NCBI RefSeq assembly: GCF_002943755.1
Contig: NZ_MQUB01000001.1
Coordinates: 1,662,501-1,726,500 of the forward strand
Origin: Aureitalea marina
GTDB taxonomy: Bacteria; Bacteroidota; Bacteroidia; Flavobacteriales; Flavobacteriaceae
Length of the DNA: 64,000 nt
Direction: 5' to 3'
Shown here in pieces: positions 1 through 64,000 of this stretch. Numbering within the stretch: position 1 is the stretch's first letter; the number at the start of each line of letters is the position of its first letter. A model generated the notes under the pieces. The model did not search any database and was not told the origin of the DNA. It saw nothing but the letters and a program-made list of their open reading frames with translations. A program made the position numbers and the translations under genes.

Positions 1-1
1 C

Positions 2-2344
2 GACGGAAATTTTGAAATTAAGGAGGTCCCGGACGGAACTTTTACCGTCAGTGTCCAATATATTGGATATAAGACCTACAACGCCGAAGTGGTCATTGAG
101 CGAGGTAGCCGAAATATAAATTTGGGGCAAATCTTCCTGGAAGAAGATGTGGAAGCCCTGGACGAGGTTACGGTTACGGCAGAGAGAACGACAATCGAGC
201 AAAAGTTAGACCGTAAAGTGATCAATGTCGGAAAAGACCTGACCACGGCAGGACCAACGGCCTCGGATATCATGAACAACCTGCCTTCCGTCTCCGTAGA
301 TCAGCAAACCGGAGTCCTTGCCCTGAGAGGAAATACCAACGTACGGGTAATGGTAGATGGTAAATTCACCAATGTTCCCGTAGCGCAGTTGCTCAAGCAG
401 ATACCATCGACAGCCATCAAACAGATCGAACTCATCACCAATCCTTCGGCTAAATACAATCCGGAAGGGATGAGCGGGATCGTCAATATCATCCTTCATA
501 AGAATACACAAGTTGGCTTTAATGGAAGCACTAACGTAGCCCTAACCTATGACAAGCAGCCTAAGTTCAACGCCGGTGTGGATATGAACTACCGAAACGG
601 AAAAGTGAACCTCTTCGGCAATTGGGCTCACAATACATCCAAAAACGAGAATTACGGAAATATCTTCCGACCAGACGAGAATTCAGAGCAGTTTTTTTTC
701 TTCCTGGACGACAGTCAGTCTAACTTGTTTAAAGGAGGCCTGGACTTTTATCTGGATGATAAGAATACGATCTCTGTCTTTACCAACCAGAATATCTTTG
801 ACGGTGGAACGGACGGAACCACCGACATCGTGTTGTATAACGACCCATTTGCGGGTGAAGTACAACTATTCTCCAACTTCAGGGACAATATGTCCTCTCA
901 ATACAACTTTGATTACAAGCGCGATTTTGACAAGGACGGTCACAACATCGAGCTGGAAGCCGATTACAACATTTTTAATGGAGAAGAGGATGCGACCTTC
1001 CTTTTTAGAGGAAATATGCCTACCATTGAGGACTATGTGGATGCCATCGATACAGAAAGAGATCGTTTGACCATTAACCTGGATTATGTCAACCCACTTT
1101 CTGAGTCGACCAAATTGGAACTGGGAGCTGAAGCACGGCTGTTCAACTCTGATATTGGCCGAATGACCAATCAGCAGGTCATCAATCCATTTGATGTCAG
1201 CGGACCGCTGGTCAATGGACCGAGTACAGACTTCGATTACAGTCGGGACATCTATTCCCTCTATGCTACTTTCGGAAAGAACTGGGAGAAATGGAGTGTT
1301 CAGGCCGGGTTGCGTGCGGAATTTGTCGATGTGATTGCTAATACCATTGAGACCTATCAACCAGGTGTGGTCACCGACGACCTGACCAATGTTGATACCG
1401 ATCCTGACGTCACCGTGACCAGAGATGGAGACAACATCCTGAAGAATTTCGTGAATGACTACTACCAGGTATATCCATCAGCCTTTGTGACCTACACGCC
1501 TTCAGAGAAGAACCAATTCCAGGTAAGTTATAGCCGCCGCGTAGACCGACCAGGTTTAGAACAGGTTAATCCTATCAGGGAGTGGGCAACTCCAAGGATC
1601 AGTTCTTTTGGAAAAACCAGCCTATTACCTCAGTTTACCAACTCCATGGAGATCAACTATACCCGCTCACTGGAAAAAGGAACCATTACCGCTGGAGTTT
1701 TCTACCGAATGATCGAGGACGAGATCAACAGGGCCTTGTTCGTAGACCGTACAGACCTCAACAAAGTGATCCTGACTTACGACAACTTTGAGAATACGAA
1801 TGCCTACGGGCTTGAGATCTCTAGTAACTATCGTCCTACCAAATGGTGGAACTTCAACGCCAGTTTCGATATGTTCAGTCAAACCCAGAAAGGGGTGAGT
1901 GAAAGGCTGGCCGATGTGGAGAACCCAACCGAGGCAGATATTATACAGGAGTCTTTTGAGGTGGACAACACAGCCTGGAACCTGAGGATGATCAATAACT
2001 TCAAGGCCACCAAAGACCTGACCTTTACCGCCTTTGCCATGTACAGGGGAAGAGCGAGGACCTTGCAGTTCACCATAGACCCTATGTTCATGTTCAATGT
2101 GGGAGCCCGCTATTCCGTATTTGATGGCCAGGGAACCTTCAGCCTGAACTACAACGACATCTTTGACACCATGTACTTTGCTTTCGACGGAGAACTACCC
2201 TACAGACAAGTAGGAGCCTTCAATTGGGAAAGTCAAACCTGGAACGTAAGTTTCAACTACCGATTTGGTGGTGGGAAGTACCGGGCCAAGTCCAGAAAAC
2301 GTCGTGACGATAACGAAAAATCCGGTAGCGGAGGAATTTTCTAG
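2..2344 (+). CDS. TonB-dependent receptor / outer-membrane beta-barrel protein, 3' part
   Basis: The frame is open from the left edge, so the gene begins outside the window; an internal ATG at 89 is not the start. The first visible residues (DGNFEI..VPDGTFTVSVQYIGYK) are the end of a carboxypeptidase-regulatory-like (CarbopepD_reg) fold, which normally precedes the plug in Bacteroidota receptors. Next comes a plug-like segment (VTVTAERT, ASDIMNNLPSVSVD, LRGNTNVRVMVDG, IELITNPSAKYNPEGMSGIVNI), then about 550 residues of alternating aromatic beta-strands ending in a basic/polar tail. Family knowledge: such outer-membrane beta-barrel (OMP_b-brl_3 type) proteins resemble TonB receptors but their substrates are mostly unknown. 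No SusD partner follows; the neighbour is convergent fabH. The substrate cannot be inferred from this window. Confidence 0.9.
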   Translation, partial: DGNFEIKEVPDGTFTVSVQYIGYKTYNAEVVIERGSRNINLGQIFLEEDVEALDEVTVTAERTTIEQKLDRKVINVGKDLTTAGPTASDIMNNLPSVSVDQQTGVLALRGNTNVRVMVDGKFTNVPVAQLLKQIPSTAIKQIELITNPSAKYNPEGMSGIVNIILHKNTQVGFNGSTNVALTYDKQPKFNAGVDMNYRNGKVNLFGNWAHNTSKNENYGNIFRPDENSEQFFFFLDDSQSNLFKGGLDFYLDDKNTISVFTNQNIFDGGTDGTTDIVLYNDPFAGEVQLFSNFRDNMSSQYNFDYKRDFDKDGHNIELEADYNIFNGEEDATFLFRGNMPTIEDYVDAIDTERDRLTINLDYVNPLSESTKLELGAEARLFNSDIGRMTNQQVINPFDVSGPLVNGPSTDFDYSRDIYSLYATFGKNWEKWSVQAGLRAEFVDVIANTIETYQPGVVTDDLTNVDTDPDVTVTRDGDNILKNFVNDYYQVYPSAFVTYTPSEKNQFQVSYSRRVDRPGLEQVNPIREWATPRISSFGKTSLLPQFTNSMEINYTRSLEKGTITAGVFYRMIEDEINRALFVDRTDLNKVILTYDNFENTNAYGLEISSNYRPTKWWNFNASFDMFSQTQKGVSERLADVENPTEADIIQESFEVDNTAWNLRMINNFKATKDLTFTAFAMYRGRARTLQFTIDPMFMFNVGARYSVFDGQGTFSLNYNDIFDTMYFAFDGELPYRQVGAFNWESQTWNVSFNYRFGGGKYRAKSRKRRDDNEKSGSGGIF

Positions 2345-2500
2345 ACCATTGACAATCACTCTGTTATATTTTAGTTAAATCGGTTAGGCTCATGCAACAA
2401 ATGAGCAAAAACAGAGTCTATATAATAGTCTACCTAAAGTTTATAATTTATTTGAATTAGCCATTCCGGATAAATACAAAACCATTAGGTTCCATATACA

Positions 2501-2526
2501 CCCCTCCCGGCCGGAGGGGTTTTTTT
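2501..2526 (+). terminator. intrinsic terminator of the TonB receptor gene
   Basis: A 7-bp GC-rich stem (CCCCTCC at 2501-2507, GGAGGGG at 2513-2519, 5-nt loop) is followed directly by seven T on the plus strand. There is no T run on the minus-strand side, so it serves the plus-strand gene. Its T run overlaps the stop codon of convergent fabH by two bases. The 156 bases between the receptor stop and this hairpin hold nothing recognisable. Confidence 0.9.
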
Positions 2527-3535
2527 ATACCCAGCGGATAATGGCGCTCCCCCAGGTAAAACCGCTTCCAAAAGCCGCAAGAACAACCAGATCTCCGGAA
2601 TTGATCTTACCGGTCTCCCAAGCTTCCGTTAAAGCAATGGGAATGGAGGCTGCTGTAGTATTGCCGTACTTCTGAATATTGTTATAGACCCGATTGTCGT
2701 CGAGACCAAATTTTTTCTGAATGAATTGAGCAATTCTCAGATTAGCCTGATGAGGGATTAACATATTGATGTCGTCCACGCTGAGATCATTGGCCTGTAA
2801 GCCTTCTGCGATAACTTCTGAAAATCGTACCACAGCGTGTTTAAATACAAACTGTCCGTTCATATACGGGTAATAAGGAATATCATCCTGTGGATCATCT
2901 TGCATGATCTCCGGCACCCAATAACGTGTACTGGGTCCTTGTAGGGCTAGTTCATTCTTATGCTTTCCTTCGCTGTGCAAATGGGTTGAGAGAATACCTC
3001 CTTTGCCCGTCTCATTTCGACTTATGACAGCTGCGCCGGCACCATCGCCAAAGATAACGGACACACCCCTTCCGCGTGTGGTCATGTCCAATCCACCGCT
3101 GTGATTCTCGCTGCCGATTAGCAGCACATGTCTGTACATTCCGGTCTTCACAAACTGATCCGCCACCGATATTCCATAGACAAATCCACTGCATTGATTG
3201 CGAATATCAAGCGCCGGAATGGTCTTCATGTCCATCATCTCTTGTACTTCAACCCCTCCTCCTGGGAAATACATGTCGGGGCTCAAAGTGGCAAAGACTA
3301 TGAGATCTATATCGTCCTTGGTGAGGCCAGCCCGCTCAATGGCGATCTTGGCGGCCTTCACACCCATTACCGAAGTGGAGTTCCCATCGCCCGGAAGAAT
3401 ATGCCGTCTTTCTTTGATCCCTGTCCGTTCGGTGATCCATTCGTCGTTGGTATCCATGACCTTGGAGAGGTCTTCGTTGGTCACCACATTTTCGGGCACA
3501 TAATAACCCAAACCACTGATCTTGGAACTGTACAT
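2525..3535 (-). CDS. fabH: 3-oxoacyl-ACP synthase III family protein (FabH-like)
   Basis: A 336-residue thiolase-fold condensing enzyme. The KASIII catalytic triad is visible: Cys115 (NQCSGF), His262 (IPHQANLR) and Asn292 (YGNTTAASIP); the glycine-rich end (FGSGFTWGSAI) is also typical. In the family FabH condenses an acyl-CoA primer with malonyl-ACP to start fatty-acid synthesis in the cytoplasm. At 336 residues it is slightly longer than classical FabH (about 317), with an insert near residues 205-225. It is not next to plsX, rpmF or fabD, and Bacteroidota often carry several FabH paralogues, so this may be an accessory ketoacyl synthase rather than the housekeeping one. No Shine-Dalgarno; the leader is A/T-rich, as usual in this phylum. 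Confidence 0.88.
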   Translation of the reverse strand: MYSSKISGLGYYVPENVVTNEDLSKVMDTNDEWITERTGIKERRHILPGDGNSTSVMGVKAAKIAIERAGLTKDDIDLIVFATLSPDMYFPGGGVEVQEMMDMKTIPALDIRNQCSGFVYGISVADQFVKTGMYRHVLLIGSENHSGGLDMTTRGRGVSVIFGDGAGAAVISRNETGKGGILSTHLHSEGKHKNELALQGPSTRYWVPEIMQDDPQDDIPYYPYMNGQFVFKHAVVRFSEVIAEGLQANDLSVDDINMLIPHQANLRIAQFIQKKFGLDDNRVYNNIQKYGNTTAASIPIALTEAWETGKINSGDLVVLAAFGSGFTWGSAIIRWV

Positions 3536-3606
3536 GTTGTTTCAATTTAATCGTGGGCAATATAGCCATAATATTAGGTACAGCCCCGTGCTCTGAGGCC
3601 TAGTTA

Positions 3607-3620
3607 CTATGCATGCATAG
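3607..3620. promoter_or_regulatory. 14-bp perfect palindrome between fabH and S9 peptidase
   Basis: CTATGCATGCATAG is a perfect self-complementary 14-mer in the 146-bp divergent gap between fabH (start 3535) and the peptidase (start 3682). It is a possible operator for either gene; no bound regulator is identifiable. Confidence 0.3.
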
Positions 3621-3681
3621 CGGTTTTTGGTGAACTGAAATGCTGCGCCTATTTTAGTATCTTATTGCAAAAAATAAAACC

Positions 3682-6138
3682 ATGCGACGCTACATCATTA
3701 CGCTTTTCTTTATTGCCTGTTCCTCCCTGACTTTCGGACAGGAAAAGGTAACCTATCAACAACCTCCTCAGGAGATCATGGATCTGGTGAATGCACCCCT
3801 AGCTCCTGCCGTTCAAATGGACGACAAGGGTGAATATGTGGTGCTGATCTATCGCAACACATTTAAGACCATAGCCGAACTATCTGAAACGGAAATGAGG
3901 CTAGGTGGATTGCGGATCAATCCCCAGACCAATATTGGAAGCCGAACTACCTTTTACAACAACCTAAAGGTCAAATTGGCCACTGAGGAAGAGGCCAGGC
4001 AGGTCAAAGGTCTACCCAAGAATCCACGTTTATCCGGATTCGTCTGGTCCCCAGATCAAAAAAGGATTGCTTGTCTCAATACCACACGCGAAGGAGTTGA
4101 GGTCTGGGTATTGGAATTGGAGAACGCCAGGGTCAAACGATTGACCGGGGCTCAGGTAAATGCTAACCTGGGGGGAGCCATCAGTTGGTTCAAGGACAGT
4201 CAGTCCTTGTTGGTCAAAATGTTACCATACAGTCGCAAAGACCTCATCAATACAGCTCAGGCCATTCCAACCGGACCCACCATCTCTGTAAGTGATGGAG
4301 CAAAGGCCCAAAATAGGACATACCAGGATCTGCTAAAGAATCCGAACGACGAGTTCAACTTTGAGCAGTTGGCACATTCTGAGATCAAGCGGGTAGATCT
4401 TCAAGGACGAGGTACTAACTTTTTACCAACCGCCATGTACCGTGGGATGAGTTTCTCACCGGATGGGCGCTTTGTATTGGTCACCCGCATTAAGAAACCC
4501 TTCTCCTATATAGTCCCCTATTCTCGTTTCCCTTATGATCAGTCTGTCCATGATCTTTCTGGAAATCGCGTAAAAATGATGAACGACGTACCCTTAAACG
4601 AAGTACAACCCAAAGGTTTTATGGCGACTCGCGAAGGTAAACGGAACATGGCCTGGAGAAGTGATAGACCAGCCACCCTTTATTGGGTAGAAGCCCAGGA
4701 TGGTGGAGATCCGGAGAACAAGGTTGCTCACAGGGATGCAGTTTATGAGGTTGGCGCCCCATTTGAAAAGGAACCGACCATGCTGATGCAGACCATTAAT
4801 CGCTTCGCAGGAATAGACTGGGGAACAGACAATATGGCTGTGGCTTATGACTATTGGTGGAATGACCGAAATACCAAAACCTATGTCTTCGATCCGTCAG
4901 ATAACACCAAAGAACCCGTTTTGATCACCGATAGGAACTACCAGGATCAATACAGTGATCCCGGAGATTTTGTGACTGAACGCAATGAATTTGGCCGATC
5001 GATCCTAGTTGTAGATGAGGGCAAACTCTATCGGATGGGAGCCGGATATACGGATAAAGGACAATTCCCTTTCGTAGATAGTTTTGATCCATCAGACAAA
5101 TCTTCTGAACGAATCTATCAATCCACTTATACAGACAAATTGGAAAATTTGTATTCGGCCATTGACATTAGAAATGGAAAAATATTGGTGCGTATCGAAT
5201 CCCAAAACGAGTATCCCAACTATTACTTCAGGAACATCAAGTCTGATGGGAATGACCTTAGCCCGGTGACCCAATTTGAGAACCCATTTAAGAGTTTACA
5301 AGATATTCACAAAGAGGTCATAACCTATAAGCGGGATGACGGCCTGGAACTGGAAGGTACGTTATATCTGCCTGCGGGATACGATATGGCCGCTAAGGAA
5401 AAAATGCCTATGATCTTGTGGGCCTATCCCCGGGAGTATAAGGACAAGAGCTCTGCCTCTCAAAGTACTACCAACCCCAACGAGTTCATTTATCCGTATT
5501 ACGGTTCTCCCATTTATTGGGTGACTCGTGGTTATGTTGTACTGGACGATGCCGCTTTCCCTATAGTAGGAGAAGGCGATGAAGAACCCAATGATACATT
5601 CCGGTCGCAATTGGTTGCCAATGCAAAGGCCGCCATTGATGCAGTTGACGAATTGGGATATGTAGACACCAACCGTGTAGGTGTGGGTGGACACTCTTAT
5701 GGCGCCTTTATGGTTGCCAACTTGTTGAGTCATTCAGATCTATTTGCGGCCGGGATAGCCAGGAGTGGGGCATACAACCGTACACTGACCCCTTTTGGTT
5801 TCCAAAGCGAACAGCGCTCGTATTGGGATTCTCCTGAGACCTATTACACCATGTCTCCCTTTATGCATGCCGATAAGATGAAAACACCCTTATTGCTGGT
5901 TCATGGTGAGGCGGATAATAATTCCGGGACTTACCCTCTTCAGAGCGAACGATATTTCAATGCACTAAAAGGGCTGGGTGCTACCGCAAGATTAGTAATG
6001 TTACCTAAAGAAAGCCATGGTTATCGCGCCAAAGAAAGTATCATGCATTTGCTTTGGGAACAGGACAACTGGCTGGAGACCTATGTGAAGAACAAACCCG
6101 CCAATATTCCTAAGGAAAAAGAGACCATTAAGAAATAG
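3682..6138 (+). CDS. secreted S9-family (prolyl oligopeptidase-like) serine peptidase
   Basis: An 818-residue protein with a signal peptide (about residues 1-19, ending SLTFGQ), so probably periplasmic. The N-terminal 540 residues have beta-propeller/WD40-like character (for example GFVWSPDQKRIACLN, MSFSPDGRFVLVTR). The C-terminal 250 residues are the alpha/beta-hydrolase peptidase domain, with the triad visible as Ser672 (GGHSYGAF), Asp745 (HGEADNN) and His779 (KESHGYR). The GGHSYGAF motif and overall length resemble the S9D branch that includes plant chloroplast glutamyl endopeptidase; cleavage after Glu is an inference from that resemblance. It is divergent from fabH and convergent with the ABC1 kinase operon. 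There is no T-rich terminator on the plus strand; the hairpin downstream faces the other way. Confidence 0.9.
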   Translation: MRRYIITLFFIACSSLTFGQEKVTYQQPPQEIMDLVNAPLAPAVQMDDKGEYVVLIYRNTFKTIAELSETEMRLGGLRINPQTNIGSRTTFYNNLKVKLATEEEARQVKGLPKNPRLSGFVWSPDQKRIACLNTTREGVEVWVLELENARVKRLTGAQVNANLGGAISWFKDSQSLLVKMLPYSRKDLINTAQAIPTGPTISVSDGAKAQNRTYQDLLKNPNDEFNFEQLAHSEIKRVDLQGRGTNFLPTAMYRGMSFSPDGRFVLVTRIKKPFSYIVPYSRFPYDQSVHDLSGNRVKMMNDVPLNEVQPKGFMATREGKRNMAWRSDRPATLYWVEAQDGGDPENKVAHRDAVYEVGAPFEKEPTMLMQTINRFAGIDWGTDNMAVAYDYWWNDRNTKTYVFDPSDNTKEPVLITDRNYQDQYSDPGDFVTERNEFGRSILVVDEGKLYRMGAGYTDKGQFPFVDSFDPSDKSSERIYQSTYTDKLENLYSAIDIRNGKILVRIESQNEYPNYYFRNIKSDGNDLSPVTQFENPFKSLQDIHKEVITYKRDDGLELEGTLYLPAGYDMAAKEKMPMILWAYPREYKDKSSASQSTTNPNEFIYPYYGSPIYWVTRGYVVLDDAAFPIVGEGDEEPNDTFRSQLVANAKAAIDAVDELGYVDTNRVGVGGHSYGAFMVANLLSHSDLFAAGIARSGAYNRTLTPFGFQSEQRSYWDSPETYYTMSPFMHADKMKTPLLLVHGEADNNSGTYPLQSERYFNALKGLGATARLVMLPKESHGYRAKESIMHLLWEQDNWLETYVKNKPANIPKEKETIKK

Positions 6139-6140
6139 CA

Positions 6141-6176
6141 TAAAAAAAGCTGAGGCGTGATAAACACGCCTCAGCT
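6141..6176 (-). terminator. intrinsic terminator of the TetR-ABC1 operon
   Basis: A perfect 12-bp stem (6148-6159 with 6165-6176, loop ATAAA) is followed on the minus strand by a T run (A run at 6142-6148 on plus). On the plus strand no T run follows, so it mainly ends the minus-strand operon, although it sits only about 10 bases past the S9 peptidase stop. The 120 bases up to the ABC1 stop are A/T-rich with nothing else recognisable. Confidence 0.85.
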
Positions 6177-6302
6177 CAAACAACCTAACCAATAAAATAA
6201 TAGATAAATTAGATTTTCATAGCAATCTCTATTATCCCACTTTGATAGAACAAATATACAACTTTGTTTAATATTTTTAAAAAAAGATTAAACATTTTAG
6301 TG

Positions 6303-7616
6303 TTAAACTTTTCTTAAGTCCACCTCATTGTGGATTAACACCTTGGCTTTCAGGTCGTGCAGTAAATTGTACAGACCGAAAAAAGTTCGGTTAATGTAAA
6401 GAAAGTGCTTCGAACCGCGGTTCCCGTTCATTTTTCGAAGCTGTGTATCCTTGGCATAGCGCTCACCTAGCTCGGCTATTCGACCGAAATAGTCATCGTC
6501 CGCAAAGTCAAATTCGTCACAATGGAATGGCTGAGTAAAAAGACTCAGTAGTTCGTGGAACATCTGGGCAAAGAATTCGATCTCTTTTGGACTGTCGTCT
6601 GCCCGTAAAATTTCCAGTTCCATCAGTTTTTGACGGAATACTTCTTGATTGTTAATATTTTCTGGCCTGGCCAATTCGAAATAGGGCTGATAGAATTCTG
6701 GCGGAACTACCTTAATACAACCAAAGTCGATGGCGATCAGTTCACCTTGGTCACTAATTAAGAAATTCCCTGGATGTGGGTCTGCATGAACACGTTTGAG
6801 TTCGTGCATTTGATACATGTAGAAATCCCATAGAGTTTGCCCTATCCTGTTGGCTAAATCCTGATCTGGATTACCGGCGCAAAACTCGGACAAATGTACC
6901 CCCTCCATCCAATCCATGGTGATGATACGTTCACTGGAAAGTTCCGGGTAATATTTCGGAAATCTCAAATTTTCAATGTGAGCGCATTGAGCTGTGATCT
7001 CCTGACTCTGACTTAATTCGAGCAAATAATCCGTTTCCTCGATCAGTTTACCCTCAATTTCCTTAAAGTATTTCTCCGAATCCTTGCCTTTGAGGTTGAA
7101 CATCTTGACCGCAACAGGTTTCACTAATGCAAGATCGCTTTGAATACTGGCTGCGACACCGGGATATTGAATTTTTACAGCAAGCTGTTTGCCGTCTTTG
7201 GAAGCTCTGTGTACCTGCCCAATGCTGGCAGCCGCTACAGATTCCGGGTCAAAATCATCGAATAGCAAATCGGGATCTGTTCCTTGATATCGAATAAAGG
7301 TCTTTCTGACCAAAGGAGCCGACAAAGGTGGTACTTGGAATTGGGCCAGTGAGAATTTCTCGACATAGGCTTTGGGCATAACATTGCGCTCCATGCTCAA
7401 CATTTGAGCCACTTTCAACGCAGACCCCTTCAGTTGCTTTAATCCGTCATAGATGTCCTCTGCGTTGTTCTCGTTGAGCTTTTCCCGAGCGTCCGGGTCA
7501 TTAACCAATTTGTCACCGTAGTATTTCAGGTAATTTCCACCTACCTTGACACCTGTTGTGACTAATTTGGTGGCTCGTTCTAGTTTAGATGTTGGGATTC
7601 TATCAATTGTCTTCAT
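6303..7616 (-). CDS. ABC1/AarF/UbiB-family atypical kinase
   Basis: A 437-residue protein with the signatures of the ABC1 (ADCK/UbiB) atypical kinase family: the KxGQ-type motif at 68-71 (here KVAQ, so Ala replaces Gly), the Ala-rich loop AAASIGQVH (128-136) that replaces the kinase P-loop, Lys148 (VKIQYPG), the catalytic-loop segment HADPHPGNF (277-285) and the metal-binding DFG at 297-299. Family members support quinone/isoprenoid-lipid metabolism. No transmembrane tail is evident, unlike E. coli UbiB. The gene starts 3 bases after the TetR stop, so the two are surely co-transcribed and perhaps translationally coupled. The exact substrate is unknown. Confidence 0.9.
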   Translation of the reverse strand: MKTIDRIPTSKLERATKLVTTGVKVGGNYLKYYGDKLVNDPDAREKLNENNAEDIYDGLKQLKGSALKVAQMLSMERNVMPKAYVEKFSLAQFQVPPLSAPLVRKTFIRYQGTDPDLLFDDFDPESVAAASIGQVHRASKDGKQLAVKIQYPGVAASIQSDLALVKPVAVKMFNLKGKDSEKYFKEIEGKLIEETDYLLELSQSQEITAQCAHIENLRFPKYYPELSSERIITMDWMEGVHLSEFCAGNPDQDLANRIGQTLWDFYMYQMHELKRVHADPHPGNFLISDQGELIAIDFGCIKVVPPEFYQPYFELARPENINNQEVFRQKLMELEILRADDSPKEIEFFAQMFHELLSLFTQPFHCDEFDFADDDYFGRIAELGERYAKDTQLRKMNGNRGSKHFLYINRTFFGLYNLLHDLKAKVLIHNEVDLRKV

Positions 7617-7619
7617 GCA

Positions 7620-8294
7620 TCAAGCCATTCTGTCCTTCCAAAGGAATTTACCCAGATCAAAAACACTTTCCAGCGGTGTCGTTTCAAAAAGATCGAACAC
7701 AGCCCGTATCGATTTTTCGATGAATGCGTCTGTTTCTTCAAATTTCGGAGAGTCATCGCGCATCCAGAATTTCAAGATCATTATGGTCTCTGCCCATGCG
7801 CCTTCTGAAAAAAGCTCTACCGGATGCTTGAAAATACCAAGTGTTTTTCCATCATTAGCATCCTCTATAAGTTCCTTTGCAAAAGACTTAACTCCCTTTC
7901 TAAGTCCGCTGAGCTGTTTCATCCTGTCCGACCAGGCCTCTGACCGGTCTAGGGCAAATAGCACATAACTTCGGTTGGCTGTGAGCAACTCGAATAAGGT
8001 GAAATAGTAAGTCAGTAACTTTTCCTTAGCAGCCATCTTCCCATATCCCCTGGCCTTTTGAGTTAATCCCAGAGCCATGTGATGAAATTGTCCCCAAATA
8101 GCTTGTCTTAAGCTTTCCAGGGAACCAAAATGGTTGTAGAATTCCGCCTCATCGATTTTTTGCTCCTGGCAAAACTTGTAGACGTTAGTTGGAAATTCGC
8201 TCTGCTCCAGGACTGCATTCATGTATAGAGCCACAATGTCCTCCCGGCTTAGCTTCTTTGTTTTTGTTCTGGCAGTCTTTTGCTTTGTACTCAT
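7620..8294 (-). CDS. TetR-family transcriptional regulator
   Basis: A 224-residue protein. A basic N-terminal tail (KTARTKTKK) precedes a helix-turn-helix-like segment (EDIVALYMNAV..FPTNVYKFCQEQKIDEAEFYNHFGSLESLRQAIW) typical of TetR-type DNA-binding domains, followed by a helical ligand-binding/dimerisation region. An in-frame ATG lies 9 codons upstream (8321), but a Bacteroidetes -7 element (TATCTTTG, minus strand 8318-8311) sits between the two ATGs, so the start at 8294 is preferred. It heads an operon with the ABC1 kinase and diverges from htpG. It may autoregulate through the inverted repeat upstream (inference). Bacteroidota commonly pair such TetR proteins with ABC1 kinases; the ligand is unknown. 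Confidence 0.82.
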   Translation of the reverse strand: MSTKQKTARTKTKKLSREDIVALYMNAVLEQSEFPTNVYKFCQEQKIDEAEFYNHFGSLESLRQAIWGQFHHMALGLTQKARGYGKMAAKEKLLTYYFTLFELLTANRSYVLFALDRSEAWSDRMKQLSGLRKGVKSFAKELIEDANDGKTLGIFKHPVELFSEGAWAETIMILKFWMRDDSPKFEETDAFIEKSIRAVFDLFETTPLESVFDLGKFLWKDRMA

Positions 8295-8310
8295 ACCTGT
8301 GGGTTTGAAA

Positions 8311-8356
8311 CAAAGATACATTTTGTTTAACTTTTATTTTATATCATTAAACAAAA
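8311..8356 (-). promoter_or_regulatory. TetR-operon promoter element and 10-bp inverted repeat
   Basis: On the minus strand TATCTTTG (8318-8311) matches the Bacteroidetes -7 consensus TAnnTTTG and lies 16 bases before the TetR ATG. Just upstream a perfect 10-bp inverted repeat, TTTTGTTTAA (8321-8330) and TTAAACAAAA (8347-8356) with a 16-bp spacer, lies between TetR and divergent htpG. It is a plausible TetR operator. No clear TTTG sits at the expected -33 distance, so the promoter call is partial. Confidence 0.45.
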
Positions 8357-8446
8357 TAATTGTTAAAGTTTAAACTGACAGCTTGTCACAATCTTATTCT
8401 TGGTATTCAATTTGATTTGACTAAGACAAATAAAAAAATCACACAA

Positions 8447-10336
8447 ATGAGTTCAGGAACCATAAATGTCTCTGTTGAGAACATCTTCCCACTGATCAAA
8501 AAATTCCTTTACAGCGACCATGAGATCTTCTTACGCGAGCTGATATCCAATGCCACGGACGCAACCCTAAAGTTGAAACACTTACACAGTATAGGTCAGG
8601 CCTCCGGGGAATATGGCGAACCACAGATCGAGGTAAGCATAGATAAAGAATCTAAAACACTGACTATCAGTGATCAAGGTATCGGAATGACGGCTGAAGA
8701 GGTTGAAAAATACATCAATCAAATTGCCTTTTCTGGTGCCGAGGAATTCATCGAGAAATACAAGGACCAACAAGGCGAGGAGGCCGGGATCATTGGTCAT
8801 TTTGGCCTCGGATTCTATTCCGCTTTTATGGTGGCCGATCGGGTTGAGATCATCACTAAAAGTTATCAGGACGAGCCAGCTGCACACTGGAGCTGTGACG
8901 GATCTCCAAACTACACCTTGGAAGAAGCGGAGAGAACGGAAAGAGGGACGTCTATAATTTTACATATAGCTGAAGACTCTACGGAGTTCTTAGAGGAGAG
9001 CCGAATCAGTGAACTGCTGCGCAAGTACAACAAATTCATGCCGATACCGATCAAATTCGGTACCCGTACAGAAACACTTCCGAAGCCGGAAGATGCCAAG
9101 GAAGATGACCCTGCTCCTACCCAGGAGGTTGACAATATCATCAACAATCCCAACCCGGCTTGGACTCGCAAACCGTCAGACCTGGAAGAGGATGACTACA
9201 AACAATTCTACAGGGAACTGTACCCCATGCAATTTGAGGAGCCATTGTTCAATATTCACCTGAACGTTGACTACCCGTTTAACTTGACCGGTATTTTGTA
9301 TTTCCCCAAGTTGTCGAACGACCTTAACATGCAAAAAGACAGGATTCAACTATATCAGAATCAAGTCTTTGTGACTGACAACGTAGAGGGGATCGTACCT
9401 GAATTCCTGACCATGTTACGCGGAGTCATCGACTCACCGGATATCCCCTTGAATGTTTCCAGGAGTTACCTGCAAGCGGACGGGGCGGTGAAGAAGATTT
9501 CAAGCTATATCACACGGAAAGTGGCCGATAAGCTTAAATCAATTTTCAATGACGATCGGGATGCTTTTCAACAGAAATGGGACGACATCAAGATCGTTGT
9601 CGAATACGGGATGTTGACCGAGGATAAATTCTTTGAAAAGGCCCAGAAATTTGCGCTTTACCCAACCGTCGATGGTGATTATTTTACCTTCGAGGAATTG
9701 ACCGAAAAGATCAAGGAAAACCAGACTGATAAAGAGGACAAACTGGTTGTTCTTTACGCCTCAGATAAGGATCAACAGCACAGTTATATAGAAGCTGCGA
9801 AAGGCAAGGGTTACGAAGTGTTGCTACTTAATTCTCCAATTGTTTCTCACCTGATCCAGAAACTGGAATCGGAGCATGAGAATACCACTTTTACAAGAGT
9901 TGATTCAGATCACATCGATAAACTGATTCAAAAGGATGAAGAAATCGCTTCCGTTCTCAATGAGGAAGAAAAGGAGCGCCTTAACAGCCTGATGAGTGAA
10001 GTTATTCCAAGTGAAAAATTCACACTCCAGCTAGAGGCGATGGATCAGGAAGCCAGTCCTTTTACCATCACCGAGCCCGAATTTATGCGCCGAATGAAGG
10101 AAATGCAGAAATCAGGTGGTGGCGGTATGTTTGGGATGGGTAACATGCCCGATGTTTACAATGTGATAGTCAATACAAACCACGAGTTGATTGGTAAGAT
10201 TTTAGCTACAAAAACTCGTAAAAAACAGGAAAGATTGATCAATCAATCCCTGGATTTAGCCAGATTGAGTAAAAATCTACTCCAGGGTGAGGAGCTAACT
10301 AGGTTTATCCAACGAAGTTACGACCTCATAAAATAA
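8447..10336 (+). CDS. htpG: molecular chaperone HtpG (Hsp90)
   Basis: A 629-residue bacterial Hsp90, close to E. coli HtpG (624). The N-terminal GHKL ATPase motifs are visible: ELISNATDA (Mg/ATP-binding Asn), DQGIGM, the glycine-rich lid GHFGLGFYSAFMV and GTSIILHI. The middle domain holds the conserved SRSYLQ segment with the catalytic Arg, and the C-terminal dimerisation domain is complete. Hsp90 uses ATP to remodel and mature client proteins in the cytoplasm. The frame is open 29 codons further upstream, but those residues are unrelated to the family and MSSGTINVSVENIFP is the family start, so 8447 is chosen. An insert rich in Asp/Pro (around residues 210-235) is not seen in E. coli. It ends in a strong terminator. 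Confidence 0.97.
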   Translation: MSSGTINVSVENIFPLIKKFLYSDHEIFLRELISNATDATLKLKHLHSIGQASGEYGEPQIEVSIDKESKTLTISDQGIGMTAEEVEKYINQIAFSGAEEFIEKYKDQQGEEAGIIGHFGLGFYSAFMVADRVEIITKSYQDEPAAHWSCDGSPNYTLEEAERTERGTSIILHIAEDSTEFLEESRISELLRKYNKFMPIPIKFGTRTETLPKPEDAKEDDPAPTQEVDNIINNPNPAWTRKPSDLEEDDYKQFYRELYPMQFEEPLFNIHLNVDYPFNLTGILYFPKLSNDLNMQKDRIQLYQNQVFVTDNVEGIVPEFLTMLRGVIDSPDIPLNVSRSYLQADGAVKKISSYITRKVADKLKSIFNDDRDAFQQKWDDIKIVVEYGMLTEDKFFEKAQKFALYPTVDGDYFTFEELTEKIKENQTDKEDKLVVLYASDKDQQHSYIEAAKGKGYEVLLLNSPIVSHLIQKLESEHENTTFTRVDSDHIDKLIQKDEEIASVLNEEEKERLNSLMSEVIPSEKFTLQLEAMDQEASPFTITEPEFMRRMKEMQKSGGGGMFGMGNMPDVYNVIVNTNHELIGKILATKTRKKQERLINQSLDLARLSKNLLQGEELTRFIQRSYDLIK

Positions 10337-10360
10337 TAATTATCAGTTACTTACATCCAG

Positions 10361-10396
10361 CCGGCGTTAACTTACTGTTACGCCGGTTTCTTTTTT
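10361..10396 (+). terminator. intrinsic terminator of htpG
   Basis: CCGGCGT (10361-10367) pairs with ACGCCGG (10380-10386); pairing can extend with one bulge through the TTAAC/GTT bases. A T-rich tract (TTTCTTTTTT, 10387-10396) follows on the plus strand. Confidence 0.9.
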
Positions 10397-10471
10397 AAAA
10401 AAACTTGTCCAAGTGGTCGATTTTACTGTATTTTTGATATCATTAAGATTCAATTAACTAAAATTTCGATT

Positions 10472-13400
10472 ATGAGGAAAATTACTTCGACGTATTTTGG
10501 ATTTTTCTTGTCTTTGTTTGCACTAGTTGGGGTGCACGCTCAGACGACCCTCCAAAATACAAATCAACCTGTAAGGAACATACGGGTGGACGCAAGTGCA
10601 TTGAGCAATCTCGCGTCTGCCAACACGAGAATGCTATCATGTGATGCCATTCTGCCTACTTACAGTAACTTGACATTTGATGGAAGTGGGATAAGCTCCC
10701 AGGATTTCGATCCTGTAAATGACGCCTTGGATAACCAGGCTGCTGATGATTTTATCGTTCCTGGTTCGGACGATGCATACATCTGTGAAATGGATGTTTA
10801 TGGTGTTTACGGTGGAGCCGGAGCAGCCGCTGATCCCAATGCCCGTTTCCGATTCCGCATCTGGACGGATAACGGAACTGGTGTTCCTGTAGCCGAAGTC
10901 TACACTGAGAATTTCTTAGCTTCTGACGTAGACCCTGATAATGATGGTAGTTTCACCTTGAGCCCCTCTGTAATTGTTCCCCTGACTGGAGGTACGAAGT
11001 ATTGGGTCTCGGTTCGTTCGGTGATGGACTTAGCTTTGGGCGGACAATGGTTCTGGTCGACTACGTCCGATGGAAATGATGACGTTTACGCATGGAGAAA
11101 CAACGGTGATGGTTTTGGAACTGGTTGTACAAACTGGACTCCACATACAAGTTGTGCGGGATTGGGCGCGACCAACGACTTAGGAATGGAATTCAGATTC
11201 AACCTGATCAATAACCCACCTGTTGCGGTTTGTCAGGACATCACAATTCAACTGGACGCGGCCGGAAATGCAACAATTGTGGCTGCTGACATCGATGGCG
11301 GATCTACTGACATTGAAGATGGTGTACCTGTAAGTCTAGTTGCTTCTCAGACAGCATTTACCTGTGCAGATGTCGGAGCAAACTCCGTGACGCTGACAGT
11401 AACGGATTCTGGCGGATTAACGGATATGTGTACTGCAACAGTAACCGTAGAAGACAATGTAGCGCCAGTGCTAAGTCCTGTGGCAGATGGTGCCTTCACC
11501 GTCATCCTGGATGGAAGTGGATCAGGAACAATTACCTATGCTGATGTAACCACGGCTGCTGCTACCGATGCTTGTGGTATTGCCAGTGAAGGTTTGGTTG
11601 GAGGAACACCAGATATCGCAGTTGATTGTTCTGACATTGGAACAGTGACTGTAACGATCGAAGCGACCGACGCCAATGGAAACCAAACTACTGCTGATAT
11701 CGATGTAAATGTAGTGGACGACCTTCCACCTGCAATTGCGTGTCCAATGGATGTTACGGCATCTGTTGAAGCCGGAACTTGTGGAGCTACAGTAACTTTT
11801 GCTGATGCTGTTGCTATTGATGCCTGTGGATTGGCATCAGTTATTCAAACTGCTGGTCCCGCCAGTGGAACTGTGTTCCCTGTGGGTACAACATTTATCG
11901 AATTCACAGCTACGGATAACGGTGGAAACGTTTCTACCTGTAGCTTCAATATTACTGTAGTTGATGATGAAGACCCAGTTGCCGTATGCCAGGACATCAC
12001 TGTCGAGCTTGATCCTGTGACCGGCATGGCCATGATCACACCAATGGATGTGGATGGTGGTTCTTCTGATAACTGTTCTATTGACACCATGACACTGGAC
12101 ATCGACACCTTCGATTGTTCTAACATTGGTGCTAACACGGTTACATTGACAGTTACTGACCCTTCAGGAAATTCTGCTCAGTGTACTGCGACAGTAACTA
12201 TTGAAGACAATACTGCTCCGAACATTGTATGTATCGGACAGCCTGCAGCGGTCACCGATTTTGTTGATGCTAGTCCAGGCAGTACAATCGATGGGTCCGC
12301 CGATGTTGTTAGTGTGATTAATGTGTCTGACGATGAAACCATCACAGACATTAATGTTGTTCTTAACGTTACTCACACTTGGGTAGGTGACCTAGTCGTT
12401 ACACTTGAATCACCGAGTGGAACTGTGGTGACCCTAACAAGCGAGCCTGGAAATCCAGATGCAGGTCCATTTGGATGTCCTGGAGACGATATAAATGCTA
12501 CTTTCGACGATGATGCTGCCAACCCAGCTGACGATGAGTGTAATAATCTTCCTGCAATTGGTGGTTTAGTTTCTCCAACAGATATGCTATCTGCCTTTAA
12601 TGGCGAAAGCACACTGGGAGATTGGACATTGACAATCACCGATGTCGAACCAGCATTTGATTCTGGTGTACTAGACAACTGGGGAATTGAGTATACGTAT
12701 GACGTACCAGCCACTCCATTGGATGTTATTTTGGATGCCTCTGGTATGGCAACAATTGACGCCTCTGATCTTATCCTCGTTATAGACGACAACTGTGGTA
12801 CTTCAGTCACTGTTGGTGGAGATGTGAATCCATGTGAGCAAAACAACCCAAGTAACGCCTTCGAAAATGGCGCCATCAAGGATCCAGCTTCTGGATTCCG
12901 TGCAGCTAACGACCTGGTAGTTTCTATGGGAAGTGATTTCGAACTAACTGGTATCACAGCCAACTTGTTCCACGAAGTAGGAGCGACTATGGCCTCTGTT
13001 GACTTCTTCTTCTACGAAGATGCAAGCGGAGTACCTGGTGCTCAGATCGGAAGTCAATTGGGTGTTGTGCCTACTGCTCAGGCTGTCGTTGGAAGCAACT
13101 TCGGATTTGATGTTAGTGAAGTGAGCTTCGATTTGGCCCCATTCACATTTGTCAGTGATCCTGGTTCCGATACGACTTATTGGATCGCTATGATCTGTTC
13201 TTCTTCTACCGCAGGACTGACTGCTTGGGAGATGACTTCAGCTTCTATTCAGGGTAATGAGACCCTTAGCTCTTCTGATGGAGTTAACTGGACAGCTGTT
13301 GGAGGTGGTGGATTTGACGGAGTATATACCTTCTCTGGTAACTGCATCACTCCAGTTGAGTCAACCATCAGCTTTGACTGTTCACAACTGGGTCAGAACC

Positions 13401-14794
13401 AAGTGAACGTAACAGTTACTGATGCTGCCGGAAACGAAGCTACTTGTACAGCTACCGTTAACGTCATTGACGAAACTGCTCCGATTATCACTTGTGGACC
13501 TCAGGATCAAGAACTTATCGGCAATGGAAGTTTCGAAACTGGAGACTTCTCTGGTTGGACGGTAATAGAATTAACCAGTCCATTTGTCCCATGGGGCGTA
13601 TTCACTTCCTTTACACCTGGATTTGGAATACCGGAAGCATTCCCTACTGATGGTGGATTCCTTGCCGGTAATGGATTTGACGGCGTAGGTCCGGATGAGA
13701 CCGTTCTTTACCAAGATGTAAGTATTCCATCTGGTGTAGGTGCGGTTACCCTGAGCTGGGATGAGGATATCGATTACGTATTCTTCTGCGGAAGCTGTGC
13801 CGACAGAATATACGAGGTTCAGGTGCGCGATATGGACGACAACGTATTGGAGGTACTCCACCAAGTTGTAGCCATTGGAGGTGATGTGAACGACGATGGG
13901 TTGTGGAGCAGTCTTTCGGCAGACTTGAGTGCTTACGCTGGTCAGGACATTAGAATCGCGTTCTGGCAAAATATCCCAGAAGCCTTTACAGGTCCCGCCA
14001 AATTTGCGCTTGATAATGTCTCACTGATTGCATCTCCAACTAGTACTGAAGTGATCATCGAACTCGATGAGAACGGAGAAGCTGAGATCGATGCATTTGA
14101 TATCATCTCTTCTGTAGATGAGGCTTGTGGTATCTCTACCTCGGCTGTAGACATTGACGAGTTCACTTGTGCCGATATCGGTACGCCTATCGTCGTGACT
14201 GCTTTCGTTAGCGATGCCAGTGGTAATATCGCAGCTTGTTCAGCTACTGTATTGGTAGTGGACAACCTGGCGCCAGTACTGACCTGTCCGGAAGACCAAA
14301 CTGTCGATCCAGGTACAGACTCGCTGTTCTACACGGTGCCAGATTACTTCGGTAATGGTGAGGCTACAGTTTCTGATAACTGTACAGATCCGATCACGAT
14401 CACAACGCAAGATCCAGCTCCAGGTACTGAACTGCCTGATGGTGTCTACACTGTGACCCTGACCGCTGAAGATGAAAACGGTAACGTAGCTACCTGTTCC
14501 TTCGAACTGACTGTTGAAAGTATCCTAGGTACCAACAACAACCCATTCGATGTAGGTATTAGCGTTTATCCTAACCCTGCCGTGAATAACATCACCATCG
14601 ATAACAGAACAGGTGTCAACCTGGAATCTGTAATGATCTTCGATATGAACGGAAGGGCCGTGATCAACCAATCACTGAATAATATGGCCCAAGGACAACG
14701 AACAATCGATGTCTCTGCTCTGGCCTCCGGTGTATACATGGTTCAGATCCAAGGAAACGACCAAACAGCTGTCAAGAGACTGATCAAGCAATAA
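10472..14794 (+). CDS. secreted multidomain HYR / P-domain protein with type A T9SS tail
   Basis: A 1440-residue protein. A signal peptide (about 1-23, ending GVHAQ) is followed by a beta-sandwich of unknown type (about 40-245, AADDFIVPG). Next come several HYR-like modules (for example VTVTDSGGLTDMCTATVTVEDNVAPV-type endings, about 250-590). A P/Homo-B (proprotein-convertase) domain follows at about 590-750 (THTWVGDLVVTLESPSG, GDWTLTITD), then a second sandwich resembling the first (about 785-960, ANDLVVSMG). After another HYR-like module, an NGSFETGDFSGW-type carbohydrate-binding-like module (about 1015-1185) and HYR modules, the protein ends in a type A T9SS sorting domain (SVYPNPAVNNITI..SGVYMVQIQ..VKRLIKQ, last 85 residues). 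It should be exported by Sec, crossed over the outer membrane by T9SS and anchored on or released from the surface. No enzyme domain is recognised, so the role (adhesion or matrix) is unproven. It stands alone between two terminators. Confidence 0.9.
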   Translation: MRKITSTYFGFFLSLFALVGVHAQTTLQNTNQPVRNIRVDASALSNLASANTRMLSCDAILPTYSNLTFDGSGISSQDFDPVNDALDNQAADDFIVPGSDDAYICEMDVYGVYGGAGAAADPNARFRFRIWTDNGTGVPVAEVYTENFLASDVDPDNDGSFTLSPSVIVPLTGGTKYWVSVRSVMDLALGGQWFWSTTSDGNDDVYAWRNNGDGFGTGCTNWTPHTSCAGLGATNDLGMEFRFNLINNPPVAVCQDITIQLDAAGNATIVAADIDGGSTDIEDGVPVSLVASQTAFTCADVGANSVTLTVTDSGGLTDMCTATVTVEDNVAPVLSPVADGAFTVILDGSGSGTITYADVTTAAATDACGIASEGLVGGTPDIAVDCSDIGTVTVTIEATDANGNQTTADIDVNVVDDLPPAIACPMDVTASVEAGTCGATVTFADAVAIDACGLASVIQTAGPASGTVFPVGTTFIEFTATDNGGNVSTCSFNITVVDDEDPVAVCQDITVELDPVTGMAMITPMDVDGGSSDNCSIDTMTLDIDTFDCSNIGANTVTLTVTDPSGNSAQCTATVTIEDNTAPNIVCIGQPAAVTDFVDASPGSTIDGSADVVSVINVSDDETITDINVVLNVTHTWVGDLVVTLESPSGTVVTLTSEPGNPDAGPFGCPGDDINATFDDDAANPADDECNNLPAIGGLVSPTDMLSAFNGESTLGDWTLTITDVEPAFDSGVLDNWGIEYTYDVPATPLDVILDASGMATIDASDLILVIDDNCGTSVTVGGDVNPCEQNNPSNAFENGAIKDPASGFRAANDLVVSMGSDFELTGITANLFHEVGATMASVDFFFYEDASGVPGAQIGSQLGVVPTAQAVVGSNFGFDVSEVSFDLAPFTFVSDPGSDTTYWIAMICSSSTAGLTAWEMTSASIQGNETLSSSDGVNWTAVGGGGFDGVYTFSGNCITPVESTISFDCSQLGQNQVNVTVTDAAGNEATCTATVNVIDETAPIITCGPQDQELIGNGSFETGDFSGWTVIELTSPFVPWGVFTSFTPGFGIPEAFPTDGGFLAGNGFDGVGPDETVLYQDVSIPSGVGAVTLSWDEDIDYVFFCGSCADRIYEVQVRDMDDNVLEVLHQVVAIGGDVNDDGLWSSLSADLSAYAGQDIRIAFWQNIPEAFTGPAKFALDNVSLIASPTSTEVIIELDENGEAEIDAFDIISSVDEACGISTSAVDIDEFTCADIGTPIVVTAFVSDASGNIAACSATVLVVDNLAPVLTCPEDQTVDPGTDSLFYTVPDYFGNGEATVSDNCTDPITITTQDPAPGTELPDGVYTVTLTAEDENGNVATCSFELTVESILGTNNNPFDVGISVYPNPAVNNITIDNRTGVNLESVMIFDMNGRAVINQSLNNMAQGQRTIDVSALASGVYMVQIQGNDQTAVKRLIKQ

Positions 14795-14823
14795 GCAAAC
14801 ATCAGATCCTTATAAACCAAAAC

Positions 14824-14848
14824 CCCCTCCGTTTGGAGGGGTTTTTTT
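14824..14848 (+). terminator. intrinsic terminator of the HYR-domain gene
   Basis: A stem of CCCCTCC (14824-14830) and GGAGGGG (14835-14841) with a GTTT loop is followed by seven T (14842-14848). Confidence 0.93.
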
Positions 14849-14891
14849 ATTGGCAGATTCTTGAGTAATTTTCCAATCTAAAATTGACTCC

Positions 14892-15242
14892 ATGCTTCCT
14901 ATCGATCAATACATGTTGGGGATTGTAATGATTGTGGCCGGAATTACCCACTTTAAAAAAACGGGTATCTATCTTAAGGTCATGCCCAACTATCTGCCTG
15001 CCCACCAAAGTCTGGTTCTACTGAGCGGAATCATAGAGATGATACTAGGCTTAATGCTGCTCAATCCAGAAACACAATCCGCAGCAGCTTGGGGCATCAT
15101 TGTAATATTGATCTTATTTCTTAGCGTTCATATCCACATGATACTGCATAAGGAGGCTTCATTGAACCTACCCCAATGGTTCCTATGGCTCCGCTTGCTC
15201 CTTCAATTTGGACTCATCTATTGGACGCTTCAATACACCTAA
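14892..15242 (+). CDS. DoxX-like small membrane protein
   Basis: A 116-residue hydrophobic protein with four predicted membrane helices (about 5-22, 42-60, 64-84 and 95-113). Between the first two is GITHFKKTGIYLKVMPNYLP, the motif typical of small DoxX-like inner-membrane proteins. Its biochemical role is unknown. Its stop is 7 bases before the AlkB-like gene, so the two are probably co-transcribed. Confidence 0.8.
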   Translation: MLPIDQYMLGIVMIVAGITHFKKTGIYLKVMPNYLPAHQSLVLLSGIIEMILGLMLLNPETQSAAAWGIIVILILFLSVHIHMILHKEASLNLPQWFLWLRLLLQFGLIYWTLQYT

Positions 15243-15249
15243 AGTCAGG

Positions 15250-15864
15250 ATGAAGTTGATCGACCCGCATAACCCGCCTGCTCTACCTGATCTGGAAATA
15301 TACTATGAACCTGAGTTCATACACCCAAATCGGAGCGAGCAACTATACAATTATTTATTAAAGGAAGTTCGGTGGCAACACGACAAGATCCGGGTATTTG
15401 GAAAAGAATACGATCAACCGCGCCTAACTGCATTATACGCTAAGAAAGGACTCTCTTACGGTTACTCAGGAATTCGGATGGCAAGTCATGAAATGCTTCC
15501 GGAAATGAGGTTGATCAATCGGCGGCTTCAGAAAGAACACCAGCAGACTTACAATGCCATATTGCTGAATCTTTATCGGACAGGAGCAGACAGCAATGGT
15601 TGGCATAGCGATGACGAACCCGAACTAGGTAAAAATCCGAGCATAGCTTCCATCAGCCTGGGAGAGAGGCGCATATTTCAGATGCGCCACAAACAGCATA
15701 AGGAGATGCGATTTAAATTTTGGCTGGAGACAGGAAGCCTGCTGATCATGAGCGGAAGCACACAACATCACTGGCAGCATCAACTACCAAAAACGAGCAA
15801 AGCGATCGGGCAACGCATCAATCTTACCTTTCGATACCTTATCGACCAATCCACAAAGGGATAG
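15250..15864 (+). CDS. AlkB-like 2-oxoglutarate/Fe(II) dioxygenase
   Basis: A 204-residue protein of the AlkB superfamily. It shows the Fe(II)-binding HxD motif (WHSDDEPELG), the second His region (STQHHWQHQLPK) and the 2-oxoglutarate-binding RINLTFR near the C-terminus. It also carries the substrate-lid feature (LTALYAKKGLSYGYSG) usual in bacterial/eukaryotic ALKBH2/3-like repair enzymes, which remove methyl groups from N1-adenine or N3-cytosine in DNA or RNA. The frame is open 14 codons further upstream into the DoxX gene, but the ATG at 15250 avoids a 35-bp overlap and starts at the expected point. No adjacent ada or alkA. The 204-bp gap downstream holds a palindrome (TCTGGAA-A-TTCCAGA, 15912-15926) and the SPFH-operon promoter. 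Confidence 0.9.
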   Translation: MKLIDPHNPPALPDLEIYYEPEFIHPNRSEQLYNYLLKEVRWQHDKIRVFGKEYDQPRLTALYAKKGLSYGYSGIRMASHEMLPEMRLINRRLQKEHQQTYNAILLNLYRTGADSNGWHSDDEPELGKNPSIASISLGERRIFQMRHKQHKEMRFKFWLETGSLLIMSGSTQHHWQHQLPKTSKAIGQRINLTFRYLIDQSTKG

Positions 15865-15997
15865 ATAAGGTCATAGGGCCCGGAAACTAACTATTTTATA
15901 GGTAATCCATGTCTGGAAATTCCAGATTTGAATAACCCTAAGCGCTTCCCTACTCCGGCCTAAGTTTACTCTTATCAGCAAATTACCCTAAGAACAG

Positions 15998-16030
15998 TTT
16001 GGAATTTTCGAAAAAAATACCTTATATTTG
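15998..16030 (+). promoter_or_regulatory. Bacteroidetes-type promoter of the SPFH operon
   Basis: TTTG at 15998-16001 (-33) and TATATTTG at 16023-16030 (-7, exact match to TAnnTTTG) are separated by 21 bases, within the spacing known for the Bacteroidetes primary sigma factor. The SPFH start codon is 38 bases downstream. Two direct TTAATATCA repeats (16032-16040, 16043-16051) lie in the leader. Confidence 0.7.
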
Positions 16031-16068
16031 TTTAATATCATTTTAATATCAATATAAACCTTATACCC

Positions 16069-16929
16069 ATGTCAAACGAAAGAAACAACGATGCCTCTAA
16101 TGGCTACCTGATGTTATTCCTGTTTCTCATACTCTTCTTCGGAAGTATAGCTGGCTTGGTCGCTGTTCGGATGCCTTTATTCGTTCTTGGCCTAATCGTG
16201 GCTATGTTCATGCTACCCGGATTTGTACTGGTCAATCCAAATGGGTCCAGAGTATTGCTTTTATTCGGAAAATATATGGGGACTATAAAAAAGAATGGGC
16301 TGTTCTGGGTAAATCCACTTTACGTCAAAAAGAAAATCTCCCTGCGGGCGCGCAACTTCGACAGTGAGCGGCTAAAGGTGAACGACAAACTAGGGAATCC
16401 CATCAACATTTCCACCATACTGGTTTGGCGAGTAAGGGATACCTTCAAAGCTGCTTTTGATGTGGACGATTACGAAAACTTTGTTCGGGTACAGACCGAT
16501 GCAGCTGTACGGGAATTGGCCAGCAAGTATCCATACGACAATTTTGCTGATGAAGGTATGGACGAAGAGATCACTTTGCGTTCTAGTATGAAGGAGGTAA
16601 ATGAAGCCCTGGAAGCCGAATTGGAAGACCGATTGGCTATAGCGGGCATAGAGGTTTTGGAATCCCGAATTGGATATCTCGCCTATGCCAATGAAATAGC
16701 CAGTGCCATGCTAAAACGACAACAAGCCACTGCGATCGTTGCTGCTCGTCACAAAATAGTTGAAGGGGCAGTCAGTATGGTGGAAATGGCTTTAGAAGAA
16801 CTGAGTAAAAAGCAAGTCGTCGACCTCGATGAGGAGCGCAAAGCGGCCATGGTCAGCAACCTGATGGTTATCCTTTGTGGCGACAAAGACGCCGCACCTG
16901 TTGTCAATACCGGAACCCTGAACACCTAA
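16069..16929 (+). CDS. SPFH/Band 7/prohibitin-domain membrane protein
   Basis: A 286-residue protein with two adjacent N-terminal hydrophobic helices (about 14-33 and 36-54). They are followed by an SPFH domain (residues 58-250; GKYMGTIKKNGLFWVNPLYVKKKISLRARNF-like opening, DKLGNPINISTILVWRVRD) and a helical tail rich in Ala/Glu. SPFH proteins form large oligomeric assemblies at membranes and often stabilise or corral membrane proteins. It heads a compact four-gene operon (gap of 1 base to the next gene) with its own promoter. The role here is unknown, and the conserved link to a small Arc-like DNA-binding protein is unexplained. Confidence 0.88.
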   Translation: MSNERNNDASNGYLMLFLFLILFFGSIAGLVAVRMPLFVLGLIVAMFMLPGFVLVNPNGSRVLLLFGKYMGTIKKNGLFWVNPLYVKKKISLRARNFDSERLKVNDKLGNPINISTILVWRVRDTFKAAFDVDDYENFVRVQTDAAVRELASKYPYDNFADEGMDEEITLRSSMKEVNEALEAELEDRLAIAGIEVLESRIGYLAYANEIASAMLKRQQATAIVAARHKIVEGAVSMVEMALEELSKKQVVDLDEERKAAMVSNLMVILCGDKDAAPVVNTGTLNT

Positions 16930-16930
16930 T

Positions 16931-17434
16931 ATGAGGGTACTTACGGAGACACAACGTTTTGATCAATGGTGGTTTCGGCTGCTTATGGCCATTGTGATCG
17001 GGATAACAATCATGCCCGTCGCATTGAGCTATGACGAGCTCAAGGACGACTCAACCGCCTTGCTCATAGTTAGTCTGGCCTGTGGTATCAGCTTATTATT
17101 GGTGGTTTTGCTTCTATTCTACTTTAAATTGGAAACCAGGATAGACGAAGCAGGCATTCATTATTCCTTCTGGCCTTTTCATCTAACCATGCGCAATGTA
17201 CATTGGCACGAAATGACGGCTTGCTATGTGCGCAAGTACAACCCAATCGCAGAATACGGAGGTTGGGGATATCGCATCCGATTGGGTAAAGGAGGTCGTG
17301 CGCTTAATGTAAAAGGTAACATCGGGATTCAATTGGAGTTGACCAATGGCAAAAAGATTATGATTGGAACACAAAAAGAAGCAGAAGTACGTTCTGTTCT
17401 AAGACAGTACGAACAAAAATTAGCTAAACCATGA
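16931..17434 (+). CDS. conserved membrane protein with PH-like C-terminal domain
   Basis: A 167-residue protein. It has two transmembrane helices (about 15-34 and 44-66) and then a beta-rich cytoplasmic part with features of bacterial PH-like domains (ETRIDEAGIHYSFWPFHLT, WGYRIRLGKGGRALNVKG, LTNGKKIMIGTQKEAEV). It lies 1 base after the SPFH gene and overlaps the next gene by 4 bases (ATGA), so translation is likely coupled. Not recognised as a named family; its position suggests a role with the SPFH protein at the membrane. Confidence 0.7.
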   Translation: MRVLTETQRFDQWWFRLLMAIVIGITIMPVALSYDELKDDSTALLIVSLACGISLLLVVLLLFYFKLETRIDEAGIHYSFWPFHLTMRNVHWHEMTACYVRKYNPIAEYGGWGYRIRLGKGGRALNVKGNIGIQLELTNGKKIMIGTQKEAEVRSVLRQYEQKLAKP

Positions 17435-18366
17435 TTGCAAGAATCTTCATCTATCTCCTGATCAGTGTTTGTATTTGGAGCGCCCAGGCCCAGGAAGTGA
17501 CATTCACCCAAACTGAAATGTCCATCAACCCCTTGATAAAGGGCAGTTTAATGATGCCCTCTGATAATGGTGCTTCTCCCCTGGTCATTCTAATAGCCGG
17601 ATCCGGACCAACCGACCGTAACGGCAATCAGAATATGATGAAGAACAATTCCCTGCGTTTTTTGGCAGAGGGACTCTATCAAAATGGCATATCCACCTTT
17701 AGATATGACAAGAGAATTGTATTGCAACTTCAAAACCGCACCCTCAATGAAGAACAGATTCGATTTGACGATTTCATAGAGGATGCTATTGCCGTGGTAG
17801 ACCACTTCAAAGATGATGAGCGGTTCTCTGCCATATATGTTGCAGGCCACAGCCAAGGTTCACTGGTGGGCATGGTTGCTGCTCAAAATCGGGCCAATGG
17901 GTTTATTTCGATTGCAGGAGCAGGCCAGGAGATCGATGATGTGATCGTTGATCAATTGCAGAAACAAGCTCCGGGACTTGTAGACAATGCCCGACAGTCT
18001 TTCGACGATCTTCGGGTAAATGGAGTTGCCCAAAACTACAGTCCGGGACTGGCCTCAATTTTCAGACCAGCCATACAACCTTTTATTCTCACCTGGATGC
18101 AATACGATCCTAAAGCCGAGATCACGAAGCTGGATATACCGGTTCTCATCATTAATGGCGGTAAGGACCTTCAAGTACAGGAATCGGAAGCCCAGGCCTT
18201 GCATGAGGCCAAACCGGATGCCCAGCTGGTCATCATTCCCAAGATGAATCACATATTCAAGAAAATAGAAGGTGATGACCTGGAAAACTCCAAGTCCTAT
18301 AATGAGTATAATCGACCAGTAATCCCTGAACTGATCGAAACTGTTGCTGCCTTTGTAAACAAATAA
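17431..18366 (+). CDS. secreted alpha/beta hydrolase
   Basis: A 311-residue protein with a signal peptide (about 1-20, ending WSAQAQ) and an alpha/beta-hydrolase fold. It shows an oxyanion-type loop (IAGSGPTDRNGN), a nucleophile elbow AGHSQGS (Ser about 146), the acid-strand segment LIINGGKDLQV and a late His (MNHIFKK). The GSGPxDRxGN opening resembles the dienelactone-hydrolase-like/serine aminopeptidase S33 group seen in Bacteroidota. Substrate unknown; probably an ester- or peptide-hydrolysing periplasmic enzyme. It overlaps the preceding gene by ATGA and is followed after 2 bases by the Arc-like gene. Confidence 0.85.
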   Translation: MIARIFIYLLISVCIWSAQAQEVTFTQTEMSINPLIKGSLMMPSDNGASPLVILIAGSGPTDRNGNQNMMKNNSLRFLAEGLYQNGISTFRYDKRIVLQLQNRTLNEEQIRFDDFIEDAIAVVDHFKDDERFSAIYVAGHSQGSLVGMVAAQNRANGFISIAGAGQEIDDVIVDQLQKQAPGLVDNARQSFDDLRVNGVAQNYSPGLASIFRPAIQPFILTWMQYDPKAEITKLDIPVLIINGGKDLQVQESEAQALHEAKPDAQLVIIPKMNHIFKKIEGDDLENSKSYNEYNRPVIPELIETVAAFVNK

Positions 18367-18368
18367 TA

Positions 18369-18530
18369 ATGGCGAAAAAGAAAGCATTCGCACTTCGGGT
18401 TAACGAAGACATGATGAAAGCCATCGAAAAATGGGCGGCGGATGAATTCCGCTCTACCAATGGCCAGATCGAATGGATGCTTCACGATGCCTTAAAAAGA
18501 GCTAAAAGACTCCCCAAGAACAGGAATTGA
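18369..18530 (+). CDS. small Arc-like ribbon-helix-helix DNA-binding protein
   Basis: A 53-residue protein, easily missed because of its size. It begins MAKKKAFALRVNEDMMKAIE and continues into a segment with KWAADEF, STNGQIEWML and ALKRAKR. This is the pattern of an Arc/MetJ ribbon-helix-helix protein: a short beta-strand (AFALRV), helix A (DMMKAIEKWAADEF) and helix B (TNGQIEWMLHDALKRA), with a basic N-terminus. It starts 2 bases after the hydrolase stop and ends the operon. In the family such proteins bind DNA as dimers; here it may regulate its own operon. The target is unknown. Confidence 0.85.
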   Translation: MAKKKAFALRVNEDMMKAIEKWAADEFRSTNGQIEWMLHDALKRAKRLPKNRN

Positions 18531-18565
18531 TTAATAGTTGTATTTTGCGTCAAATCACGAATTAA

Positions 18566-19879
18566 ATGACCGAATCAACCCCCTTTTTCACCCAAGATAC
18601 CATCGTATTTGGGGTGCTAATGCTCTGTCTGGGTGTTATCTTTTTTACCTCATCCCGAAAATCCGGCTTCTGGCATAGATTCTATAAGATTGTTCCCGCC
18701 TTATTTATGGCCTATTTTGTACCGGCCATTTTAACCACAACCGGTTTGATCGCTCCGGAATGGACCACTACTAACGAAGCAGGAGAGACAGTTAAAGAGA
18801 GTACGAATCTCTATTATATGGCCAGTAGGTATCTATTGCCAGCCGCCTTGGTCCTGATGACTCTGAGCATAGATCTTAAAGGGGTATTCAATCTTGGGCC
18901 CAAGGCCCTGATCATGTTCTTTGCAGGGACAGTCGGGATCATACTGGGTGGTCCGATAGCGGTCGTTATAGTCGGTACCATTTCACCGGAAACTGTTGGA
19001 GGCGAAGGAGCCGACGCTGTATGGAGAGGCCTTTCCACTTTGGCTGGAAGCTGGATCGGTGGAGGCGCCAACCAAACTGCCATGTTAGAGATCTACGGAT
19101 TTAACCAGAAACTGTTTGGGCAATTCGTCTTTGTCGACATAGTAGTAGCTAATATTTGGATGGCCTTGATACTGATCGGGATCGGAAGAGCCACTAAGTT
19201 TGATAGCTGGCTTAAGGCAGATACCACAGCCATTGAAAGCCTAAAGAATAAAATGTCATCCTACACTAAAAAGGTCAGCAGGATTCCGGACCTCAAGGAT
19301 CTGATGATCCTAGGAGGTATTGCCTTCGGCTCGGTTGGACTGGCGCATTGGGGCGCCGGTTATCTGAGTTCCCTCTTTGCTGATTTTGTCAATAATCTGT
19401 CCGCTGGGATTACGAGGAACATGTTTACCTTCCTCAGTTCCAGTTTCTTTTGGATGATCTCTATAGCTACTTTGATCGGAATAGTTCTGTCCTACACTAA
19501 GCTCAGAGCTTTTGAAGGCGCAGGGGCAAGTAAGATAGGAAGTGTATTTATTTACATCTTGGTCGCCACCATCGGCATGAAGATCGATATCATGGATATT
19601 TTTAATAACAAAGGGTTGATCGCGGTCGGACTGATCTGGATGGCTATACACGCTGGAATCCTCATCCTGGTAGCCAAACTGGCAAGAGCACCTTATTTCT
19701 TCCTGGCTGTGGGAAGTCAGGCCAATGTGGGAGGAGCAGCATCTGCTCCGGTTGTCGCCTCAGCTTTTCACCCGTCTTTAGCAACCGTAGGTGTACTGTT
19801 GGCCGTATTTGGATATGCCATAGGGACTATAGGAGCTATACTTTGTACGGTCCTAATGCAATTGGCTGCGACCGCTTGA
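18566..19879 (+). CDS. DUF819-family integral membrane protein
   Basis: A 437-residue, very hydrophobic protein with about 11-12 membrane helices. It shows the DUF819 landmarks: an early GLIAPEWTT-type loop, YLLPAALVLMTLSIDLKG, GSWIGGGANQTAM with conserved glycines, and a late PVVASAFHPSLATVGVLLAVFGYAIGT-type segment. DUF819 (YjcL-like) proteins look like transporters, but no substrate is established. It follows the Arc-like gene by 35 bases. A near-match promoter element (TATTTTG) in that gap suggests it may also be transcribed on its own. Confidence 0.88.
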   Translation: MTESTPFFTQDTIVFGVLMLCLGVIFFTSSRKSGFWHRFYKIVPALFMAYFVPAILTTTGLIAPEWTTTNEAGETVKESTNLYYMASRYLLPAALVLMTLSIDLKGVFNLGPKALIMFFAGTVGIILGGPIAVVIVGTISPETVGGEGADAVWRGLSTLAGSWIGGGANQTAMLEIYGFNQKLFGQFVFVDIVVANIWMALILIGIGRATKFDSWLKADTTAIESLKNKMSSYTKKVSRIPDLKDLMILGGIAFGSVGLAHWGAGYLSSLFADFVNNLSAGITRNMFTFLSSSFFWMISIATLIGIVLSYTKLRAFEGAGASKIGSVFIYILVATIGMKIDIMDIFNNKGLIAVGLIWMAIHAGILILVAKLARAPYFFLAVGSQANVGGAASAPVVASAFHPSLATVGVLLAVFGYAIGTIGAILCTVLMQLAATA

Positions 19880-19905
19880 CCTTAAGCCGATTTTTCGCAT
19901 ATTTG
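19877..19905 (+). promoter_or_regulatory. candidate promoter of the DUF4369 lipoprotein gene
   Basis: TTG (19877-19879) and CATATTTG (19898-19905; 7 of 8 positions of TAnnTTTG) are separated by 18 bases and lie 19 bases before the ATG at 19925. Confidence 0.4.
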
Positions 19906-19924
19906 CGCGATCAATACAGTTAGC

Positions 19925-20629
19925 ATGAAGAAGTACTTTTGGATATTGTTGATAGGGCTCACGTGGTATGGTTGTACAGAAACCGCTTCGGAGGGTGAAA
20001 TGGACCTCACCGGTGAGATCAGTGAATTGAAGAAAGGAGTTCTCTTATTGCAAAGAGTAAATGACACCCTTTTAGAAACCATTGATTCTGTAGAGATTTC
20101 CGGCGATCCTACTTTCCAGTTCATTACTCCGGTAGAAAGTCCTGAGGTATTTTATTTGTATTTAAAGAAGGATGGCTCCATATGGGAGGACCGCATAGCC
20201 TTCTTCGCAGAACCAAAACCTATTCAGATTCGTTCTTCCTTAAAGAATTTTGGCCTGGATGTAAGCATTACAGGATCAGTCAATCAGGAAAAGATGGACG
20301 AGTATGCTTTACTTATCAAACGATATACGGACAGGAACCTGGATCTGATCGAGTCCATTTTCAAAGCACAGACTTCGGGTCAGAGCGAAGCTATGGACTC
20401 GCTGCAACAGCAACAAAACAGGCTACTGGCGGGTAAATATTTGGCCACTGTCAATTTTGCCTTGAACCAGAAAGACCTGGAGGTGGCTCCTTACTTAATG
20501 TTAACCGAAGCCTACGACATCAATCCGAAATACATGGACACAGTCTACCAGGCTTTGACCCCAAGGGTGAAAGAATCTTATTACGGTAAAAAACTAGAGG
20601 CCTTTATCCAGGGCCGAACGGAGGATTAA
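19925..20629 (+). CDS. DUF4369-domain lipoprotein
   Basis: A 234-residue protein with a lipoprotein signal peptide (MKKYFWILLIGLTWYGC; Cys17 as the lipidation site). A beta-rich N-terminal part matches the DUF4369 style (LTGEISELKKGVLLLQRVNDTLLETIDSV..) found at the front of many Bacteroidota thiol-disulfide (TlpA/ResA-like) lipoproteins. No thioredoxin domain or CxxC follows; instead there is a helical C-terminal half. It is a short, stand-alone member of unknown role in the cell envelope. Its TAA stop shares the TTAA tetranucleotide with the convergent gene. Confidence 0.8.
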   Translation: MKKYFWILLIGLTWYGCTETASEGEMDLTGEISELKKGVLLLQRVNDTLLETIDSVEISGDPTFQFITPVESPEVFYLYLKKDGSIWEDRIAFFAEPKPIQIRSSLKNFGLDVSITGSVNQEKMDEYALLIKRYTDRNLDLIESIFKAQTSGQSEAMDSLQQQQNRLLAGKYLATVNFALNQKDLEVAPYLMLTEAYDINPKYMDTVYQALTPRVKESYYGKKLEAFIQGRTED

Positions 20630-20892
20630 AGGGCGTTGATCTTATCGATCAGGGCACGACCCCTGGTCTCAAGCTCGGCATTAATGGCCTTGAAGTGGGC
20701 CTTTTTATTCTCTACATCCCGCTGATTAACCTTAGCGATCAGATCGTCGAAGGTTGCGATTGCCTCGTCGATGATCTTCTCGGAATCCTTGGTTCCTTTA
20801 TCCGGATTAGTGGCTTCCCAGATATATACAGCCTCGATGATATCCCCAAGTATGTAATTGATATCCTGTTTGAGATGTTTTATGCTCGCCAT
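20626..20892 (-). CDS. small conserved hypothetical protein
   Basis: An 88-residue, highly charged helical protein with no signal peptide or membrane segment (for example IKHLKQDINYILGDIIEAVYIWE, DEAIATFDDLIAKVN, AINAELETRGRALIDKINAL). It resembles short conserved cytoplasmic proteins common in Flavobacteriia, but I cannot assign a function. It ends on the same TTAA as the convergent lipoprotein gene (4-base overlap of stop codons) and begins 38 bases after manA, so it could be the last gene of the idi-manA operon. Confidence 0.75.
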   Translation of the reverse strand: MASIKHLKQDINYILGDIIEAVYIWEATNPDKGTKDSEKIIDEAIATFDDLIAKVNQRDVENKKAHFKAINAELETRGRALIDKINAL

Positions 20893-20930
20893 GGTAATTC
20901 AGTTATAATTTGAGTTGTAATGTACAATAT

Positions 20931-21905
20931 TTAGGGGACATGAATTTCCAATATCCGTCCTCCATCACTTTTTAAAACCAGCTGATTAATGGAAGCAGGT
21001 ATGAGTATTGTTTCTCCCATATTCAGCCTAAACTTCTGCCCCTCGCAATCAATTTCTATTTGTCCCTCAGAACACATATAGACCACAAAAGAATCAACAT
21101 TGGTCAGATCTCTGTGCTGATCATTTTCAAGTTCCATTAAGCGTACGTCAAAGTATTTAGTGCGCTTTAAATTGTGCCAGCAGTCTTTTTCTTTACCAAA
21201 TTCCAGAGCCTTCGCACCAGACTTGAACTGGATCACATCTAAGGCTTCTTCGGTATGCAACTCCCGCATCTTACCATCGGTTCCGGGGCGGTCCCAATCA
21301 TATAACCTATAGGTAATATCAGATGATTGCTGAATCTCTGCTAACAGGATACCACCGCCAATGGCATGTACGGTTCCTGGCGATATAAAGTAAGAATCTC
21401 CTGCTCTTACCGTGACCTCTCCCATGACCTCAGATAAGGTACCTAACTCAAGATGTTGCAGATAATCTTTCTTGCTGATCGGTTTATCGAAATCTATGAT
21501 CAGTCTGGACCCTTCATCCGCCTGCATGATATACCACATCTCAGTCTTCCCCAGGCTTCCATGACGACTGCGCGCTATTTCATCGTTGGGATGCAGCTGG
21601 ATAGACAGATCTTGTTTGGCATCGATGAATTTAAACAACAATGGAAACTCTTCGCCATAGGTTTTCCAAACGGAATGTCCCAGTAGTTCTGGACCATACT
21701 TTTTGATCAATTCATTTAGATCACTGCCCGATAGAGGACCATCACTTACAACAGATACATGACCTGGAACACCGGATAACTCCCAGCTTTCACCGGCATT
21801 CTCCGTGGCAGGCTTCCCTAATATTTCATGAAGTTTATTTCCACCCCATACCTTGGACTGAACGATAGGATGAAATTTAAGCGGATAGAGTTTAGACCCG
21901 GGCAT
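20931..21905 (-). CDS. manA: mannose-6-phosphate isomerase, class I
   Basis: A 324-residue cupin-type enzyme of the short (Bacillus-like) class I form. The zinc-site motifs are present: QLHPND (about 122-127), KTEMWYI (Glu) and SPGTVHAIGGG (His), with the N-terminal KVWGG and GESWELS segments. It interconverts mannose-6-phosphate and fructose-6-phosphate, feeding GDP-mannose and surface glycans. It overlaps the peroxiredoxin gene upstream by 14 bases, which indicates coupled expression. Confidence 0.93.
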   Translation of the reverse strand: MPGSKLYPLKFHPIVQSKVWGGNKLHEILGKPATENAGESWELSGVPGHVSVVSDGPLSGSDLNELIKKYGPELLGHSVWKTYGEEFPLLFKFIDAKQDLSIQLHPNDEIARSRHGSLGKTEMWYIMQADEGSRLIIDFDKPISKKDYLQHLELGTLSEVMGEVTVRAGDSYFISPGTVHAIGGGILLAEIQQSSDITYRLYDWDRPGTDGKMRELHTEEALDVIQFKSGAKALEFGKEKDCWHNLKRTKYFDVRLMELENDQHRDLTNVDSFVVYMCSEGQIEIDCEGQKFRLNMGETILIPASINQLVLKSDGGRILEIHVP

Positions 21906-22347
21906 GTGATTTGATCAATTTGACCGCCTTTCTGATGTGTGGGTCCGCGGCCATGGACCTGAGACGGAAGATTAACTTCCCATCCGGGTCAAAAATAAAG
22001 GTTTCCCGCCCGGGAAGTAGGCCCATCATGGTATTTTTTACACCAAATTTCTTGGCGATCTTGCCTTTGGCATCAGATAATAGAATGAACGGTAAGTGGT
22101 AACGTTTGGCAAACCGCCCATGAGAACTAACAGAATCCTTACTAACTCCAACCACCCTGGCACCAGCTTCGGCCAGATCGTCAAACTGGTCCCGAAAGCC
22201 ACAGGCCTCACGAGTACATCCTGGAGTAAAGTTCTTTGGATAAAAATAGATCACCAAGAAGTTTCCGTCTAAAAGGTCTTCTGACCTTAGCAGTTGATCA
22301 TGTTGATCCTGGGCTTCAAATCGAGGCAGTAAATCTCCAACCTTCAT
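21892..22347 (-). CDS. bcp: thioredoxin-dependent peroxiredoxin, Bcp/PrxQ type
   Basis: A 151-residue AhpC/TSA-fold protein. The peroxidatic Cys44 in NFTPGCT and the resolving Cys49 five residues later (CTREAC) define the Bcp/PrxQ arrangement. FYPKNFTPG and the late FIFDPDGK segment are typical. It reduces hydrogen peroxide and organic hydroperoxides in the cytoplasm using thioredoxin. It lies in an operon after the PTPS-like gene (6-base gap) and overlaps manA. Confidence 0.92.
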   Translation of the reverse strand: MKVGDLLPRFEAQDQHDQLLRSEDLLDGNFLVIYFYPKNFTPGCTREACGFRDQFDDLAEAGARVVGVSKDSVSSHGRFAKRYHLPFILLSDAKGKIAKKFGVKNTMMGLLPGRETFIFDPDGKLIFRLRSMAADPHIRKAVKLIKSHARV

Positions 22348-22353
22348 CTTGTG

Positions 22354-22764
22354 CTAGTTACCCGTGTAAATGACATAATTACGGTCAGTCTCATAGAGTT
22401 TCACCGTGATCTTATACTTAGGATCCAGTCGATTTCTCAAGCGGTTATAAATAACGATCGCAATATTCTCGACAGTTGGATTCAAGTTGGCAAAATCGTC
22501 CACTTCTAAACTCAGATTTTTGTGGTCGAAACGCTCTTCGACTTCTTCTTTTATATAATCCTTTAATATCTTCAGGTCGATCAGGTAACCAGTTTCAGGG
22601 TCCACCTCTCCAGTCAATCCAACCTCGAGATTATAATTATGACCGTGAAAGTTAGGATTACTGCATTTTCCAAATACTTCGTAATTCTTCTCGTCCGACC
22701 AATCTGGTCGGTACAAGCGATGAGCTGCATTGAAATGCGCTTTTCTATAGACAGTTAGGCTCAT
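22354..22764 (-). CDS. 6-pyruvoyl-tetrahydropterin synthase / QueD-family enzyme
   Basis: A 136-residue T-fold enzyme. Zinc ligands are visible as His15 (FNAAH) and His40/His42 (HGHNY), with Cys34 as the catalytic thiol and a pterin-anchoring Glu in KLYETDRNY near the C-terminus. The spacing is C-x5-HGH (FGKCSNPNFHGHNY), as in eukaryotic-type PTPS, rather than the C-x3-HGH of classical QueD. The product could therefore be 6-pyruvoyl-tetrahydropterin (pterin pathway) or 6-carboxy-tetrahydropterin (queuosine pathway). No queC, queE or queF is adjacent. The start codon overlaps the idi stop by ATGA. Confidence 0.88.
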   Translation of the reverse strand: MSLTVYRKAHFNAAHRLYRPDWSDEKNYEVFGKCSNPNFHGHNYNLEVGLTGEVDPETGYLIDLKILKDYIKEEVEERFDHKNLSLEVDDFANLNPTVENIAIVIYNRLRNRLDPKYKITVKLYETDRNYVIYTGN

Positions 22765-23279
22765 TGTTCCAGGAATTGTGCGTATTTGTCAAAAATGATC
22801 TTGAACCAGGCCGTATATTGATCTGGGTGGCGATCCATATCCTTGCGGATCTCGCTCATCGCCATCCATTTCCAGGACTCCACTTCCTCCGGATTGATCT
22901 CCGGCTCACCTTCATACTGTCCAATAACCACATGGTCAAATTCGTGCTCGGTCAATCCATTATCAAATGGTGCCTTATAAATAAAGGAGGTAGCCTCCTT
23001 GAGTGGGGTAGAAAATCCCATCTCTTCCTGTAGCCTTCTTTTACCAGCTTCCAGGGTTGTCTCCCCATCCCGTTGATGACTGCAGCAGGTATTGGTCCAC
23101 AATAAAGGGGAATGGTATTTATGGGCAGCGCGTTGCTGGAGCATCAATTCGCCCGCCTCATTAAAGATAAAGACAGAAAATGCCCGGTGAAGCACCCCTT
23201 TGATATGGGCTTCCTGTTTAGGCATCAAACCAATGGCTTCGTCTTTTTCGTTGACCAGGATGACCTGTTCTTCTTTCAT
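22761..23279 (-). CDS. idi: isopentenyl-diphosphate delta-isomerase, type 1
   Basis: A 172-residue Nudix-fold isomerase. It has the type 1 signatures: LLWTNTCCSHQRDGE (catalytic Cys), a Nudix-box-like EAGKRRLQEEMGF, the HRAFSVFIFN opening and a late VESWKWM segment (Trp). It converts IPP to DMAPP in isoprenoid (carotenoid, quinone) synthesis; Flavobacteriia use the mevalonate route, where this enzyme is needed. It is the first gene of a tight minus-strand operon (idi, PTPS-like, bcp, manA) with a -7 promoter element just upstream. Confidence 0.95.
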   Translation of the reverse strand: MKEEQVILVNEKDEAIGLMPKQEAHIKGVLHRAFSVFIFNEAGELMLQQRAAHKYHSPLLWTNTCCSHQRDGETTLEAGKRRLQEEMGFSTPLKEATSFIYKAPFDNGLTEHEFDHVVIGQYEGEPEINPEEVESWKWMAMSEIRKDMDRHPDQYTAWFKIIFDKYAQFLEQ

Positions 23280-23296
23280 TCAATTGCAATTTTGAT

Positions 23297-23304
23297 CAAA
23301 ATTA
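23297..23304 (-). promoter_or_regulatory. candidate -7 element of the idi operon promoter
   Basis: TAATTTTG on the minus strand matches TAnnTTTG exactly and lies 17 bases before the idi ATG. A TTG at 23331-23329 could act as the -33 element, though the 24-base spacing is slightly long. No terminator for the sprF gene just upstream was seen in this 66-bp gap. Confidence 0.45.
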
Positions 23305-23345
23305 CAAAATGAGATGTTAAGAAAAATACAAGTCCAAGATGCGAT

Positions 23346-24290
23346 TTAGAAGAATCTTGGCGATAGTACCCGTTCTGATTTGTTTAGGATGTCAAATCTG
23401 AGGAAGACCTCATAGGATCCATCACTGTAGTCCTCCAACTCTTGAGTGGTGTAATCATACCCCACTCCAAGGAAAAAGCCATCACTCACCTGGAAGCCAA
23501 CCATCGCACTGACCGCTGCACTCCAGCGATAGGACGCACCCAAGGTCAACTTGTCGTACAACAGGAAGTTGGCAGACAGGTCCCACTGCAAGGGTGAACC
23601 ACTGACCATCTTGACCAGGGTAGCCGGCTTGAACAGTACATTCTCACTCAGATCGAACACATAACCCATGATCAGAAAATAGTGCAAACGCTCCGCTGCT
23701 ATCGACTCCGAACTACTACCAGCACTCAAACTACTCTCATCAAAGTGCTTGGTGGTTAGAAAGTTCGGTACCGAAAGCCCCGCATAGAAGCGCTCGGTGT
23801 TGTAGTAGATCCCTGCTCCTACCTGAGGCTGAACCTTGTTGTCGATATTGTTCTGAAACCTCGGGTCGGAGATATCGAAGATGTTCAACTTGGTAAAGTC
23901 TACATCCAATACGTCGATACCGGCCTTCAGTCCAAAGGACAGCTTACTGGCGTTGGCCAAAAACAACGAATAGGAATAATCCACATTGATGTTGGACTCC
24001 ACTGCAGGTCCCAACTCGTCATGAACAATCGACAACCCAAGACCCATGTTGTCCAAGGCCCCTATCGGACCATTGACCGTAAAGGTCCCTGTCTTTGGTG
24101 CCCCATCGATATTGACCCACTGGGTACGGCCCAGTAAACCAAAACTCAATACCTCCCGATTGCCCGCATAGGCCGGGTTGACCACCTGAGTGTTGTACAT
24201 GTATTGGGTATACTGTGGGTCCTGCTGGCTAAAACCATCGAACTGAACCAGTATCACCAAAATCACAAAGGCAATAAAACTATTTCTCAT
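23346..24290 (-). CDS. PorP/SprF-family T9SS outer-membrane protein (copy A)
   Basis: A 314-residue protein with a signal peptide (about 1-21, ending VQFDGFSQ). It has the PorP/SprF hallmark start of the mature part (QQDPQYTQYMYNTQVVNPAYAGNRE), a beta-barrel of about 14 strands and an aromatic-rich C-terminus. In Flavobacterium johnsoniae SprF is needed for surface delivery of SprB, and SprF-like proteins are paired with T9SS substrates that carry the type B (CHU_C) C-terminal domain. This gene lies 62 bases downstream of exactly such a substrate. The protein is identical to the copy at 31927-32871, so the two adhesins have interchangeable partners (inference). Confidence 0.93.
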   Translation of the reverse strand: MRNSFIAFVILVILVQFDGFSQQDPQYTQYMYNTQVVNPAYAGNREVLSFGLLGRTQWVNIDGAPKTGTFTVNGPIGALDNMGLGLSIVHDELGPAVESNINVDYSYSLFLANASKLSFGLKAGIDVLDVDFTKLNIFDISDPRFQNNIDNKVQPQVGAGIYYNTERFYAGLSVPNFLTTKHFDESSLSAGSSSESIAAERLHYFLIMGYVFDLSENVLFKPATLVKMVSGSPLQWDLSANFLLYDKLTLGASYRWSAAVSAMVGFQVSDGFFLGVGYDYTTQELEDYSDGSYEVFLRFDILNKSERVLSPRFF

Positions 24291-24311
24291 CGTGCGATAT
24301 TTTTAATTCCC

Positions 24312-24334
24312 GGCCAGGGGAAAAACCCCTGACC
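24312..24334 (-). promoter_or_regulatory. hairpin in the adhesin-sprF gap (also in copy B, 32893-32915)
   Basis: CAGGGG-AAAAA-CCCCTG, extended by two more pairs past a mismatch, forms a stable stem-loop between the adhesin stop and the sprF start. No T run follows on the minus strand, so it is more likely an mRNA-stabilising or processing element than a terminator. Confidence 0.45.
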
Positions 24335-24352
24335 AGAGAAATCCTTTATCTA

Positions 24353-27300
24353 TTAGTTTCTATTGATATATAAGTATCCTTGGTAGGCTGACTGTCCTGG
24401 GTTATCGCCCGGGAAGGTCAACACATAATAGTACGTACCACTTGGCAAGCGCTTGCCTTGCTGTATCGTCGTACGACCCTCAGATATACCTTCAAAACGT
24501 CGGCTGTTGTTGTCGTATCCATCCACCTCGAAGACCTGAACACCCCAGCGGTTGAACACCTTGAAATTGTTCTGTGGATAATCCTCGATTCCCTGGATCA
24601 CCATGAAGTCATTCAATCCGTCTCCGTCTGGTGATATGGCATTGAAGATCTCGAAGGTTGGCTGAGAACTGTTATCATTTAGGACCCGCGGTAAGATCAC
24701 CACGGTAGGGTCGTCCGGATTGCCATCTCCGTCCAAATCTCTATTGGTTGGGTCGTTAGGGTCATCCGAAAGTACCCGAATCTCATTTCCGTATTCGTCT
24801 GTGGCGATCACCTCGATCTGGGCTTCAACCATTAAGGCCTCGAGATCAGATTCCGTGATCAGATAGGTGATCACAAAAGTATCCTCATCTACCGTCCCAG
24901 GTGGAAGTTCTTCGATAGGACCACCGCTATAGGATAAGCCAGGGCCTCGGAACCCTAACTGAATATCGAACAAACTTGAATCCCCGGTGTTACTGACCGT
25001 TACTTGAAAACGGACTTCCTCATCCACCTCACTGTTTCCATTGTTGTTATTGTCCATCCAGCGTCCCTCCATCTCAACTTCGAAAGAGGCGGTCTTATCC
25101 TCCTCTTCTTCTTGCTCTTCCTCTTGCTCATCCTCTTGCTCGTCCTCCGCACAGAAACCTTCGAAAACGGTAGGATCGTCCTGGGCAAAATCGTCATCAT
25201 CCGAAAAATCCAAGATCATATTTCCCGAAATATCAACCGCAGTTACTTCTGCCTGGTTAATAACAAGACCCGCAGCCATATCTTCCGCTGTAATGACATA
25301 ATCGGCCGTAAAATTGCTGCTATTCTCTTCACCGACCAGCAGACTTATTGCTTCTCCATTTACTGCAGCCAGAGGATCATTAATAGATACTTCGAACAGG
25401 GTGACATTTCCGGTATTGGCCAGCCGGAAATTGTACTGCAAGGTCTCACCCGGATCGGCGCATCCATTCTCGTTAAGATCCAACAGACTTACGGTTTTGA
25501 TCAGCGCAATAGATGGGTCTTGGCAGAGATCGGTCACTGTGACCTCGTCGGTATCCACGGTGGACCCGGAGATATCACCGACCACGGTCTGATCCGGCGC
25601 CGTGGCTGTTACAGTAGCCTGATTGGTCACTGTTCCAACTTCGATATCATCTTGAGTTATCGTATAGGTGGCTGTGTATATCCAGGTTTCATCGATATTC
25701 AACAATCCGTCACTATCGGTATCTCCACTATCCGGTCCGGCCAGTTCTCCACCCAAGAGTGGGTCATTGACCACCACATTACTCATTGACTGATTTCCGG
25801 TGTTGCTCAGCTGAAGGGAAAACGCAATGGGCTCGCCAACTTGACTACAAGCTTCCGTTTGGTTGTATTCTGACGTCATGACCAACACAACGGCAGCTTG
25901 TTGGCAGATGTCCGTTATGGTAGGATCGTCTGTTTGCAGGGAGGTTCCCGACTCATCGTTAACCTCTGTAAAATTTGGAGTTTTTGCGATGACTGAAGCC
26001 TGGTTGACTACAGCTCCATAATCGATGTCTTCCTGGCTGAGGGAGTATCTTGCTTCATAGGTCCATTGTTCGTCTACATTCAGTTGACCATCCTGATTCA
26101 CATCACCGGATATAGGACCTGAAATTTCACCTCCCAACATAGGATCTGATAGCGCAACCTCACTCAATGTTACCTGTCCGGTATTAACTACAGTAAATTC
26201 ATACCCTATTTTTTGGCCAGGTAAAGGACAGGGAGCACTTTGGTCCAAGAGATCCTTTTTAACCAAGGCGATCTCGCCGGTAGAACACAACATGGACTGA
26301 ACCGTATTGCTCACGGATTCTAATCGTCCTTGAGCACTTGTTCCCGAAGAGAAAGCTGTATTTTCTGCATATCCGCGATCTAAATCCTCCTGACTCAGTA
26401 CGTAAGAACCTCTAAAATACCATCGCTCTCCTGGATTCAGTATACCGGGATCGGACTCATCTCCAGCAAAAGGAAGAGCCGAAAGTTCAGGAATCAATGG
26501 ATCCATTAAGTCGATGTCAAAAATGGGAAGATCACCAGTATTGGTTAAACTGAATTCGTAATCGATTTGATCTCCAGCTACCAGATCGAAACACGAAGTG
26601 GGCTGATCTACCGTACATTTCTCTAGACGCATTTCTGCCCGATTGCAAAGAGCAACTATCTCCTGGTCCGAAGAGTTTAGATCAAATATCTCCTCTGTAC
26701 CCACAAAATGGGCCTCAACCAAGGCTTGATTTATAACCTCTCCAGCGGTCACATCCTCGGCCTGAACCAAGTAAGCGGCTTCGAACACCCAGGTCTCGTC
26801 CGGGTCCAATCGTTCATCAGAGTTCGTATCGCCGGATAAAGGGCCTTCCAACGGCTGATCTGCAGCTATCAGAAAATCGGTCAGGCGAACCTGATCCAGG
26901 GGAACGTTTCCGATATTCTGCAGATTGAACCGATAGTTTATCATTTGTCCGGCCTGAATGGCATTACAGTTATCCGGATCTACATCAAGGGCTTGTTTAT
27001 CCAATGAAATTCCACAAGAATAGATGGTGAGGTTAATAGCTGTTCGCTCATCACTCACACATCCGCTAACAGGATCATAGGTTTCAGCATAGAAGGTTGT
27101 CATTCCCGGATCAGACCAAGAAGGGTCGGTAATGTTCTCTCCTCCAACGGCCTGTAAATACCACCTTAATGACATACCGTCCGCCACTTCTGCAGACGGA
27201 TAAAGTGTGATTTCTGCCTGACCTGTATCACAGGCAACCTGGTCGCCCATGCTCAAAGGCATTTCAGGAGATTCCTTGAGGATGATCGTCACTTCCTCAC

Positions 27301-28777
27301 TGCCACCTGCAACAAAACAATCGTCGTAAGTACCTTCGTAGATCAGTACGACCTTAAATTGACCCGAGAATGCCAGGTCACCTGGATAGGAATAACTACC
27401 CGATAGTTGATCGATCTCCTGTCCTGGTATCGTTTCAATCAGGTCTTCGTTCAGGTAGAATTGCCACTGATAGTCCAACAGGAAAGGTTCGCAACCACTC
27501 ATGTCCAGATCGGCTGAATAATTTATGGTGGAACTGCAATCCGGCTGGGTGATACTGAGGTCACTCATGTTCAAACAAGGAATACAGATATCGTTATTCG
27601 GAAATTGCAGTTCCGTCTCCTGACAAAAGACATCCGTGAATTCGACCTTACCCTGCTCAAAGGCTTGAGAACCACAAAGGTCAGTCGAAGCTAGCGTGAG
27701 ATTATAAGAAAGCTGAAAGTTTTGAGATCCAATATCCCCAATATTCCAGCTGATTTCGCGGAGCTGTTCATCATAGTTTATTTCTTCGGAACCAAAATCC
27801 GTGTCCACCAGTTCGAAGCCCGCGGGTATCGTTTCTATTAATGTCGCATCGTATGCAGCAATTGGAAGTTGCCCTAATATATCGTCATAGATTTCCATGA
27901 GTTCGGCGGCACTTTCAGTAAGATATAACCCTTTGTTCTGAATCTGATCCAGGGTAAAAATGGCCGCCTCCTCTGCATTTCCAGACAAAGCACCTAACAA
28001 GCCAACAGAATAAATGGACTGTTCAAACTCACCATCTGCGGTCTCAATGACCAAAGCTTCCTGACCCTTCTCGATAGCATCCGTCATGCAGTCCGTAGAG
28101 TTCTGAGGAAAAGGCGGAGTAGGATTGCTGGTACATGGAACGTTGTTTAAAAATCGTCGATTGGTGACCCCATCTGACAGCAAAACAAAGCTCCTGGATG
28201 TTATACAGTCCAGGCTGGCTCCATCGAGATCTCCTGGCACCTCTGAGATATCATTGTATATATCCCCATCATCCAAAGTACCTTTCATTAGTTCGCTACC
28301 TGCATTCAAAGCCATAGAAATATTGGTACCCCCGCTTGCAAAGAGCGAATTGACTGCCTCAATTAGCTCCTCCTTCTCATCGGAGCCTGCAAATCCATAA
28401 TTGGCCCAAGCGTAGATAGAATAGGAGATCACAGCTACCCGGTTCATCCCCGTAGGGTTATTCTCCTCGGAAAAAAGATTTTCGATGAAGTAGATGGCGG
28501 CATCTTTCGCATAATCCATAGGTTCCAAGTCATCACCGGGAATGTCCAATGCCATACTACCGGATCGATCGATAAGCAGGACTACTTCCTGCGGAATATC
28601 ATCAGGTACTCCGGTAACTTGAAGATCCACCACATATTCATTACATCCCTCCACGCTGTTCATGTTGCGTTCCAGCAGCAGGTTCTGACTATTGCTATCA
28701 ACTGTAGACAGGCAGAGAACCAGTCCCACAAACATGGACCTAAACAAACTTTGATATGTAGTCGGATTGGAGATCAC
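24353..28777 (-). CDS. vWA-domain, DUF7507-repeat adhesin with type B T9SS sorting domain
   Basis: A 1474-residue surface protein. A signal peptide occupies about 1-30. A von Willebrand factor A domain (about 62-290) carries an intact MIDAS (DRSGS: Asp70, Ser72, Ser74) that should bind a divalent cation and a ligand. Next come a beta-sandwich region (about 300-600), then six DUF7507/DUF11-type repeats (about 605-1350; motifs NTGNV, SGDxNxDGxLxxDE.W.Y.A.Y..TQ.D). A Glu/Gln-rich linker lies near residue 1215. The last 100 residues are the gliding-motility-associated (CHU_C, type B) sorting domain (FEIFNAISPDGDGLNDF). It should be exported by Sec, then T9SS, with the adjacent SprF-like protein. 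It is 9 bases from the small secreted protein upstream. A ligand-binding adhesin is likely; the ligand is unknown. Confidence 0.92.
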   Translation of the reverse strand: MISNPTTYQSLFRSMFVGLVLCLSTVDSNSQNLLLERNMNSVEGCNEYVVDLQVTGVPDDIPQEVVLLIDRSGSMALDIPGDDLEPMDYAKDAAIYFIENLFSEENNPTGMNRVAVISYSIYAWANYGFAGSDEKEELIEAVNSLFASGGTNISMALNAGSELMKGTLDDGDIYNDISEVPGDLDGASLDCITSRSFVLLSDGVTNRRFLNNVPCTSNPTPPFPQNSTDCMTDAIEKGQEALVIETADGEFEQSIYSVGLLGALSGNAEEAAIFTLDQIQNKGLYLTESAAELMEIYDDILGQLPIAAYDATLIETIPAGFELVDTDFGSEEINYDEQLREISWNIGDIGSQNFQLSYNLTLASTDLCGSQAFEQGKVEFTDVFCQETELQFPNNDICIPCLNMSDLSITQPDCSSTINYSADLDMSGCEPFLLDYQWQFYLNEDLIETIPGQEIDQLSGSYSYPGDLAFSGQFKVVLIYEGTYDDCFVAGGSEEVTIILKESPEMPLSMGDQVACDTGQAEITLYPSAEVADGMSLRWYLQAVGGENITDPSWSDPGMTTFYAETYDPVSGCVSDERTAINLTIYSCGISLDKQALDVDPDNCNAIQAGQMINYRFNLQNIGNVPLDQVRLTDFLIAADQPLEGPLSGDTNSDERLDPDETWVFEAAYLVQAEDVTAGEVINQALVEAHFVGTEEIFDLNSSDQEIVALCNRAEMRLEKCTVDQPTSCFDLVAGDQIDYEFSLTNTGDLPIFDIDLMDPLIPELSALPFAGDESDPGILNPGERWYFRGSYVLSQEDLDRGYAENTAFSSGTSAQGRLESVSNTVQSMLCSTGEIALVKKDLLDQSAPCPLPGQKIGYEFTVVNTGQVTLSEVALSDPMLGGEISGPISGDVNQDGQLNVDEQWTYEARYSLSQEDIDYGAVVNQASVIAKTPNFTEVNDESGTSLQTDDPTITDICQQAAVVLVMTSEYNQTEACSQVGEPIAFSLQLSNTGNQSMSNVVVNDPLLGGELAGPDSGDTDSDGLLNIDETWIYTATYTITQDDIEVGTVTNQATVTATAPDQTVVGDISGSTVDTDEVTVTDLCQDPSIALIKTVSLLDLNENGCADPGETLQYNFRLANTGNVTLFEVSINDPLAAVNGEAISLLVGEENSSNFTADYVITAEDMAAGLVINQAEVTAVDISGNMILDFSDDDDFAQDDPTVFEGFCAEDEQEDEQEEEQEEEEDKTASFEVEMEGRWMDNNNNGNSEVDEEVRFQVTVSNTGDSSLFDIQLGFRGPGLSYSGGPIEELPPGTVDEDTFVITYLITESDLEALMVEAQIEVIATDEYGNEIRVLSDDPNDPTNRDLDGDGNPDDPTVVILPRVLNDNSSQPTFEIFNAISPDGDGLNDFMVIQGIEDYPQNNFKVFNRWGVQVFEVDGYDNNSRRFEGISEGRTTIQQGKRLPSGTYYYVLTFPGDNPGQSAYQGYLYINRN

Positions 28778-28786
28778 TGTGTATGC

Positions 28787-29278
28787 TTAATTGTCAGATT
28801 GATCCGGTTCCATCCAAAGACGGAGATTAATGTGGCTATTGGATGAGCACTGTTTGCTTTGAGCCTTTACAGTAATACACTGCCAGGAAGCACGACTCAA
28901 AGTCTGTCTGAGACTCACTAACATGGATATAGATTCCGATTGTCCTGGTTGAACCAAGACTCGGTTAGCTGAATTCTGAGAAGTCTTCCATGTAGTAGTA
29001 AACAGATCAGGATCTGTTCTGCGCTCGGATTCCAGATCTCCGAGGGAACATGAATCAGGACCGACATCAACAGATAACAGATACTCCTGAACCTGGTCTG
29101 AATGATTGGTCAACTGTAAATAAAAGCGGGTGGGATCCTCCGATGTAACGGTGCGCGTATGCCTGTTCTTAACCACAGTCAAAGTGCTCTCGCAGCTCTG
29201 ACCCCAACTTAACTGGCTAAAAACAAGACACAATAGTGCCCATAGCATTGAGCGTTCCCCAACTGATCTCAAATGCAT
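28787..29278 (-). CDS. small secreted protein of unknown function
   Basis: A 163-residue protein with a signal peptide; either the first Met or Met11 (MLWALLCLVFSQLSWGQ) could be the start. The mature part is about 135 residues, beta-rich and holds four cysteines (SCEST, DSCSLG, QCITVK, KQCSS), suggesting two disulfides. The pattern of LQLTNHSDQVQEYLLSV and VLVQPGQSESISMLVSLR looks like an Ig-like or immunoglobulin-fold structure. It has no T9SS tail, so it is probably periplasmic. It lies 9 bases before the vWA adhesin and is its likely operon partner. I do not recognise a family. Confidence 0.7.
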   Translation of the reverse strand: MHLRSVGERSMLWALLCLVFSQLSWGQSCESTLTVVKNRHTRTVTSEDPTRFYLQLTNHSDQVQEYLLSVDVGPDSCSLGDLESERRTDPDLFTTTWKTSQNSANRVLVQPGQSESISMLVSLRQTLSRASWQCITVKAQSKQCSSNSHINLRLWMEPDQSDN

Positions 29279-29464
29279 TTCTTCGCAATTTATGCGAGTA
29301 GAATACCCAACTGTAATTTCAACTCTAGTCGAAAGGTAAGTAGGAAATTTCTTTCGTCATAAAAACCCTGTGTATATTAGGCAAAGACCGTATATTCTCG
29401 ACGAACAACCCTTTTTTGGTTAAAAAATTCGCTTGTGGAAGGTAAATCTTACATTTAATTTCAT

Positions 29465-29497
29465 AAAAAAGGGTGCTCAAATTGATGAGCACCCTTT
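29465..29497 (-). terminator. intrinsic terminator of the giant-adhesin/OmpA operon
   Basis: A 9-bp stem (GGGTGCTCA 29471-29479 with TGAGCACCC 29486-29494) is extendable by AAA/TTT, and on the minus strand it is followed by six T (29470-29465). It lies 25 bases past the OmpA-family stop. The rest of the gap to 29279 has no recognisable feature. Confidence 0.9.
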
Positions 29498-29521
29498 GTT
29501 AAAGGCGGGAAACGATCCGGA

Positions 29522-31486
29522 TTAATTCTGGATGATAAACATGGAACGCCGGTTGAGTTGGTGTTCCTCCTCCGTACAATCCGAACCGTTACCGCACCGA
29601 TTAGTTAGCTGATATTCACCATATCCCTTAGCGCTTAATCGACCTGGGTCGACACCCTGGTCAATAAGCCACTTCATAGTCGATTGAGCTCTACGCTCGG
29701 ACAAGTCCTCATTGTAGAGATCGTCTCCTCGGGAATCAGTGTGAGATTCAATATGAATGATCAGTTGGGGGTACTCATTCAACGCAGATAGAATCTTTGC
29801 TAACTCTATTTCCGCATCTGGGCGGATATAATCTTTATCAAAATCAAAATAAATGGGTTGTAAACTTAGGCGACATCCAAGATCATCGGCAGGACATGGA
29901 TCACATGGCAATAGTACAGGCACTTCCATAATCTGGCTCTCTTTCGGAGTTTGGACCAATCTTTCCTGAGGATCACAACCCTCAAAATTGGCACGTACCA
30001 AATATGTTTCGTCACATCCCAATATATCACCAAAAGTGTATCGGCCACTTATATCAGTAACTGTGGTAGCAATTACCTGGTTATTGGCATCGAGCAGAGT
30101 TACTGTGGCTCCCTCAATATACGCTCCAGTTTCCTGGTTTGCGACGGAACCGGCAATGGTGACTTCACAGAACTTCAGGAAATAAATATCATCGGACAAA
30201 CTCCCGGCACTCCCCGATCGGTTAGAGGAGACATAGGCCATCCGTTTCTCCGGATCAATGATAAAACCAAAGTCGTCCAAACCAGAATTTACTGGCTCTC
30301 CCATATTCTCTATACTAGTTGGCATGCCACCGGCATCGAGTTCGGTAAAGAAAACATCCATTCCACCAAGACCTGGGTGACCATCGCCTGAGAAATAAAG
30401 TATGTTCTCGTTGGAAATGAAGGGGAAGGATTCACGGGCTCCAGTATTGATCTTAGGTCCCAAATTGACTGGCGAACCAAAACTACCATCATCATTGATG
30501 GAGACATACCAGATGTCCGAAGCTCCATAGGTTCCTTCTCGGTCGGAGGCAAAGTACAGACGTTTACCATCCAGACTTAGTGTTGGATGAGCAAAAGAAA
30601 CTGATTTTTCGTCCCCTTCCAGTTCCAGGCGTTCTACCTCACCCCAACTGCCACTTTCTTGCATCCGTGCGCGAAAAAGTTTCAATGTAAGCGTCTTATC
30701 ACTTCCGTATTTCTTTTTCCCTTCCACCACATTGTTTCTGGTAAAGTACAGCGTCTTTCCATCGGCAGAAAGAGCGGTTGAAGACTCGTGATAAGGACTG
30801 TTGACCTCACCAGGTAAGGCCCGTGCATTGGAAAGCTCCCCATTTTCATCAATGTCGGCTATATAAAGATCGAGGAAACCATCGTTGGTCCACTCGTACA
30901 CCTTAGCACCGGTACCATTGGATGTTGAGGCGAAAAGGAGTTGGTCTCCATAGAAACTAGATACAAAGTCCGAACCGTCCGTATTGATCCCAACCGCGTT
31001 AACATTAAAATCCTTGGCATTGGCCCTTATGTCCTCCAGATAATTCTTACTGTCCATATAATTCTTTACGATCAGGCTATCCCCACCATTTTCTGAATAG
31101 AGCATCATGAGTTCGTCTGCCCTTTCGAAATCTCCCATACTTTTGGCAGATTGGGCAGCTCGGAAATAGTAATCGGCAGCTAGTGGATCCGGATAATCTT
31201 CATTGGGGAAGATCTCCAATAATTGATCATAATATTTAGCCGCATCCTCATACTGCCCATTGAAGTAATAGGTATCTGCGAGGTTTTGGTATAATTGAGG
31301 AGAACTGTATCCTTTCTCGATCACCTGCATATAGATCTCTCGGGCGTCGATAAAAGAAAAACGATCGTAGATCTTATCGGCCTTCTTGATCTTAGGTCTT
31401 GTCTGACCAATAGAAACAGTGGTCATCAACCCCACTATGGCAACAAGGAAAAGACGTGTAATGCTAACGGATGTCTTCATAATCAT
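29522..31486 (-). CDS. OmpA-family protein with TPR, PD40 and regulatory-like domains (PorE/SprC-D-like architecture)
   Basis: A 654-residue envelope protein. A signal peptide (about 1-27) precedes TPR-like helices (about 35-150; LADTYYFNGQYEDAAKYYDQLL). PD40/WD40-like beta-propeller repeats (about 190-430; STALSADGKTLYFTRN, HPTLSLDGKRLYFASDREG, SFPFISNENILYFSGDG) are followed by a carboxypeptidase-regulatory-like domain (about 440-525). A C-terminal OmpA domain (about 540-654) carries the peptidoglycan-binding residues in HTDSRGDD and SERRAQS. It probably anchors an outer-membrane complex to the cell wall, like PorE in T9SS or the OmpA-like proteins near sprB. It is the last gene of the giant-adhesin operon, 2 bases after the TPR gene, followed by a terminator. 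Confidence 0.92.
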   Translation of the reverse strand: MIMKTSVSITRLFLVAIVGLMTTVSIGQTRPKIKKADKIYDRFSFIDAREIYMQVIEKGYSSPQLYQNLADTYYFNGQYEDAAKYYDQLLEIFPNEDYPDPLAADYYFRAAQSAKSMGDFERADELMMLYSENGGDSLIVKNYMDSKNYLEDIRANAKDFNVNAVGINTDGSDFVSSFYGDQLLFASTSNGTGAKVYEWTNDGFLDLYIADIDENGELSNARALPGEVNSPYHESSTALSADGKTLYFTRNNVVEGKKKYGSDKTLTLKLFRARMQESGSWGEVERLELEGDEKSVSFAHPTLSLDGKRLYFASDREGTYGASDIWYVSINDDGSFGSPVNLGPKINTGARESFPFISNENILYFSGDGHPGLGGMDVFFTELDAGGMPTSIENMGEPVNSGLDDFGFIIDPEKRMAYVSSNRSGSAGSLSDDIYFLKFCEVTIAGSVANQETGAYIEGATVTLLDANNQVIATTVTDISGRYTFGDILGCDETYLVRANFEGCDPQERLVQTPKESQIMEVPVLLPCDPCPADDLGCRLSLQPIYFDFDKDYIRPDAEIELAKILSALNEYPQLIIHIESHTDSRGDDLYNEDLSERRAQSTMKWLIDQGVDPGRLSAKGYGEYQLTNRCGNGSDCTEEEHQLNRRSMFIIQN

Positions 31487-31488
31487 GC

Positions 31489-31914
31489 TTATTTTAGGAA
31501 GGCCTGGACCAATTTAGGGTCCCCTCCCATTGCCGAGTATTGACCGATCAATTCTACGGCGAGTTCTTTATTTGATATAGCCTTGGCCGATCTAGCGGCA
31601 CGTAAATAATAGTCTTCAGATAAGGTCTCTGGATAAGCCTCATTCGGATAACTGCTGAACAATTCCTGATACCAACGCAATGCTTCCGCATACTCAGATT
31701 TAAAATAATAGGAATCTGCCAGTTTCTGCAGGACTTGCGGAGAACGATATCCTCTTTCCACCACGTCCAGATAAACCTTACTTGAATCGATATAGGCATA
31801 AGGGTCTTTGGAAGCTTTTTCTTCTGATACTTCCTCCTGGGCCTGAAGATTTCCTAAACTGACCAGGAAGATCATCAGACCGAGAATCATAATATGATTG
31901 TTGTTAAAGCTCAA
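31489..31914 (-). CDS. TPR-like periplasmic protein, truncated paralogue of the OmpA-family neighbour
   Basis: A 141-residue protein with a signal peptide (Met1 or Met9 start; ends GNLQAQ). The mature part aligns without gaps to the N-terminal TPR region of the 654-residue OmpA protein directly downstream. Shared features include the YLDVVERGYRSPQ / YMQVIEKGYSSPQ pair, LADSYYFKSEYAEALRWY / LADTYYFNGQYEDAAKYY, and DYYLRAARSAK / DYYFRAAQSAK. It stops where the propeller of the neighbour would begin. It looks like a diverged tandem copy of that module, either kept as a stand-alone TPR protein or a remnant. It lies 12 bases after sprF and 2 bases before the OmpA gene. Confidence 0.82.
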   Translation of the reverse strand: MSFNNNHIMILGLMIFLVSLGNLQAQEEVSEEKASKDPYAYIDSSKVYLDVVERGYRSPQVLQKLADSYYFKSEYAEALRWYQELFSSYPNEAYPETLSEDYYLRAARSAKAISNKELAVELIGQYSAMGGDPKLVQAFLK

Positions 31915-31925
31915 ACTAGTCGTGT

Positions 31926-33237
31926 TTTAGAAGAATCTTGGCGATAGTACCCGTTCTGATTTGTTTAGGATGTCAAATCTGAGGAAGACCTCATAGGATC
32001 CATCACTGTAGTCCTCCAACTCTTGAGTGGTGTAATCATACCCCACTCCAAGGAAAAAGCCATCACTCACCTGGAAGCCAACCATCGCACTGACCGCTGC
32101 ACTCCAGCGATAGGACGCACCCAAGGTCAACTTGTCGTACAACAGGAAGTTGGCAGACAGGTCCCACTGCAAGGGTGAACCACTGACCATCTTGACCAGG
32201 GTAGCCGGCTTGAACAGTACATTCTCACTCAGATCGAACACATAACCCATGATCAGAAAATAGTGCAAACGCTCCGCTGCTATCGACTCCGAACTACTAC
32301 CAGCACTCAAACTACTCTCATCAAAGTGCTTGGTGGTTAGAAAGTTCGGTACCGAAAGCCCCGCATAGAAGCGCTCGGTGTTGTAGTAGATCCCTGCTCC
32401 TACCTGAGGCTGAACCTTGTTGTCGATATTGTTCTGAAACCTCGGGTCGGAGATATCGAAGATGTTCAACTTGGTAAAGTCTACATCCAATACGTCGATA
32501 CCGGCCTTCAGTCCAAAGGACAGCTTACTGGCGTTGGCCAAAAACAACGAATAGGAATAATCCACATTGATGTTGGACTCCACTGCAGGTCCCAACTCGT
32601 CATGAACAATCGACAACCCAAGACCCATGTTGTCCAAGGCCCCTATCGGACCATTGACCGTAAAGGTCCCTGTCTTTGGTGCCCCATCGATATTGACCCA
32701 CTGGGTACGGCCCAGTAAACCAAAACTCAATACCTCCCGATTGCCCGCATAGGCCGGGTTGACCACCTGAGTGTTGTACATGTATTGGGTATACTGTGGG
32801 TCCTGCTGGCTAAAACCATCGAACTGAACCAGTATCACCAAAATCACAAAGGCAATAAAACTATTTCTCATCGTGCGATATTTTTAATTCCCGGCCAGGG
32901 GAAAAACCCCTGACCAGAGAAATCCTTTATCTATTAGTTTCTATTGATATATAAGTATCCTTGGTAGGCTGACTGTCCTGGGTTATCGCCCGGGAAGGTC
33001 AACACATAATAGTACGTACCACTTGGCAAGCGCTTGCCTTGCTGTATCGTCGTACGACCCTCAGATATACCTTCAAAACGTCGGCTGTTGTTGTCGTATC
33101 CATCCACCTCGAAGACCTGAACACCCCAGCGGTTGAACACCTTGAAATTGTTCTGTGGATAATCCTCGATTCCCTGGATCACCATGAAGTCATTCAATCC
33201 GTCTCCGTCTGGTGATATGGCATTGAAGATCTCGAAG
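31926..33237 (-). repeat. 1312-bp direct repeat, copy B (type B sorting domain + sprF)
   Basis: The second copy of the unit at 23345-24656, same orientation, 8581 bp away. Covers the last 100 codons of the giant adhesin, the gap with its hairpin and the whole sprF-like gene. Confidence 0.95.
31927..32871 (-). CDS. PorP/SprF-family T9SS outer-membrane protein (copy B)
   Basis: 314 residues, identical to the protein at 23346-24290, including the signal peptide and the QQDPQYTQYMYNTQVVNPAYAGN opening. Its place directly after a giant SprB-like adhesin matches the sprB-sprF order of F. johnsoniae, where SprF is required for secretion of SprB to the surface. Here it is followed by TPR and OmpA-family genes in the same operon, which may supply the periplasmic anchoring of the complex (inference). 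Complete identity with copy A points to recent duplication or gene conversion. Confidence 0.93.
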   Translation of the reverse strand: MRNSFIAFVILVILVQFDGFSQQDPQYTQYMYNTQVVNPAYAGNREVLSFGLLGRTQWVNIDGAPKTGTFTVNGPIGALDNMGLGLSIVHDELGPAVESNINVDYSYSLFLANASKLSFGLKAGIDVLDVDFTKLNIFDISDPRFQNNIDNKVQPQVGAGIYYNTERFYAGLSVPNFLTTKHFDESSLSAGSSSESIAAERLHYFLIMGYVFDLSENVLFKPATLVKMVSGSPLQWDLSANFLLYDKLTLGASYRWSAAVSAMVGFQVSDGFFLGVGYDYTTQELEDYSDGSYEVFLRFDILNKSERVLSPRFF

Positions 33238-35168
33238 TTATTACTCAGAACGATTGGCAGTACAGTCACCGTTGGATCATCTGGATCACCATCGCCCTCC
33301 TCGTCAATGTCGGTAGAGTCGTTAGGATCATCTGAAAGATCAGTTATCTGCTGTCCAAGAATATTCTCGGCAGTGGCTGTCGCCTGGTTGACAACTTCAC
33401 CATTGATGATATCTTCTTGTGTGATCACATAAGACCCTTCAAAGGTATCATCGTCGGTTTCACCCGGAAGTAACTCTTCAATTGGACCTCCAGTAATGAC
33501 AACACCTGGAAGTGGGTCATCCAGCTGGATGTTGTACAACGGAAGTGAACCAGTGTTGGTCACCGCAAAGTTGAACGTAATGGTCTCTCCAACCTGCGTA
33601 TTTCCGTCACCGTTCTCGTCATTGAAAGTTCCCGTCTTCTCAACCTCCAGAGTTCCTACAGATAGTGTAATCACACAACCTGTGCTGAAAATGGTCGGAT
33701 CGTCTTCCAGGAAGCTGTCGTTATCCGACAGATCACTAACATCTTGGCCGTCAGTAGTTGTTCCTGTAGCCGTTGCCTGGTTCACAACTTCTCCATCGAT
33801 AAGGTCCTGCAGCGTGATCTCGTACTCGGCCGTAAAGGTCATCGTATCGATCTCACCTATATCCAGGTCGATCGGTCCGCCCACCACATCCACAAGTGGA
33901 TCGGTAATGGTAACGTTTGTAAGCGCCTGATTACCTGTATTGGCAACTTGGAAGCTGTACAATAGCAGATCTCCTGGAGTAGGACAATCATTATCATCCA
34001 GATCGATAAAGTCGAATTCTTTGATCAAGGCTATACCTGGATTCTGACACAGTTCGGTCTCAGTTGGATCGTCGTTATCCACGGCAGATCCGGACAGATC
34101 ACTAACCTCAGTCTGATCAGGTGCGATAGCCGTTGCAGTAGCCTGGTTGGTCACTGTTCCAACTTCGATATCATCCTGGGTAATGGTGTAGGTTGCTGAA
34201 TAGATCCAGATCTCATCCAGATCCAACAGTCCGTCGCCATCTGTGTCTCCACTATCTGGTCCGGCAAGTTCACCACCCAATAATGGATCGTTCACCACCA
34301 CATTACTCAAGGTAACATTGCCTTCATTACTCACAGCAAAGGTGTAGATGATCGGCTTACCTGCTTCACTACAGTCACCACCATCGTCATAACTAGCTGT
34401 CTTCACAATTGCAATAGCAGGTTCCTGACATAGATCGGTCTCAGTGGCATCATCCGTGTCTACTGTTGTACCGGACTGATCGCTGACCTCTGTCTGATCT
34501 TGAGTCAGACCAGTAACAGTTGCTTGGTTCACTACCTCTCCGGCGTCTATATCATCCTGGGTAATGGTGTAACTAGCTTCGTAAATCCACTGCTCCGTTA
34601 CATCCAATTGCCCATCATTATCGGTGTCACCAGATATAGGTCCTGCGACCACACCTCCAAGGAGGTCGTCGATCAATTCAATATCGCTCAAGGATACATT
34701 ACCCTTGTTGGACACCAGGAATTGATAGTTGATCGTATCGCCTATAGACGAACATTCATCCGGGTTCTCCAATTCACCGATCTTGACTACGGCAATATCA
34801 GCTTGTTGACATAGTTCGGTTTCTGTTACATCGTCCGTATCGATAGCCGATCCAGACAGATCACTAACCGGTGACTGATCTGGTGCAATCGCACTGGCAG
34901 TAGCCTGGTTCAGAACAACTCCGGCATCTATGTCCGCTTGAGTGATTAGGTATGATCCGGTATAGATCCATTCCTCGTTCACATCCAGTAGTCCGTCATT
35001 ATCATTGTCACCACTGTCCGGTCCGGCAAGAATTCCGCCTAATAGAAGATCTTCTACCTCCACATTTGAAAGACTCACATTTCCGGTATTGTATACCGTA
35101 AAGGTGTAGGTGATCTCGTCTCCTACAGAGCTACAATCTCCTCCGATATCATAATCAGCCTCTTTCAC
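32934..35168 (-). CDS. giant SprB-like adhesin, C-terminal fragment (DUF7507 repeats + type B sorting domain)
   Basis: 744 residues counted from the first ATG, but the reading frame is open and homologous up to the frameshift at about 35264 (776 residues). No signal peptide or start context supports a separate gene, so this is the 3' part of the giant adhesin. It contains five DUF7507-type repeats (IAIVKTASYDDGGDCSEAG-type openings) that are less alike than those in the central array. It ends in the 100-residue CHU_C/type B domain (FEIFNAISPDGDGLNDF to GYLYINRN), identical to that of the vWA adhesin. This end is what T9SS recognises, so without the frame being restored the large N-terminal part would lack a secretion signal. 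Confidence 0.88.
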   Translation of the reverse strand: MKEADYDIGGDCSSVGDEITYTFTVYNTGNVSLSNVEVEDLLLGGILAGPDSGDNDNDGLLDVNEEWIYTGSYLITQADIDAGVVLNQATASAIAPDQSPVSDLSGSAIDTDDVTETELCQQADIAVVKIGELENPDECSSIGDTINYQFLVSNKGNVSLSDIELIDDLLGGVVAGPISGDTDNDGQLDVTEQWIYEASYTITQDDIDAGEVVNQATVTGLTQDQTEVSDQSGTTVDTDDATETDLCQEPAIAIVKTASYDDGGDCSEAGKPIIYTFAVSNEGNVTLSNVVVNDPLLGGELAGPDSGDTDGDGLLDLDEIWIYSATYTITQDDIEVGTVTNQATATAIAPDQTEVSDLSGSAVDNDDPTETELCQNPGIALIKEFDFIDLDDNDCPTPGDLLLYSFQVANTGNQALTNVTITDPLVDVVGGPIDLDIGEIDTMTFTAEYEITLQDLIDGEVVNQATATGTTTDGQDVSDLSDNDSFLEDDPTIFSTGCVITLSVGTLEVEKTGTFNDENGDGNTQVGETITFNFAVTNTGSLPLYNIQLDDPLPGVVITGGPIEELLPGETDDDTFEGSYVITQEDIINGEVVNQATATAENILGQQITDLSDDPNDSTDIDEEGDGDPDDPTVTVLPIVLSNNFEIFNAISPDGDGLNDFMVIQGIEDYPQNNFKVFNRWGVQVFEVDGYDNNSRRFEGISEGRTTIQQGKRLPSGTYYYVLTFPGDNPGQSAYQGYLYINRN

Positions 35169-35173
35169 TATGG

Positions 35174-38100
35174 CTAGATCTGCGATTTGACATAGATCCG
35201 TAATGGTAGTCTCATCGTCATCGACAGTTGCTCCGGAAAGATCACTGACCTCAGACTGATCAGGGCTGTTCCTGTAGCAGTTGCTTGGTTGGAAACAGAT
35301 CCTGTGTCTATATCATCCAGACTAATTCCATAGCTTGCCGTATAGGTCCATACTTCGTCTATATCCAGAAGTCCGTCATTATTGGTATCACCACTATTTG
35401 GGCCGGAGATTACTCCACCCACCAGCGGATCTTCCACTACAATATTGGACAAGGTTACGTTTCCAGTATTATATACCTGGAAAGTATAGTCAATTATATC
35501 ACCTATAGCACTACACTCGCCATTAGGCTCGTAACTGGCTGTCTTTACAATTGCGATAACAGGAATCTGACAGATCGGTGTGATCGTCTCTTCGTCATCA
35601 GATATCGTAGCACCAGAGGTGTCACTTACTTCGTTGTCTTGTGGATCATCGGCAGTTACCGTGGCCGTGTTGGTCACAGAACCAGCGTCGATGTCAGCCT
35701 GCGTAACCGCATAGCTACCCTCGTAGATCCATACCTCGCCTACACCAAGGATATCATCATCTCCAGCATCGCCACTTACATAAGCAGCATCGGCTACCAG
35801 TGGGTCATCCAGTACAACATTATCCAGCGATACATTACCCTGGTTGCTCACCTCGAAGCGATACGTGATCAGTCCGCCAACAGTTACATCGTAACAGTTG
35901 TCTGTCGGATCCAGATCCACAGTAGCTGTCTTCACCAAGGCAATGGCAGCATCCTGACAGATCGGAGTCACCGTCTCTTCGTCATCAGATATCGTAGCAC
36001 CAGAGGTGTCACTTACTTCGTTGTCTTGTGGATCATCGGCAGTTACCGTGGCCGTGTTGGTCACAGAACCAGCGTCGATGTCAGCCTGCGTAACCGCATA
36101 GCTACCCTCGTAGATCCATACCTCGCCTACACCAAGGATATCATCATCTCCAGCATCGCCACTTACATAAGCCGCATTGGCTACCAGTGGGTCATCCAGT
36201 ACAACATTATCCAGCGATACATTACCCTGGTTGCTCACCTCGAAGCGATACGTGATCAGTCCGCCAACAGTTACATCGTAACAGTTGTCTGTCGGATCCA
36301 GATCCACAGTAGCTGTCTTCACCAAGGCAATGGCAGCATCCTGACAGATCGGAGTCACCGTCTCTTCGTCATCAGATATCGTAGCACCAGAGGTGTCACT
36401 TACTTCGTTGTCTTGTGGATCATCGGCAGTTACCGTGGCCGTGTTGGTCACAGAACCAGCGTCGATGTCAGCCTGCGTAACCGCATAGCTACCCTCGTAG
36501 ATCCATACCTCGCCTACACCAAGGATATCATCATCTCCAGCATCGCCACTTACATAAGCAGCATCGGCTACCAGTGGGTCATCCAGTACAACATTATCCA
36601 GCGATACATTACCCTGGTTGCTCACCTCGAAGCGATACGTGATCAGTCCGCCAACAGTTACATCGTAACAGTTGTCTGTCGGATCCAGATCCACAGTAGC
36701 TGTCTTCACCAAGGCAATGGCAGCATCCTGACAGATCGGAGTCACCGTCTCTTCGTCATCAGATATCGTAGCACCAGAGGTGTCACTTACTTCGTTGTCT
36801 TGTGGATCATCGGCAGTTACCGTGGCCGTGTTGGTCACAGAACCAGCGTCGATGTCAGCCTGCGTAACCGCATAGCTACCCTCGTAGATCCATACCTCGC
36901 CTACGCCAAGGATATCATCATCTCCAGCATCGCCACTTACATAAGCAGCATTGGCTACCAGTGGGTCATCCAGCACAACATTATCCAGTGATACATTACC
37001 CTGGTTGCTCACCTCGAAGCGATACGTGATCAGTCCGCCAACAGTTACATCGTAACAGTTGTCTGTCGGATCCAGATCCACAGTAGCTGTCTTCACCAAG
37101 GCAATGGCAGCATCCTGACAGATCGGAGTCACCGTCTCTTCGTCATCAGATATCGTAGCACCAGAGGTGTCACTTACTTCGTTGTCTTGTGGATCATCGG
37201 CAGTTACCGTGGCCGTGTTGGTCACAGAACCAGCGTCGATGTCAGCCTGCGTAACCGCATAGCTACCCTCGTAGATCCATACCTCGCCTACACCAAGGAT
37301 ATCATCATCTCCAGCATCGCCACTTACATAAGCCGCATTGGCTACCAGTGGGTCATCCAGTACAACATTATCCAGCGATACATTACCCTGGTTGCTCACC
37401 TCGAAGCGATACGTGATCAGTCCGCCAACAGTTACATCGTAACAGTTGTCTGTCGGATCCAGATCCACAGTAGCTGTCTTCACCAAGGCAATGGCAGCAT
37501 CCTGACAGATCGGAGTCACCGTCTCTTCGTCATCAGATATCGTAGCACCAGAGGTGTCACTTACTTCGTTGTCTTGTGGATCATCGGCAGTTACCGTGGC
37601 CGTGTTGGTCACAGAACCAGCGTCGATGTCAGCCTGCGTAACCGCATAGCTACCCTCGTAGATCCATACCTCGCCTACACCAAGGATATCATCATCTCCA
37701 GCATCGCCACTTACATAAGCAGCATCGGCTACCAGTGGGTCATCCAGCACAACATTATCCAGTGATACATTACCCTGGTTGCTCACCTCGAAGCGATACG
37801 TGATCAGTCCGCCAACCGTTACATCGTAACAGTTGTCTGTCGGATCCAGATCCACAGTAGCTGTCTTCACCAAGGCAATGGCAGCATCCTGACAGATCGG
37901 AGTCACCGTCTCTTCGTCATCAGAGATCGTGGCACCAGAGGTGTCATCTACTTCGTTATCCTGTGGATCGTCAGCTGTTACCGTGGCCGTGTTGGTCACA
38001 GATCCAGCGTCGATGTCAGCCTGCGTAACCGCATAGCTACCCTCGTAGATCCATACCTCGCCTACACCAAGGATATCATCATCTCCAGCATCGCCACTTA

Positions 38101-41100
38101 CATAAGCAGCATCGGCTACCAGTGGGTCATCCAGCACAACATTATCCAGTGATACATTACCCTGGTTGCTCACCTCGAAGCGATACGTGATCAGTCCGCC
38201 AACCGTTACATCGTAACAGTTGTCTGTCGGATCCAGATCCACAGTAGCTGTCTTCACCAAGGCAATGGCAGCATCCTGACAGATCGGAGTCACCGTCTCT
38301 TCGTCATCAGATATCGTAGCACCAGAGGTGTCACTTACTTCGTTGTCTTGTGGATCATCGGCAGTTACCGTGGCCGTGTTGGTCACAGATCCAGCGTCGA
38401 TGTCAGCCTGCGTAACCGCATAGCTACCCTCGTAGATCCATACCTCGCCTACACCAAGGATATCATCATCTCCAGCATCGCCACTTACATAAGCCGCATC
38501 GGCTACCAGTGGGTCATCCAGCACAACATTATCCAGTGATACATTACCCTGGTTGCTCACCTCGAAGCGATACGTGATCAGTCCGCCAACAGTTACATCG
38601 TAACAGTTGTCTGTCGGATCCAGATCCACAGTAGCTGTCTTCACCAAGGCAATGGCAGCATCCTGACAGATCGGAGTCACCGTCTCTTCGTCATCAGAGA
38701 TCGTGGCACCAGAGGTGTCATCTACTTCGTTATCCTGTGGATCGTCAGCTGTTACCGTGGCCGTGTTGGTCACAGATCCAGCGTCGATGTCAGCCTGCGT
38801 AACCGCATAGCTACCCTCGTAGATCCATACCTCGCCTACACCAAGGATATCATCATCTCCAGCATCGCCACTTACATAAGCAGCATCGGCTACCAGTGGG
38901 TCATCCAGCACAACATTATCCAGTGATACATTACCCTGGTTGCTCACCTCGAAGCGATACGTGATCAGTCCGCCAACCGTTACATCGTAACAGTTGTCTG
39001 TCGGATCCAGATCCACAGTAGCTGTCTTCACCAAGGCAATGGCAGCATCCTGACAGATCGGAGTCACCGTCTCTTCGTCATCAGAGATCGTGGCACCAGA
39101 GGTGTCATCTACTTCGTTATCCTGTGGATCGTCAGCTGTTACCGTGGCCGTGTTGGTCACAGATCCAGCGTCGATGTCAGCCTGCGTAACCGCATAGCTA
39201 CCCTCGTAGATCCATACCTCGCCTACACCAAGGATATCATCATCTCCAGCATCGCCACTTACATAAGCAGCATTGGCTACCAGTGGGTCATCCAGCACAA
39301 CATTATCCAGTGATACATTACCCTGGTTGCTCACCTCGAAGCGATACGTGATCAGTCCGCCAACAGTTACATCGTAACAGTTGTCTGTCGGATCCAGATC
39401 CACAGTAGCTGTCTTCACCAAGGCAATGGCAGCATCCTGACAGATCGGTGTAACTGTCGGATCATTCTCCAAGTTGGAGTCATCATCCGAGTCATCCGTT
39501 ACATTCGGGCCACTCGGTGGTGTTCCCGTAACCATCGCCTGGTTAGAGAAAGTACCCGCATCGATATCAGCTTGGGTTACCTCATAGGTAGCCGTATAAG
39601 TCGTATTGTCTACAGCGTTAGGTGCCAGAGAAGCAATTGGGCCTCCGCTCAGCACAACACCAGTGGCATTGTCACTGACCACTACATTGGTCAAGGTCAC
39701 ATTACCCGTGTTGGTGACCGTAAAGCTGTAATTGATGATACTACCTACAGATAGATCAACACATCCCGTAGTCGGATCAGCCTGTACATCGGCCGTCTTG
39801 ATCAGTGCAATACTAGCGCTGGTACAGATCGGTGTAACTGTCAGATCGTCTTCCAGATTCGAGTTATCATCAGAGTCATCCGTTACATTAGGGCCACTCG
39901 GTGGTGTTCCCGTAACCATCGCCTGGTTAGAGAAAGTACCCGCATCGATATCAGCCTGGGTTACCTCGTAGGTAGCCGTATAAGTCGTATTGTCTACAGC
40001 GTTAGGTGCCAGAGAAGCAATCGGACCACCAACAAGTACTACACCAGCAGCATTGTCACTGACCACTACATTGGTCAAGGTCACATTACCCGTGTTGGTT
40101 ACCGTAAAGCTATAGTTGATCACACTACCTACAGATAGATCAACACATCCCGTAGTCGGATCAGCCTGGACATCAGCCGTCTTGATCAGTGCAATACTTG
40201 CACTGGTACAGATCGGTGTAACTGTCGGATCATCCTCCAGATTCGAGTTATCATCAGAGTCATCCGTTACATTAGGGCCACTCGGTGGTGTTCCCGTAAC
40301 CATCGCCTGGTTAGAGAAAGTACCCGCATCGATATCAGCCTGGGTTACCTCGTAGGTAGCCGTATAAGTCGTATTGTCTACAGCGTTAGGTGCCAGAGAA
40401 GCAATTGGGCCTCCGCTCAGCACAACACCAGTGGCATTGTCACTGACCACTACATTGGTCAAGGTCACATTACCCGTGTTGGTTACCGTAAAGCTATAGT
40501 TGATCACACTACCTACAGATAGATCAACACATCCCGTAGTCGGATCAGCCTGTACATCGGCCGTCTTGATCAGAGCTATACTGGCAGAAGTACAGATCGG
40601 TGTAACCGTAGGATCATCCTCCAGATTACTGTCATCATCAGAGTCATCCGTTACATTCGGGCCACTCGGTGGTGTTCCCGTAACCATCGCCTGGTTAGAG
40701 AAAGTTCCCGCATCGATATCAGCTTGGGTTACCTCATAGGTAGCCGTATAAGTCGTATTGTCTACAGCGTTAGGTGCCAGAGAAGCAATTGGGCCTCCGC
40801 TCAGCACAACACCAGTGGCATTGTCACTGACCACTACATTGGTCAAGGTCACATTACCCGTGTTGGTTACAGTAAAACTATAATTGATGATACTACCTAC
40901 CGATAGATCAACACATCCCGTAGTCGGATCAGCCTGTACATCGGCCGTCTTGATCAAGGCAATACTGGCACTGGTACAGATCGGTGTAACCGTAGGATCA
41001 TCCTCCAGATTACTGTCATCATCAGAGTCATCCGTTACATTCGGGCCACTCGGTGGTGTTCCCGTAACCATCGCCTGGTTAGAGAAAGTTCCCGCATCGA

Positions 41101-44100
41101 TATCAGCTTGGGTTACCTCATAGGTAGCCGTATAAGTCGTATTGTCTACAGCGTTAGGTGCCAGAGAAGCAATTGGGCCTCCGCTCAGCACAACACCAGT
41201 GGCATTGTCACTGACCACTACATTGGTCAAGGTCACATTACCCGTGTTGGTTACAGTAAAACTATAATTGATGATACTACCTACCGATAGATCAACACAT
41301 CCCGTAGTCGGATCAGCCTGTACATCGGCCGTCTTGATCAAGGCAATACTGGCACTCTGGCAAAGGGGTGTAACCGTCGGATCATTCTCAATAACAGAAT
41401 TGTCATCTGAAAAATCATTAGTCAGGCCTCCAGGTCCAGCCCCTGTTGTTGATGCAACAACTTCTGCTTGATTCGATACTTCTCCAGCATCAATATCGGC
41501 CTGAGTAATGGTATAATCTGCTGTATAGATCCACTCCTCGTCAACTTGAAGGAATCCATCATTATTATCGTCTCCGCTGTCCGGTCCAGTAATAATACCA
41601 CCCAGCATCTGATCGGTCAACTCAACATTGGTCAAAGTAACAGTACCCTCATTAGATACCGTAAAAGTATAGGTAATGGTCTCCTGCGGATCACTACACT
41701 GATCTCCATTCTCATCATTGAGTACTCCGGTCTTGATCACGGCTATACTGGCCAGGTTACAAATTGGTGTAACCGTGGGCTCATTCTCAGTATAGCTATC
41801 ATCATCCGATTGATCAGTCACATCCTGTCCACTAGGTGGAGTACCCGAGACCGATGCCTGGTTGGTAAACTGTCCGGCATCCAGATCATCCTGGGTGATT
41901 ACATAGGTAGCTGTATAAGTCGTCGTGTCTTCTTCCCCTGGATCAAGAGAAGCTATTGGACTTCCAACCAATACTACACCCGGGGTATTATCAACCACAG
42001 TTACATTGGTCAAAGTCGTATTTCCGGTATTCCTAATACTAAATGTATAGTTGATCACATCGCCAACTGAGGCAATACAATTTCCGTTATTGTCAAAGTT
42101 GGTAAAATCAGAAGTCTTGATCAGAGCTATACTGGCAGAAGTACAGATCGGTGTAACTGTCGGATCATTCTCTAAGTTGGAGTCATCATCCGAGTCATCC
42201 GTTACATTCGGGCCACTCGGTGGAGTACCGGTAACCATCGCCTGGTTGGAGAAAGTACCAGCATCAATGTCTGCCTGGGTAACCGTATAACTAGCCGTAT
42301 AGGTCGTATTGTCAACCTCGCCCGGATCGAGTGAAGCAATCGGACCACCAACAAGTACTACACCAGCAGCATTGTCACTGACCACTACATTGGTCAAGGT
42401 CACATTACCCGTGTTGGTTACCGTAAAGCTGTAGTTGATGATACTACCCACGACCAGATCAACACATCCAGTCTGTGGATCAGCCTGGACATCAGCCGTC
42501 TTGATCAAGGCAATACTGGCACTCTGGCAAAGGGGTGTAACCGTCGGATCATTCTCAATAACAGAATTGTCATCTGAAAAATCATTAGTCAGGCCTCCAG
42601 GTCCAGCCCCTGTTGTTGATGCAACAACTTCTGCTTGATTCGATACTTCTCCAGCATCAATATCGGCCTGAGTAATGGTATAATCTGCTGTATAGATCCA
42701 CTCCTCGTCAACTTGAAGGAATCCATCATTATTATCGTCTCCGCTGTCCGGTCCAGTAATAATACCACCCAGCATCTGATCGGTCAACTCAACATTGGTC
42801 AAAGTAACAGTACCCTCATTAGATACCGTAAAAGTATAGGTAATGGTCTCCTGCGGATCACTACACTGATCTCCATTCTCATCATTGAGTACTCCGGTCT
42901 TGATCACGGCTATACTGGCCAGGTTACAAATTGGTGTAACCGTGGGCTCATTCTCAGTATAGCTATCATCATCCGATTGATCAGTCACATCCTGTCCACT
43001 AGGTGGAGTACCCGAGACCGATGCCTGGTTGGTAAACTGTCCGGCATCCAGATCATCCTGGGTGATTACATAGGTAGCTGTATAAGTCGTCGTGTCTTCT
43101 TCCCCTGGATCAAGAGAAGCAATTGGACTTCCAACCAATACTACACCCGGGGTATTATCAACCACAGTTACATTGGTCAAAGTCGTATTTCCGGTATTCC
43201 TAATACTAAATGTATAGTTGATCACATCGCCAACTGAGGCAATACAATTTCCGTTATTGTCAAAGTTGGTAAAATCAGAAGTCTTGATCAGAGCTATACT
43301 GGCAGAAGTACAGATCGGTGTAACCGTAGGATCATCCTCCAGATTACTGTCATCATCAGAGTCATCCGTTACATTCGGGCCACTCGGTGGTGTTCCCGTA
43401 ACCATCGCCTGGTTCGAGAAGGTTCCAGCATCAATATCAGCCTGAGTTACCTCGTAGGTAGCACTATATGTCGTATTGTCTACCGCTCCAGGGGCCAGGG
43501 AAGCAATTGGGCCTCCGCTTAGCACAACACCAGCAGCATTGTCACTGACCACTACATTGGTCAAGGTCACATTACCCGTGTTGGTTACCGTAAAGCTGTA
43601 GTTGATGATACTACCCACGACCAGATCAACACATCCAGTCTGTGGATCAGCCTGTACATCAGCCGTCTTGATCAAGGCAATACTGGCACTCTGGCAAAGG
43701 GGTGTAACCGTCGGATCATTCTCAATAACAGAATTGTCATCTGAAAAATCATTAGTCAGGCCTCCAGGTCCAGCCCCTGTTGTTGATGCAACAACTTCTG
43801 CTTGATTCGATACTTCTCCAGCATCAATATCGGCCTGAGTAATGGTATAATCTGCTGTATAGATCCACTCCTCGTCAACTTGAAGGAATCCATCATTATT
43901 ATCGTCTCCGCTGTCCGGTCCAGTAATAATACCACCCAGCATCTGATCGGTCAACTCAACATTGGTCAAAGTAACAGTACCCTCATTAGATACCGTAAAA
44001 GTATAGGTAATGGTCTCCTGCGGATCACTACACTGATCTCCATTCTCATCATTGAGTACTCCGGTCTTGATCACGGCTATACTGGCCAGGTTACAAATTG

Positions 44101-47100
44101 GTGTAACCGTGGGCTCATTCTCAGTATAGCTATCATCATCCGATTGATCAGTCACATCCTGTCCACTAGGTGGAGTACCCGAGACCGATGCCTGGTTGGT
44201 AAACTGTCCGGCATCCAGATCATCCTGGGTGATTACATAGGTAGCTGTATAAGTCGTCGTGTCTTCTTCCCCTGGATCAAGAGAAGCTATTGGACTTCCA
44301 ACCAATACTACACCCGGGGTATTATCAACCACAGTTACATTGGTCAAAGTCGTATTTCCGGTATTCCTAATACTAAATGTATAGTTGATCACATCGCCAA
44401 CTGAGGCAATACAATTTCCGTTATTGTCAAAGTTGGTAAAATCAGAAGTCTTGATCAGAGCTATACTGGCAGAAGTACAGATCGGTGTAACTGTCGGATC
44501 ATTCTCTAAGTTGGAGTCATCATCCGAGTCATCCGTTACATTCGGGCCACTCGGTGGAGTACCGGTAACCATCGCCTGGTTGGAGAAAGTACCAGCATCA
44601 ATGTCTGCCTGGGTAACCGTATAACTAGCCGTATAGGTCGTATTGTCAACCTCGCCCGGATCGAGTGAAGCAATCGGACCACCAACAAGTACTACACCAG
44701 CAGCATTGTCACTGACCACTACATTGGTCAAGGTCACATTACCCGTGTTGGTTACCGTAAAGCTGTAGTTGATGATACTACCCACGACCAGATCAACACA
44801 TCCAGTCTGTGGATCAGCCTGGACATCAGCCGTCTTGATCAAGGCAATACTGGCACTCTGGCAAAGGGGTGTAACCGTCGGATCATTCTCAATAACAGAA
44901 TTGTCATCTGAAAAATCATTAGTCAGGCCTCCAGGTCCAGCCCCTGTTGTTGATGCAACAACTTCTGCTTGATTCGATACTTCTCCAGCATCAATATCGG
45001 CCTGAGTAATGGTATAATCTGCTGTATAGATCCACTCCTCGTCAACTTGAAGGAATCCATCATTATTATCGTCTCCGCTGTCCGGTCCAGTAATAATACC
45101 ACCCAGCATCTGATCGGTCAACTCAACATTGGTCAAAGTAACAGTACCCTCATTAGATACCGTAAAAGTATAGGTAATGGTCTCCTGCGGATCACTACAC
45201 TGATCTCCATTCTCATCATTGAGTACTCCGGTCTTGATCACGGCTATACTGGCCAGGTTACAAATTGGTGTAACCGTGGGCTCATTCTCAGTATAGCTAT
45301 CATCATCCGATTGATCAGTCACATCCTGTCCACTAGGTGGAGTACCCGAGACCGATGCCTGGTTGGTAAACTGTCCGGCATCCAGATCATCCTGGGTGAT
45401 TACATAGGTAGCTGTATAAGTCGTCGTGTCTTCTTCCCCTGGATCAAGAGAAGCAATTGGACTTCCAACCAATACTACACCCGGGGTATTATCAACCACA
45501 GTTACATTGGTCAAAGTCGTATTTCCGGTATTCCTAATACTAAATGTATAGTTGATCACATCGCCAACTGAGGCAATACAATTTCCGTTATTGTCAAAGT
45601 TGGTAAAATCAGAAGTCTTGATCAGAGCTATACTGGCAGAAGTACAGATCGGTGTAACCGTAGGATCATCCTCCAGATTACTGTCATCATCAGAGTCATC
45701 CGTTACATTCGGGCCACTCGGTGGTGTTCCCGTAACCATCGCCTGGTTCGAGAAGGTTCCAGCATCAATATCAGCCTGAGTTACCTCGTAGGTAGCACTA
45801 TATGTCGTATTGTCTACCGCTCCAGGGGCCAGGGAAGCAATTGGGCCTCCGCTTAGCACAACACCAGCAGCATTGTCACTGACCACTACATTGGTCAAGG
45901 TCACATTACCCGTGTTGGTTACCGTAAAGCTGTAGTTGATGATACTACCCACGACCAGATCAACACATCCAGTCTGTGGATCAGCCTGTACATCGGCCGT
46001 CTTGATCAAAGCAATACTGGCAGAAGTACAGATCGGTGTAACTGTCTCTGTATCGTTACTGGCATCAGTACCAGAAGTATCATCCACCTGCTGGTTCAGA
46101 TCGTCAATAGCCGTAACTTCGGCTTGATTGACAACCTCCCCGACGTCAATATCATCTTGATCTACTGTGTAGGAACCTCCATAGGTCCAAGTCTCGTTGG
46201 TATCGAGGAAACCGTCGTTATTAGTGTCACCAGAAACAAAGTTGATCGGCGAAACTTTAGGGTCGGTCACTTGTACGCTGGACAATGGTACGTTACCGGT
46301 ATTGGTAACCGTAAAGATGTAATCGATGCTTCCGTTCACTGTAATATCCACACAGTTTCCATTCGGGTTCAAGGTCACGTCGGCAACCTTAACCAAGGCA
46401 ATTCCTGGTTGGTTACAGCTAATTGTAATAGTATCCGTGAACTCACAACCGTTCTCGTCGGTCACAGTCACACTGTGACTACCTGTCGGCAGATCTGTGG
46501 CCGTGGCCGTAGTTTGACTTCCGGCACTGGCACTCCACTGATAGGTATAATCTCCTGTTCCGCCTGATGGATTTACAGTAGCAGATCCATCTGAACAATT
46601 ATTTGCAGCAGTTGCATTAACGGTGGTAATGGTAGCCGTAACTGCCTCTGCAGGTTCAGTGATCGTTATATTTAATTCCTTGGTCAGTCCAATGAAATCT
46701 GTAATCAATACAGTATAGGTTCCGGCGGTCAGTCCGGTCTGGTCTTCTTGTCCGTCTACAATTCCTGAACCATCGTTGGTTGACCAAGCAAAGGTAAATG
46801 GTGCAACACCACCGCTAACGGTCACATCTATCTGACCAGTCGCATCATCCGTACAAAGTACATCGACCTGAGTGAAATCGGCGTCTAATCTAGGTCCGGT
46901 CACACAGAACGGTGATGACGGTGGATAAGAAACCTGTATGGTCTGAGTTGGGTTAATACTGAATCGAACTGTTGCTGTTGGACGGAAATCGAGGAATCCA
47001 TCATCTGTCTCTATCCATACTCCACCTACAAATTCCCATCCTGGCCAGTCTGTTGGATTTCCTTGTCCATCAACTTCAGCTCCAGGCCAAAGAATCCGAT

Positions 47101-49198
47101 CACTGATAATTGTATTTCCATTTGTCGGGAAGATATCGGTCTGAACCACCTGATTATTAGAATCCAGCCACTCAACTACCAGATCTTCGTTAGAGGTAAA
47201 ATTATCCAAGGTGACCGTGAAATCCAGATACGGGGTATCATTATCACAGACTTCTTGTGCGTTAATAATGATCACAGGCGCAACAACAGTCACAGTCACC
47301 ACAGCGGTATCACAAACGTCCGGATAATCAACACTACAGATCTGATAGGTCAGTTGATATTGACCAGGAGGTGTATTTGCTGCAACATCGACACTACCAT
47401 CTGAATTTAGTTCCAGATAACCATTTGGCTCTGCAACAGTTTCCGTCAAGGTTACGTCCTGTGGATCCACCGGTGATCCGTTAAAGGTATCATTGTCAAA
47501 GACATTTAAAACATCTTCGATCTCCACGTTCACACCGGCCAATGGTCCAGCAGAATCATCCACTGCGTCAATAATTGGACAAGTATCAAATGAAGTAGTT
47601 GTTTCTCCATCCAATGTGATGTCCGTGGGGTGTGAATCGTCAGATACCGGAGCATTACCTGGACCCATTCCGCTTGCCGTGGCCGTATTCAATACCTGCC
47701 CGGCATCCAGATCAGTCTGGGTGAGGTTATAATTTGCTGTGAAGATCCAGGTTTCTCCGACATCAAGAATATCATTATCGTTATCGTCTCCACTGTTCGG
47801 AACAGTGAGTAATGCATTGAGTAGTGGATCACTGATTCCTACTGAGGAAACAGTAACATTTCCTTCATTAGATAAAGTAAAGGTATAGGTGATCGATTCT
47901 CCAGGTTCGAGACATCCATTTTGGTTGTCATCGTTCAATTCTCCAGTTTTCAGCAGGGCAATAACCGCTTCTTGACAAACAGGAGTAATGGTCTCATCGT
48001 CATCCGATATGGTCGCACCCGAAGTATCCTCTACTGTCTCTCCAATCGATTCTCCACTAACAGTAGCGGTATTGGTAACGCTACCTGTTTGTAAATCCGA
48101 TTGGGTTACCTGATAACTACCTAAATAAATCCAGGTCTCATCCAGCTGTAAGATCCCATCGCCATCATCACCGGAATCATAAGCAGCATTGGCTACGAGT
48201 GGATCGTCGAGAACGATATTGGAGAGCTCTACATCACCCTGATTAGTGACAGTAAAGATGTAATTGATGGTTCCGTCTACGGGAACAGCAACGCAGCCAT
48301 TAACTGGGTCTAGAACCACATCGGCTTCTTTCACCAAAGCGATGGCCGGGTCCTGACAAATTGGAGTAATGGTTGGATCATCATCGCTCACGGTTGCTCC
48401 GGAAACATCTCCAACGGCATCGCCATTAGGAGCTTCCCCAGTTGCAGTGGCGGTATTTTCAATCTCTCCGGCTTCTATGTCATCTTGAGTAACGGTATGA
48501 CTAGCCGTGTAGATCCATGTTTCGGTTACGTCTAGCTTGTTATCATTATCAGCATCACCACTCGCGGGTCCTGTAATGACACCACCTAAGAAAGTGTCTT
48601 CCAAGACAACCGCAGAGATACTGACGTTCCCTTGGTTGGTCAATGTGAATTTATAATTGATTGTACCATCAACAGCTATGTCCACACATCCATCGTCCGG
48701 ATCTAAGGTCACCTCCGCCTCTTTAACCAAGGCGATCTCAGGCCGCTGACACAACTGAATGATGGTCGGATCATCTTCGGGTACCAATAATGTGAGGTAG
48801 AACCCTTCATCATTACAATCCTGAGGATTGATCAATCCACAGTTTTCTGGTATGGGTAGATTGACCCCATTTCCGTTAGCGGTACACCAATTTATAGTAT
48901 TGCTAAAAAAGCCACTATTCGCATTGACATTCTCGATATTTCCGTTGCGGGCATAGATGTAACCGGTTCCGAAAGTACCGACACTATTGTCAGTGGTTTC
49001 GTCCTTATAATTATTATCACAGATCTGGACTGCACCATCTATAAAGTTGATGGTACCGGCTTTGTTCGTTACATTTCCGTTTGGCAACCGAAGTAATGCC
49101 GTAGTTATGTTGACGACGTTACCAGAACTTTCGATGGTAAGATCTCCATTTGAAATAACCAATATCTCATTGATATTCAAGATTGCATTACCATTCAT
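35174..49198 (-). CDS. giant SprB-like adhesin, central fragment (SprB and DUF7507 repeats)
   Basis: A 4674-residue open frame without signal peptide or sorting domain; the middle of one giant gene. Residue map: 1-140 beta-solenoid-like (NGNAILNINEILVISNGDLTI); about 150-540 three DUF7507 repeats; about 545-770 Ig/cadherin-like and unassigned; about 770-930 two SprB repeats (GGVAPFTFAWS, GGTGDYTYQWS, TVTDENGC). A DUF7507 repeat follows at about 930-1056. Residues 1057-2612 are four 389-residue super-repeats (three DUF7507 modules each), 2613-3252 five 128-residue repeats, and 3253-4542 ten 129-residue repeats, with one further repeat from 4543. The last 29 residues (after 4645) are out of frame. 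Repeats are rich in Asp and have paired Cys, suggesting Ca-bound, stalk-like beta-sandwiches (inference). Expected to form a long surface fibre used in gliding or attachment. Confidence 0.9.
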   Translation of the reverse strand: MNGNAILNINEILVISNGDLTIESSGNVVNITTALLRLPNGNVTNKAGTINFIDGAVQICDNNYKDETTDNSVGTFGTGYIYARNGNIENVNANSGFFSNTINWCTANGNGVNLPIPENCGLINPQDCNDEGFYLTLLVPEDDPTIIQLCQRPEIALVKEAEVTLDPDDGCVDIAVDGTINYKFTLTNQGNVSISAVVLEDTFLGGVITGPASGDADNDNKLDVTETWIYTASHTVTQDDIEAGEIENTATATGEAPNGDAVGDVSGATVSDDDPTITPICQDPAIALVKEADVVLDPVNGCVAVPVDGTINYIFTVTNQGDVELSNIVLDDPLVANAAYDSGDDGDGILQLDETWIYLGSYQVTQSDLQTGSVTNTATVSGESIGETVEDTSGATISDDDETITPVCQEAVIALLKTGELNDDNQNGCLEPGESITYTFTLSNEGNVTVSSVGISDPLLNALLTVPNSGDDNDNDILDVGETWIFTANYNLTQTDLDAGQVLNTATASGMGPGNAPVSDDSHPTDITLDGETTTSFDTCPIIDAVDDSAGPLAGVNVEIEDVLNVFDNDTFNGSPVDPQDVTLTETVAEPNGYLELNSDGSVDVAANTPPGQYQLTYQICSVDYPDVCDTAVVTVTVVAPVIIINAQEVCDNDTPYLDFTVTLDNFTSNEDLVVEWLDSNNQVVQTDIFPTNGNTIISDRILWPGAEVDGQGNPTDWPGWEFVGGVWIETDDGFLDFRPTATVRFSINPTQTIQVSYPPSSPFCVTGPRLDADFTQVDVLCTDDATGQIDVTVSGGVAPFTFAWSTNDGSGIVDGQEDQTGLTAGTYTVLITDFIGLTKELNITITEPAEAVTATITTVNATAANNCSDGSATVNPSGGTGDYTYQWSASAGSQTTATATDLPTGSHSVTVTDENGCEFTDTITISCNQPGIALVKVADVTLNPNGNCVDITVNGSIDYIFTVTNTGNVPLSSVQVTDPKVSPINFVSGDTNNDGFLDTNETWTYGGSYTVDQDDIDVGEVVNQAEVTAIDDLNQQVDDTSGTDASNDTETVTPICTSASIALIKTADVQADPQTGCVDLVVGSIINYSFTVTNTGNVTLTNVVVSDNAAGVVLSGGPIASLAPGAVDNTTYSATYEVTQADIDAGTFSNQAMVTGTPPSGPNVTDDSDDDSNLEDDPTVTPICTSASIALIKTSDFTNFDNNGNCIASVGDVINYTFSIRNTGNTTLTNVTVVDNTPGVVLVGSPIASLDPGEEDTTTYTATYVITQDDLDAGQFTNQASVSGTPPSGQDVTDQSDDDSYTENEPTVTPICNLASIAVIKTGVLNDENGDQCSDPQETITYTFTVSNEGTVTLTNVELTDQMLGGIITGPDSGDDNNDGFLQVDEEWIYTADYTITQADIDAGEVSNQAEVVASTTGAGPGGLTNDFSDDNSVIENDPTVTPLCQSASIALIKTADVQADPQTGCVDLVVGSIINYSFTVTNTGNVTLTNVVVSDNAAGVVLVGGPIASLDPGEVDNTTYTASYTVTQADIDAGTFSNQAMVTGTPPSGPNVTDDSDDDSNLENDPTVTPICTSASIALIKTSDFTNFDNNGNCIASVGDVINYTFSIRNTGNTTLTNVTVVDNTPGVVLVGSPIASLDPGEEDTTTYTATYVITQDDLDAGQFTNQASVSGTPPSGQDVTDQSDDDSYTENEPTVTPICNLASIAVIKTGVLNDENGDQCSDPQETITYTFTVSNEGTVTLTNVELTDQMLGGIITGPDSGDDNNDGFLQVDEEWIYTADYTITQADIDAGEVSNQAEVVASTTGAGPGGLTNDFSDDNSVIENDPTVTPLCQSASIALIKTADVQADPQTGCVDLVVGSIINYSFTVTNTGNVTLTNVVVSDNAAGVVLSGGPIASLAPGAVDNTTYSATYEVTQADIDAGTFSNQAMVTGTPPSGPNVTDDSDDDSNLEDDPTVTPICTSASIALIKTSDFTNFDNNGNCIASVGDVINYTFSIRNTGNTTLTNVTVVDNTPGVVLVGSPIASLDPGEEDTTTYTATYVITQDDLDAGQFTNQASVSGTPPSGQDVTDQSDDDSYTENEPTVTPICNLASIAVIKTGVLNDENGDQCSDPQETITYTFTVSNEGTVTLTNVELTDQMLGGIITGPDSGDDNNDGFLQVDEEWIYTADYTITQADIDAGEVSNQAEVVASTTGAGPGGLTNDFSDDNSVIENDPTVTPLCQSASIALIKTADVQADPQTGCVDLVVGSIINYSFTVTNTGNVTLTNVVVSDNAAGVVLVGGPIASLDPGEVDNTTYTASYTVTQADIDAGTFSNQAMVTGTPPSGPNVTDDSDDDSNLENDPTVTPICTSASIALIKTSDFTNFDNNGNCIASVGDVINYTFSIRNTGNTTLTNVTVVDNTPGVVLVGSPIASLDPGEEDTTTYTATYVITQDDLDAGQFTNQASVSGTPPSGQDVTDQSDDDSYTENEPTVTPICNLASIAVIKTGVLNDENGDQCSDPQETITYTFTVSNEGTVTLTNVELTDQMLGGIITGPDSGDDNNDGFLQVDEEWIYTADYTITQADIDAGEVSNQAEVVASTTGAGPGGLTNDFSDDNSVIENDPTVTPLCQSASIALIKTADVQADPTTGCVDLSVGSIINYSFTVTNTGNVTLTNVVVSDNATGVVLSGGPIASLAPNAVDNTTYTATYEVTQADIDAGTFSNQAMVTGTPPSGPNVTDDSDDDSNLEDDPTVTPICTSASIALIKTADVQADPTTGCVDLSVGSIINYSFTVTNTGNVTLTNVVVSDNATGVVLSGGPIASLAPNAVDNTTYTATYEVTQADIDAGTFSNQAMVTGTPPSGPNVTDDSDDDSNLEDDPTVTPICTSASIALIKTADVQADPTTGCVDLSVGSVINYSFTVTNTGNVTLTNVVVSDNATGVVLSGGPIASLAPNAVDNTTYTATYEVTQADIDAGTFSNQAMVTGTPPSGPNVTDDSDDNSNLEDDPTVTPICTSASIALIKTADVQADPTTGCVDLSVGSVINYSFTVTNTGNVTLTNVVVSDNAAGVVLVGGPIASLAPNAVDNTTYTATYEVTQADIDAGTFSNQAMVTGTPPSGPNVTDDSDDNSNLEDDLTVTPICTSASIALIKTADVQADPTTGCVDLSVGSIINYSFTVTNTGNVTLTNVVVSDNATGVVLSGGPIASLAPNAVDNTTYTATYEVTQADIDAGTFSNQAMVTGTPPSGPNVTDDSDDDSNLENDPTVTPICQDAAIALVKTATVDLDPTDNCYDVTVGGLITYRFEVSNQGNVSLDNVVLDDPLVANAAYVSGDAGDDDILGVGEVWIYEGSYAVTQADIDAGSVTNTATVTADDPQDNEVDDTSGATISDDEETVTPICQDAAIALVKTATVDLDPTDNCYDVTVGGLITYRFEVSNQGNVSLDNVVLDDPLVADAAYVSGDAGDDDILGVGEVWIYEGSYAVTQADIDAGSVTNTATVTADDPQDNEVDDTSGATISDDEETVTPICQDAAIALVKTATVDLDPTDNCYDVTVGGLITYRFEVSNQGNVSLDNVVLDDPLVADAAYVSGDAGDDDILGVGEVWIYEGSYAVTQADIDAGSVTNTATVTADDPQDNEVSDTSGATISDDEETVTPICQDAAIALVKTATVDLDPTDNCYDVTVGGLITYRFEVSNQGNVSLDNVVLDDPLVADAAYVSGDAGDDDILGVGEVWIYEGSYAVTQADIDAGSVTNTATVTADDPQDNEVDDTSGATISDDEETVTPICQDAAIALVKTATVDLDPTDNCYDVTVGGLITYRFEVSNQGNVSLDNVVLDDPLVADAAYVSGDAGDDDILGVGEVWIYEGSYAVTQADIDAGSVTNTATVTADDPQDNEVSDTSGATISDDEETVTPICQDAAIALVKTATVDLDPTDNCYDVTVGGLITYRFEVSNQGNVSLDNVVLDDPLVANAAYVSGDAGDDDILGVGEVWIYEGSYAVTQADIDAGSVTNTATVTADDPQDNEVSDTSGATISDDEETVTPICQDAAIALVKTATVDLDPTDNCYDVTVGGLITYRFEVSNQGNVSLDNVVLDDPLVANAAYVSGDAGDDDILGVGEVWIYEGSYAVTQADIDAGSVTNTATVTADDPQDNEVSDTSGATISDDEETVTPICQDAAIALVKTATVDLDPTDNCYDVTVGGLITYRFEVSNQGNVSLDNVVLDDPLVADAAYVSGDAGDDDILGVGEVWIYEGSYAVTQADIDAGSVTNTATVTADDPQDNEVSDTSGATISDDEETVTPICQDAAIALVKTATVDLDPTDNCYDVTVGGLITYRFEVSNQGNVSLDNVVLDDPLVANAAYVSGDAGDDDILGVGEVWIYEGSYAVTQADIDAGSVTNTATVTADDPQDNEVSDTSGATISDDEETVTPICQDAAIALVKTATVDLDPTDNCYDVTVGGLITYRFEVSNQGNVSLDNVVLDDPLVADAAYVSGDAGDDDILGVGEVWIYEGSYAVTQADIDAGSVTNTATVTADDPQDNEVSDTSGATISDDEETITPICQIPVIAIVKTASYEPNGECSAIGDIIDYTFQVYNTGNVTLSNIVVEDPLVGGVISGPNSGDTNNDGLLDIDEVWTYTASYGISLDDIDTGSVSNQATATGTALISLRSVIFPEQLSMTMRLPLRIYVKSQI
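35263..35266 (-). other. frameshift junction 2 in the giant adhesin (short C run)
   Basis: The minus strand reads GGAACAGCCCTGATCAG. The upstream frame gives G-T-A-L-I-S and then nonsense until 35174; shifting by one base gives G-T-A-P-D-Q-S-E-V-S-D-L-S, the standard repeat ending, and continues into the 744-residue frame. One extra C (CCCC instead of CCC) restores the frame. Confidence 0.85.
35570..39439 (-). repeat. tandem array, 10 x 387 bp (129-residue DUF7507 units)
   Basis: The Cys codon marker (ACA on plus, before GATCGG) recurs at exactly 387-bp steps from 35570 to 39440, giving ten units. Units are nearly identical at DNA level. Variants alternate at a few fixed places, such as ADAAY/ANAAY and EVDDTSG/EVSDTSG, which implies recent duplication and shuffling. 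Confidence 0.97.
39440..41359 (-). repeat. tandem array, 5 x 384 bp (128-residue DUF7507 units)
   Basis: Five units at exact 384-bp steps between 39440 and 41360, each with the TADVQADPTTGCVDLSVGS opening. Minor variants occur (ATGVVLSGG / AAGVVLVGG; one unit has EDDLTV instead of EDDPTV). Confidence 0.97.
41360..46027 (-). repeat. tandem array, 4 x 1167 bp, arranged as 2 x 2334 bp
   Basis: Each 1167-bp unit encodes three different DUF7507 modules (TADVQADPQTGC, TSDFTNFDNNGNC, TGVLNDENGDQC). Units 1 and 3 share variants (VVLSGGPIASLAPGAVDNTTYSATYE) and units 2 and 4 share others (VVLVGGPIASLDPGEVDNTTYTASYT), so a 2334-bp block (41360-43693, 43694-46027) has itself been duplicated. Confidence 0.95.
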
Positions 49199-51222
49199 CA
49201 GTACCCCCCGGAGGTCAATTCTACCCGGGTATTGATATTAACTACATCCGTATTGTTCAGATTGATCGGAGGAACATTACCGCCAGACCATGTATTAGGA
49301 TTGGTCCAGGAACCAGGATTGATACTTGTATAAATTGGAGTCCGAGTAGTTCCGTACATGTTTTTAGGTCGTAGCGGATTAGGTGCGTTGACGCTAATAT
49401 CATCAGAAAGGTCAGAGGTAATCTGTCCATTCCCTACTCCCGTAACAGTTGCCTGATTCTCTACCTGACCTAGATCGATATCATCTTGAGTGATAATGTA
49501 ATTTGCGGAATAGGACCACATTTCATTAATGTCCAATTTACCGTCGTTATCAGTGTCACCTGATATTGGGCCAGGAATGTCCCCACCGAGAAGTGGATCA
49601 TTAACGACAATATTTTCGATCTCCACTGAGCTCAGGTTTCGAACTACGAAATCATAGGTTATGGTTTCACCGGCATCAGAACAATTGTCCTGATTCTCGT
49701 CATTCAGGGTTCCTGCCTTCGTAATTTCTATACGAGGAGCCGGAGGCTGAATACAAACAGGATAAGTATTGAACGATCGTCTTCCACATTCGTCAGTGAT
49801 CTCTACTTGGATAACACAGCATTCAACATCCGATACTATACCGGGATTGAATATGGGCATAGAACTCGTGGGGTTGTCGAAAGTCCCGAAGGAACAAGAA
49901 GTGGTCCATTCGAAACTAAGGGTTCCGCTTCCTGTAGAACCAGACAGATCGAACTGAATAGGTTCTCCGCTTGAAATCGTTGATGGAACAGTTCCCGTAT
50001 CATCAACGATGGTTGGAACCTTGGAATTAGGTGCTAAAAGAGAGAAGTTCAGGAATGCCCTGATTGCAGCAACCTGTCCGTTTTCTCCACCGTTATCATC
50101 TGGATCATCGTTCTTATCCTTGAATTCGTGACCGGCTTCGTACATGACCATACCTCGGTCGTCATCACCAAACGCCCGACCATACGCTAAGAGCGCGGCA
50201 GGACCGTCAATATCCAAACCTCCGATACCATTAATTACATCGGGCTGGTTTGGATCATATATCGCGACTGTTGTTGAACTTCTCCAACTACCGGTTGGAA
50301 ATAGGACATAAACGCGTTCTGCTCCCTCGTCAAATATCTTTCCAGGTTTACCCAAAAATTGCATAAAAGGATCCGCGGGGAATCCCTGCACATAATTGTC
50401 AAAATCGTTGGATGCATCCTCATGGGCTCCGTCGTAGATCAGGGAGTATCCAAAGTCCTCTTGAGCTTGAGTGGGAGGCACTGTAGGGTCATTAGCCAGA
50501 AAATTTGCTCGGACACTGGAGTCGTTTGGATCCACTAAGTTCTCCAAACCTGATACAGCCTTACATCCGGTCCATATCCAACCTGCACTACCACCATCGG
50601 CGATGGGGGAGTTCCAATTGATCAGATTACCGTGCTTGTCCCATGTGACATCCGCGTGAGGTAATAAATAAACGTCATCACAAGAAGTTAGATCGTCCGC
50701 TTCGGCCTCTCTGAAGTCCGTGTTTGGAATACCTGCTGCATCTAGGTACTTCTTGGTGATCTTTACCCCGTTCTGAGGGTCTAAGACCCAGTTTCCGTAA
50801 TAATTGATCTCCTGGTAAACCGGAATGATCTTATCGGTCAGTGTTGTATAGGTAACTACACCCTCATCCTCCCAGTCGCTGATCTCATCCAGTACGGCTT
50901 GGGTAAGTGAGCCTTGCTCGATAATGAATGGACCACCTCTGAATGTTTTCCCGTCTACCGTAAAGTCAGTGCCACCACTTATCTTGGTCGGTTCTATAGA
51001 CCAGATCACAGTTACATTGTAATTCTTGATCAAGGAATAAACCAACCCGTAAGGTTTGACTCCATTGTCTATGGTCTGAGGGGATATACCCATGTCGATG
51101 ATCACCGATCCTGAAGGTATCTCCTTGGTTTGACCAAAGGCAAAAAACGAAAATAATAATGCAACCGTGACTGAGTAAAGCGCTCGCTTGATCTCAACAA
51201 TCGTAAACTTTTGCATGTCCAT
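49198..51222 (-). CDS. giant SprB-like adhesin, N-terminal fragment
   Basis: A 674-residue frame with a signal peptide (about 1-30, ending FFAFGQ). It contains a roughly 380-residue conserved-looking globular domain (SGSVIIDMGISPQT..YGLVYSLIKNYNVTVIWSI; DDVYLLPHADVTWDKHGNLINWN; GWIWTGCKAVSGLENLVD; ALLAYGRAFGDDDRGMVMYEAGHEF) of unknown function. Then follow an Ig/PKD-like segment (about 400-490; FDLSGSTGSGTLSFEW), one DUF7507 repeat (about 500-615) and the beginning of a beta-solenoid-like stretch (NPNTWSGGNVPPINLNNTD). It ends at a TGA overlapping the ATG of the next frame (TGATGA), exactly inside that beta-solenoid motif. Adding one G to the G6 run at 49204-49209 fuses it seamlessly to the central fragment. 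This piece has no T9SS tail of its own. Confidence 0.88.
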   Translation of the reverse strand: MDMQKFTIVEIKRALYSVTVALLFSFFAFGQTKEIPSGSVIIDMGISPQTIDNGVKPYGLVYSLIKNYNVTVIWSIEPTKISGGTDFTVDGKTFRGGPFIIEQGSLTQAVLDEISDWEDEGVVTYTTLTDKIIPVYQEINYYGNWVLDPQNGVKITKKYLDAAGIPNTDFREAEADDLTSCDDVYLLPHADVTWDKHGNLINWNSPIADGGSAGWIWTGCKAVSGLENLVDPNDSSVRANFLANDPTVPPTQAQEDFGYSLIYDGAHEDASNDFDNYVQGFPADPFMQFLGKPGKIFDEGAERVYVLFPTGSWRSSTTVAIYDPNQPDVINGIGGLDIDGPAALLAYGRAFGDDDRGMVMYEAGHEFKDKNDDPDDNGGENGQVAAIRAFLNFSLLAPNSKVPTIVDDTGTVPSTISSGEPIQFDLSGSTGSGTLSFEWTTSCSFGTFDNPTSSMPIFNPGIVSDVECCVIQVEITDECGRRSFNTYPVCIQPPAPRIEITKAGTLNDENQDNCSDAGETITYDFVVRNLSSVEIENIVVNDPLLGGDIPGPISGDTDNDGKLDINEMWSYSANYIITQDDIDLGQVENQATVTGVGNGQITSDLSDDISVNAPNPLRPKNMYGTTRTPIYTSINPGSWTNPNTWSGGNVPPINLNNTDVVNINTRVELTSGGY
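49204..49209 (-). other. frameshift junction 1 in the giant adhesin (G6 run)
   Basis: The minus strand reads ACCTCCGGGGGGTACTGATGA. As read it encodes T-S-G-G-Y-stop; with seven G it becomes T-S-G-G-V-L-M-N-G-N and enters the central fragment in the middle of the same structural motif. Confidence 0.85.
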
Positions 51223-51545
51223 ATATTTTAGTTAATCCAGAGGGGGTTAAACCCCACGTCATATCAATTTCAATATTGACCGTGAAGCGCCTGTTTTGGC
51301 GACTTAACGGTAAATCGAATGAAATCCTACAAGTTGAGGATCAACTAATTTTCGGAACAGGCAATAGAAATCCTAGCCGTGGTCTGCGAACCACAACCCG
51401 CACGATAACTTAAAACCTTGTGGTCAAAATTGAAGTGCAGCGTTTGTCCTGCAGTGAAAGATGTACTGCTGTCAAAGCGAATTTCATGATTGGTTGTTCA
51501 AATAAGAGAAGAATGCCCCAACTGCAATTTTCTCGATTCTTATCT

Positions 51546-51573
51546 CAAATATAAGTAGGAAAATGCGTTCAAA
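51546..51573 (-). promoter_or_regulatory. candidate promoter of the giant adhesin operon
   Basis: On the minus strand TTTG (51573-51570) and TATATTTG (51553-51546, exact TAnnTTTG) are separated by 16 bases. This is about 325 bases upstream of the adhesin ATG and would give a long 5' untranslated leader. Confidence 0.45.
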
Positions 51574-51784
51574 TAAAAAGTTAAACAAACTATTAGTTGA
51601 ACTGATGAATTTTCTCGATGAACTACTCAATTAAAAACAAAAATGACTGAATTTTTGTAGGAATTAGTTATACGTATTTATACTTACATGCCTATTTTAC
51701 AAGGGTTAAATGAACATCTCCTTGTAGGTAATCCTGTTCCGCAAACCTCTATTGCATCCACTGGTATGTGCGTCAAAACTACCG

Positions 51785-51792
51785 TATATTTG
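51785..51792 (+). promoter_or_regulatory. -7 element of the prfC promoter
   Basis: TATATTTG matches TAnnTTTG exactly and lies 21 bases before the ATG at 51814, which also argues against the longer upstream frame. No clear -33 TTTG. Confidence 0.5.
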
Positions 51793-51813
51793 CGCCGAAA
51801 AACCAGACATTCC

Positions 51814-53418
51814 ATGTCCTTATTGACAGAAATTGACAGACGAAAGACCTTCGGGATCATCTCTCACCCGGATGCGGGAAAGACTACATTAACAGAAAAG
51901 CTTCTGTTGTTTGGTGGTGCCATCCAGGAAGCTGGAGCTGTTAAAAGCAACAAGATTAAAAAAGGTGCTACGAGCGATTTCATGGAGATAGAGCGACAAA
52001 GAGGAATCTCTGTAGCCACATCTGTTCTAGCCTTTGAATATCAAGGAATTAAGATCAATATCTTAGATACTCCTGGTCACAAGGATTTTGCCGAAGATAC
52101 CTTCCGAACATTAACTGCAGTAGACAGCGTAATTGTGGTTATAGATGTGGCTAAGGGTGTGGAGGAGCAGACCGAAAAATTGGTAGAGGTCTGTAGAATG
52201 CGAAACATCCCCATCATTGTATTTGTAAATAAACTGGACCGGGAAGGAAAGGATGCCTTCGATCTTTTAGACGAGATCGAGCAGAAATTACATCTTAGAG
52301 TTACGCCTTTGAGCTTTCCGATTGGAATGGGATATGATTTTAAGGGGATCTATAACATCTGGGAGAAGAATGTCAATCTTTTTGAGGGCAGTAAACGGCA
52401 GGAGATCGAGGATTCAATTCACATAGAGAATTTAGAATCCGAGGAATTGGATCAATTGGTAGGTTCTGATGCTGCCGATCAACTCCGTGAAGAGCTAGAA
52501 TTGGTATACGAGGTTTACCCTAATTTTGACCGGGAAGCTTATTTAGAGGGGGCACTACAGCCTGTTTTCTTTGGCTCTGCCCTGAATAATTTTGGGGTTC
52601 GCGAATTGCTGGATTGTTTTGTAGAGATCGCTCCAAAGCCGCGTCCGAAGGAAAGTAGTACCCGTCTGGTCAAACCAGAAGAAGAGGACTTCAGTGGATT
52701 TGTCTTTAAGATCCACGCCAATATGGACCCCAAACACAGGGATAGATTGGCTTTTGTCAAGATCGTTTCGGGCACTTTCGAAAGGAATACGCCTTATCTT
52801 CATGTGCGCAATCAGAAAAAACTCAAATTTTCCAGCCCGAATGCCTTCTTTGCCGAAAAGAAACAGATCGTGGACGTTTCATACCCTGGTGACATAGTCG
52901 GCCTTCACGATACCGGTAACTTCAAGATCGGTGACACCCTCACAGAAGGGGAACAAATGGAATTCAAAGGCATTCCCAGCTTTTCTCCTGAGCATTTTAA
53001 ATACATCAATAATGCCGATCCGATGAAAAGCAAACAACTGGAAAAAGGGATCGACCAATTGATGGATGAAGGTGTAGCTCAGTTGTTCCGATTGGAATTG
53101 AACGGAAGAAAGGTGATCGGTACCGTGGGCGCGTTGCAGTTTGAAGTGATTCAGTATCGTCTGGAACATGAATATGGCGCAAAATGTAGTTACGAACAGC
53201 TCAATGTACACAAAGCGTGTTGGGTAGACCCAGAAGATGCAAACAGTGAGGAATTCAAGGAATTCAAACGGGTGAAGTCTAAATTCTTAGCCAAGGATAA
53301 ACAGGGACAACTGGTCTACCTCGCAGATTCTGCCTTTACACTCCAAATGACTCAACAGAAATACCCTTCGGTGAAATTGCATTTTGTAAGTGAGTTTGAT
53401 TCGGTGGAGAACGGTTAG
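51814..53418 (+). CDS. prfC: peptide chain release factor 3
   Basis: A 534-residue translational GTPase (E. coli RF3 is 529). GTP-binding motifs are visible: G1 SHPDAGKTTLTEKLL, the RF3-type switch region (QRGISVATSVLAFEY), G3 DTPGHKDF and G4 NKLDRE. The RF3-specific C-terminal domains follow (FKIHANMDPKHRDRLAFVKIVSG, GALQFEVIQYRLEHEYG). It recycles RF1/RF2 from the ribosome after peptide release. The in-frame ATG at 51688 would add 42 unrelated residues; 51814 gives the family start MSLLTEIDRRKTFGIISHPD. Single gene, convergent with the rpoBC operon. The 270-base gap downstream has no clear plus-strand terminator. Confidence 0.96.
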   Translation: MSLLTEIDRRKTFGIISHPDAGKTTLTEKLLLFGGAIQEAGAVKSNKIKKGATSDFMEIERQRGISVATSVLAFEYQGIKINILDTPGHKDFAEDTFRTLTAVDSVIVVIDVAKGVEEQTEKLVEVCRMRNIPIIVFVNKLDREGKDAFDLLDEIEQKLHLRVTPLSFPIGMGYDFKGIYNIWEKNVNLFEGSKRQEIEDSIHIENLESEELDQLVGSDAADQLREELELVYEVYPNFDREAYLEGALQPVFFGSALNNFGVRELLDCFVEIAPKPRPKESSTRLVKPEEEDFSGFVFKIHANMDPKHRDRLAFVKIVSGTFERNTPYLHVRNQKKLKFSSPNAFFAEKKQIVDVSYPGDIVGLHDTGNFKIGDTLTEGEQMEFKGIPSFSPEHFKYINNADPMKSKQLEKGIDQLMDEGVAQLFRLELNGRKVIGTVGALQFEVIQYRLEHEYGAKCSYEQLNVHKACWVDPEDANSEEFKEFKRVKSKFLAKDKQGQLVYLADSAFTLQMTQQKYPSVKLHFVSEFDSVENG

Positions 53419-53662
53419 TCGTTAGTCAAAGATTCAATTTTTCCAATCACTCTTAACGATTCACGATTAACCAATTTTACACTGGGGGCCCCATGACCCG
53501 TCCGGGAACAATCTACCCCCATTTTTCCTCAATCCAAAAGGAAATTCCACATGATCCTTCCATTTCTTGAATGCTATATCGTTGATTCAAGAATATCTTC
53601 TCATCAAGTCAGTAGATTTTTGACCGCAGTACAATTTGTTAAATTGACTCATGATCAACCAC

Positions 53663-53687
53663 AAAAAAAACCGGCATCTGCCGGTTT
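53663..53687 (-). terminator. intrinsic terminator of the rplA-rpoC-DUF3467 operon
   Basis: AAACCGGCA/TGCCGGTTT (53668-53687) forms the stem, and eight consecutive T follow on the minus strand (A run 53663-53670). It starts only 3 bases past the DUF3467 stop. Confidence 0.93.
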
Positions 53688-53690
53688 ATG

Positions 53691-54005
53691 TTATGCTTCA
53701 CCAGTAGGCCCGAAATTGATCGGGATAGGTGGTTGCTGATAATCCTTAATCTCACCGTGCGTCTGTTCAAAACGACCTACATTGTCATGCAACGCCTTTA
53801 AAAATCGCTTGGCGTGCTGAGGCGTCAAAATTATACGGGACTTCACCTTACTTTTGGGAACTCCCGGCATAATGGCAACAAAATCAACCACAAACTCAGA
53901 TTGCGAATGATTGATAATAGCCAGGTTACTGTAAGTTCCCTGAGCCATGGATTCGTCCAATTCGATATTGATCTGGGCTTGCTTCTTGTTGTTCTCTTCT
54001 GCCAT
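53691..54005 (-). CDS. DUF3467-domain protein
   Basis: A 104-residue protein matching the DUF3467 pattern: INIELDESMAQGTYSNLAIINHSQSEFVVDFVAIMPG, then SKVKSRIILTPQHAKRFLKALHDNVGRFE. The family is small, cytoplasmic and of unknown function. It lies 53 bases after rpoC and before the operon terminator, a linkage to RNA polymerase genes that is common in Bacteroidota and suggests co-expression with the transcription machinery. Confidence 0.88.
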   Translation of the reverse strand: MAEENNKKQAQINIELDESMAQGTYSNLAIINHSQSEFVVDFVAIMPGVPKSKVKSRIILTPQHAKRFLKALHDNVGRFEQTHGEIKDYQQPPIPINFGPTGEA

Positions 54006-54058
54006 ATTCGATCAGCTTATAAAGAACTTGCGCCCCCGATGGGAGCGCAAGTTTATGA

Positions 54059-57000
54059 TTAATTAAAGTTTACTTCTTGCTTCTCCATGGTGAGTTCTTC
54101 CAACTCTTCTTTGGAGCCTACAATGATGGTATCGTAACTACGCATACCTGTTCCGGCTGGGATTCGGTGACCTACGATCACGTTCTCCTTCAGACCTTCC
54201 AAGGTATCTACTTTACCGCTAACAGCAGCCTCGTTCAGTACCTTCGTGGTTTCCTGGAAGGAAGCCGCAGAGATAAAGGACTTAGTCTGAAGCGAAGCAC
54301 GTGTGATACCCTGAAGTATTGGCGTAGCCGTAGCAGGTACCGCATCACGAGCTTCCACCAGAGCCTTGTCTTCTCGACGCATGATAGAATTCTCATCTCT
54401 CAAATCACGAGGAGATACGATCTGACCTTCTTTCAGATTCTCGCTATCACCAGCATTCTCTACTACTTTCATACCGAAGATCTTATCGTTCTCCTCCATG
54501 AAGTCGTATTTGTGAACTAACTGATTCTCCAGGAAGACCGTGTCTCCCGGATCAACGATCTGCACCTTGCGCATCATCTGACGAACAACTACTTCAAAGT
54601 GTTTGTCATTGATCTTCACCCCTTGCAGTCGGTAAACCTCCTGCACCTCGTTCACCAAGTATTGCTGAACGGCAGATGGACCTTCAATTCGAAGGATGTC
54701 GACTGGAGTGATTGCTCCATCCGACAGTGGCATTCCGGCCCGTACGTAGTCATTTTCCTGAACAACGATCTGGTTGGACAGTTTGACCAGGTACTTTTTG
54801 ATCTCACCGATCTTAGACTCGACGATGATCTCACGGTTACCACGCTTGATCTTACCAAATGACACTACACCGTCAATTTCTGATACAACCGCAGGGTTAG
54901 ATGGGTTACGAGCCTCGAATAGCTCGGTCACTCGTGGAAGACCACCAGTAATATCACCAGCCTTGGCGGATTTACGTGGAATCTTAACCAGGATCTTACC
55001 TACCTTGATCTTCTCATTGTCATCCACCATTAGGTGGGCTCCAACGGGCAAGTTATATGAACGGATTACCTCTCCTTTAGTTCCAAGGATCTGCAGGGTA
55101 GGAATCTTCTTTTTATCACGTGATTCGGAAATAACTTTTTCCTGGAATCCGGTCTGTTCGTCTATCTCTACTTGGTATGTTATACCTTGTTCGATATTTT
55201 CATATTGGATCTTACCGGCAAACTCGGAGATAATAACACCATTATAAGGATCCCATTGACAAACTACATCCCCAGTCTTCAGCTTCTGACCATCTTTCAC
55301 AAAAATGGTAGAACCATAAGGAATATTGTTTGTGCTCAGGGTAATACCAGTCTTCTCATCGACCAACTTGATCTCAGAAGTTCGGGAGATTACGATATCT
55401 ACCTTCTTACCTTCTGCATCTTCTCCCTTAACTGTTTTCAGATCCTCGATCTCTGCTTTACCATCAAATTTGACAACAAGCTTGTTCTCTTCAGAGATGT
55501 TACCCGCAATACCACCCACGTGGAAGGTACGCAGAGTTAGCTGTGTTCCGGGCTCACCAATGGACTGGGCAGCAACAACGCCAACAGCTTCTCCTCTTTG
55601 AACCATCTTGTTAGTAGCCAGGTTACGTCCGTAACACTGGGCACAGATTCCTTTCCTGGCCTCACAGGTCAGGGCAGAACGCACTTCGATAGATTCTACT
55701 GGAGAGGCGTCGATGATCTCGGCTATCTCGTCTGTGATCTGCTGACCAGCAGAAACCAATAGTTCCTCGGTCAACGGATCGTATACATCGTGCAGAGAAG
55801 TACGGCCCTTGATTCGCTCGGCCATACGTTCAACGACTTCGTCATTTTTCTTCAATGCAGAAACCTCAATACCTCTTAACGTGCCACAGTCCTCCTCATT
55901 GATGATCACATCTTGTGAAACATCTACCAGACGACGGGTCAGGTAACCTGCATCAGCCGTTTTAAGGGCGGTATCGGCAAGTCCTTTACGAGCACCGTGA
56001 GTAGAGATAAAGTATTCCAGAATCGAAAGTCCTTCTTTAAAGTTAGACAGAATCGGGTTCTCAATGATCTCCCCACCTCCGGCACTGGATTTCTTAGGCT
56101 TGGCCATCAGTCCACGCATACCGGTCAACTGACGAATTTGCTCCTTGGATCCCCTTGCACCGGAATCCAGCATCATATATACGGAGTTAAACCCTTGTTG
56201 ATCTTCCCGGATACGCTTCATGGAAAGCTCCGTGAGCTCAGCATTAGTAGCGGTCCAGATATCGATCACCTGGTTGTAACGCTCGTTATTGGTAATCAGA
56301 CCCATGTTGTAATTCCCGATGATCCCGTCAACCTGTTGGTTGGCGTCATCGATCATGGTCTGTTTCTCGGCCGGGATAATGATATCACCCAAGCTAAAGG
56401 ATAGTCCTCCTTCAAAGGCGAATTTGTACCCCAGGTCCTTGATCTCATCCAGGAACTCGGCGGTCTCCGGTACAGAAGTAACCTTCAGGATGTTACCGAT
56501 AATATCACGAAGTGACTTCTTAGTCAGTACTTCATTGATGTAACCGGCCGCCTCAGGCACCTTGTCATTAAAGATCACACGACCAACAGTTGTTTCGATC
56601 AATTGGTTGACCAACTCGCCTTCTTCATTGAAGTCCATGGTGCGAACACGGATATTGGCATTCAGATCTACCTTTCTCTCGTTGTAGGCAATAAATACCT
56701 CTTCGGGAGAATAGAAGGTCAAGCCTTCACCTTGAACTACGTGATTCTTAGTCGACTTACGAGACTTGGTCATATAGTACAGACCTAGTACCATATCCTG
56801 AGATGGAACCGCTACCGGAGATCCGTTAGCAGGGTTCAGGATATTGTGAGAAGCCAGCATCAACAATTGTGCTTCTAAGATCGCTTCTGGTCCAAGCGGA
56901 AGGTGTACTGCCATCTGGTCACCATCGAAGTCGGCGTTAAAAGCCGTACAAACCAATGGGTGAAGCTGGATGGCCTTACCTTCGATCAGTTTAGGTTGGA

Positions 57001-58357
57001 AAGCCTGAATCCCTAATCTGTGCAGGGTTGGGGCCCGGTTCAATAATACCGGATGTCCTTTCAGGACATTCTCCAGGATATCCCAAACTACAGGTTCCTT
57101 CTTGTCGATGATCTTCTTGGCAGACTTAACTGTCTTAACAATACCACGCTCGATCAGTTTTCTGATCACAAATGGCTTGTAAAGCTCAGCCGCCATATCT
57201 TTTGGAATACCGCATTCATACAGCTTCAGCTCTGGACCTACAACGATCACAGAACGCGCTGAATAATCTACACGCTTACCGAGTAGGTTCTGACGGAAAC
57301 GTCCTTGCTTACCTTTCAATGAATCGGAAAGGGATTTCAACGGACGGTTGCTGTCGGTCTTCACGGCAGAAGACTTACGGGTATTATCGAACAGGGAGTC
57401 TACGGACTCCTGCAGCATACGTTTTTCGTTTCTCAAGATCACTTCCGGAGCCTTGATCTCCATCAATCGCTTCAGACGATTGTTACGGATGATCACTCGA
57501 CGATACAAGTCGTTAAGGTCGGAAGTAGCGAATCGACCACCATCCAGTGGTACCAATGGACGCAATTCTGGTGGAATAACCGGCACCACTTTCATGATCA
57601 TCCATTCTGGGTTGTTCTCTCGGTTGTGCTGAGCATCTCGGAAAGCCTCTACCACTTGCAGACGCTTCAGGGCCTCAGTCTTCCTTTGTTTGGAAGTTTC
57701 GTTATTGGCCTTGTGGCGCAACTCGTAGGACAACTCATCCAGGTTGATACGTTGCAACAGATCGATCAAACAATCGGCACCCATCTTGGCGATGAATTTG
57801 TTTGGATCGCTGTCTTCCAGGTACTGATTCTCTGCCGGAAGGGCATCGATGATATTCAAGTACTCTTCCTCAGTCAGGAAGTCCATCTTCTGAACAGGCT
57901 CTCCTTCCTCGTTAGTAGCGATACCCGGCTGAATGACCACATAACGTTCGTAATAAATGATCATATCCAGTTTCTTGGATGGCAATCCAAGCAGGTAACC
58001 GATCTTATTTGGTAAAGAACGGAAGTACCAGATATGCGCTACAGGGACAACCAGGTTGATGTGGCCTACGCGATCGCGACGTACCTTCTTCTCGGTAACC
58101 TCGACACCACAACGGTCACAGACGATTCCTTTATATCGGATTCGCTTATATTTTCCACAGGCACATTCATAATCTTTCACGGGACCAAAGATCCGCTCAC
58201 AGAACAAACCATCTCGTTCTGGCTTGTGAGTACGGTAGTTAATGGTCTCCGGCTTAAGCACTTCCCCTTGTGACTCGGCCAGGATGGACTCCGGAGAGGC
58301 CAACCCGATTGAGATCTTGTTGAACTTAACTGCTGTGTTTTCCTTATTTCTAGCCAT
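54059..58357 (-). CDS. rpoC: DNA-directed RNA polymerase subunit beta'
   Basis: 1432 residues. Key motifs: the N-terminal zinc-binding segment ([21 protein letters not shown]), the catalytic [12 protein letters not shown] with three Mg-binding Asp, the second zinc site near [14 protein letters not shown], and the trigger-loop region ([16 protein letters not shown]). It forms the RNA polymerase active site with beta. An upstream in-frame ATG (58393) adds 12 residues not seen in the family; [19 protein letters not shown] is the usual flavobacterial start, so 58357 is chosen. The 77-base gap from rpoB holds a 7-bp hairpin (TGAGGCA/TGCCTCA, 58386-58408). Confidence 0.98.
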
Positions 58358-58434
58358 AATAATATAAACTATCTTGTTAACTATTTGAGGCATTCCCTCG
58401 CTGCCTCAGGCGAAAACAAACTGTGAAACAGTCG

Positions 58435-61400
58435 CTACTCTTCGAAGCGAACATCAAGACCAAGGCCTTTCAGTTCGTGCATCAATACATTGAAAGATTC
58501 TGGCAATCCAGGTTCTGGCATTGGCTCACCTTTTACGATAGACTCGTAAGTTTTAGCTCGTCCAACAACATCATCTGATTTTACCGTCAGGATCTCACGT
58601 AGTGTGCTGGATGCACCATAGGCCTCGAGAGCCCAAACCTCCATCTCACCAAATCGCTGACCACCAAATTGTGCCTTACCTCCTAGAGGTTGCTGAGTGA
58701 TCAGGGAGTATGGTCCGATAGAACGTGCGTGCATCTTATCGTCTACCATGTGACCCAGTTTCAACATATAGATAACTCCTACGGTAGCCGGTTGATCAAA
58801 TCGATCTCCCGTTCCACCATCATATAGATAGGTATGTCCGAATTGAGGAATACCGGCTTCTTCTGTCAGCTCGTTGATCTGATCCAGAGAAGCTCCATCA
58901 AAAATTGGAGTGGCAAACTTGCGACCCAGTTTTTGACCTGCCCATCCAAGTACGGTCTCATAGATCTGACCGATATTCATACGCGATGGTACCCCTAGTG
59001 GGTTCAACACGATATCGACAGGAGTTCCGTCTTCCAGGAATGGCATATCCTCTTCCCGAACGATACGGGCAACAATACCCTTGTTACCGTGACGTCCGGC
59101 CATTTTATCTCCAACCTTCAGTTTTCGTTTCTTGGCGATATACACCTTGGCCAACTTCAGGATACCAGCAGGAAGCTCATCTCCAACAGAGATGGTGAAC
59201 TTCTCACGTCTGAGGTTACCCTGCAGATCATTCTCCTTGATCTTATAGTTGTGCATCAGGTCTGCAACCAAGGCATTGGTCGCTTTATCTGTTGTCCAGG
59301 TTCCTCCGGTCAGGTGGGTGTAATCATCCACCGCGTTAAGCATCTTCAGGGTGTATTTCTTTCCTTTCGGGAAGACAACTTCACCTAGATCATTGCTTAC
59401 TCCCTGAGCAGTCTTACCACCAACGATACTGAACAATTTCTCGACCAAAACATCCTTCAATTCCTGGAACTTGGTCTCGTATTTCAGTTCCAGTTCGGCG
59501 ATATCCTCTTTATCCTTGGCTCGTTTGCGCTTGTCCTTGATAGCACGGGCAAACAGCTTCTTATCGATCACCACACCATTCAAAGATGGAGAGGCTTTCA
59601 AAGATGCATCCTTTACATCACCAGCCTTATCACCAAAGATGGCACGAAGAAGTTTCTCTTCCGGCGTTGGGTCGCTTTCTCCTTTTGGAGTAATCTTCCC
59701 GATCAGGATATCTCCAGGCTTGACCTCTGCACCAATACGGATCATACCGTGCTCGTCCAGATCCTTGGTCGCTTCTTCAGAAACGTTAGGGATGTCGTTG
59801 GTCAATTCTTCATTACCCAATTTAGTGTCTCGCACTTCGAGTGCGTACTCGTCAATGTGGATGGAGGTAAAGATATCCTCACGAACCACTTTTTCAGAGA
59901 TCACGATAGCATCCTCGAAGTTATACCCCTTCCAAGGCATAAAGGCTACCTTCATGTTTCTACCCAGAGCCAGCTCACCACTTTCGGTAGCATAACCCTG
60001 ACAAAGCACCTGACCCCTGTTCACTCGGTCACCCTTGCGGACGATCGGTTTTAGGTTGATAGAGGTACTCTGATTGGTCTTGCGGAATTTGATCAGATCA
60101 TAAGTCTTGGAATCTCCATCAAAGCTCACCATACGCTCCTGGTCTGAACGATCGTAGCGAATGATGATCTTATTAGCATCCACATACTCAACTTCCCCAT
60201 TTCCTTCTGCGTTGATCAGTACTCGGGAATCCGAGGCGACCTGACGCTCCAATCCGGTTCCAACGATAGGCGAATCGGCGATCAACAGTGGTACCGCCTG
60301 ACGCATCATGTTGGATCCCATCAGGGCCCGGTTCGCATCATCGTGCTCCAGGAATGGGATCAAGGATGCAGAGATGGACGAGATCTGGTTGGGAGCAACG
60401 TCTGTATAGTGAACTTCTTTTGGATCGACCACAGGGAAGTCACCTTCCATACGGGCAATTACCCGGTCAGAATCGATGGTTCCATCTTTCTTTAACGGGA
60501 TGTTCGCCTGGGCGATCAGTTTTTCTTCTTCTTCCTCTGCAGACAGATAGATCGGCTCATTCTTCAGATCGATCTTACCTTCCTCCACCTTGCGGTAAGG
60601 CGTCTCGATGAATCCGAGGTTATTCACCTTGGCGTATACAGATAATGAAGAGATCAGTCCAATGTTCGGCCCTTCAGGGGTCTCAATTGGACAAAGTCTT
60701 CCGTAGTGAGTATAGTGAACATCACGTACCTCGAAACCGGCACGCTCACGGGACAGACCTCCAGGTCCAAGGGCAGAAAGACGACGCTTGTGCGTGATCT
60801 CGGCCAAGGGGTTGGTCTGATCCATGAATTGAGACAACTGGTTGGTACCGAAGAAGGAGTTGATCACCGAAGACAATGTCTTGGCGTTGATCAGATCGAT
60901 CGGGGTAAATACCTCGTTGTCACGAACGTTCATACGCTCACGAATGGTTCGGGCCATACGGGCCAAACCAACACCGAACTGAGAACTTAACTGCTCACCA
61001 ACGGTACGAACACGTCGGTTGGAGAGGTGATCGATATCATCGATCTCTGCCTTGGAGTTGATCAGCTCGATCAAGTATTTAATGATGGTAATGATATCTT
61101 CTTTGGTCAGGATCTGCTTGTCCATTTCGATATCAAGACCTAATTTTTTGTTCATTCGGTATCGTCCTACCTCACCCAGATTGTATCGCTGGTCTGAGAA
61201 GAACAGTTTGTTGATGATACCACGAGCAGTCTCTTCATCGGGCGGCTCGGCATTACGCAACTGACGGTAGATATGCTCAACCGCTTCTTTTTCCGAGTTG
61301 GTTGGATCCTTCTGCAGGGTGTTGTGAATAATGGCATAGTCAGCCTGCAGGTTATCCTCCTTGTGAAGCAGGATGGTGGCCGAACCAGAATCGAGAATCT

Positions 61401-62247
61401 CCTCGATGTGCTCTTTTTCCAGAACAGTATCCCGATCCAGAACTATCTCGTTCCGTTCGATGGATACAACTTCTCCCGTATCCTCATCTACGAAGTCCTC
61501 ATGCCAGGTCTTCAAGACACGTGCAGCAAGCTTGCGTCCCATGAACTTCTTCAGTCCGGTCTTAGTGGCTTTCACCTCCTCTGCCAGGTCGAAGATCTCC
61601 AGGATATCCTTATCCCGCTCAAATCCGATAGCACGGAAGAGTGTGGTAACAGGTAATTTCTTCTTACGATCGATATAGGCGTACATTACGCTGTTGATAT
61701 CGGTCGCAAATTCTATCCAGGATCCTTTGAATGGAATTACCCTGGCTGAATAAAGCTTGGTTCCGTTGGCGTGGAATGACTGGCCAAAGAAAACCCCCGG
61801 TGAACGGTGTAACTGGGAAACAACTACACGCTCTGCTCCATTGATACAAAATGTACCACTTGGAGTCATGTAAGGGATGGTTCCCAGGTAAACGTCCTGC
61901 ACGATGGTTTCGAAGTCTTCATGCTCCTCATCGGTACAGTAAAGTTTTAATCTTGCCTTAAGCGGCACGCTATAGGTTAACCCTCGTTCTATACATTCCT
62001 GGATGGAATATCTTGGCGGATCTACAAAGTAGTCCAGAAATTCAAGTACGAACTGATTGCGGGTGTCTGTGATTGGGAAGTTTTCCATGAAGGTCTTGTA
62101 AAGCCCTTCATTGCCTCTCTCCTCTGATTTGGTCTCCAGTTGAAAAAAATCCTGGAAGGATTTGATCTGGATGTCTAAAAAGTCGGGGTAATCCGGCCTG
62201 TTTTGTACTGAGGAAAAATTCAGTCTTTCTGTTTGCGTTGCGGACAT
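58435..62247 (-). CDS. rpoB: DNA-directed RNA polymerase subunit beta
   Basis: 1270 residues with the complete beta-subunit layout. The rifampicin-binding cluster reads [33 protein letters not shown], the unmutated form (Gln, Asp, His and Ser at the classic positions). Conserved late motifs [11 protein letters not shown] and [24 protein letters not shown] are present, and the protein ends in the usual [11 protein letters not shown]-type tail. Start [14 protein letters not shown] fits the family. Upstream, the 137-base gap to rplL contains a long hairpin that may set the ratio of rpoB to ribosomal-protein mRNA. Confidence 0.98.
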
Positions 62248-62323
62248 CGATGGACGGAAATTTAATTTATTACTCGGTGAGTGCGTATACTCGAAAAAAT
62301 AGAAACCTTTATATACGCAAAAT

Positions 62324-62362
62324 GGTTTAGGTCTTTTCCCGCTTGGGAGAAAGACCTAAACC
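62324..62362 (-). promoter_or_regulatory. long hairpin in the rplL-rpoB gap (candidate attenuator/processing site)
   Basis: GGTTTAGGTCTTT (62324-62336) and AAAGACCTAAACC (62350-62362) form a perfect 13-bp stem. The loop can pair further (TCCC/GGGA around GCTT). On the minus strand only four T follow (ATTTTG), so it would be a leaky terminator or a processing signal. Between it and rpoB lies an imperfect repeat GCGTATA...TATACGC (62283-62317). Confidence 0.65.
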
Positions 62363-62384
62363 TTAAGGTTTGGTAGCCAGGAGC

Positions 62385-62765
62385 TTATTTAAGCTCAACC
62401 TCGGCTCCAGCTTCTTCCAGCTGAGCTTTCAGTGCCTCAGCCTCGTCTTTGGCAACACCTTCCTTGATTGGAGATGGAGCGTTGTCAACAAGGGCTTTAG
62501 CATCTTTCAGACCTTGACCAGTAAGTTCTTTAACCAGCTTTACAACAGCCAGTTTAGAGGCACCAGCGGCCTTCAGGATTACGTCGAACTCAGTTTGCTC
62601 CTCAGCAGCGTCACCACCACCAGCAGCACCACCACCAGCAGCTACAGCAACTGCAGCAGCAGCAGGCTCGATACCGTACTCCTCTTTCAGGATATCAGCT
62701 AGTTCGTTAACCTCCTTTACGGTCAGGTTAACCAATTGTTCTGCGAAATCTTTTAAATCTGCCAT
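62385..62765 (-). CDS. rplL: 50S ribosomal protein L7/L12
   Basis: 126 residues. N-terminal dimerisation helices ([26 protein letters not shown]), an Ala/Gly-rich hinge ([17 protein letters not shown]) and the C-terminal factor-binding domain ([34 protein letters not shown]). It forms the ribosomal stalk with L10 and recruits translational GTPases. It lies 50 bases after rplJ. Confidence 0.98.
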
Positions 62766-62815
62766 TTTCTATCGTTTTAATAAAATTTTTATCTCTTGTT
62801 AATTAGTGCTTAATG

Positions 62816-63337
62816 CTATCCTTCCTTTTCGGAAAGTGTCTTTAGAATACCAGACAGTGTTCCTCCTCCTGATTTCAGGGCAGAGATAACATTCTTGGCC
62901 GGAGACTGTAGCAATCCGATGATCTCACCGATCAGCTCTTCACGCGACTTGATCTCAACCAGGGTCTCTAGTTGATCATCACCAATGAAGATGGCTTCTT
63001 CGATAAAAGCACCTTTCAATAGGGGCTTTTCGGATTTTTTACGGAACTCCTTGATTACTTTGGCTGGTGCATTACCAGCCTCTGCGATCATCAGGGAGGT
63101 GTTTCCTTTAAGTACGGTGCTCAAGTCACCAAAGTCCTTATCGGAACTCTCCATGGCCTTGGCCAATAGGGTATTCTTTACTACGCTTAGACTTACACCG
63201 GCTTTAAAACAAGCACGACGCAAGTTGGAAGTTGTACCTGCATCCAAACCTGAAATGTCCGCCAGATAGATGTTCTGGTTATCGGCCAGGGTTGCAGTCA
63301 ACTGCTCAATTACTTTTGATTTTTCTTCTCTAGTCAT
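62816..63337 (-). CDS. rplJ: 50S ribosomal protein L10
   Basis: 173 residues with the L10 layout: N-terminal rRNA-binding part (TREEKSKVIEQLTATLADNQNIYLADISGL, LRRACFKAGVSLSVVKNTLLAKAM), then PLLKGAFIEEAIFIGD and a C-terminal helix for binding L12 dimers. It anchors the stalk. Only 19 bases separate it from rplA, leaving little room for a classical L10 leader. Confidence 0.97.
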   Translation of the reverse strand: MTREEKSKVIEQLTATLADNQNIYLADISGLDAGTTSNLRRACFKAGVSLSVVKNTLLAKAMESSDKDFGDLSTVLKGNTSLMIAEAGNAPAKVIKEFRKKSEKPLLKGAFIEEAIFIGDDQLETLVEIKSREELIGEIIGLLQSPAKNVISALKSGGGTLSGILKTLSEKEG

Positions 63338-63356
63338 AATCGGTCAATGTTACTGC

Positions 63357-64000
63357 TTAGTTATTCAGGTCTTTAGCATCGATTTGAATCCCTGGGCTCA
63401 TAGTGCTTGACATGAAAATACTCTTGATGTAAACACCTTTTGCAGCCTGAGGCTTCATCTTTACCAATGTAGATAACAACTCTTTCGCATTTCCGGCGAT
63501 CTTCTCAGCATCGAATGATGCTTTTCCGATAGCGGCGTGAACGATACCGGTCTTGTCAACCTTGAAATCGATCTTACCTGCTTTTACGTCAGAAACAGCC
63601 TTAGCGACGTCCATGGTCACCGTACCGGTCTTTGGGTTTGGCATCAAGCCACGAGGTCCCAGGATACGTCCCAGGGGTCCTAGTTTACCCATTACACTCG
63701 GCATGGTCACGATCACGTCGACATCGGTCCATCCTCCTTTGATCTTATTGAGGTATTCGTCTAGTCCAACATAATCTGCACCTGCAGCCTGAGCTTCGGC
63801 CTCCTTATCTGGAGTTACCAGAGCCAAAACCTTTACGTCTTTACCAGTTCCGTGAGGAAGGGTCACAACTCCACGTACCATTTGATTGGCTTTACGTGGG
63901 TCAACGTTAAGACGTACGGCCAGGTCAACAGAGGCATCGAAATTTACGTTGGTAATTTCCTTGACTAAAGCAGAAGCCTCAGAAACGGAATAAGCCTTAC
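63357..64000 (-). CDS. rplA: 50S ribosomal protein L1, 5' end outside window
   Basis: The frame is open to the right edge ([41 protein letters not shown]), so the internal ATG at 63881 is not the start; about 15 residues of the expected 230 are missing. The L1 signatures [34 protein letters not shown] and KDLNN-type end are visible. L1 binds 23S rRNA at the E-site stalk and its own mRNA for feedback. Confidence 0.97.

Follow-up and report, generated by a model that had tools for sequence, protein, structure and literature searches.

Neighbouring adhesin loci of Aureitalea marina and relatives very likely share a sorting-domain and SprF shuttle cassette through concerted evolution

Two adhesin loci within a 64,000-nucleotide stretch of the Aureitalea marina genome (contig NZ_MQUB01000001.1, positions 1,662,501 to 1,726,500; in the following, the window) end in the same 1312 bp, comprising a C-terminal sorting domain and the adjacent gene for a PorP/SprF-type T9SS shuttle. 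Comparison with related genomes makes it very likely that such tandem loci evolve in concert, one copy being repeatedly overwritten by the other while the adhesin bodies diverge. Judged from sequence, gene conversion is the most likely mechanism of this overwriting.

The two tracts, at 23345-24656 and 31926-33237 on the minus strand, were compared base by base. None of the 1312 nucleotides differed, and the exact match did not extend by a single nucleotide on either side, which bears out the exact duplication that the initial annotation had noted by eye. The A. marina genome (3.07 Mb, 4 contigs) contains exactly two full copies of the tract, and a third match covers only 65 nt at 77% identity. 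On the adhesin side, the CHU_C domain starts at F1375 of the 24353-28777 reading frame (first base 24655) and at F645 of the 32934-35168 reading frame (first base 33236); the tract base beyond, 24656/33237, is the third position of the preceding codon (ACC or AAC), so that the edge coincides with the first CHU_C residue plus one shared base. At the other end, both copies stop one base beyond the sprF stop codon. Apart from the shared base, the edges are thus those originally described, and the adhesin bodies beyond them have diverged as was also claimed: the adhesin repeats directly upstream of the tracts are homologous with a DNA identity of 63-65%. No homology was found between the compared flanks downstream of the two window tracts.

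Within the tracts, sprF copy 1 (23346-24290, minus strand) encodes a 314-residue protein of the PorP/SprF family (PF11751, 291 bits at a cut-off of 22.3; TIGR03519, 271.8 bits at a cut-off of 90.55). Copy 2 (31927-32871, minus strand) is identical, and the whole genome holds four PorP/SprF genes including these two. Both adhesins carry a C-terminal CHU_C domain (PF13585, 85.5 and 87.5 bits, cut-off 27), that of adhesin 1 being the type B sorting domain at 24353-24655 (minus strand; 85.5 bits). The matches to the T9SS type B sorting domain model TIGR04131 were nearly full-length and scored 32.4 and 33.7 bits, just under the NCBIfam cut-off of 35, and both domains were therefore classed as CHU_C only. 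The 62-nt spacer between adhesin 1 and sprF copy 1 (24291-24352, minus strand; identical at 32872-32933) contains an 11-bp hairpin that is strong and GC-rich, with a predicted energy of -25.6 kcal/mol. A hairpin with quite different stem sequences occurs in the spacer at the corresponding locus of most relatives, namely the one linked to an IDI-like gene; it is absent from L013, L026, L032 and one copy of G232. The hairpin may serve in mRNA processing or attenuation.

Along the minus strand, the window genes are ordered giant adhesin, sprF copy 2, a TPR reading frame, a PorE-like gene, a 163-aa reading frame without Pfam match (28787-29278), adhesin 1, sprF copy 1 and a NUDIX gene. Adhesin 1 (24353-28777, minus strand), here termed adhV, consists of a VWA N-terminus, DUF7507/DUF11 repeats and the CHU_C domain according to Pfam. 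Its sprF is followed directly by the NUDIX (IDI-like) gene and lacks a PorE gene, whereas sprF copy 2 is followed by a truncated TPR frame and then by the PorE-like gene. The latter (29522-31486, minus strand) encodes 654 residues with TPR, PD40, carboxypeptidase-regulatory-like and OmpA domains in Pfam. It was named PorE-like on account of its TPR, PD40 and OmpA parts, since its score with the PorE model NF052230, 299.7 bits, lies under the NCBIfam cut-off of 600; the CHU_0125 model likewise scored under its cut-off. The 141-aa TPR frame (31489-31914, minus strand) corresponds only to the N-terminal TPR part of a PorE-like protein, being 41% identical to residues 15-144 of the 654-aa protein. 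It occupies the position usual for PorE after sprF and is either what is left of a PorE gene or a TPR partner in its own right.

The giant adhesin is spread over three minus-strand reading frames: a C-terminal part with five DUF7507 repeats and CHU_C (32934-35168), a body of 4674 codons with 32 DUF7507 stretches and two SprB repeats (35174-49198), and a probable N-terminal part of 674 codons with one DUF7507 (49198-51222), which is out of frame with the body. By Pfam and frame analysis it reads as one gene with two one-base frameshifts (35174-35330 and 49190-49215), one of them in a G-run. If real, these would separate the body from its signal peptide and sorting domain; a sequencing error is as likely. 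The two frameshifts make small errors in the window assembly likely, and a few differences between the tract copies may have been lost in polishing. The region 35538-45907 of the giant adhesin consists of arrays of 384-, 387- and 783-bp repeats, often 91-98% alike within arrays, a similarity which indicates that repeats are homogenized within this gene too.

Downstream of sprF copy 1, at 20931-23279 on the minus strand, lie three conserved neighbours identified by a NUDIX match and tblastn synteny, which we take to be genes for an IDI-like protein (22761-23279), PTPS (22354-22764) and ManA (20931-21905). The order adhesin, sprF, PorE-like gene, IDI, PTPS, ManA recurs across many genera in tblastn synteny searches, and the last three genes served as the marker of the orthologous locus in relatives, which were mostly Flavobacteriaceae. 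Two different PorE-like genes stand in tandem in the sprF-IDI interval of L146, L129 and L126 (genomes G346, G054 and G039).

A search with the SprF protein against 299 genomes of the family returned equal-scoring pairs in G198 and G101 among the matches listed; G306, a congener of G101, was added by a search of that genus. G198 and G306 are single-contig assemblies. In G198, the order is adhV, sprF, second adhesin, sprF, PorE, IDI, and the sprF pair is 99.7% identical at the nucleotide level with three silent differences, within a stretch of about 1500 nt that holds four differences in all. The G101 pair is exact over 3622 bp, a stretch that begins within the last adhesin repeat, takes in CHU_C, sprF and PorE, and ends shortly before IDI. 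In G306, 2963 bp across sprF and PorE are exact. Upstream, positions -26 to -809 hold 25 scattered differences, including two in the sorting domain.

This identity is confined to copies of the same genome. Within pairs, sprF nucleotide identity was 100% in the window, 99.7% in G198, and 100% in G101 and G306, versus 69.4-82.1% between genomes. Correspondingly, dS was 0, 0.014, 0 and 0 within pairs, versus 1.23 (G101-G306), 1.51, 1.87 and 2.31 (window-G198) between genomes. The PorE-like proteins are 100% identical within G101 and within G306, and 81.9% identical between the two. Copies in all four genomes are therefore closer to their paralogue than to the copies of the other three genomes, silent sites included, and the expectation formulated beforehand for conversion, that copies be more alike within than between genomes, held in four genomes of three genera. 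In a sprF tree of 43 rows, 40 of them different, each of these pairs grouped together. Forcing the five adhV-linked copies into one clade, with identical rows left free, worsened the log-likelihood by 86.8 and was rejected (p-AU 7.6e-51). Together with G078, G299 and G304, the four tandem cases make up a single clade (support 100/99), and the homogenizing state may hence have a single origin.

The loci themselves are older than the identity of their ends. The adhV N-termini are about 68% identical at the amino acid level among G198, G101 and G306 (68.4% for G198-G306), and the second adhesin is 73.6% identical between G198 and G306; its G101 counterpart matches only over a later stretch of about 140 aa (71-79%). 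The second adhesin of G198 was found in only 2 of 11 further genomes. As adhV is orthologous in all four genomes and the second adhesin is shared between G198 and G306, the loci predate the tract identity, and since the pairs are alike within and diverged between genomes, the tails were overwritten after the loci arose. The argument is weaker for the window, where the gene order differs and the N-terminal approximately 690 residues of adhV are only 38-39% identical to those of G198, G306 and G101. The earlier proposal of conversion rather than a one-off copy is consequently upheld most firmly for these three relatives and less so for the window itself. A simple tandem duplication of whole adhesin units was rejected, as the N-termini of adhV and the second adhesin are unrelated; within a genome, comparison of the two adhesins gave no more than about 100 aa of similar repeats in G101, and none in G198 and G306.

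We propose the following course of events. Two tandem adhesin loci, each ending in a T9SS type B sorting domain and a PorP/SprF shuttle gene, often with a PorE-like anchor gene, would act as direct repeats. Recombination between them on the same chromosome, presumably of the RecA type and without loss of the DNA in between, would repeatedly overwrite one copy with the other. The adhesin bodies would be too dissimilar to take part and so diverge, and a tract would end where homology stops or becomes too poor. The sorting domain, the spacer, the last adhesin repeat and PorE would be co-converted for as long as they are still similar enough, with the SprF barrel kept alike, as in every homogenized case compared. 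Both window adhesins would then share one export and anchoring partner, their shuttles being interchangeable.

The extent of the tracts bears on whether the sorting domain and the shuttle are a selected unit. The initial annotation saw the conserved unit as exactly the secretion signal plus its partner, and conversion could be maintained because the two must match, with the C-terminal domain (CTD) and SprF always converted together. The tract does span both in the window, G198, G101 and G306, and CTD/shuttle pairs of Flavobacterium johnsoniae are specific, according to the excerpted text of one study (PMC12618676). However, the description of the unit does not hold generally. In G198, G101 and G306, the upstream end of the tract lies about 200-450 nt beyond that in the window, and in G101 and G306 the tract includes the PorE-like gene and part of the last adhesin repeat; the downstream edge is the end of shared synteny. 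G306 has sprF and PorE exact, yet two differences in the sorting domain. In G177, a 330-contig assembly with the sprF copies on two contigs, the pair is 96.4% identical, the mature SprF being about 99% alike (five differences after position 71) and the sorting domains only 56%. G190 shows the same pattern in a single contig, with copies 1.36 Mb apart that are 95.3% identical and mostly 92-100% alike per 60-nt window in the mature part. In both genomes (loci L153, L154, L134 and L135), the signal peptide, the sorting-domain region and PorE have diverged and only the mature SprF barrel is alike, the barrel being the part common to all six homogenized cases. As eight genomes moreover keep diverged pairs, we regard selection for a matched cassette as unlikely.

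The comparison of pairs covered 14 genomes with two copies, and further genomes with several matches (G010, G018, G026, G068, G135 and others) were left aside. Six of the 14 had sprF pairs of at least 95% identity (window, G198, G101, G306, G177, G190), and the remaining eight had pairs with 64.6-79.9% nucleotide identity (G322, G042, G346, G278, G232, L026, L013, L032). In the sprF tree, the copies of L026 and L032 grouped by locus and not by genome. Relatives with diverged, locus-specific copies had been named as evidence that would speak against conversion; they exist alongside the near-identical pairs, and homogenization is thus a state of certain lineages and not a rule. In this small sample, no pair falls between 80 and 95% identity, which suggests, as a lead, a threshold beyond which copies escape homogenization. 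One of the diverged cases, G232, resembles G198 in layout, with a second adhesin 75% identical, sprF copies 67.6% alike and a weak adhV (a 40% piece in the synteny search, no match at 1e-60). The IDI-linked copy of G232 has the spacer hairpin and its adhV-linked copy lacks it, and all homogenized tandem copies have the hairpin, which suggests, as a lead from one genome, that the IDI-linked cassette is the donor. Tentatively, and with more doubt than confidence, the reading may be widened: the SprF shuttle would be the concerted part genome-wide, its barrel overwritten between loci near or far (1.36 Mb in G190), sometimes without the sorting domain, and copies that have drifted past roughly 80% identity would escape into private pairs.

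It is improbable that the window merely reflects a single, very recent copying of the CHU_C-sprF segment to the second adhesin, with no ongoing process. Zero differences cannot date more than one event, the window gene order and its 38-39% identical adhV set it apart from the other three genomes, and its nearest neighbour on the sprF tree, G078, has one sprF and one adhesin at the locus; in this single-contig genome, adhV directly precedes a single sprF-PorE-IDI series, which fits equally a crossover between cassettes that deleted the second adhesin and an ancestral single state. However, the same pattern recurs with different sequences in G198, G101 and G306. In addition, adhV with its own downstream sprF is common to the relatives, so that an older cassette must have been replaced there, and replacing an existing copy is conversion under another name.

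An assembly artefact, by which one copy was placed twice or similar copies were polished to one consensus, is very improbable. The two frameshifts of the giant adhesin hint at a noisy long-read assembly, and polishing can equalize close copies, but the flanks differ on both sides of the window tracts, two single-contig genomes and a third assembly show the same pattern, with a few real differences in G198 and G306, and polishing would hide at most a handful of differences. Short-read assemblies of congeners, moreover, break where an exact repeat would break. adhV was found in 11 of 11 genomes from the genera of G198 (7) and G101 (4), and in 21 of the 42 genomes searched overall. Only 3 of the 7 and 2 of the 4 yielded a close sprF; the genomes in which no sprF of the window kind was found (4 of 7 and 2 of 4) are all fragmented and possess adhV. 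IDI was found in 7 of the 8 fragmented members of these genera. In the short-read assemblies of G300, G301 and G303, the IDI contig starts 124, 95 and about 126 nt ahead of the sprF stop, respectively. The contig start lies about 155-170 nt ahead of the PorE stop in both G307 and G302, at position +42 of sprF in G304, and at -630 in G299, near the upstream tract edge of G198. A second contig of G304 holds the last 147 nt of the other copy, with one difference. Short-read assemblers usually work with k-mers such as 99 or 127 nt, and because the overlaps are close to these lengths, the breaks in G300, G301 and G303 resemble those of an exact repeat that terminates at the sprF stop and was collapsed in assembly, suggesting homogenized pairs in further congeners. 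As a control, 52 plus-strand IDI places were counted by eye among the matches listed, and one of them (G038) lay 2000-2300 nt from a contig start, where no sprF or PorE piece was found. If repeats have indeed collapsed, surveys of T9SS gene content would miss sprF.

Strong purifying selection on two old copies without recombination can be dismissed despite the good conservation of the SprF protein (71-88% identical amino acids between the window, G198, G101 and G306), because protein-level selection cannot equalize silent sites and spacer, which are identical within genomes and saturated or different between them (dS near 0 versus above 1).

Concerted evolution of this kind has counterparts. 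Duplicated mtrA genes of methanogens have reportedly undergone gene conversion and concerted evolution, with copies alike within a genome and differing between genomes. Gene conversion between duplicated bacterial genes has been measured for rRNA operons, whose copies likewise match within and differ between genomes, as the excerpted source has it (PMC8022953). In contrast to both, the unit in the present case combines a portion of one gene with the gene or genes that follow, lies between diverged or unrelated adhesin bodies and has lineage-specific edges. The gingipain and hagA products of Porphyromonas gingivalis are type A substrates for which no linked shuttle gene is known. They resemble the present case as T9SS-exported surface proteins with identical repeats across genes that defeat automated assembly, and differ in that the shared parts are adhesin domains, going by extracts of the report (PMC5266723). 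No description of homogenized SprF cassettes was found among the titles and abstract openings listed by searches of the open-licence PubMed Central literature.

The closest known arrangement is Fjoh_3952-3951-3950 of F. johnsoniae, where the gene for a putative adhesin that carries a type B sorting domain is joined by an adjacent SprF-like and a downstream PorE-like gene; there, however, the pairs are cognate and mostly distinct, with CTDs mostly 20-30% identical, whereas neighbouring pairs are identical within a genome here (PMC12618676 and PMC9143113, as excerpted). In the same organism, the shuttle of a 68%-identical CTD also works, and those of 43% and 26% identical CTDs do not (PMC12618676, in extract). 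From the proposal in that partial text that PorE-linked CTD/shuttle pairs are static anchors (PMC12618676), we infer that a single shuttle and a single anchor may serve both window adhesins.

Type B sorting domains and SprF shuttles have hitherto been described as specific cognate pairs. If the genome-wide reading is true, one evolving shuttle per genome would serve several adhesins, and the switch between homogenized and private states would decide if adhesins have their surface anchors in common or use separate ones. If the shuttle is homogenized in some lineages and diverged in others, the family provides a natural specificity experiment run many times, in which homogenized genomes would reveal adhesins able to share a shuttle and diverged genomes would reveal private pairs. 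In homogenized lineages, the export partner would evolve as a single gene although the adhesins that it serves evolve separately.

Follow-up and report, generated by a model that had tools for sequence, protein, structure and literature searches.

Three consecutive open reading frames on the minus strand of the Aureitalea marina genome assembly are almost certainly one ordinary, very large flavobacterial surface-adhesin gene cut by two one-base losses. The gene is very probably intact, about 18.3 kb long, and codes for a single adhesin of about 6,100 residues exported by the type IX secretion system (T9SS), two G/C runs having each come out one base short in the assembly. Because an assembly error is the most probable cause of the two interruptions, it is most probably the annotation that is in error here, while the gene itself is ordinary. 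The analysis covered a stretch of 64,000 nucleotides (the window), to which all coordinates refer unless preceded by the label of another stretch of the same assembly.

Organization of the adhesin gene

The first-pass annotation, made from the letters of the window, had joined frames of 674, 4674 and 744 residues into one giant protein. Their coordinates and lengths are exact, and they are arranged one after another on the minus strand:

49198..51222, minus strand: frame 1, 674 aa, with a hydrophobic leader, an N-terminal domain that matches no Pfam family, a single DUF7507 repeat and the start of the break-1 domain
35174..49198, minus strand: frame 2, 4,674 aa, with 32 DUF7507 stretches and two SprB repeats, lacking both leader and sorting tail
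32934..35168, minus strand: frame 3, 744 aa, with five DUF7507 stretches followed by the T9SS type B tail

When joined, they comprise 18,289 nt plus two bases, or 6,097 codons (6,096 aa and a stop), in agreement with the length previously obtained by adding one base per junction, with the exact figure hinging on a 2,334-bp duplication whose copy number in the assembly is uncertain. The parts are complementary, as had been stated: a hydrophobic leader, read from the sequence, is found in frame 1 only (it begins MDMQKFTIVEIKRALYSVTVALLFSFFAFGQ, and was judged by eye to be a Sec signal peptide), and the T9SS type B sorting domain in frame 3 only, where CHU_C scores 87.5 bits (cut-off 27), and TIGR04131 33.7 bits for the protein (cut-off 35) and 37.6 bits in the genome search. 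DUF7507 repeats (PF24346) scoring above the Pfam cut-off occupy 38 stretches in the three frames (1 + 32 + 5), which is the number that had been estimated; those of frame 2 are overlapped by 10 DUF11 stretches, and both of the SprB repeats that had been counted are indeed present in the same frame. The following internal features were delimited:

46772..46873, minus strand: the better-scoring of the two SprB repeats (PF13573, Pfam)
41328..45994, minus strand: perfect tandem duplication with a period of 2,334 bp and six DUF7507 units per copy
39440..41389, minus strand: 384-bp repeats, 5.1 copies, 94% alike
35567..39448, minus strand: 387-bp repeats, 10 copies, 98% alike
32946..33233, minus strand: CHU_C / TIGR04131 type B sorting domain (Pfam and NCBIfam models)

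Within the tandem duplication, the exact match extends over 2,333 bp (41328-43660 is identical to 43662-45994). With its C-terminal type B domain, its N-terminal leader and a PorP/SprF-family carrier gene directly downstream, the adhesin is a T9SS type B substrate, and it is a DUF7507 repeat protein.

The two breaks

Coding frame was followed along the window with a hexamer hidden Markov model trained on long frames of the same genome, with the adhesin left out. The model changes frame at 49199-49206 and at 35250-35252, coding being uninterrupted on both sides with no non-coding gap, and both breaks carry the sign of one missing base:

49199..49209, minus strand: break 1, with one-base-deletion sign, a run of C at 49204-49209 on the plus strand, and a TGATG stop/start overlap after it
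48779..49350, minus strand: break-1 domain, divided between frames 1 and 2 and continuous in relative G005
35250..35265, minus strand: break 2, with one-base-deletion sign and a CCC run (35263-35265) within a DUF7507 repeat

It had been claimed that each break falls inside a structural motif, and both do. The read-through break-1 domain was used as a query against 397 genomes of the family, and in G005 a stop-free open frame that spans the junction matches it from query position 8 to 195 with 48% identity. At break 2, the expected continuation of the DUF7507 repeat is found in the other frame. Judged from the alignment, break 1 cannot be a gene boundary, because one domain spans both of its sides.

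The same junctions can be viewed as boundaries between three separate proteins, the second starting from the ATG of the TGATG overlap, which resembles a coupled gene start, a common arrangement, and the third from the GTG at 35168, only 5 bases past the frame-2 stop. However, both breaks cut domains, the coding signal of frame 3 begins about 80 bases ahead of its GTG, and a leader is missing from both frame 2 and frame 3, and a tail from frame 2, so that neither could be both exported and anchored alone; three proteins are therefore highly improbable. The reading of the three frames as one gene is strongly supported by their complementary parts, by the intact break-1 domain of G005 and by a genome-wide excess of deletions, to which we now turn.

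Single-base deletions elsewhere in the assembly

Frame changes inside coding stretches were sought in 40 stretches of 20 kb from the same assembly, 800 kb in all, in a census that was screened by eye rather than exhaustively and that was compared with a single control genome, relative G411. Breaks were accepted on homology or on unbroken coding sense, yielding 13 broken conserved genes outside the adhesin, or roughly 16 per Mb of sampled sequence, 13/13 with the one-base-deletion sign and nearly all at G/C runs:

L050:16451, L054:13629, L055:13705, L056:3940, L058:985, L063:15976, L069:3337, L070:7725, L077:5226, L077:17986, L079:18498, L080:9955, L082:13417: census frameshift positions

The single “insertion” call, at L073:19114, was discarded, being taken as the boundary to a RidA-like gene.

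The NAD-dependent DNA ligase LigA is among the broken genes, its NAD+-binding domain Ia being in one frame and its adenylation domain in the next, and no second match to the LigA adenylation domain was found elsewhere in the genome. Bacterial LigA is essential, and therefore a true break in ligA is not credible. Formate-tetrahydrofolate ligase, the only copy, is likewise broken, one frame covering model positions 1-270 and another 269-556, as are RecQ, tryptophan 2,3-dioxygenase, a cyclophilin-FKBP isomerase, PurK, two FG-GAP proteins, an asparaginase, a GNAT protein and others. With the adhesin's two breaks included, a G/C run of at least 4 lies within 15 bases of 11/15 breaks, as opposed to 9% of random positions. 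The same screen of G411 yielded 2 convincing cases in 400 kb, one per sign and without G/C runs. Moreover, G/C runs of at least 7 occur at 1.2 per Mb in this assembly versus 15 per Mb in G411, even though G411 is lower in G+C. This error pattern is the one left by incomplete polishing of a long-read assembly; PMC8442456 states that long-read assemblies contain errors of several kinds. The two adhesin breaks are most plausibly deletions introduced by the assembly into a single gene of about 6,096 codons.

At the census density of 13 per 800 kb, 0.30 breaks would be expected in the adhesin gene, with P = 0.036 for two or more. Finding two breaks against this expectation leaves the chief remaining doubt, which weighs less because the gene was selected as a broken one. 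The two breaks would be accounted for if both frameshifts were real and the gene were a recent pseudogene, yielding at most a truncated secreted fragment of 674 residues: the breaks are present in the assembly as given, and giant adhesin genes do decay. Yet the occurrence of the same break type in the genome's only LigA and formate-tetrahydrofolate ligase points to the assembly, the 18 kb contain no stops or frame changes apart from the two breaks, and the repeats are near-identical, making recent decay improbable.

Break 1 sits on the sole G/C run of six in the adhesin gene, and a backward slip on this G6 just before the stop would restore the frame, with the TGATG overlap coming next, as might be expected of a programmed or phase-variable frameshift acting as an on/off switch or producing a short and a long form of the adhesin. 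Programmed frameshifting was rejected mainly on two grounds, namely that break 2 offers no slippery sequence (CCC only) and that housekeeping genes are broken at the same type of run; in addition, the G005 version of the break-1 domain is unbroken, and a run of six is short for phase variation. We regard such a switch as very unlikely, and retain the reading of one intact gene with two bases lost in assembly.

The main value of this case is thus a warning for annotation, in that single bases have been lost at G/C runs. The largest gene and many enzymes look broken in this assembly, and calls of gene absence or of pseudogenes made from it are unsafe.

Carrier, neighbors and a smaller paralogue

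Downstream of the adhesin, the window contains the following genes:

31927..32871, minus strand: PorP/SprF-family carrier, 314 aa, directly downstream of the adhesin (PF11751, 291 bits; TIGR03519, 272 bits)
31496..31909, minus strand: small exported protein with a leader ahead of TPR-looking sequence, located between the carrier and the OmpA-like gene
29522..31486, minus strand: TPR-PD40-OmpA protein of the CHU_0125 / PorE type, with matches below NCBIfam cut-offs
24353..28777, minus strand: intact smaller paralogue, 1,474 aa, with VWA ahead of DUF7507 repeats, CHU_C and the same tail as the adhesin
23346..24290, minus strand: second SprF-family gene, identical in DNA to 31927-32871

Neither the 314 aa of the carrier nor its identical copy contains a cysteine. 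The regions 23345-24656 and 31926-33237 are perfectly identical over about 1.31 kb of DNA, which corresponds to the last 300-odd bases of each adhesin gene, i.e. the sorting tail, and the whole SprF-family gene, with the identity ending within one or two bases of the carrier stop codon. This has the appearance of a tail-carrier cassette that was recently copied or underwent gene conversion. The pair 28787-29278 and 24353-28777 was considered as another broken gene and rejected, each having its own leader and an ordinary boundary.

Another PorP/SprF-family protein is encoded at L127:4287-5288 (minus strand) and carries a CDC motif at its C-terminus, ending in ...DCDCPAIN; its 20-kb stretch has no type B adhesin gene beside it. 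It is a candidate for the genome's gliding or T9SS-linked carrier. The gliding machinery is likely to be present, since the genome has GldJ (956 bits).

The arrangement at the adhesin locus suggests how its product could reach the surface. The leader of frame 1 would direct Sec export, and the type B tail would provide for passage via the type IX translocon, after which the adjacent SprF-family carrier would capture the adhesin and anchor it at the outer membrane. The PorE/OmpA-like protein encoded after the carrier probably ties the carrier to the cell wall, and the 38-repeat stalk would extend the N-terminal domain well away from the cell to serve in attachment. The adhesin is expected to be fixed and non-gliding, because its carrier has no twin cysteines of the kind that couple SprF to the gliding track.

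The N-terminal domain

The first-pass annotation had described the N-terminal domain as unknown, and indeed we obtained no convincing Pfam family or PDB sequence match for it:

50008..51132, minus strand: N-terminal domain, about 375 residues (about residues 31-405), with no Pfam or credible PDB match

A PDB profile search gave a best match at chance level (E 0.59), Pfam models applied to 17 members of the domain family gave weak PKD matches at the ends only, and a scan of the genome contigs with the domain detected no relatives. Single-sequence structure prediction returned a pLDDT of 33.5, which is too low to use. The domain is present in 15 others of 397 family genomes, and 30 of its positions are invariant (17 sequences). 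On contigs that are long enough, it usually opens, and in a few cases lies inside, single frames of 1,300 to >4,400 codons, with backbones composed of Big_9, DUF11, HYR or DUF7507 and with recognizable T9SS tails in some; that relatives start single-frame giants with the same domain lends further support to one gene here. In one shorter relative protein the domain is followed by an OmpA domain (two relatives of similar size were outside the OmpA scan).

It is possible, if somewhat short of probable when all parts are taken together, that this domain is an unnamed ligand-binding or enzymatic head carried on varied T9SS stalks (Ig-like, DUF11, HYR and DUF7507) and on an OmpA anchor, and that it is placed here on a giant adhesin of the fixed kind, with a tail and carrier that have recently been copied from one neighboring adhesin gene to another as an exchangeable anchoring cassette. 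The case adds a giant type B adhesin with an uncharacterized N-terminal domain and a carrier without the gliding cysteines; it is the unnamed domain and the copied tail-carrier cassette that deserve a second look.

Comparison with known type B systems

Type B tails are captured by a carrier of the PorP/SprF family, commonly encoded directly downstream (PMC12618676), and the pairing of such a tail with the directly downstream carrier gene is documented in more than one report (PMC12618676, PMC9143113). Type B proteins appear to be anchored via carrier binding; in Porphyromonas gingivalis, PorE forms a complex with PorP and the type B protein (PMC9143113). In Flavobacterium johnsoniae, attachment to the gliding track, as well as gliding itself, depends on the Cys-X-Cys in the C-terminal tail of SprF, although export does not (PMC12635249), and some type B substrates are static, with Fjoh_3952 staying fixed (PMC12618676).

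The adhesin shares with SprB, the 6,497-aa gliding adhesin of F. johnsoniae, its size class, a leader together with a type B T9SS tail, a PorP/SprF-family carrier gene directly downstream, and a few SprB repeats (PMC9870892, PMC12618676). In contrast to SprB, the body of the adhesin is made of DUF7507/DUF11 repeats, there is no evidence here for a sprC-sprD-sprB-sprF operon, and the carrier lacks the Cys-X-Cys tail, i.e. the C-terminal feature associated with gliding (PMC12635249). The earlier designation “SprB-like” holds, therefore, for size, tail type and the adjacent SprF-family carrier, but not for the C-terminal twin cysteines of SprF, and it is because this gliding feature is absent that we do not file the protein as SprB; judged by its predicted features, it resembles SprB in general plan, but neither that name nor the term gliding adhesin should be applied to it.

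In the PorE-PorP-PG1035 complex of P. gingivalis, a type B tail protein, a PorP-family barrel and a PorE/OmpA-like protein come together, and counterparts of all three are encoded here in one stretch (PMC9143113). PG1035, however, is not a giant adhesin, and the OmpA-like protein of the window scores under the PorE and CHU_0125 model cut-offs. With the static type B substrates of the Fjoh_3952 type in F. johnsoniae the adhesin has in common a type B tail, a dedicated SprF-like carrier and the character of a putative adhesin; the fixed position reported for Fjoh_3952 (PMC12618676) is, for the adhesin described here, a prediction only, and we consider the latter a candidate for the class of fixed type B adhesins that was described in 2025.
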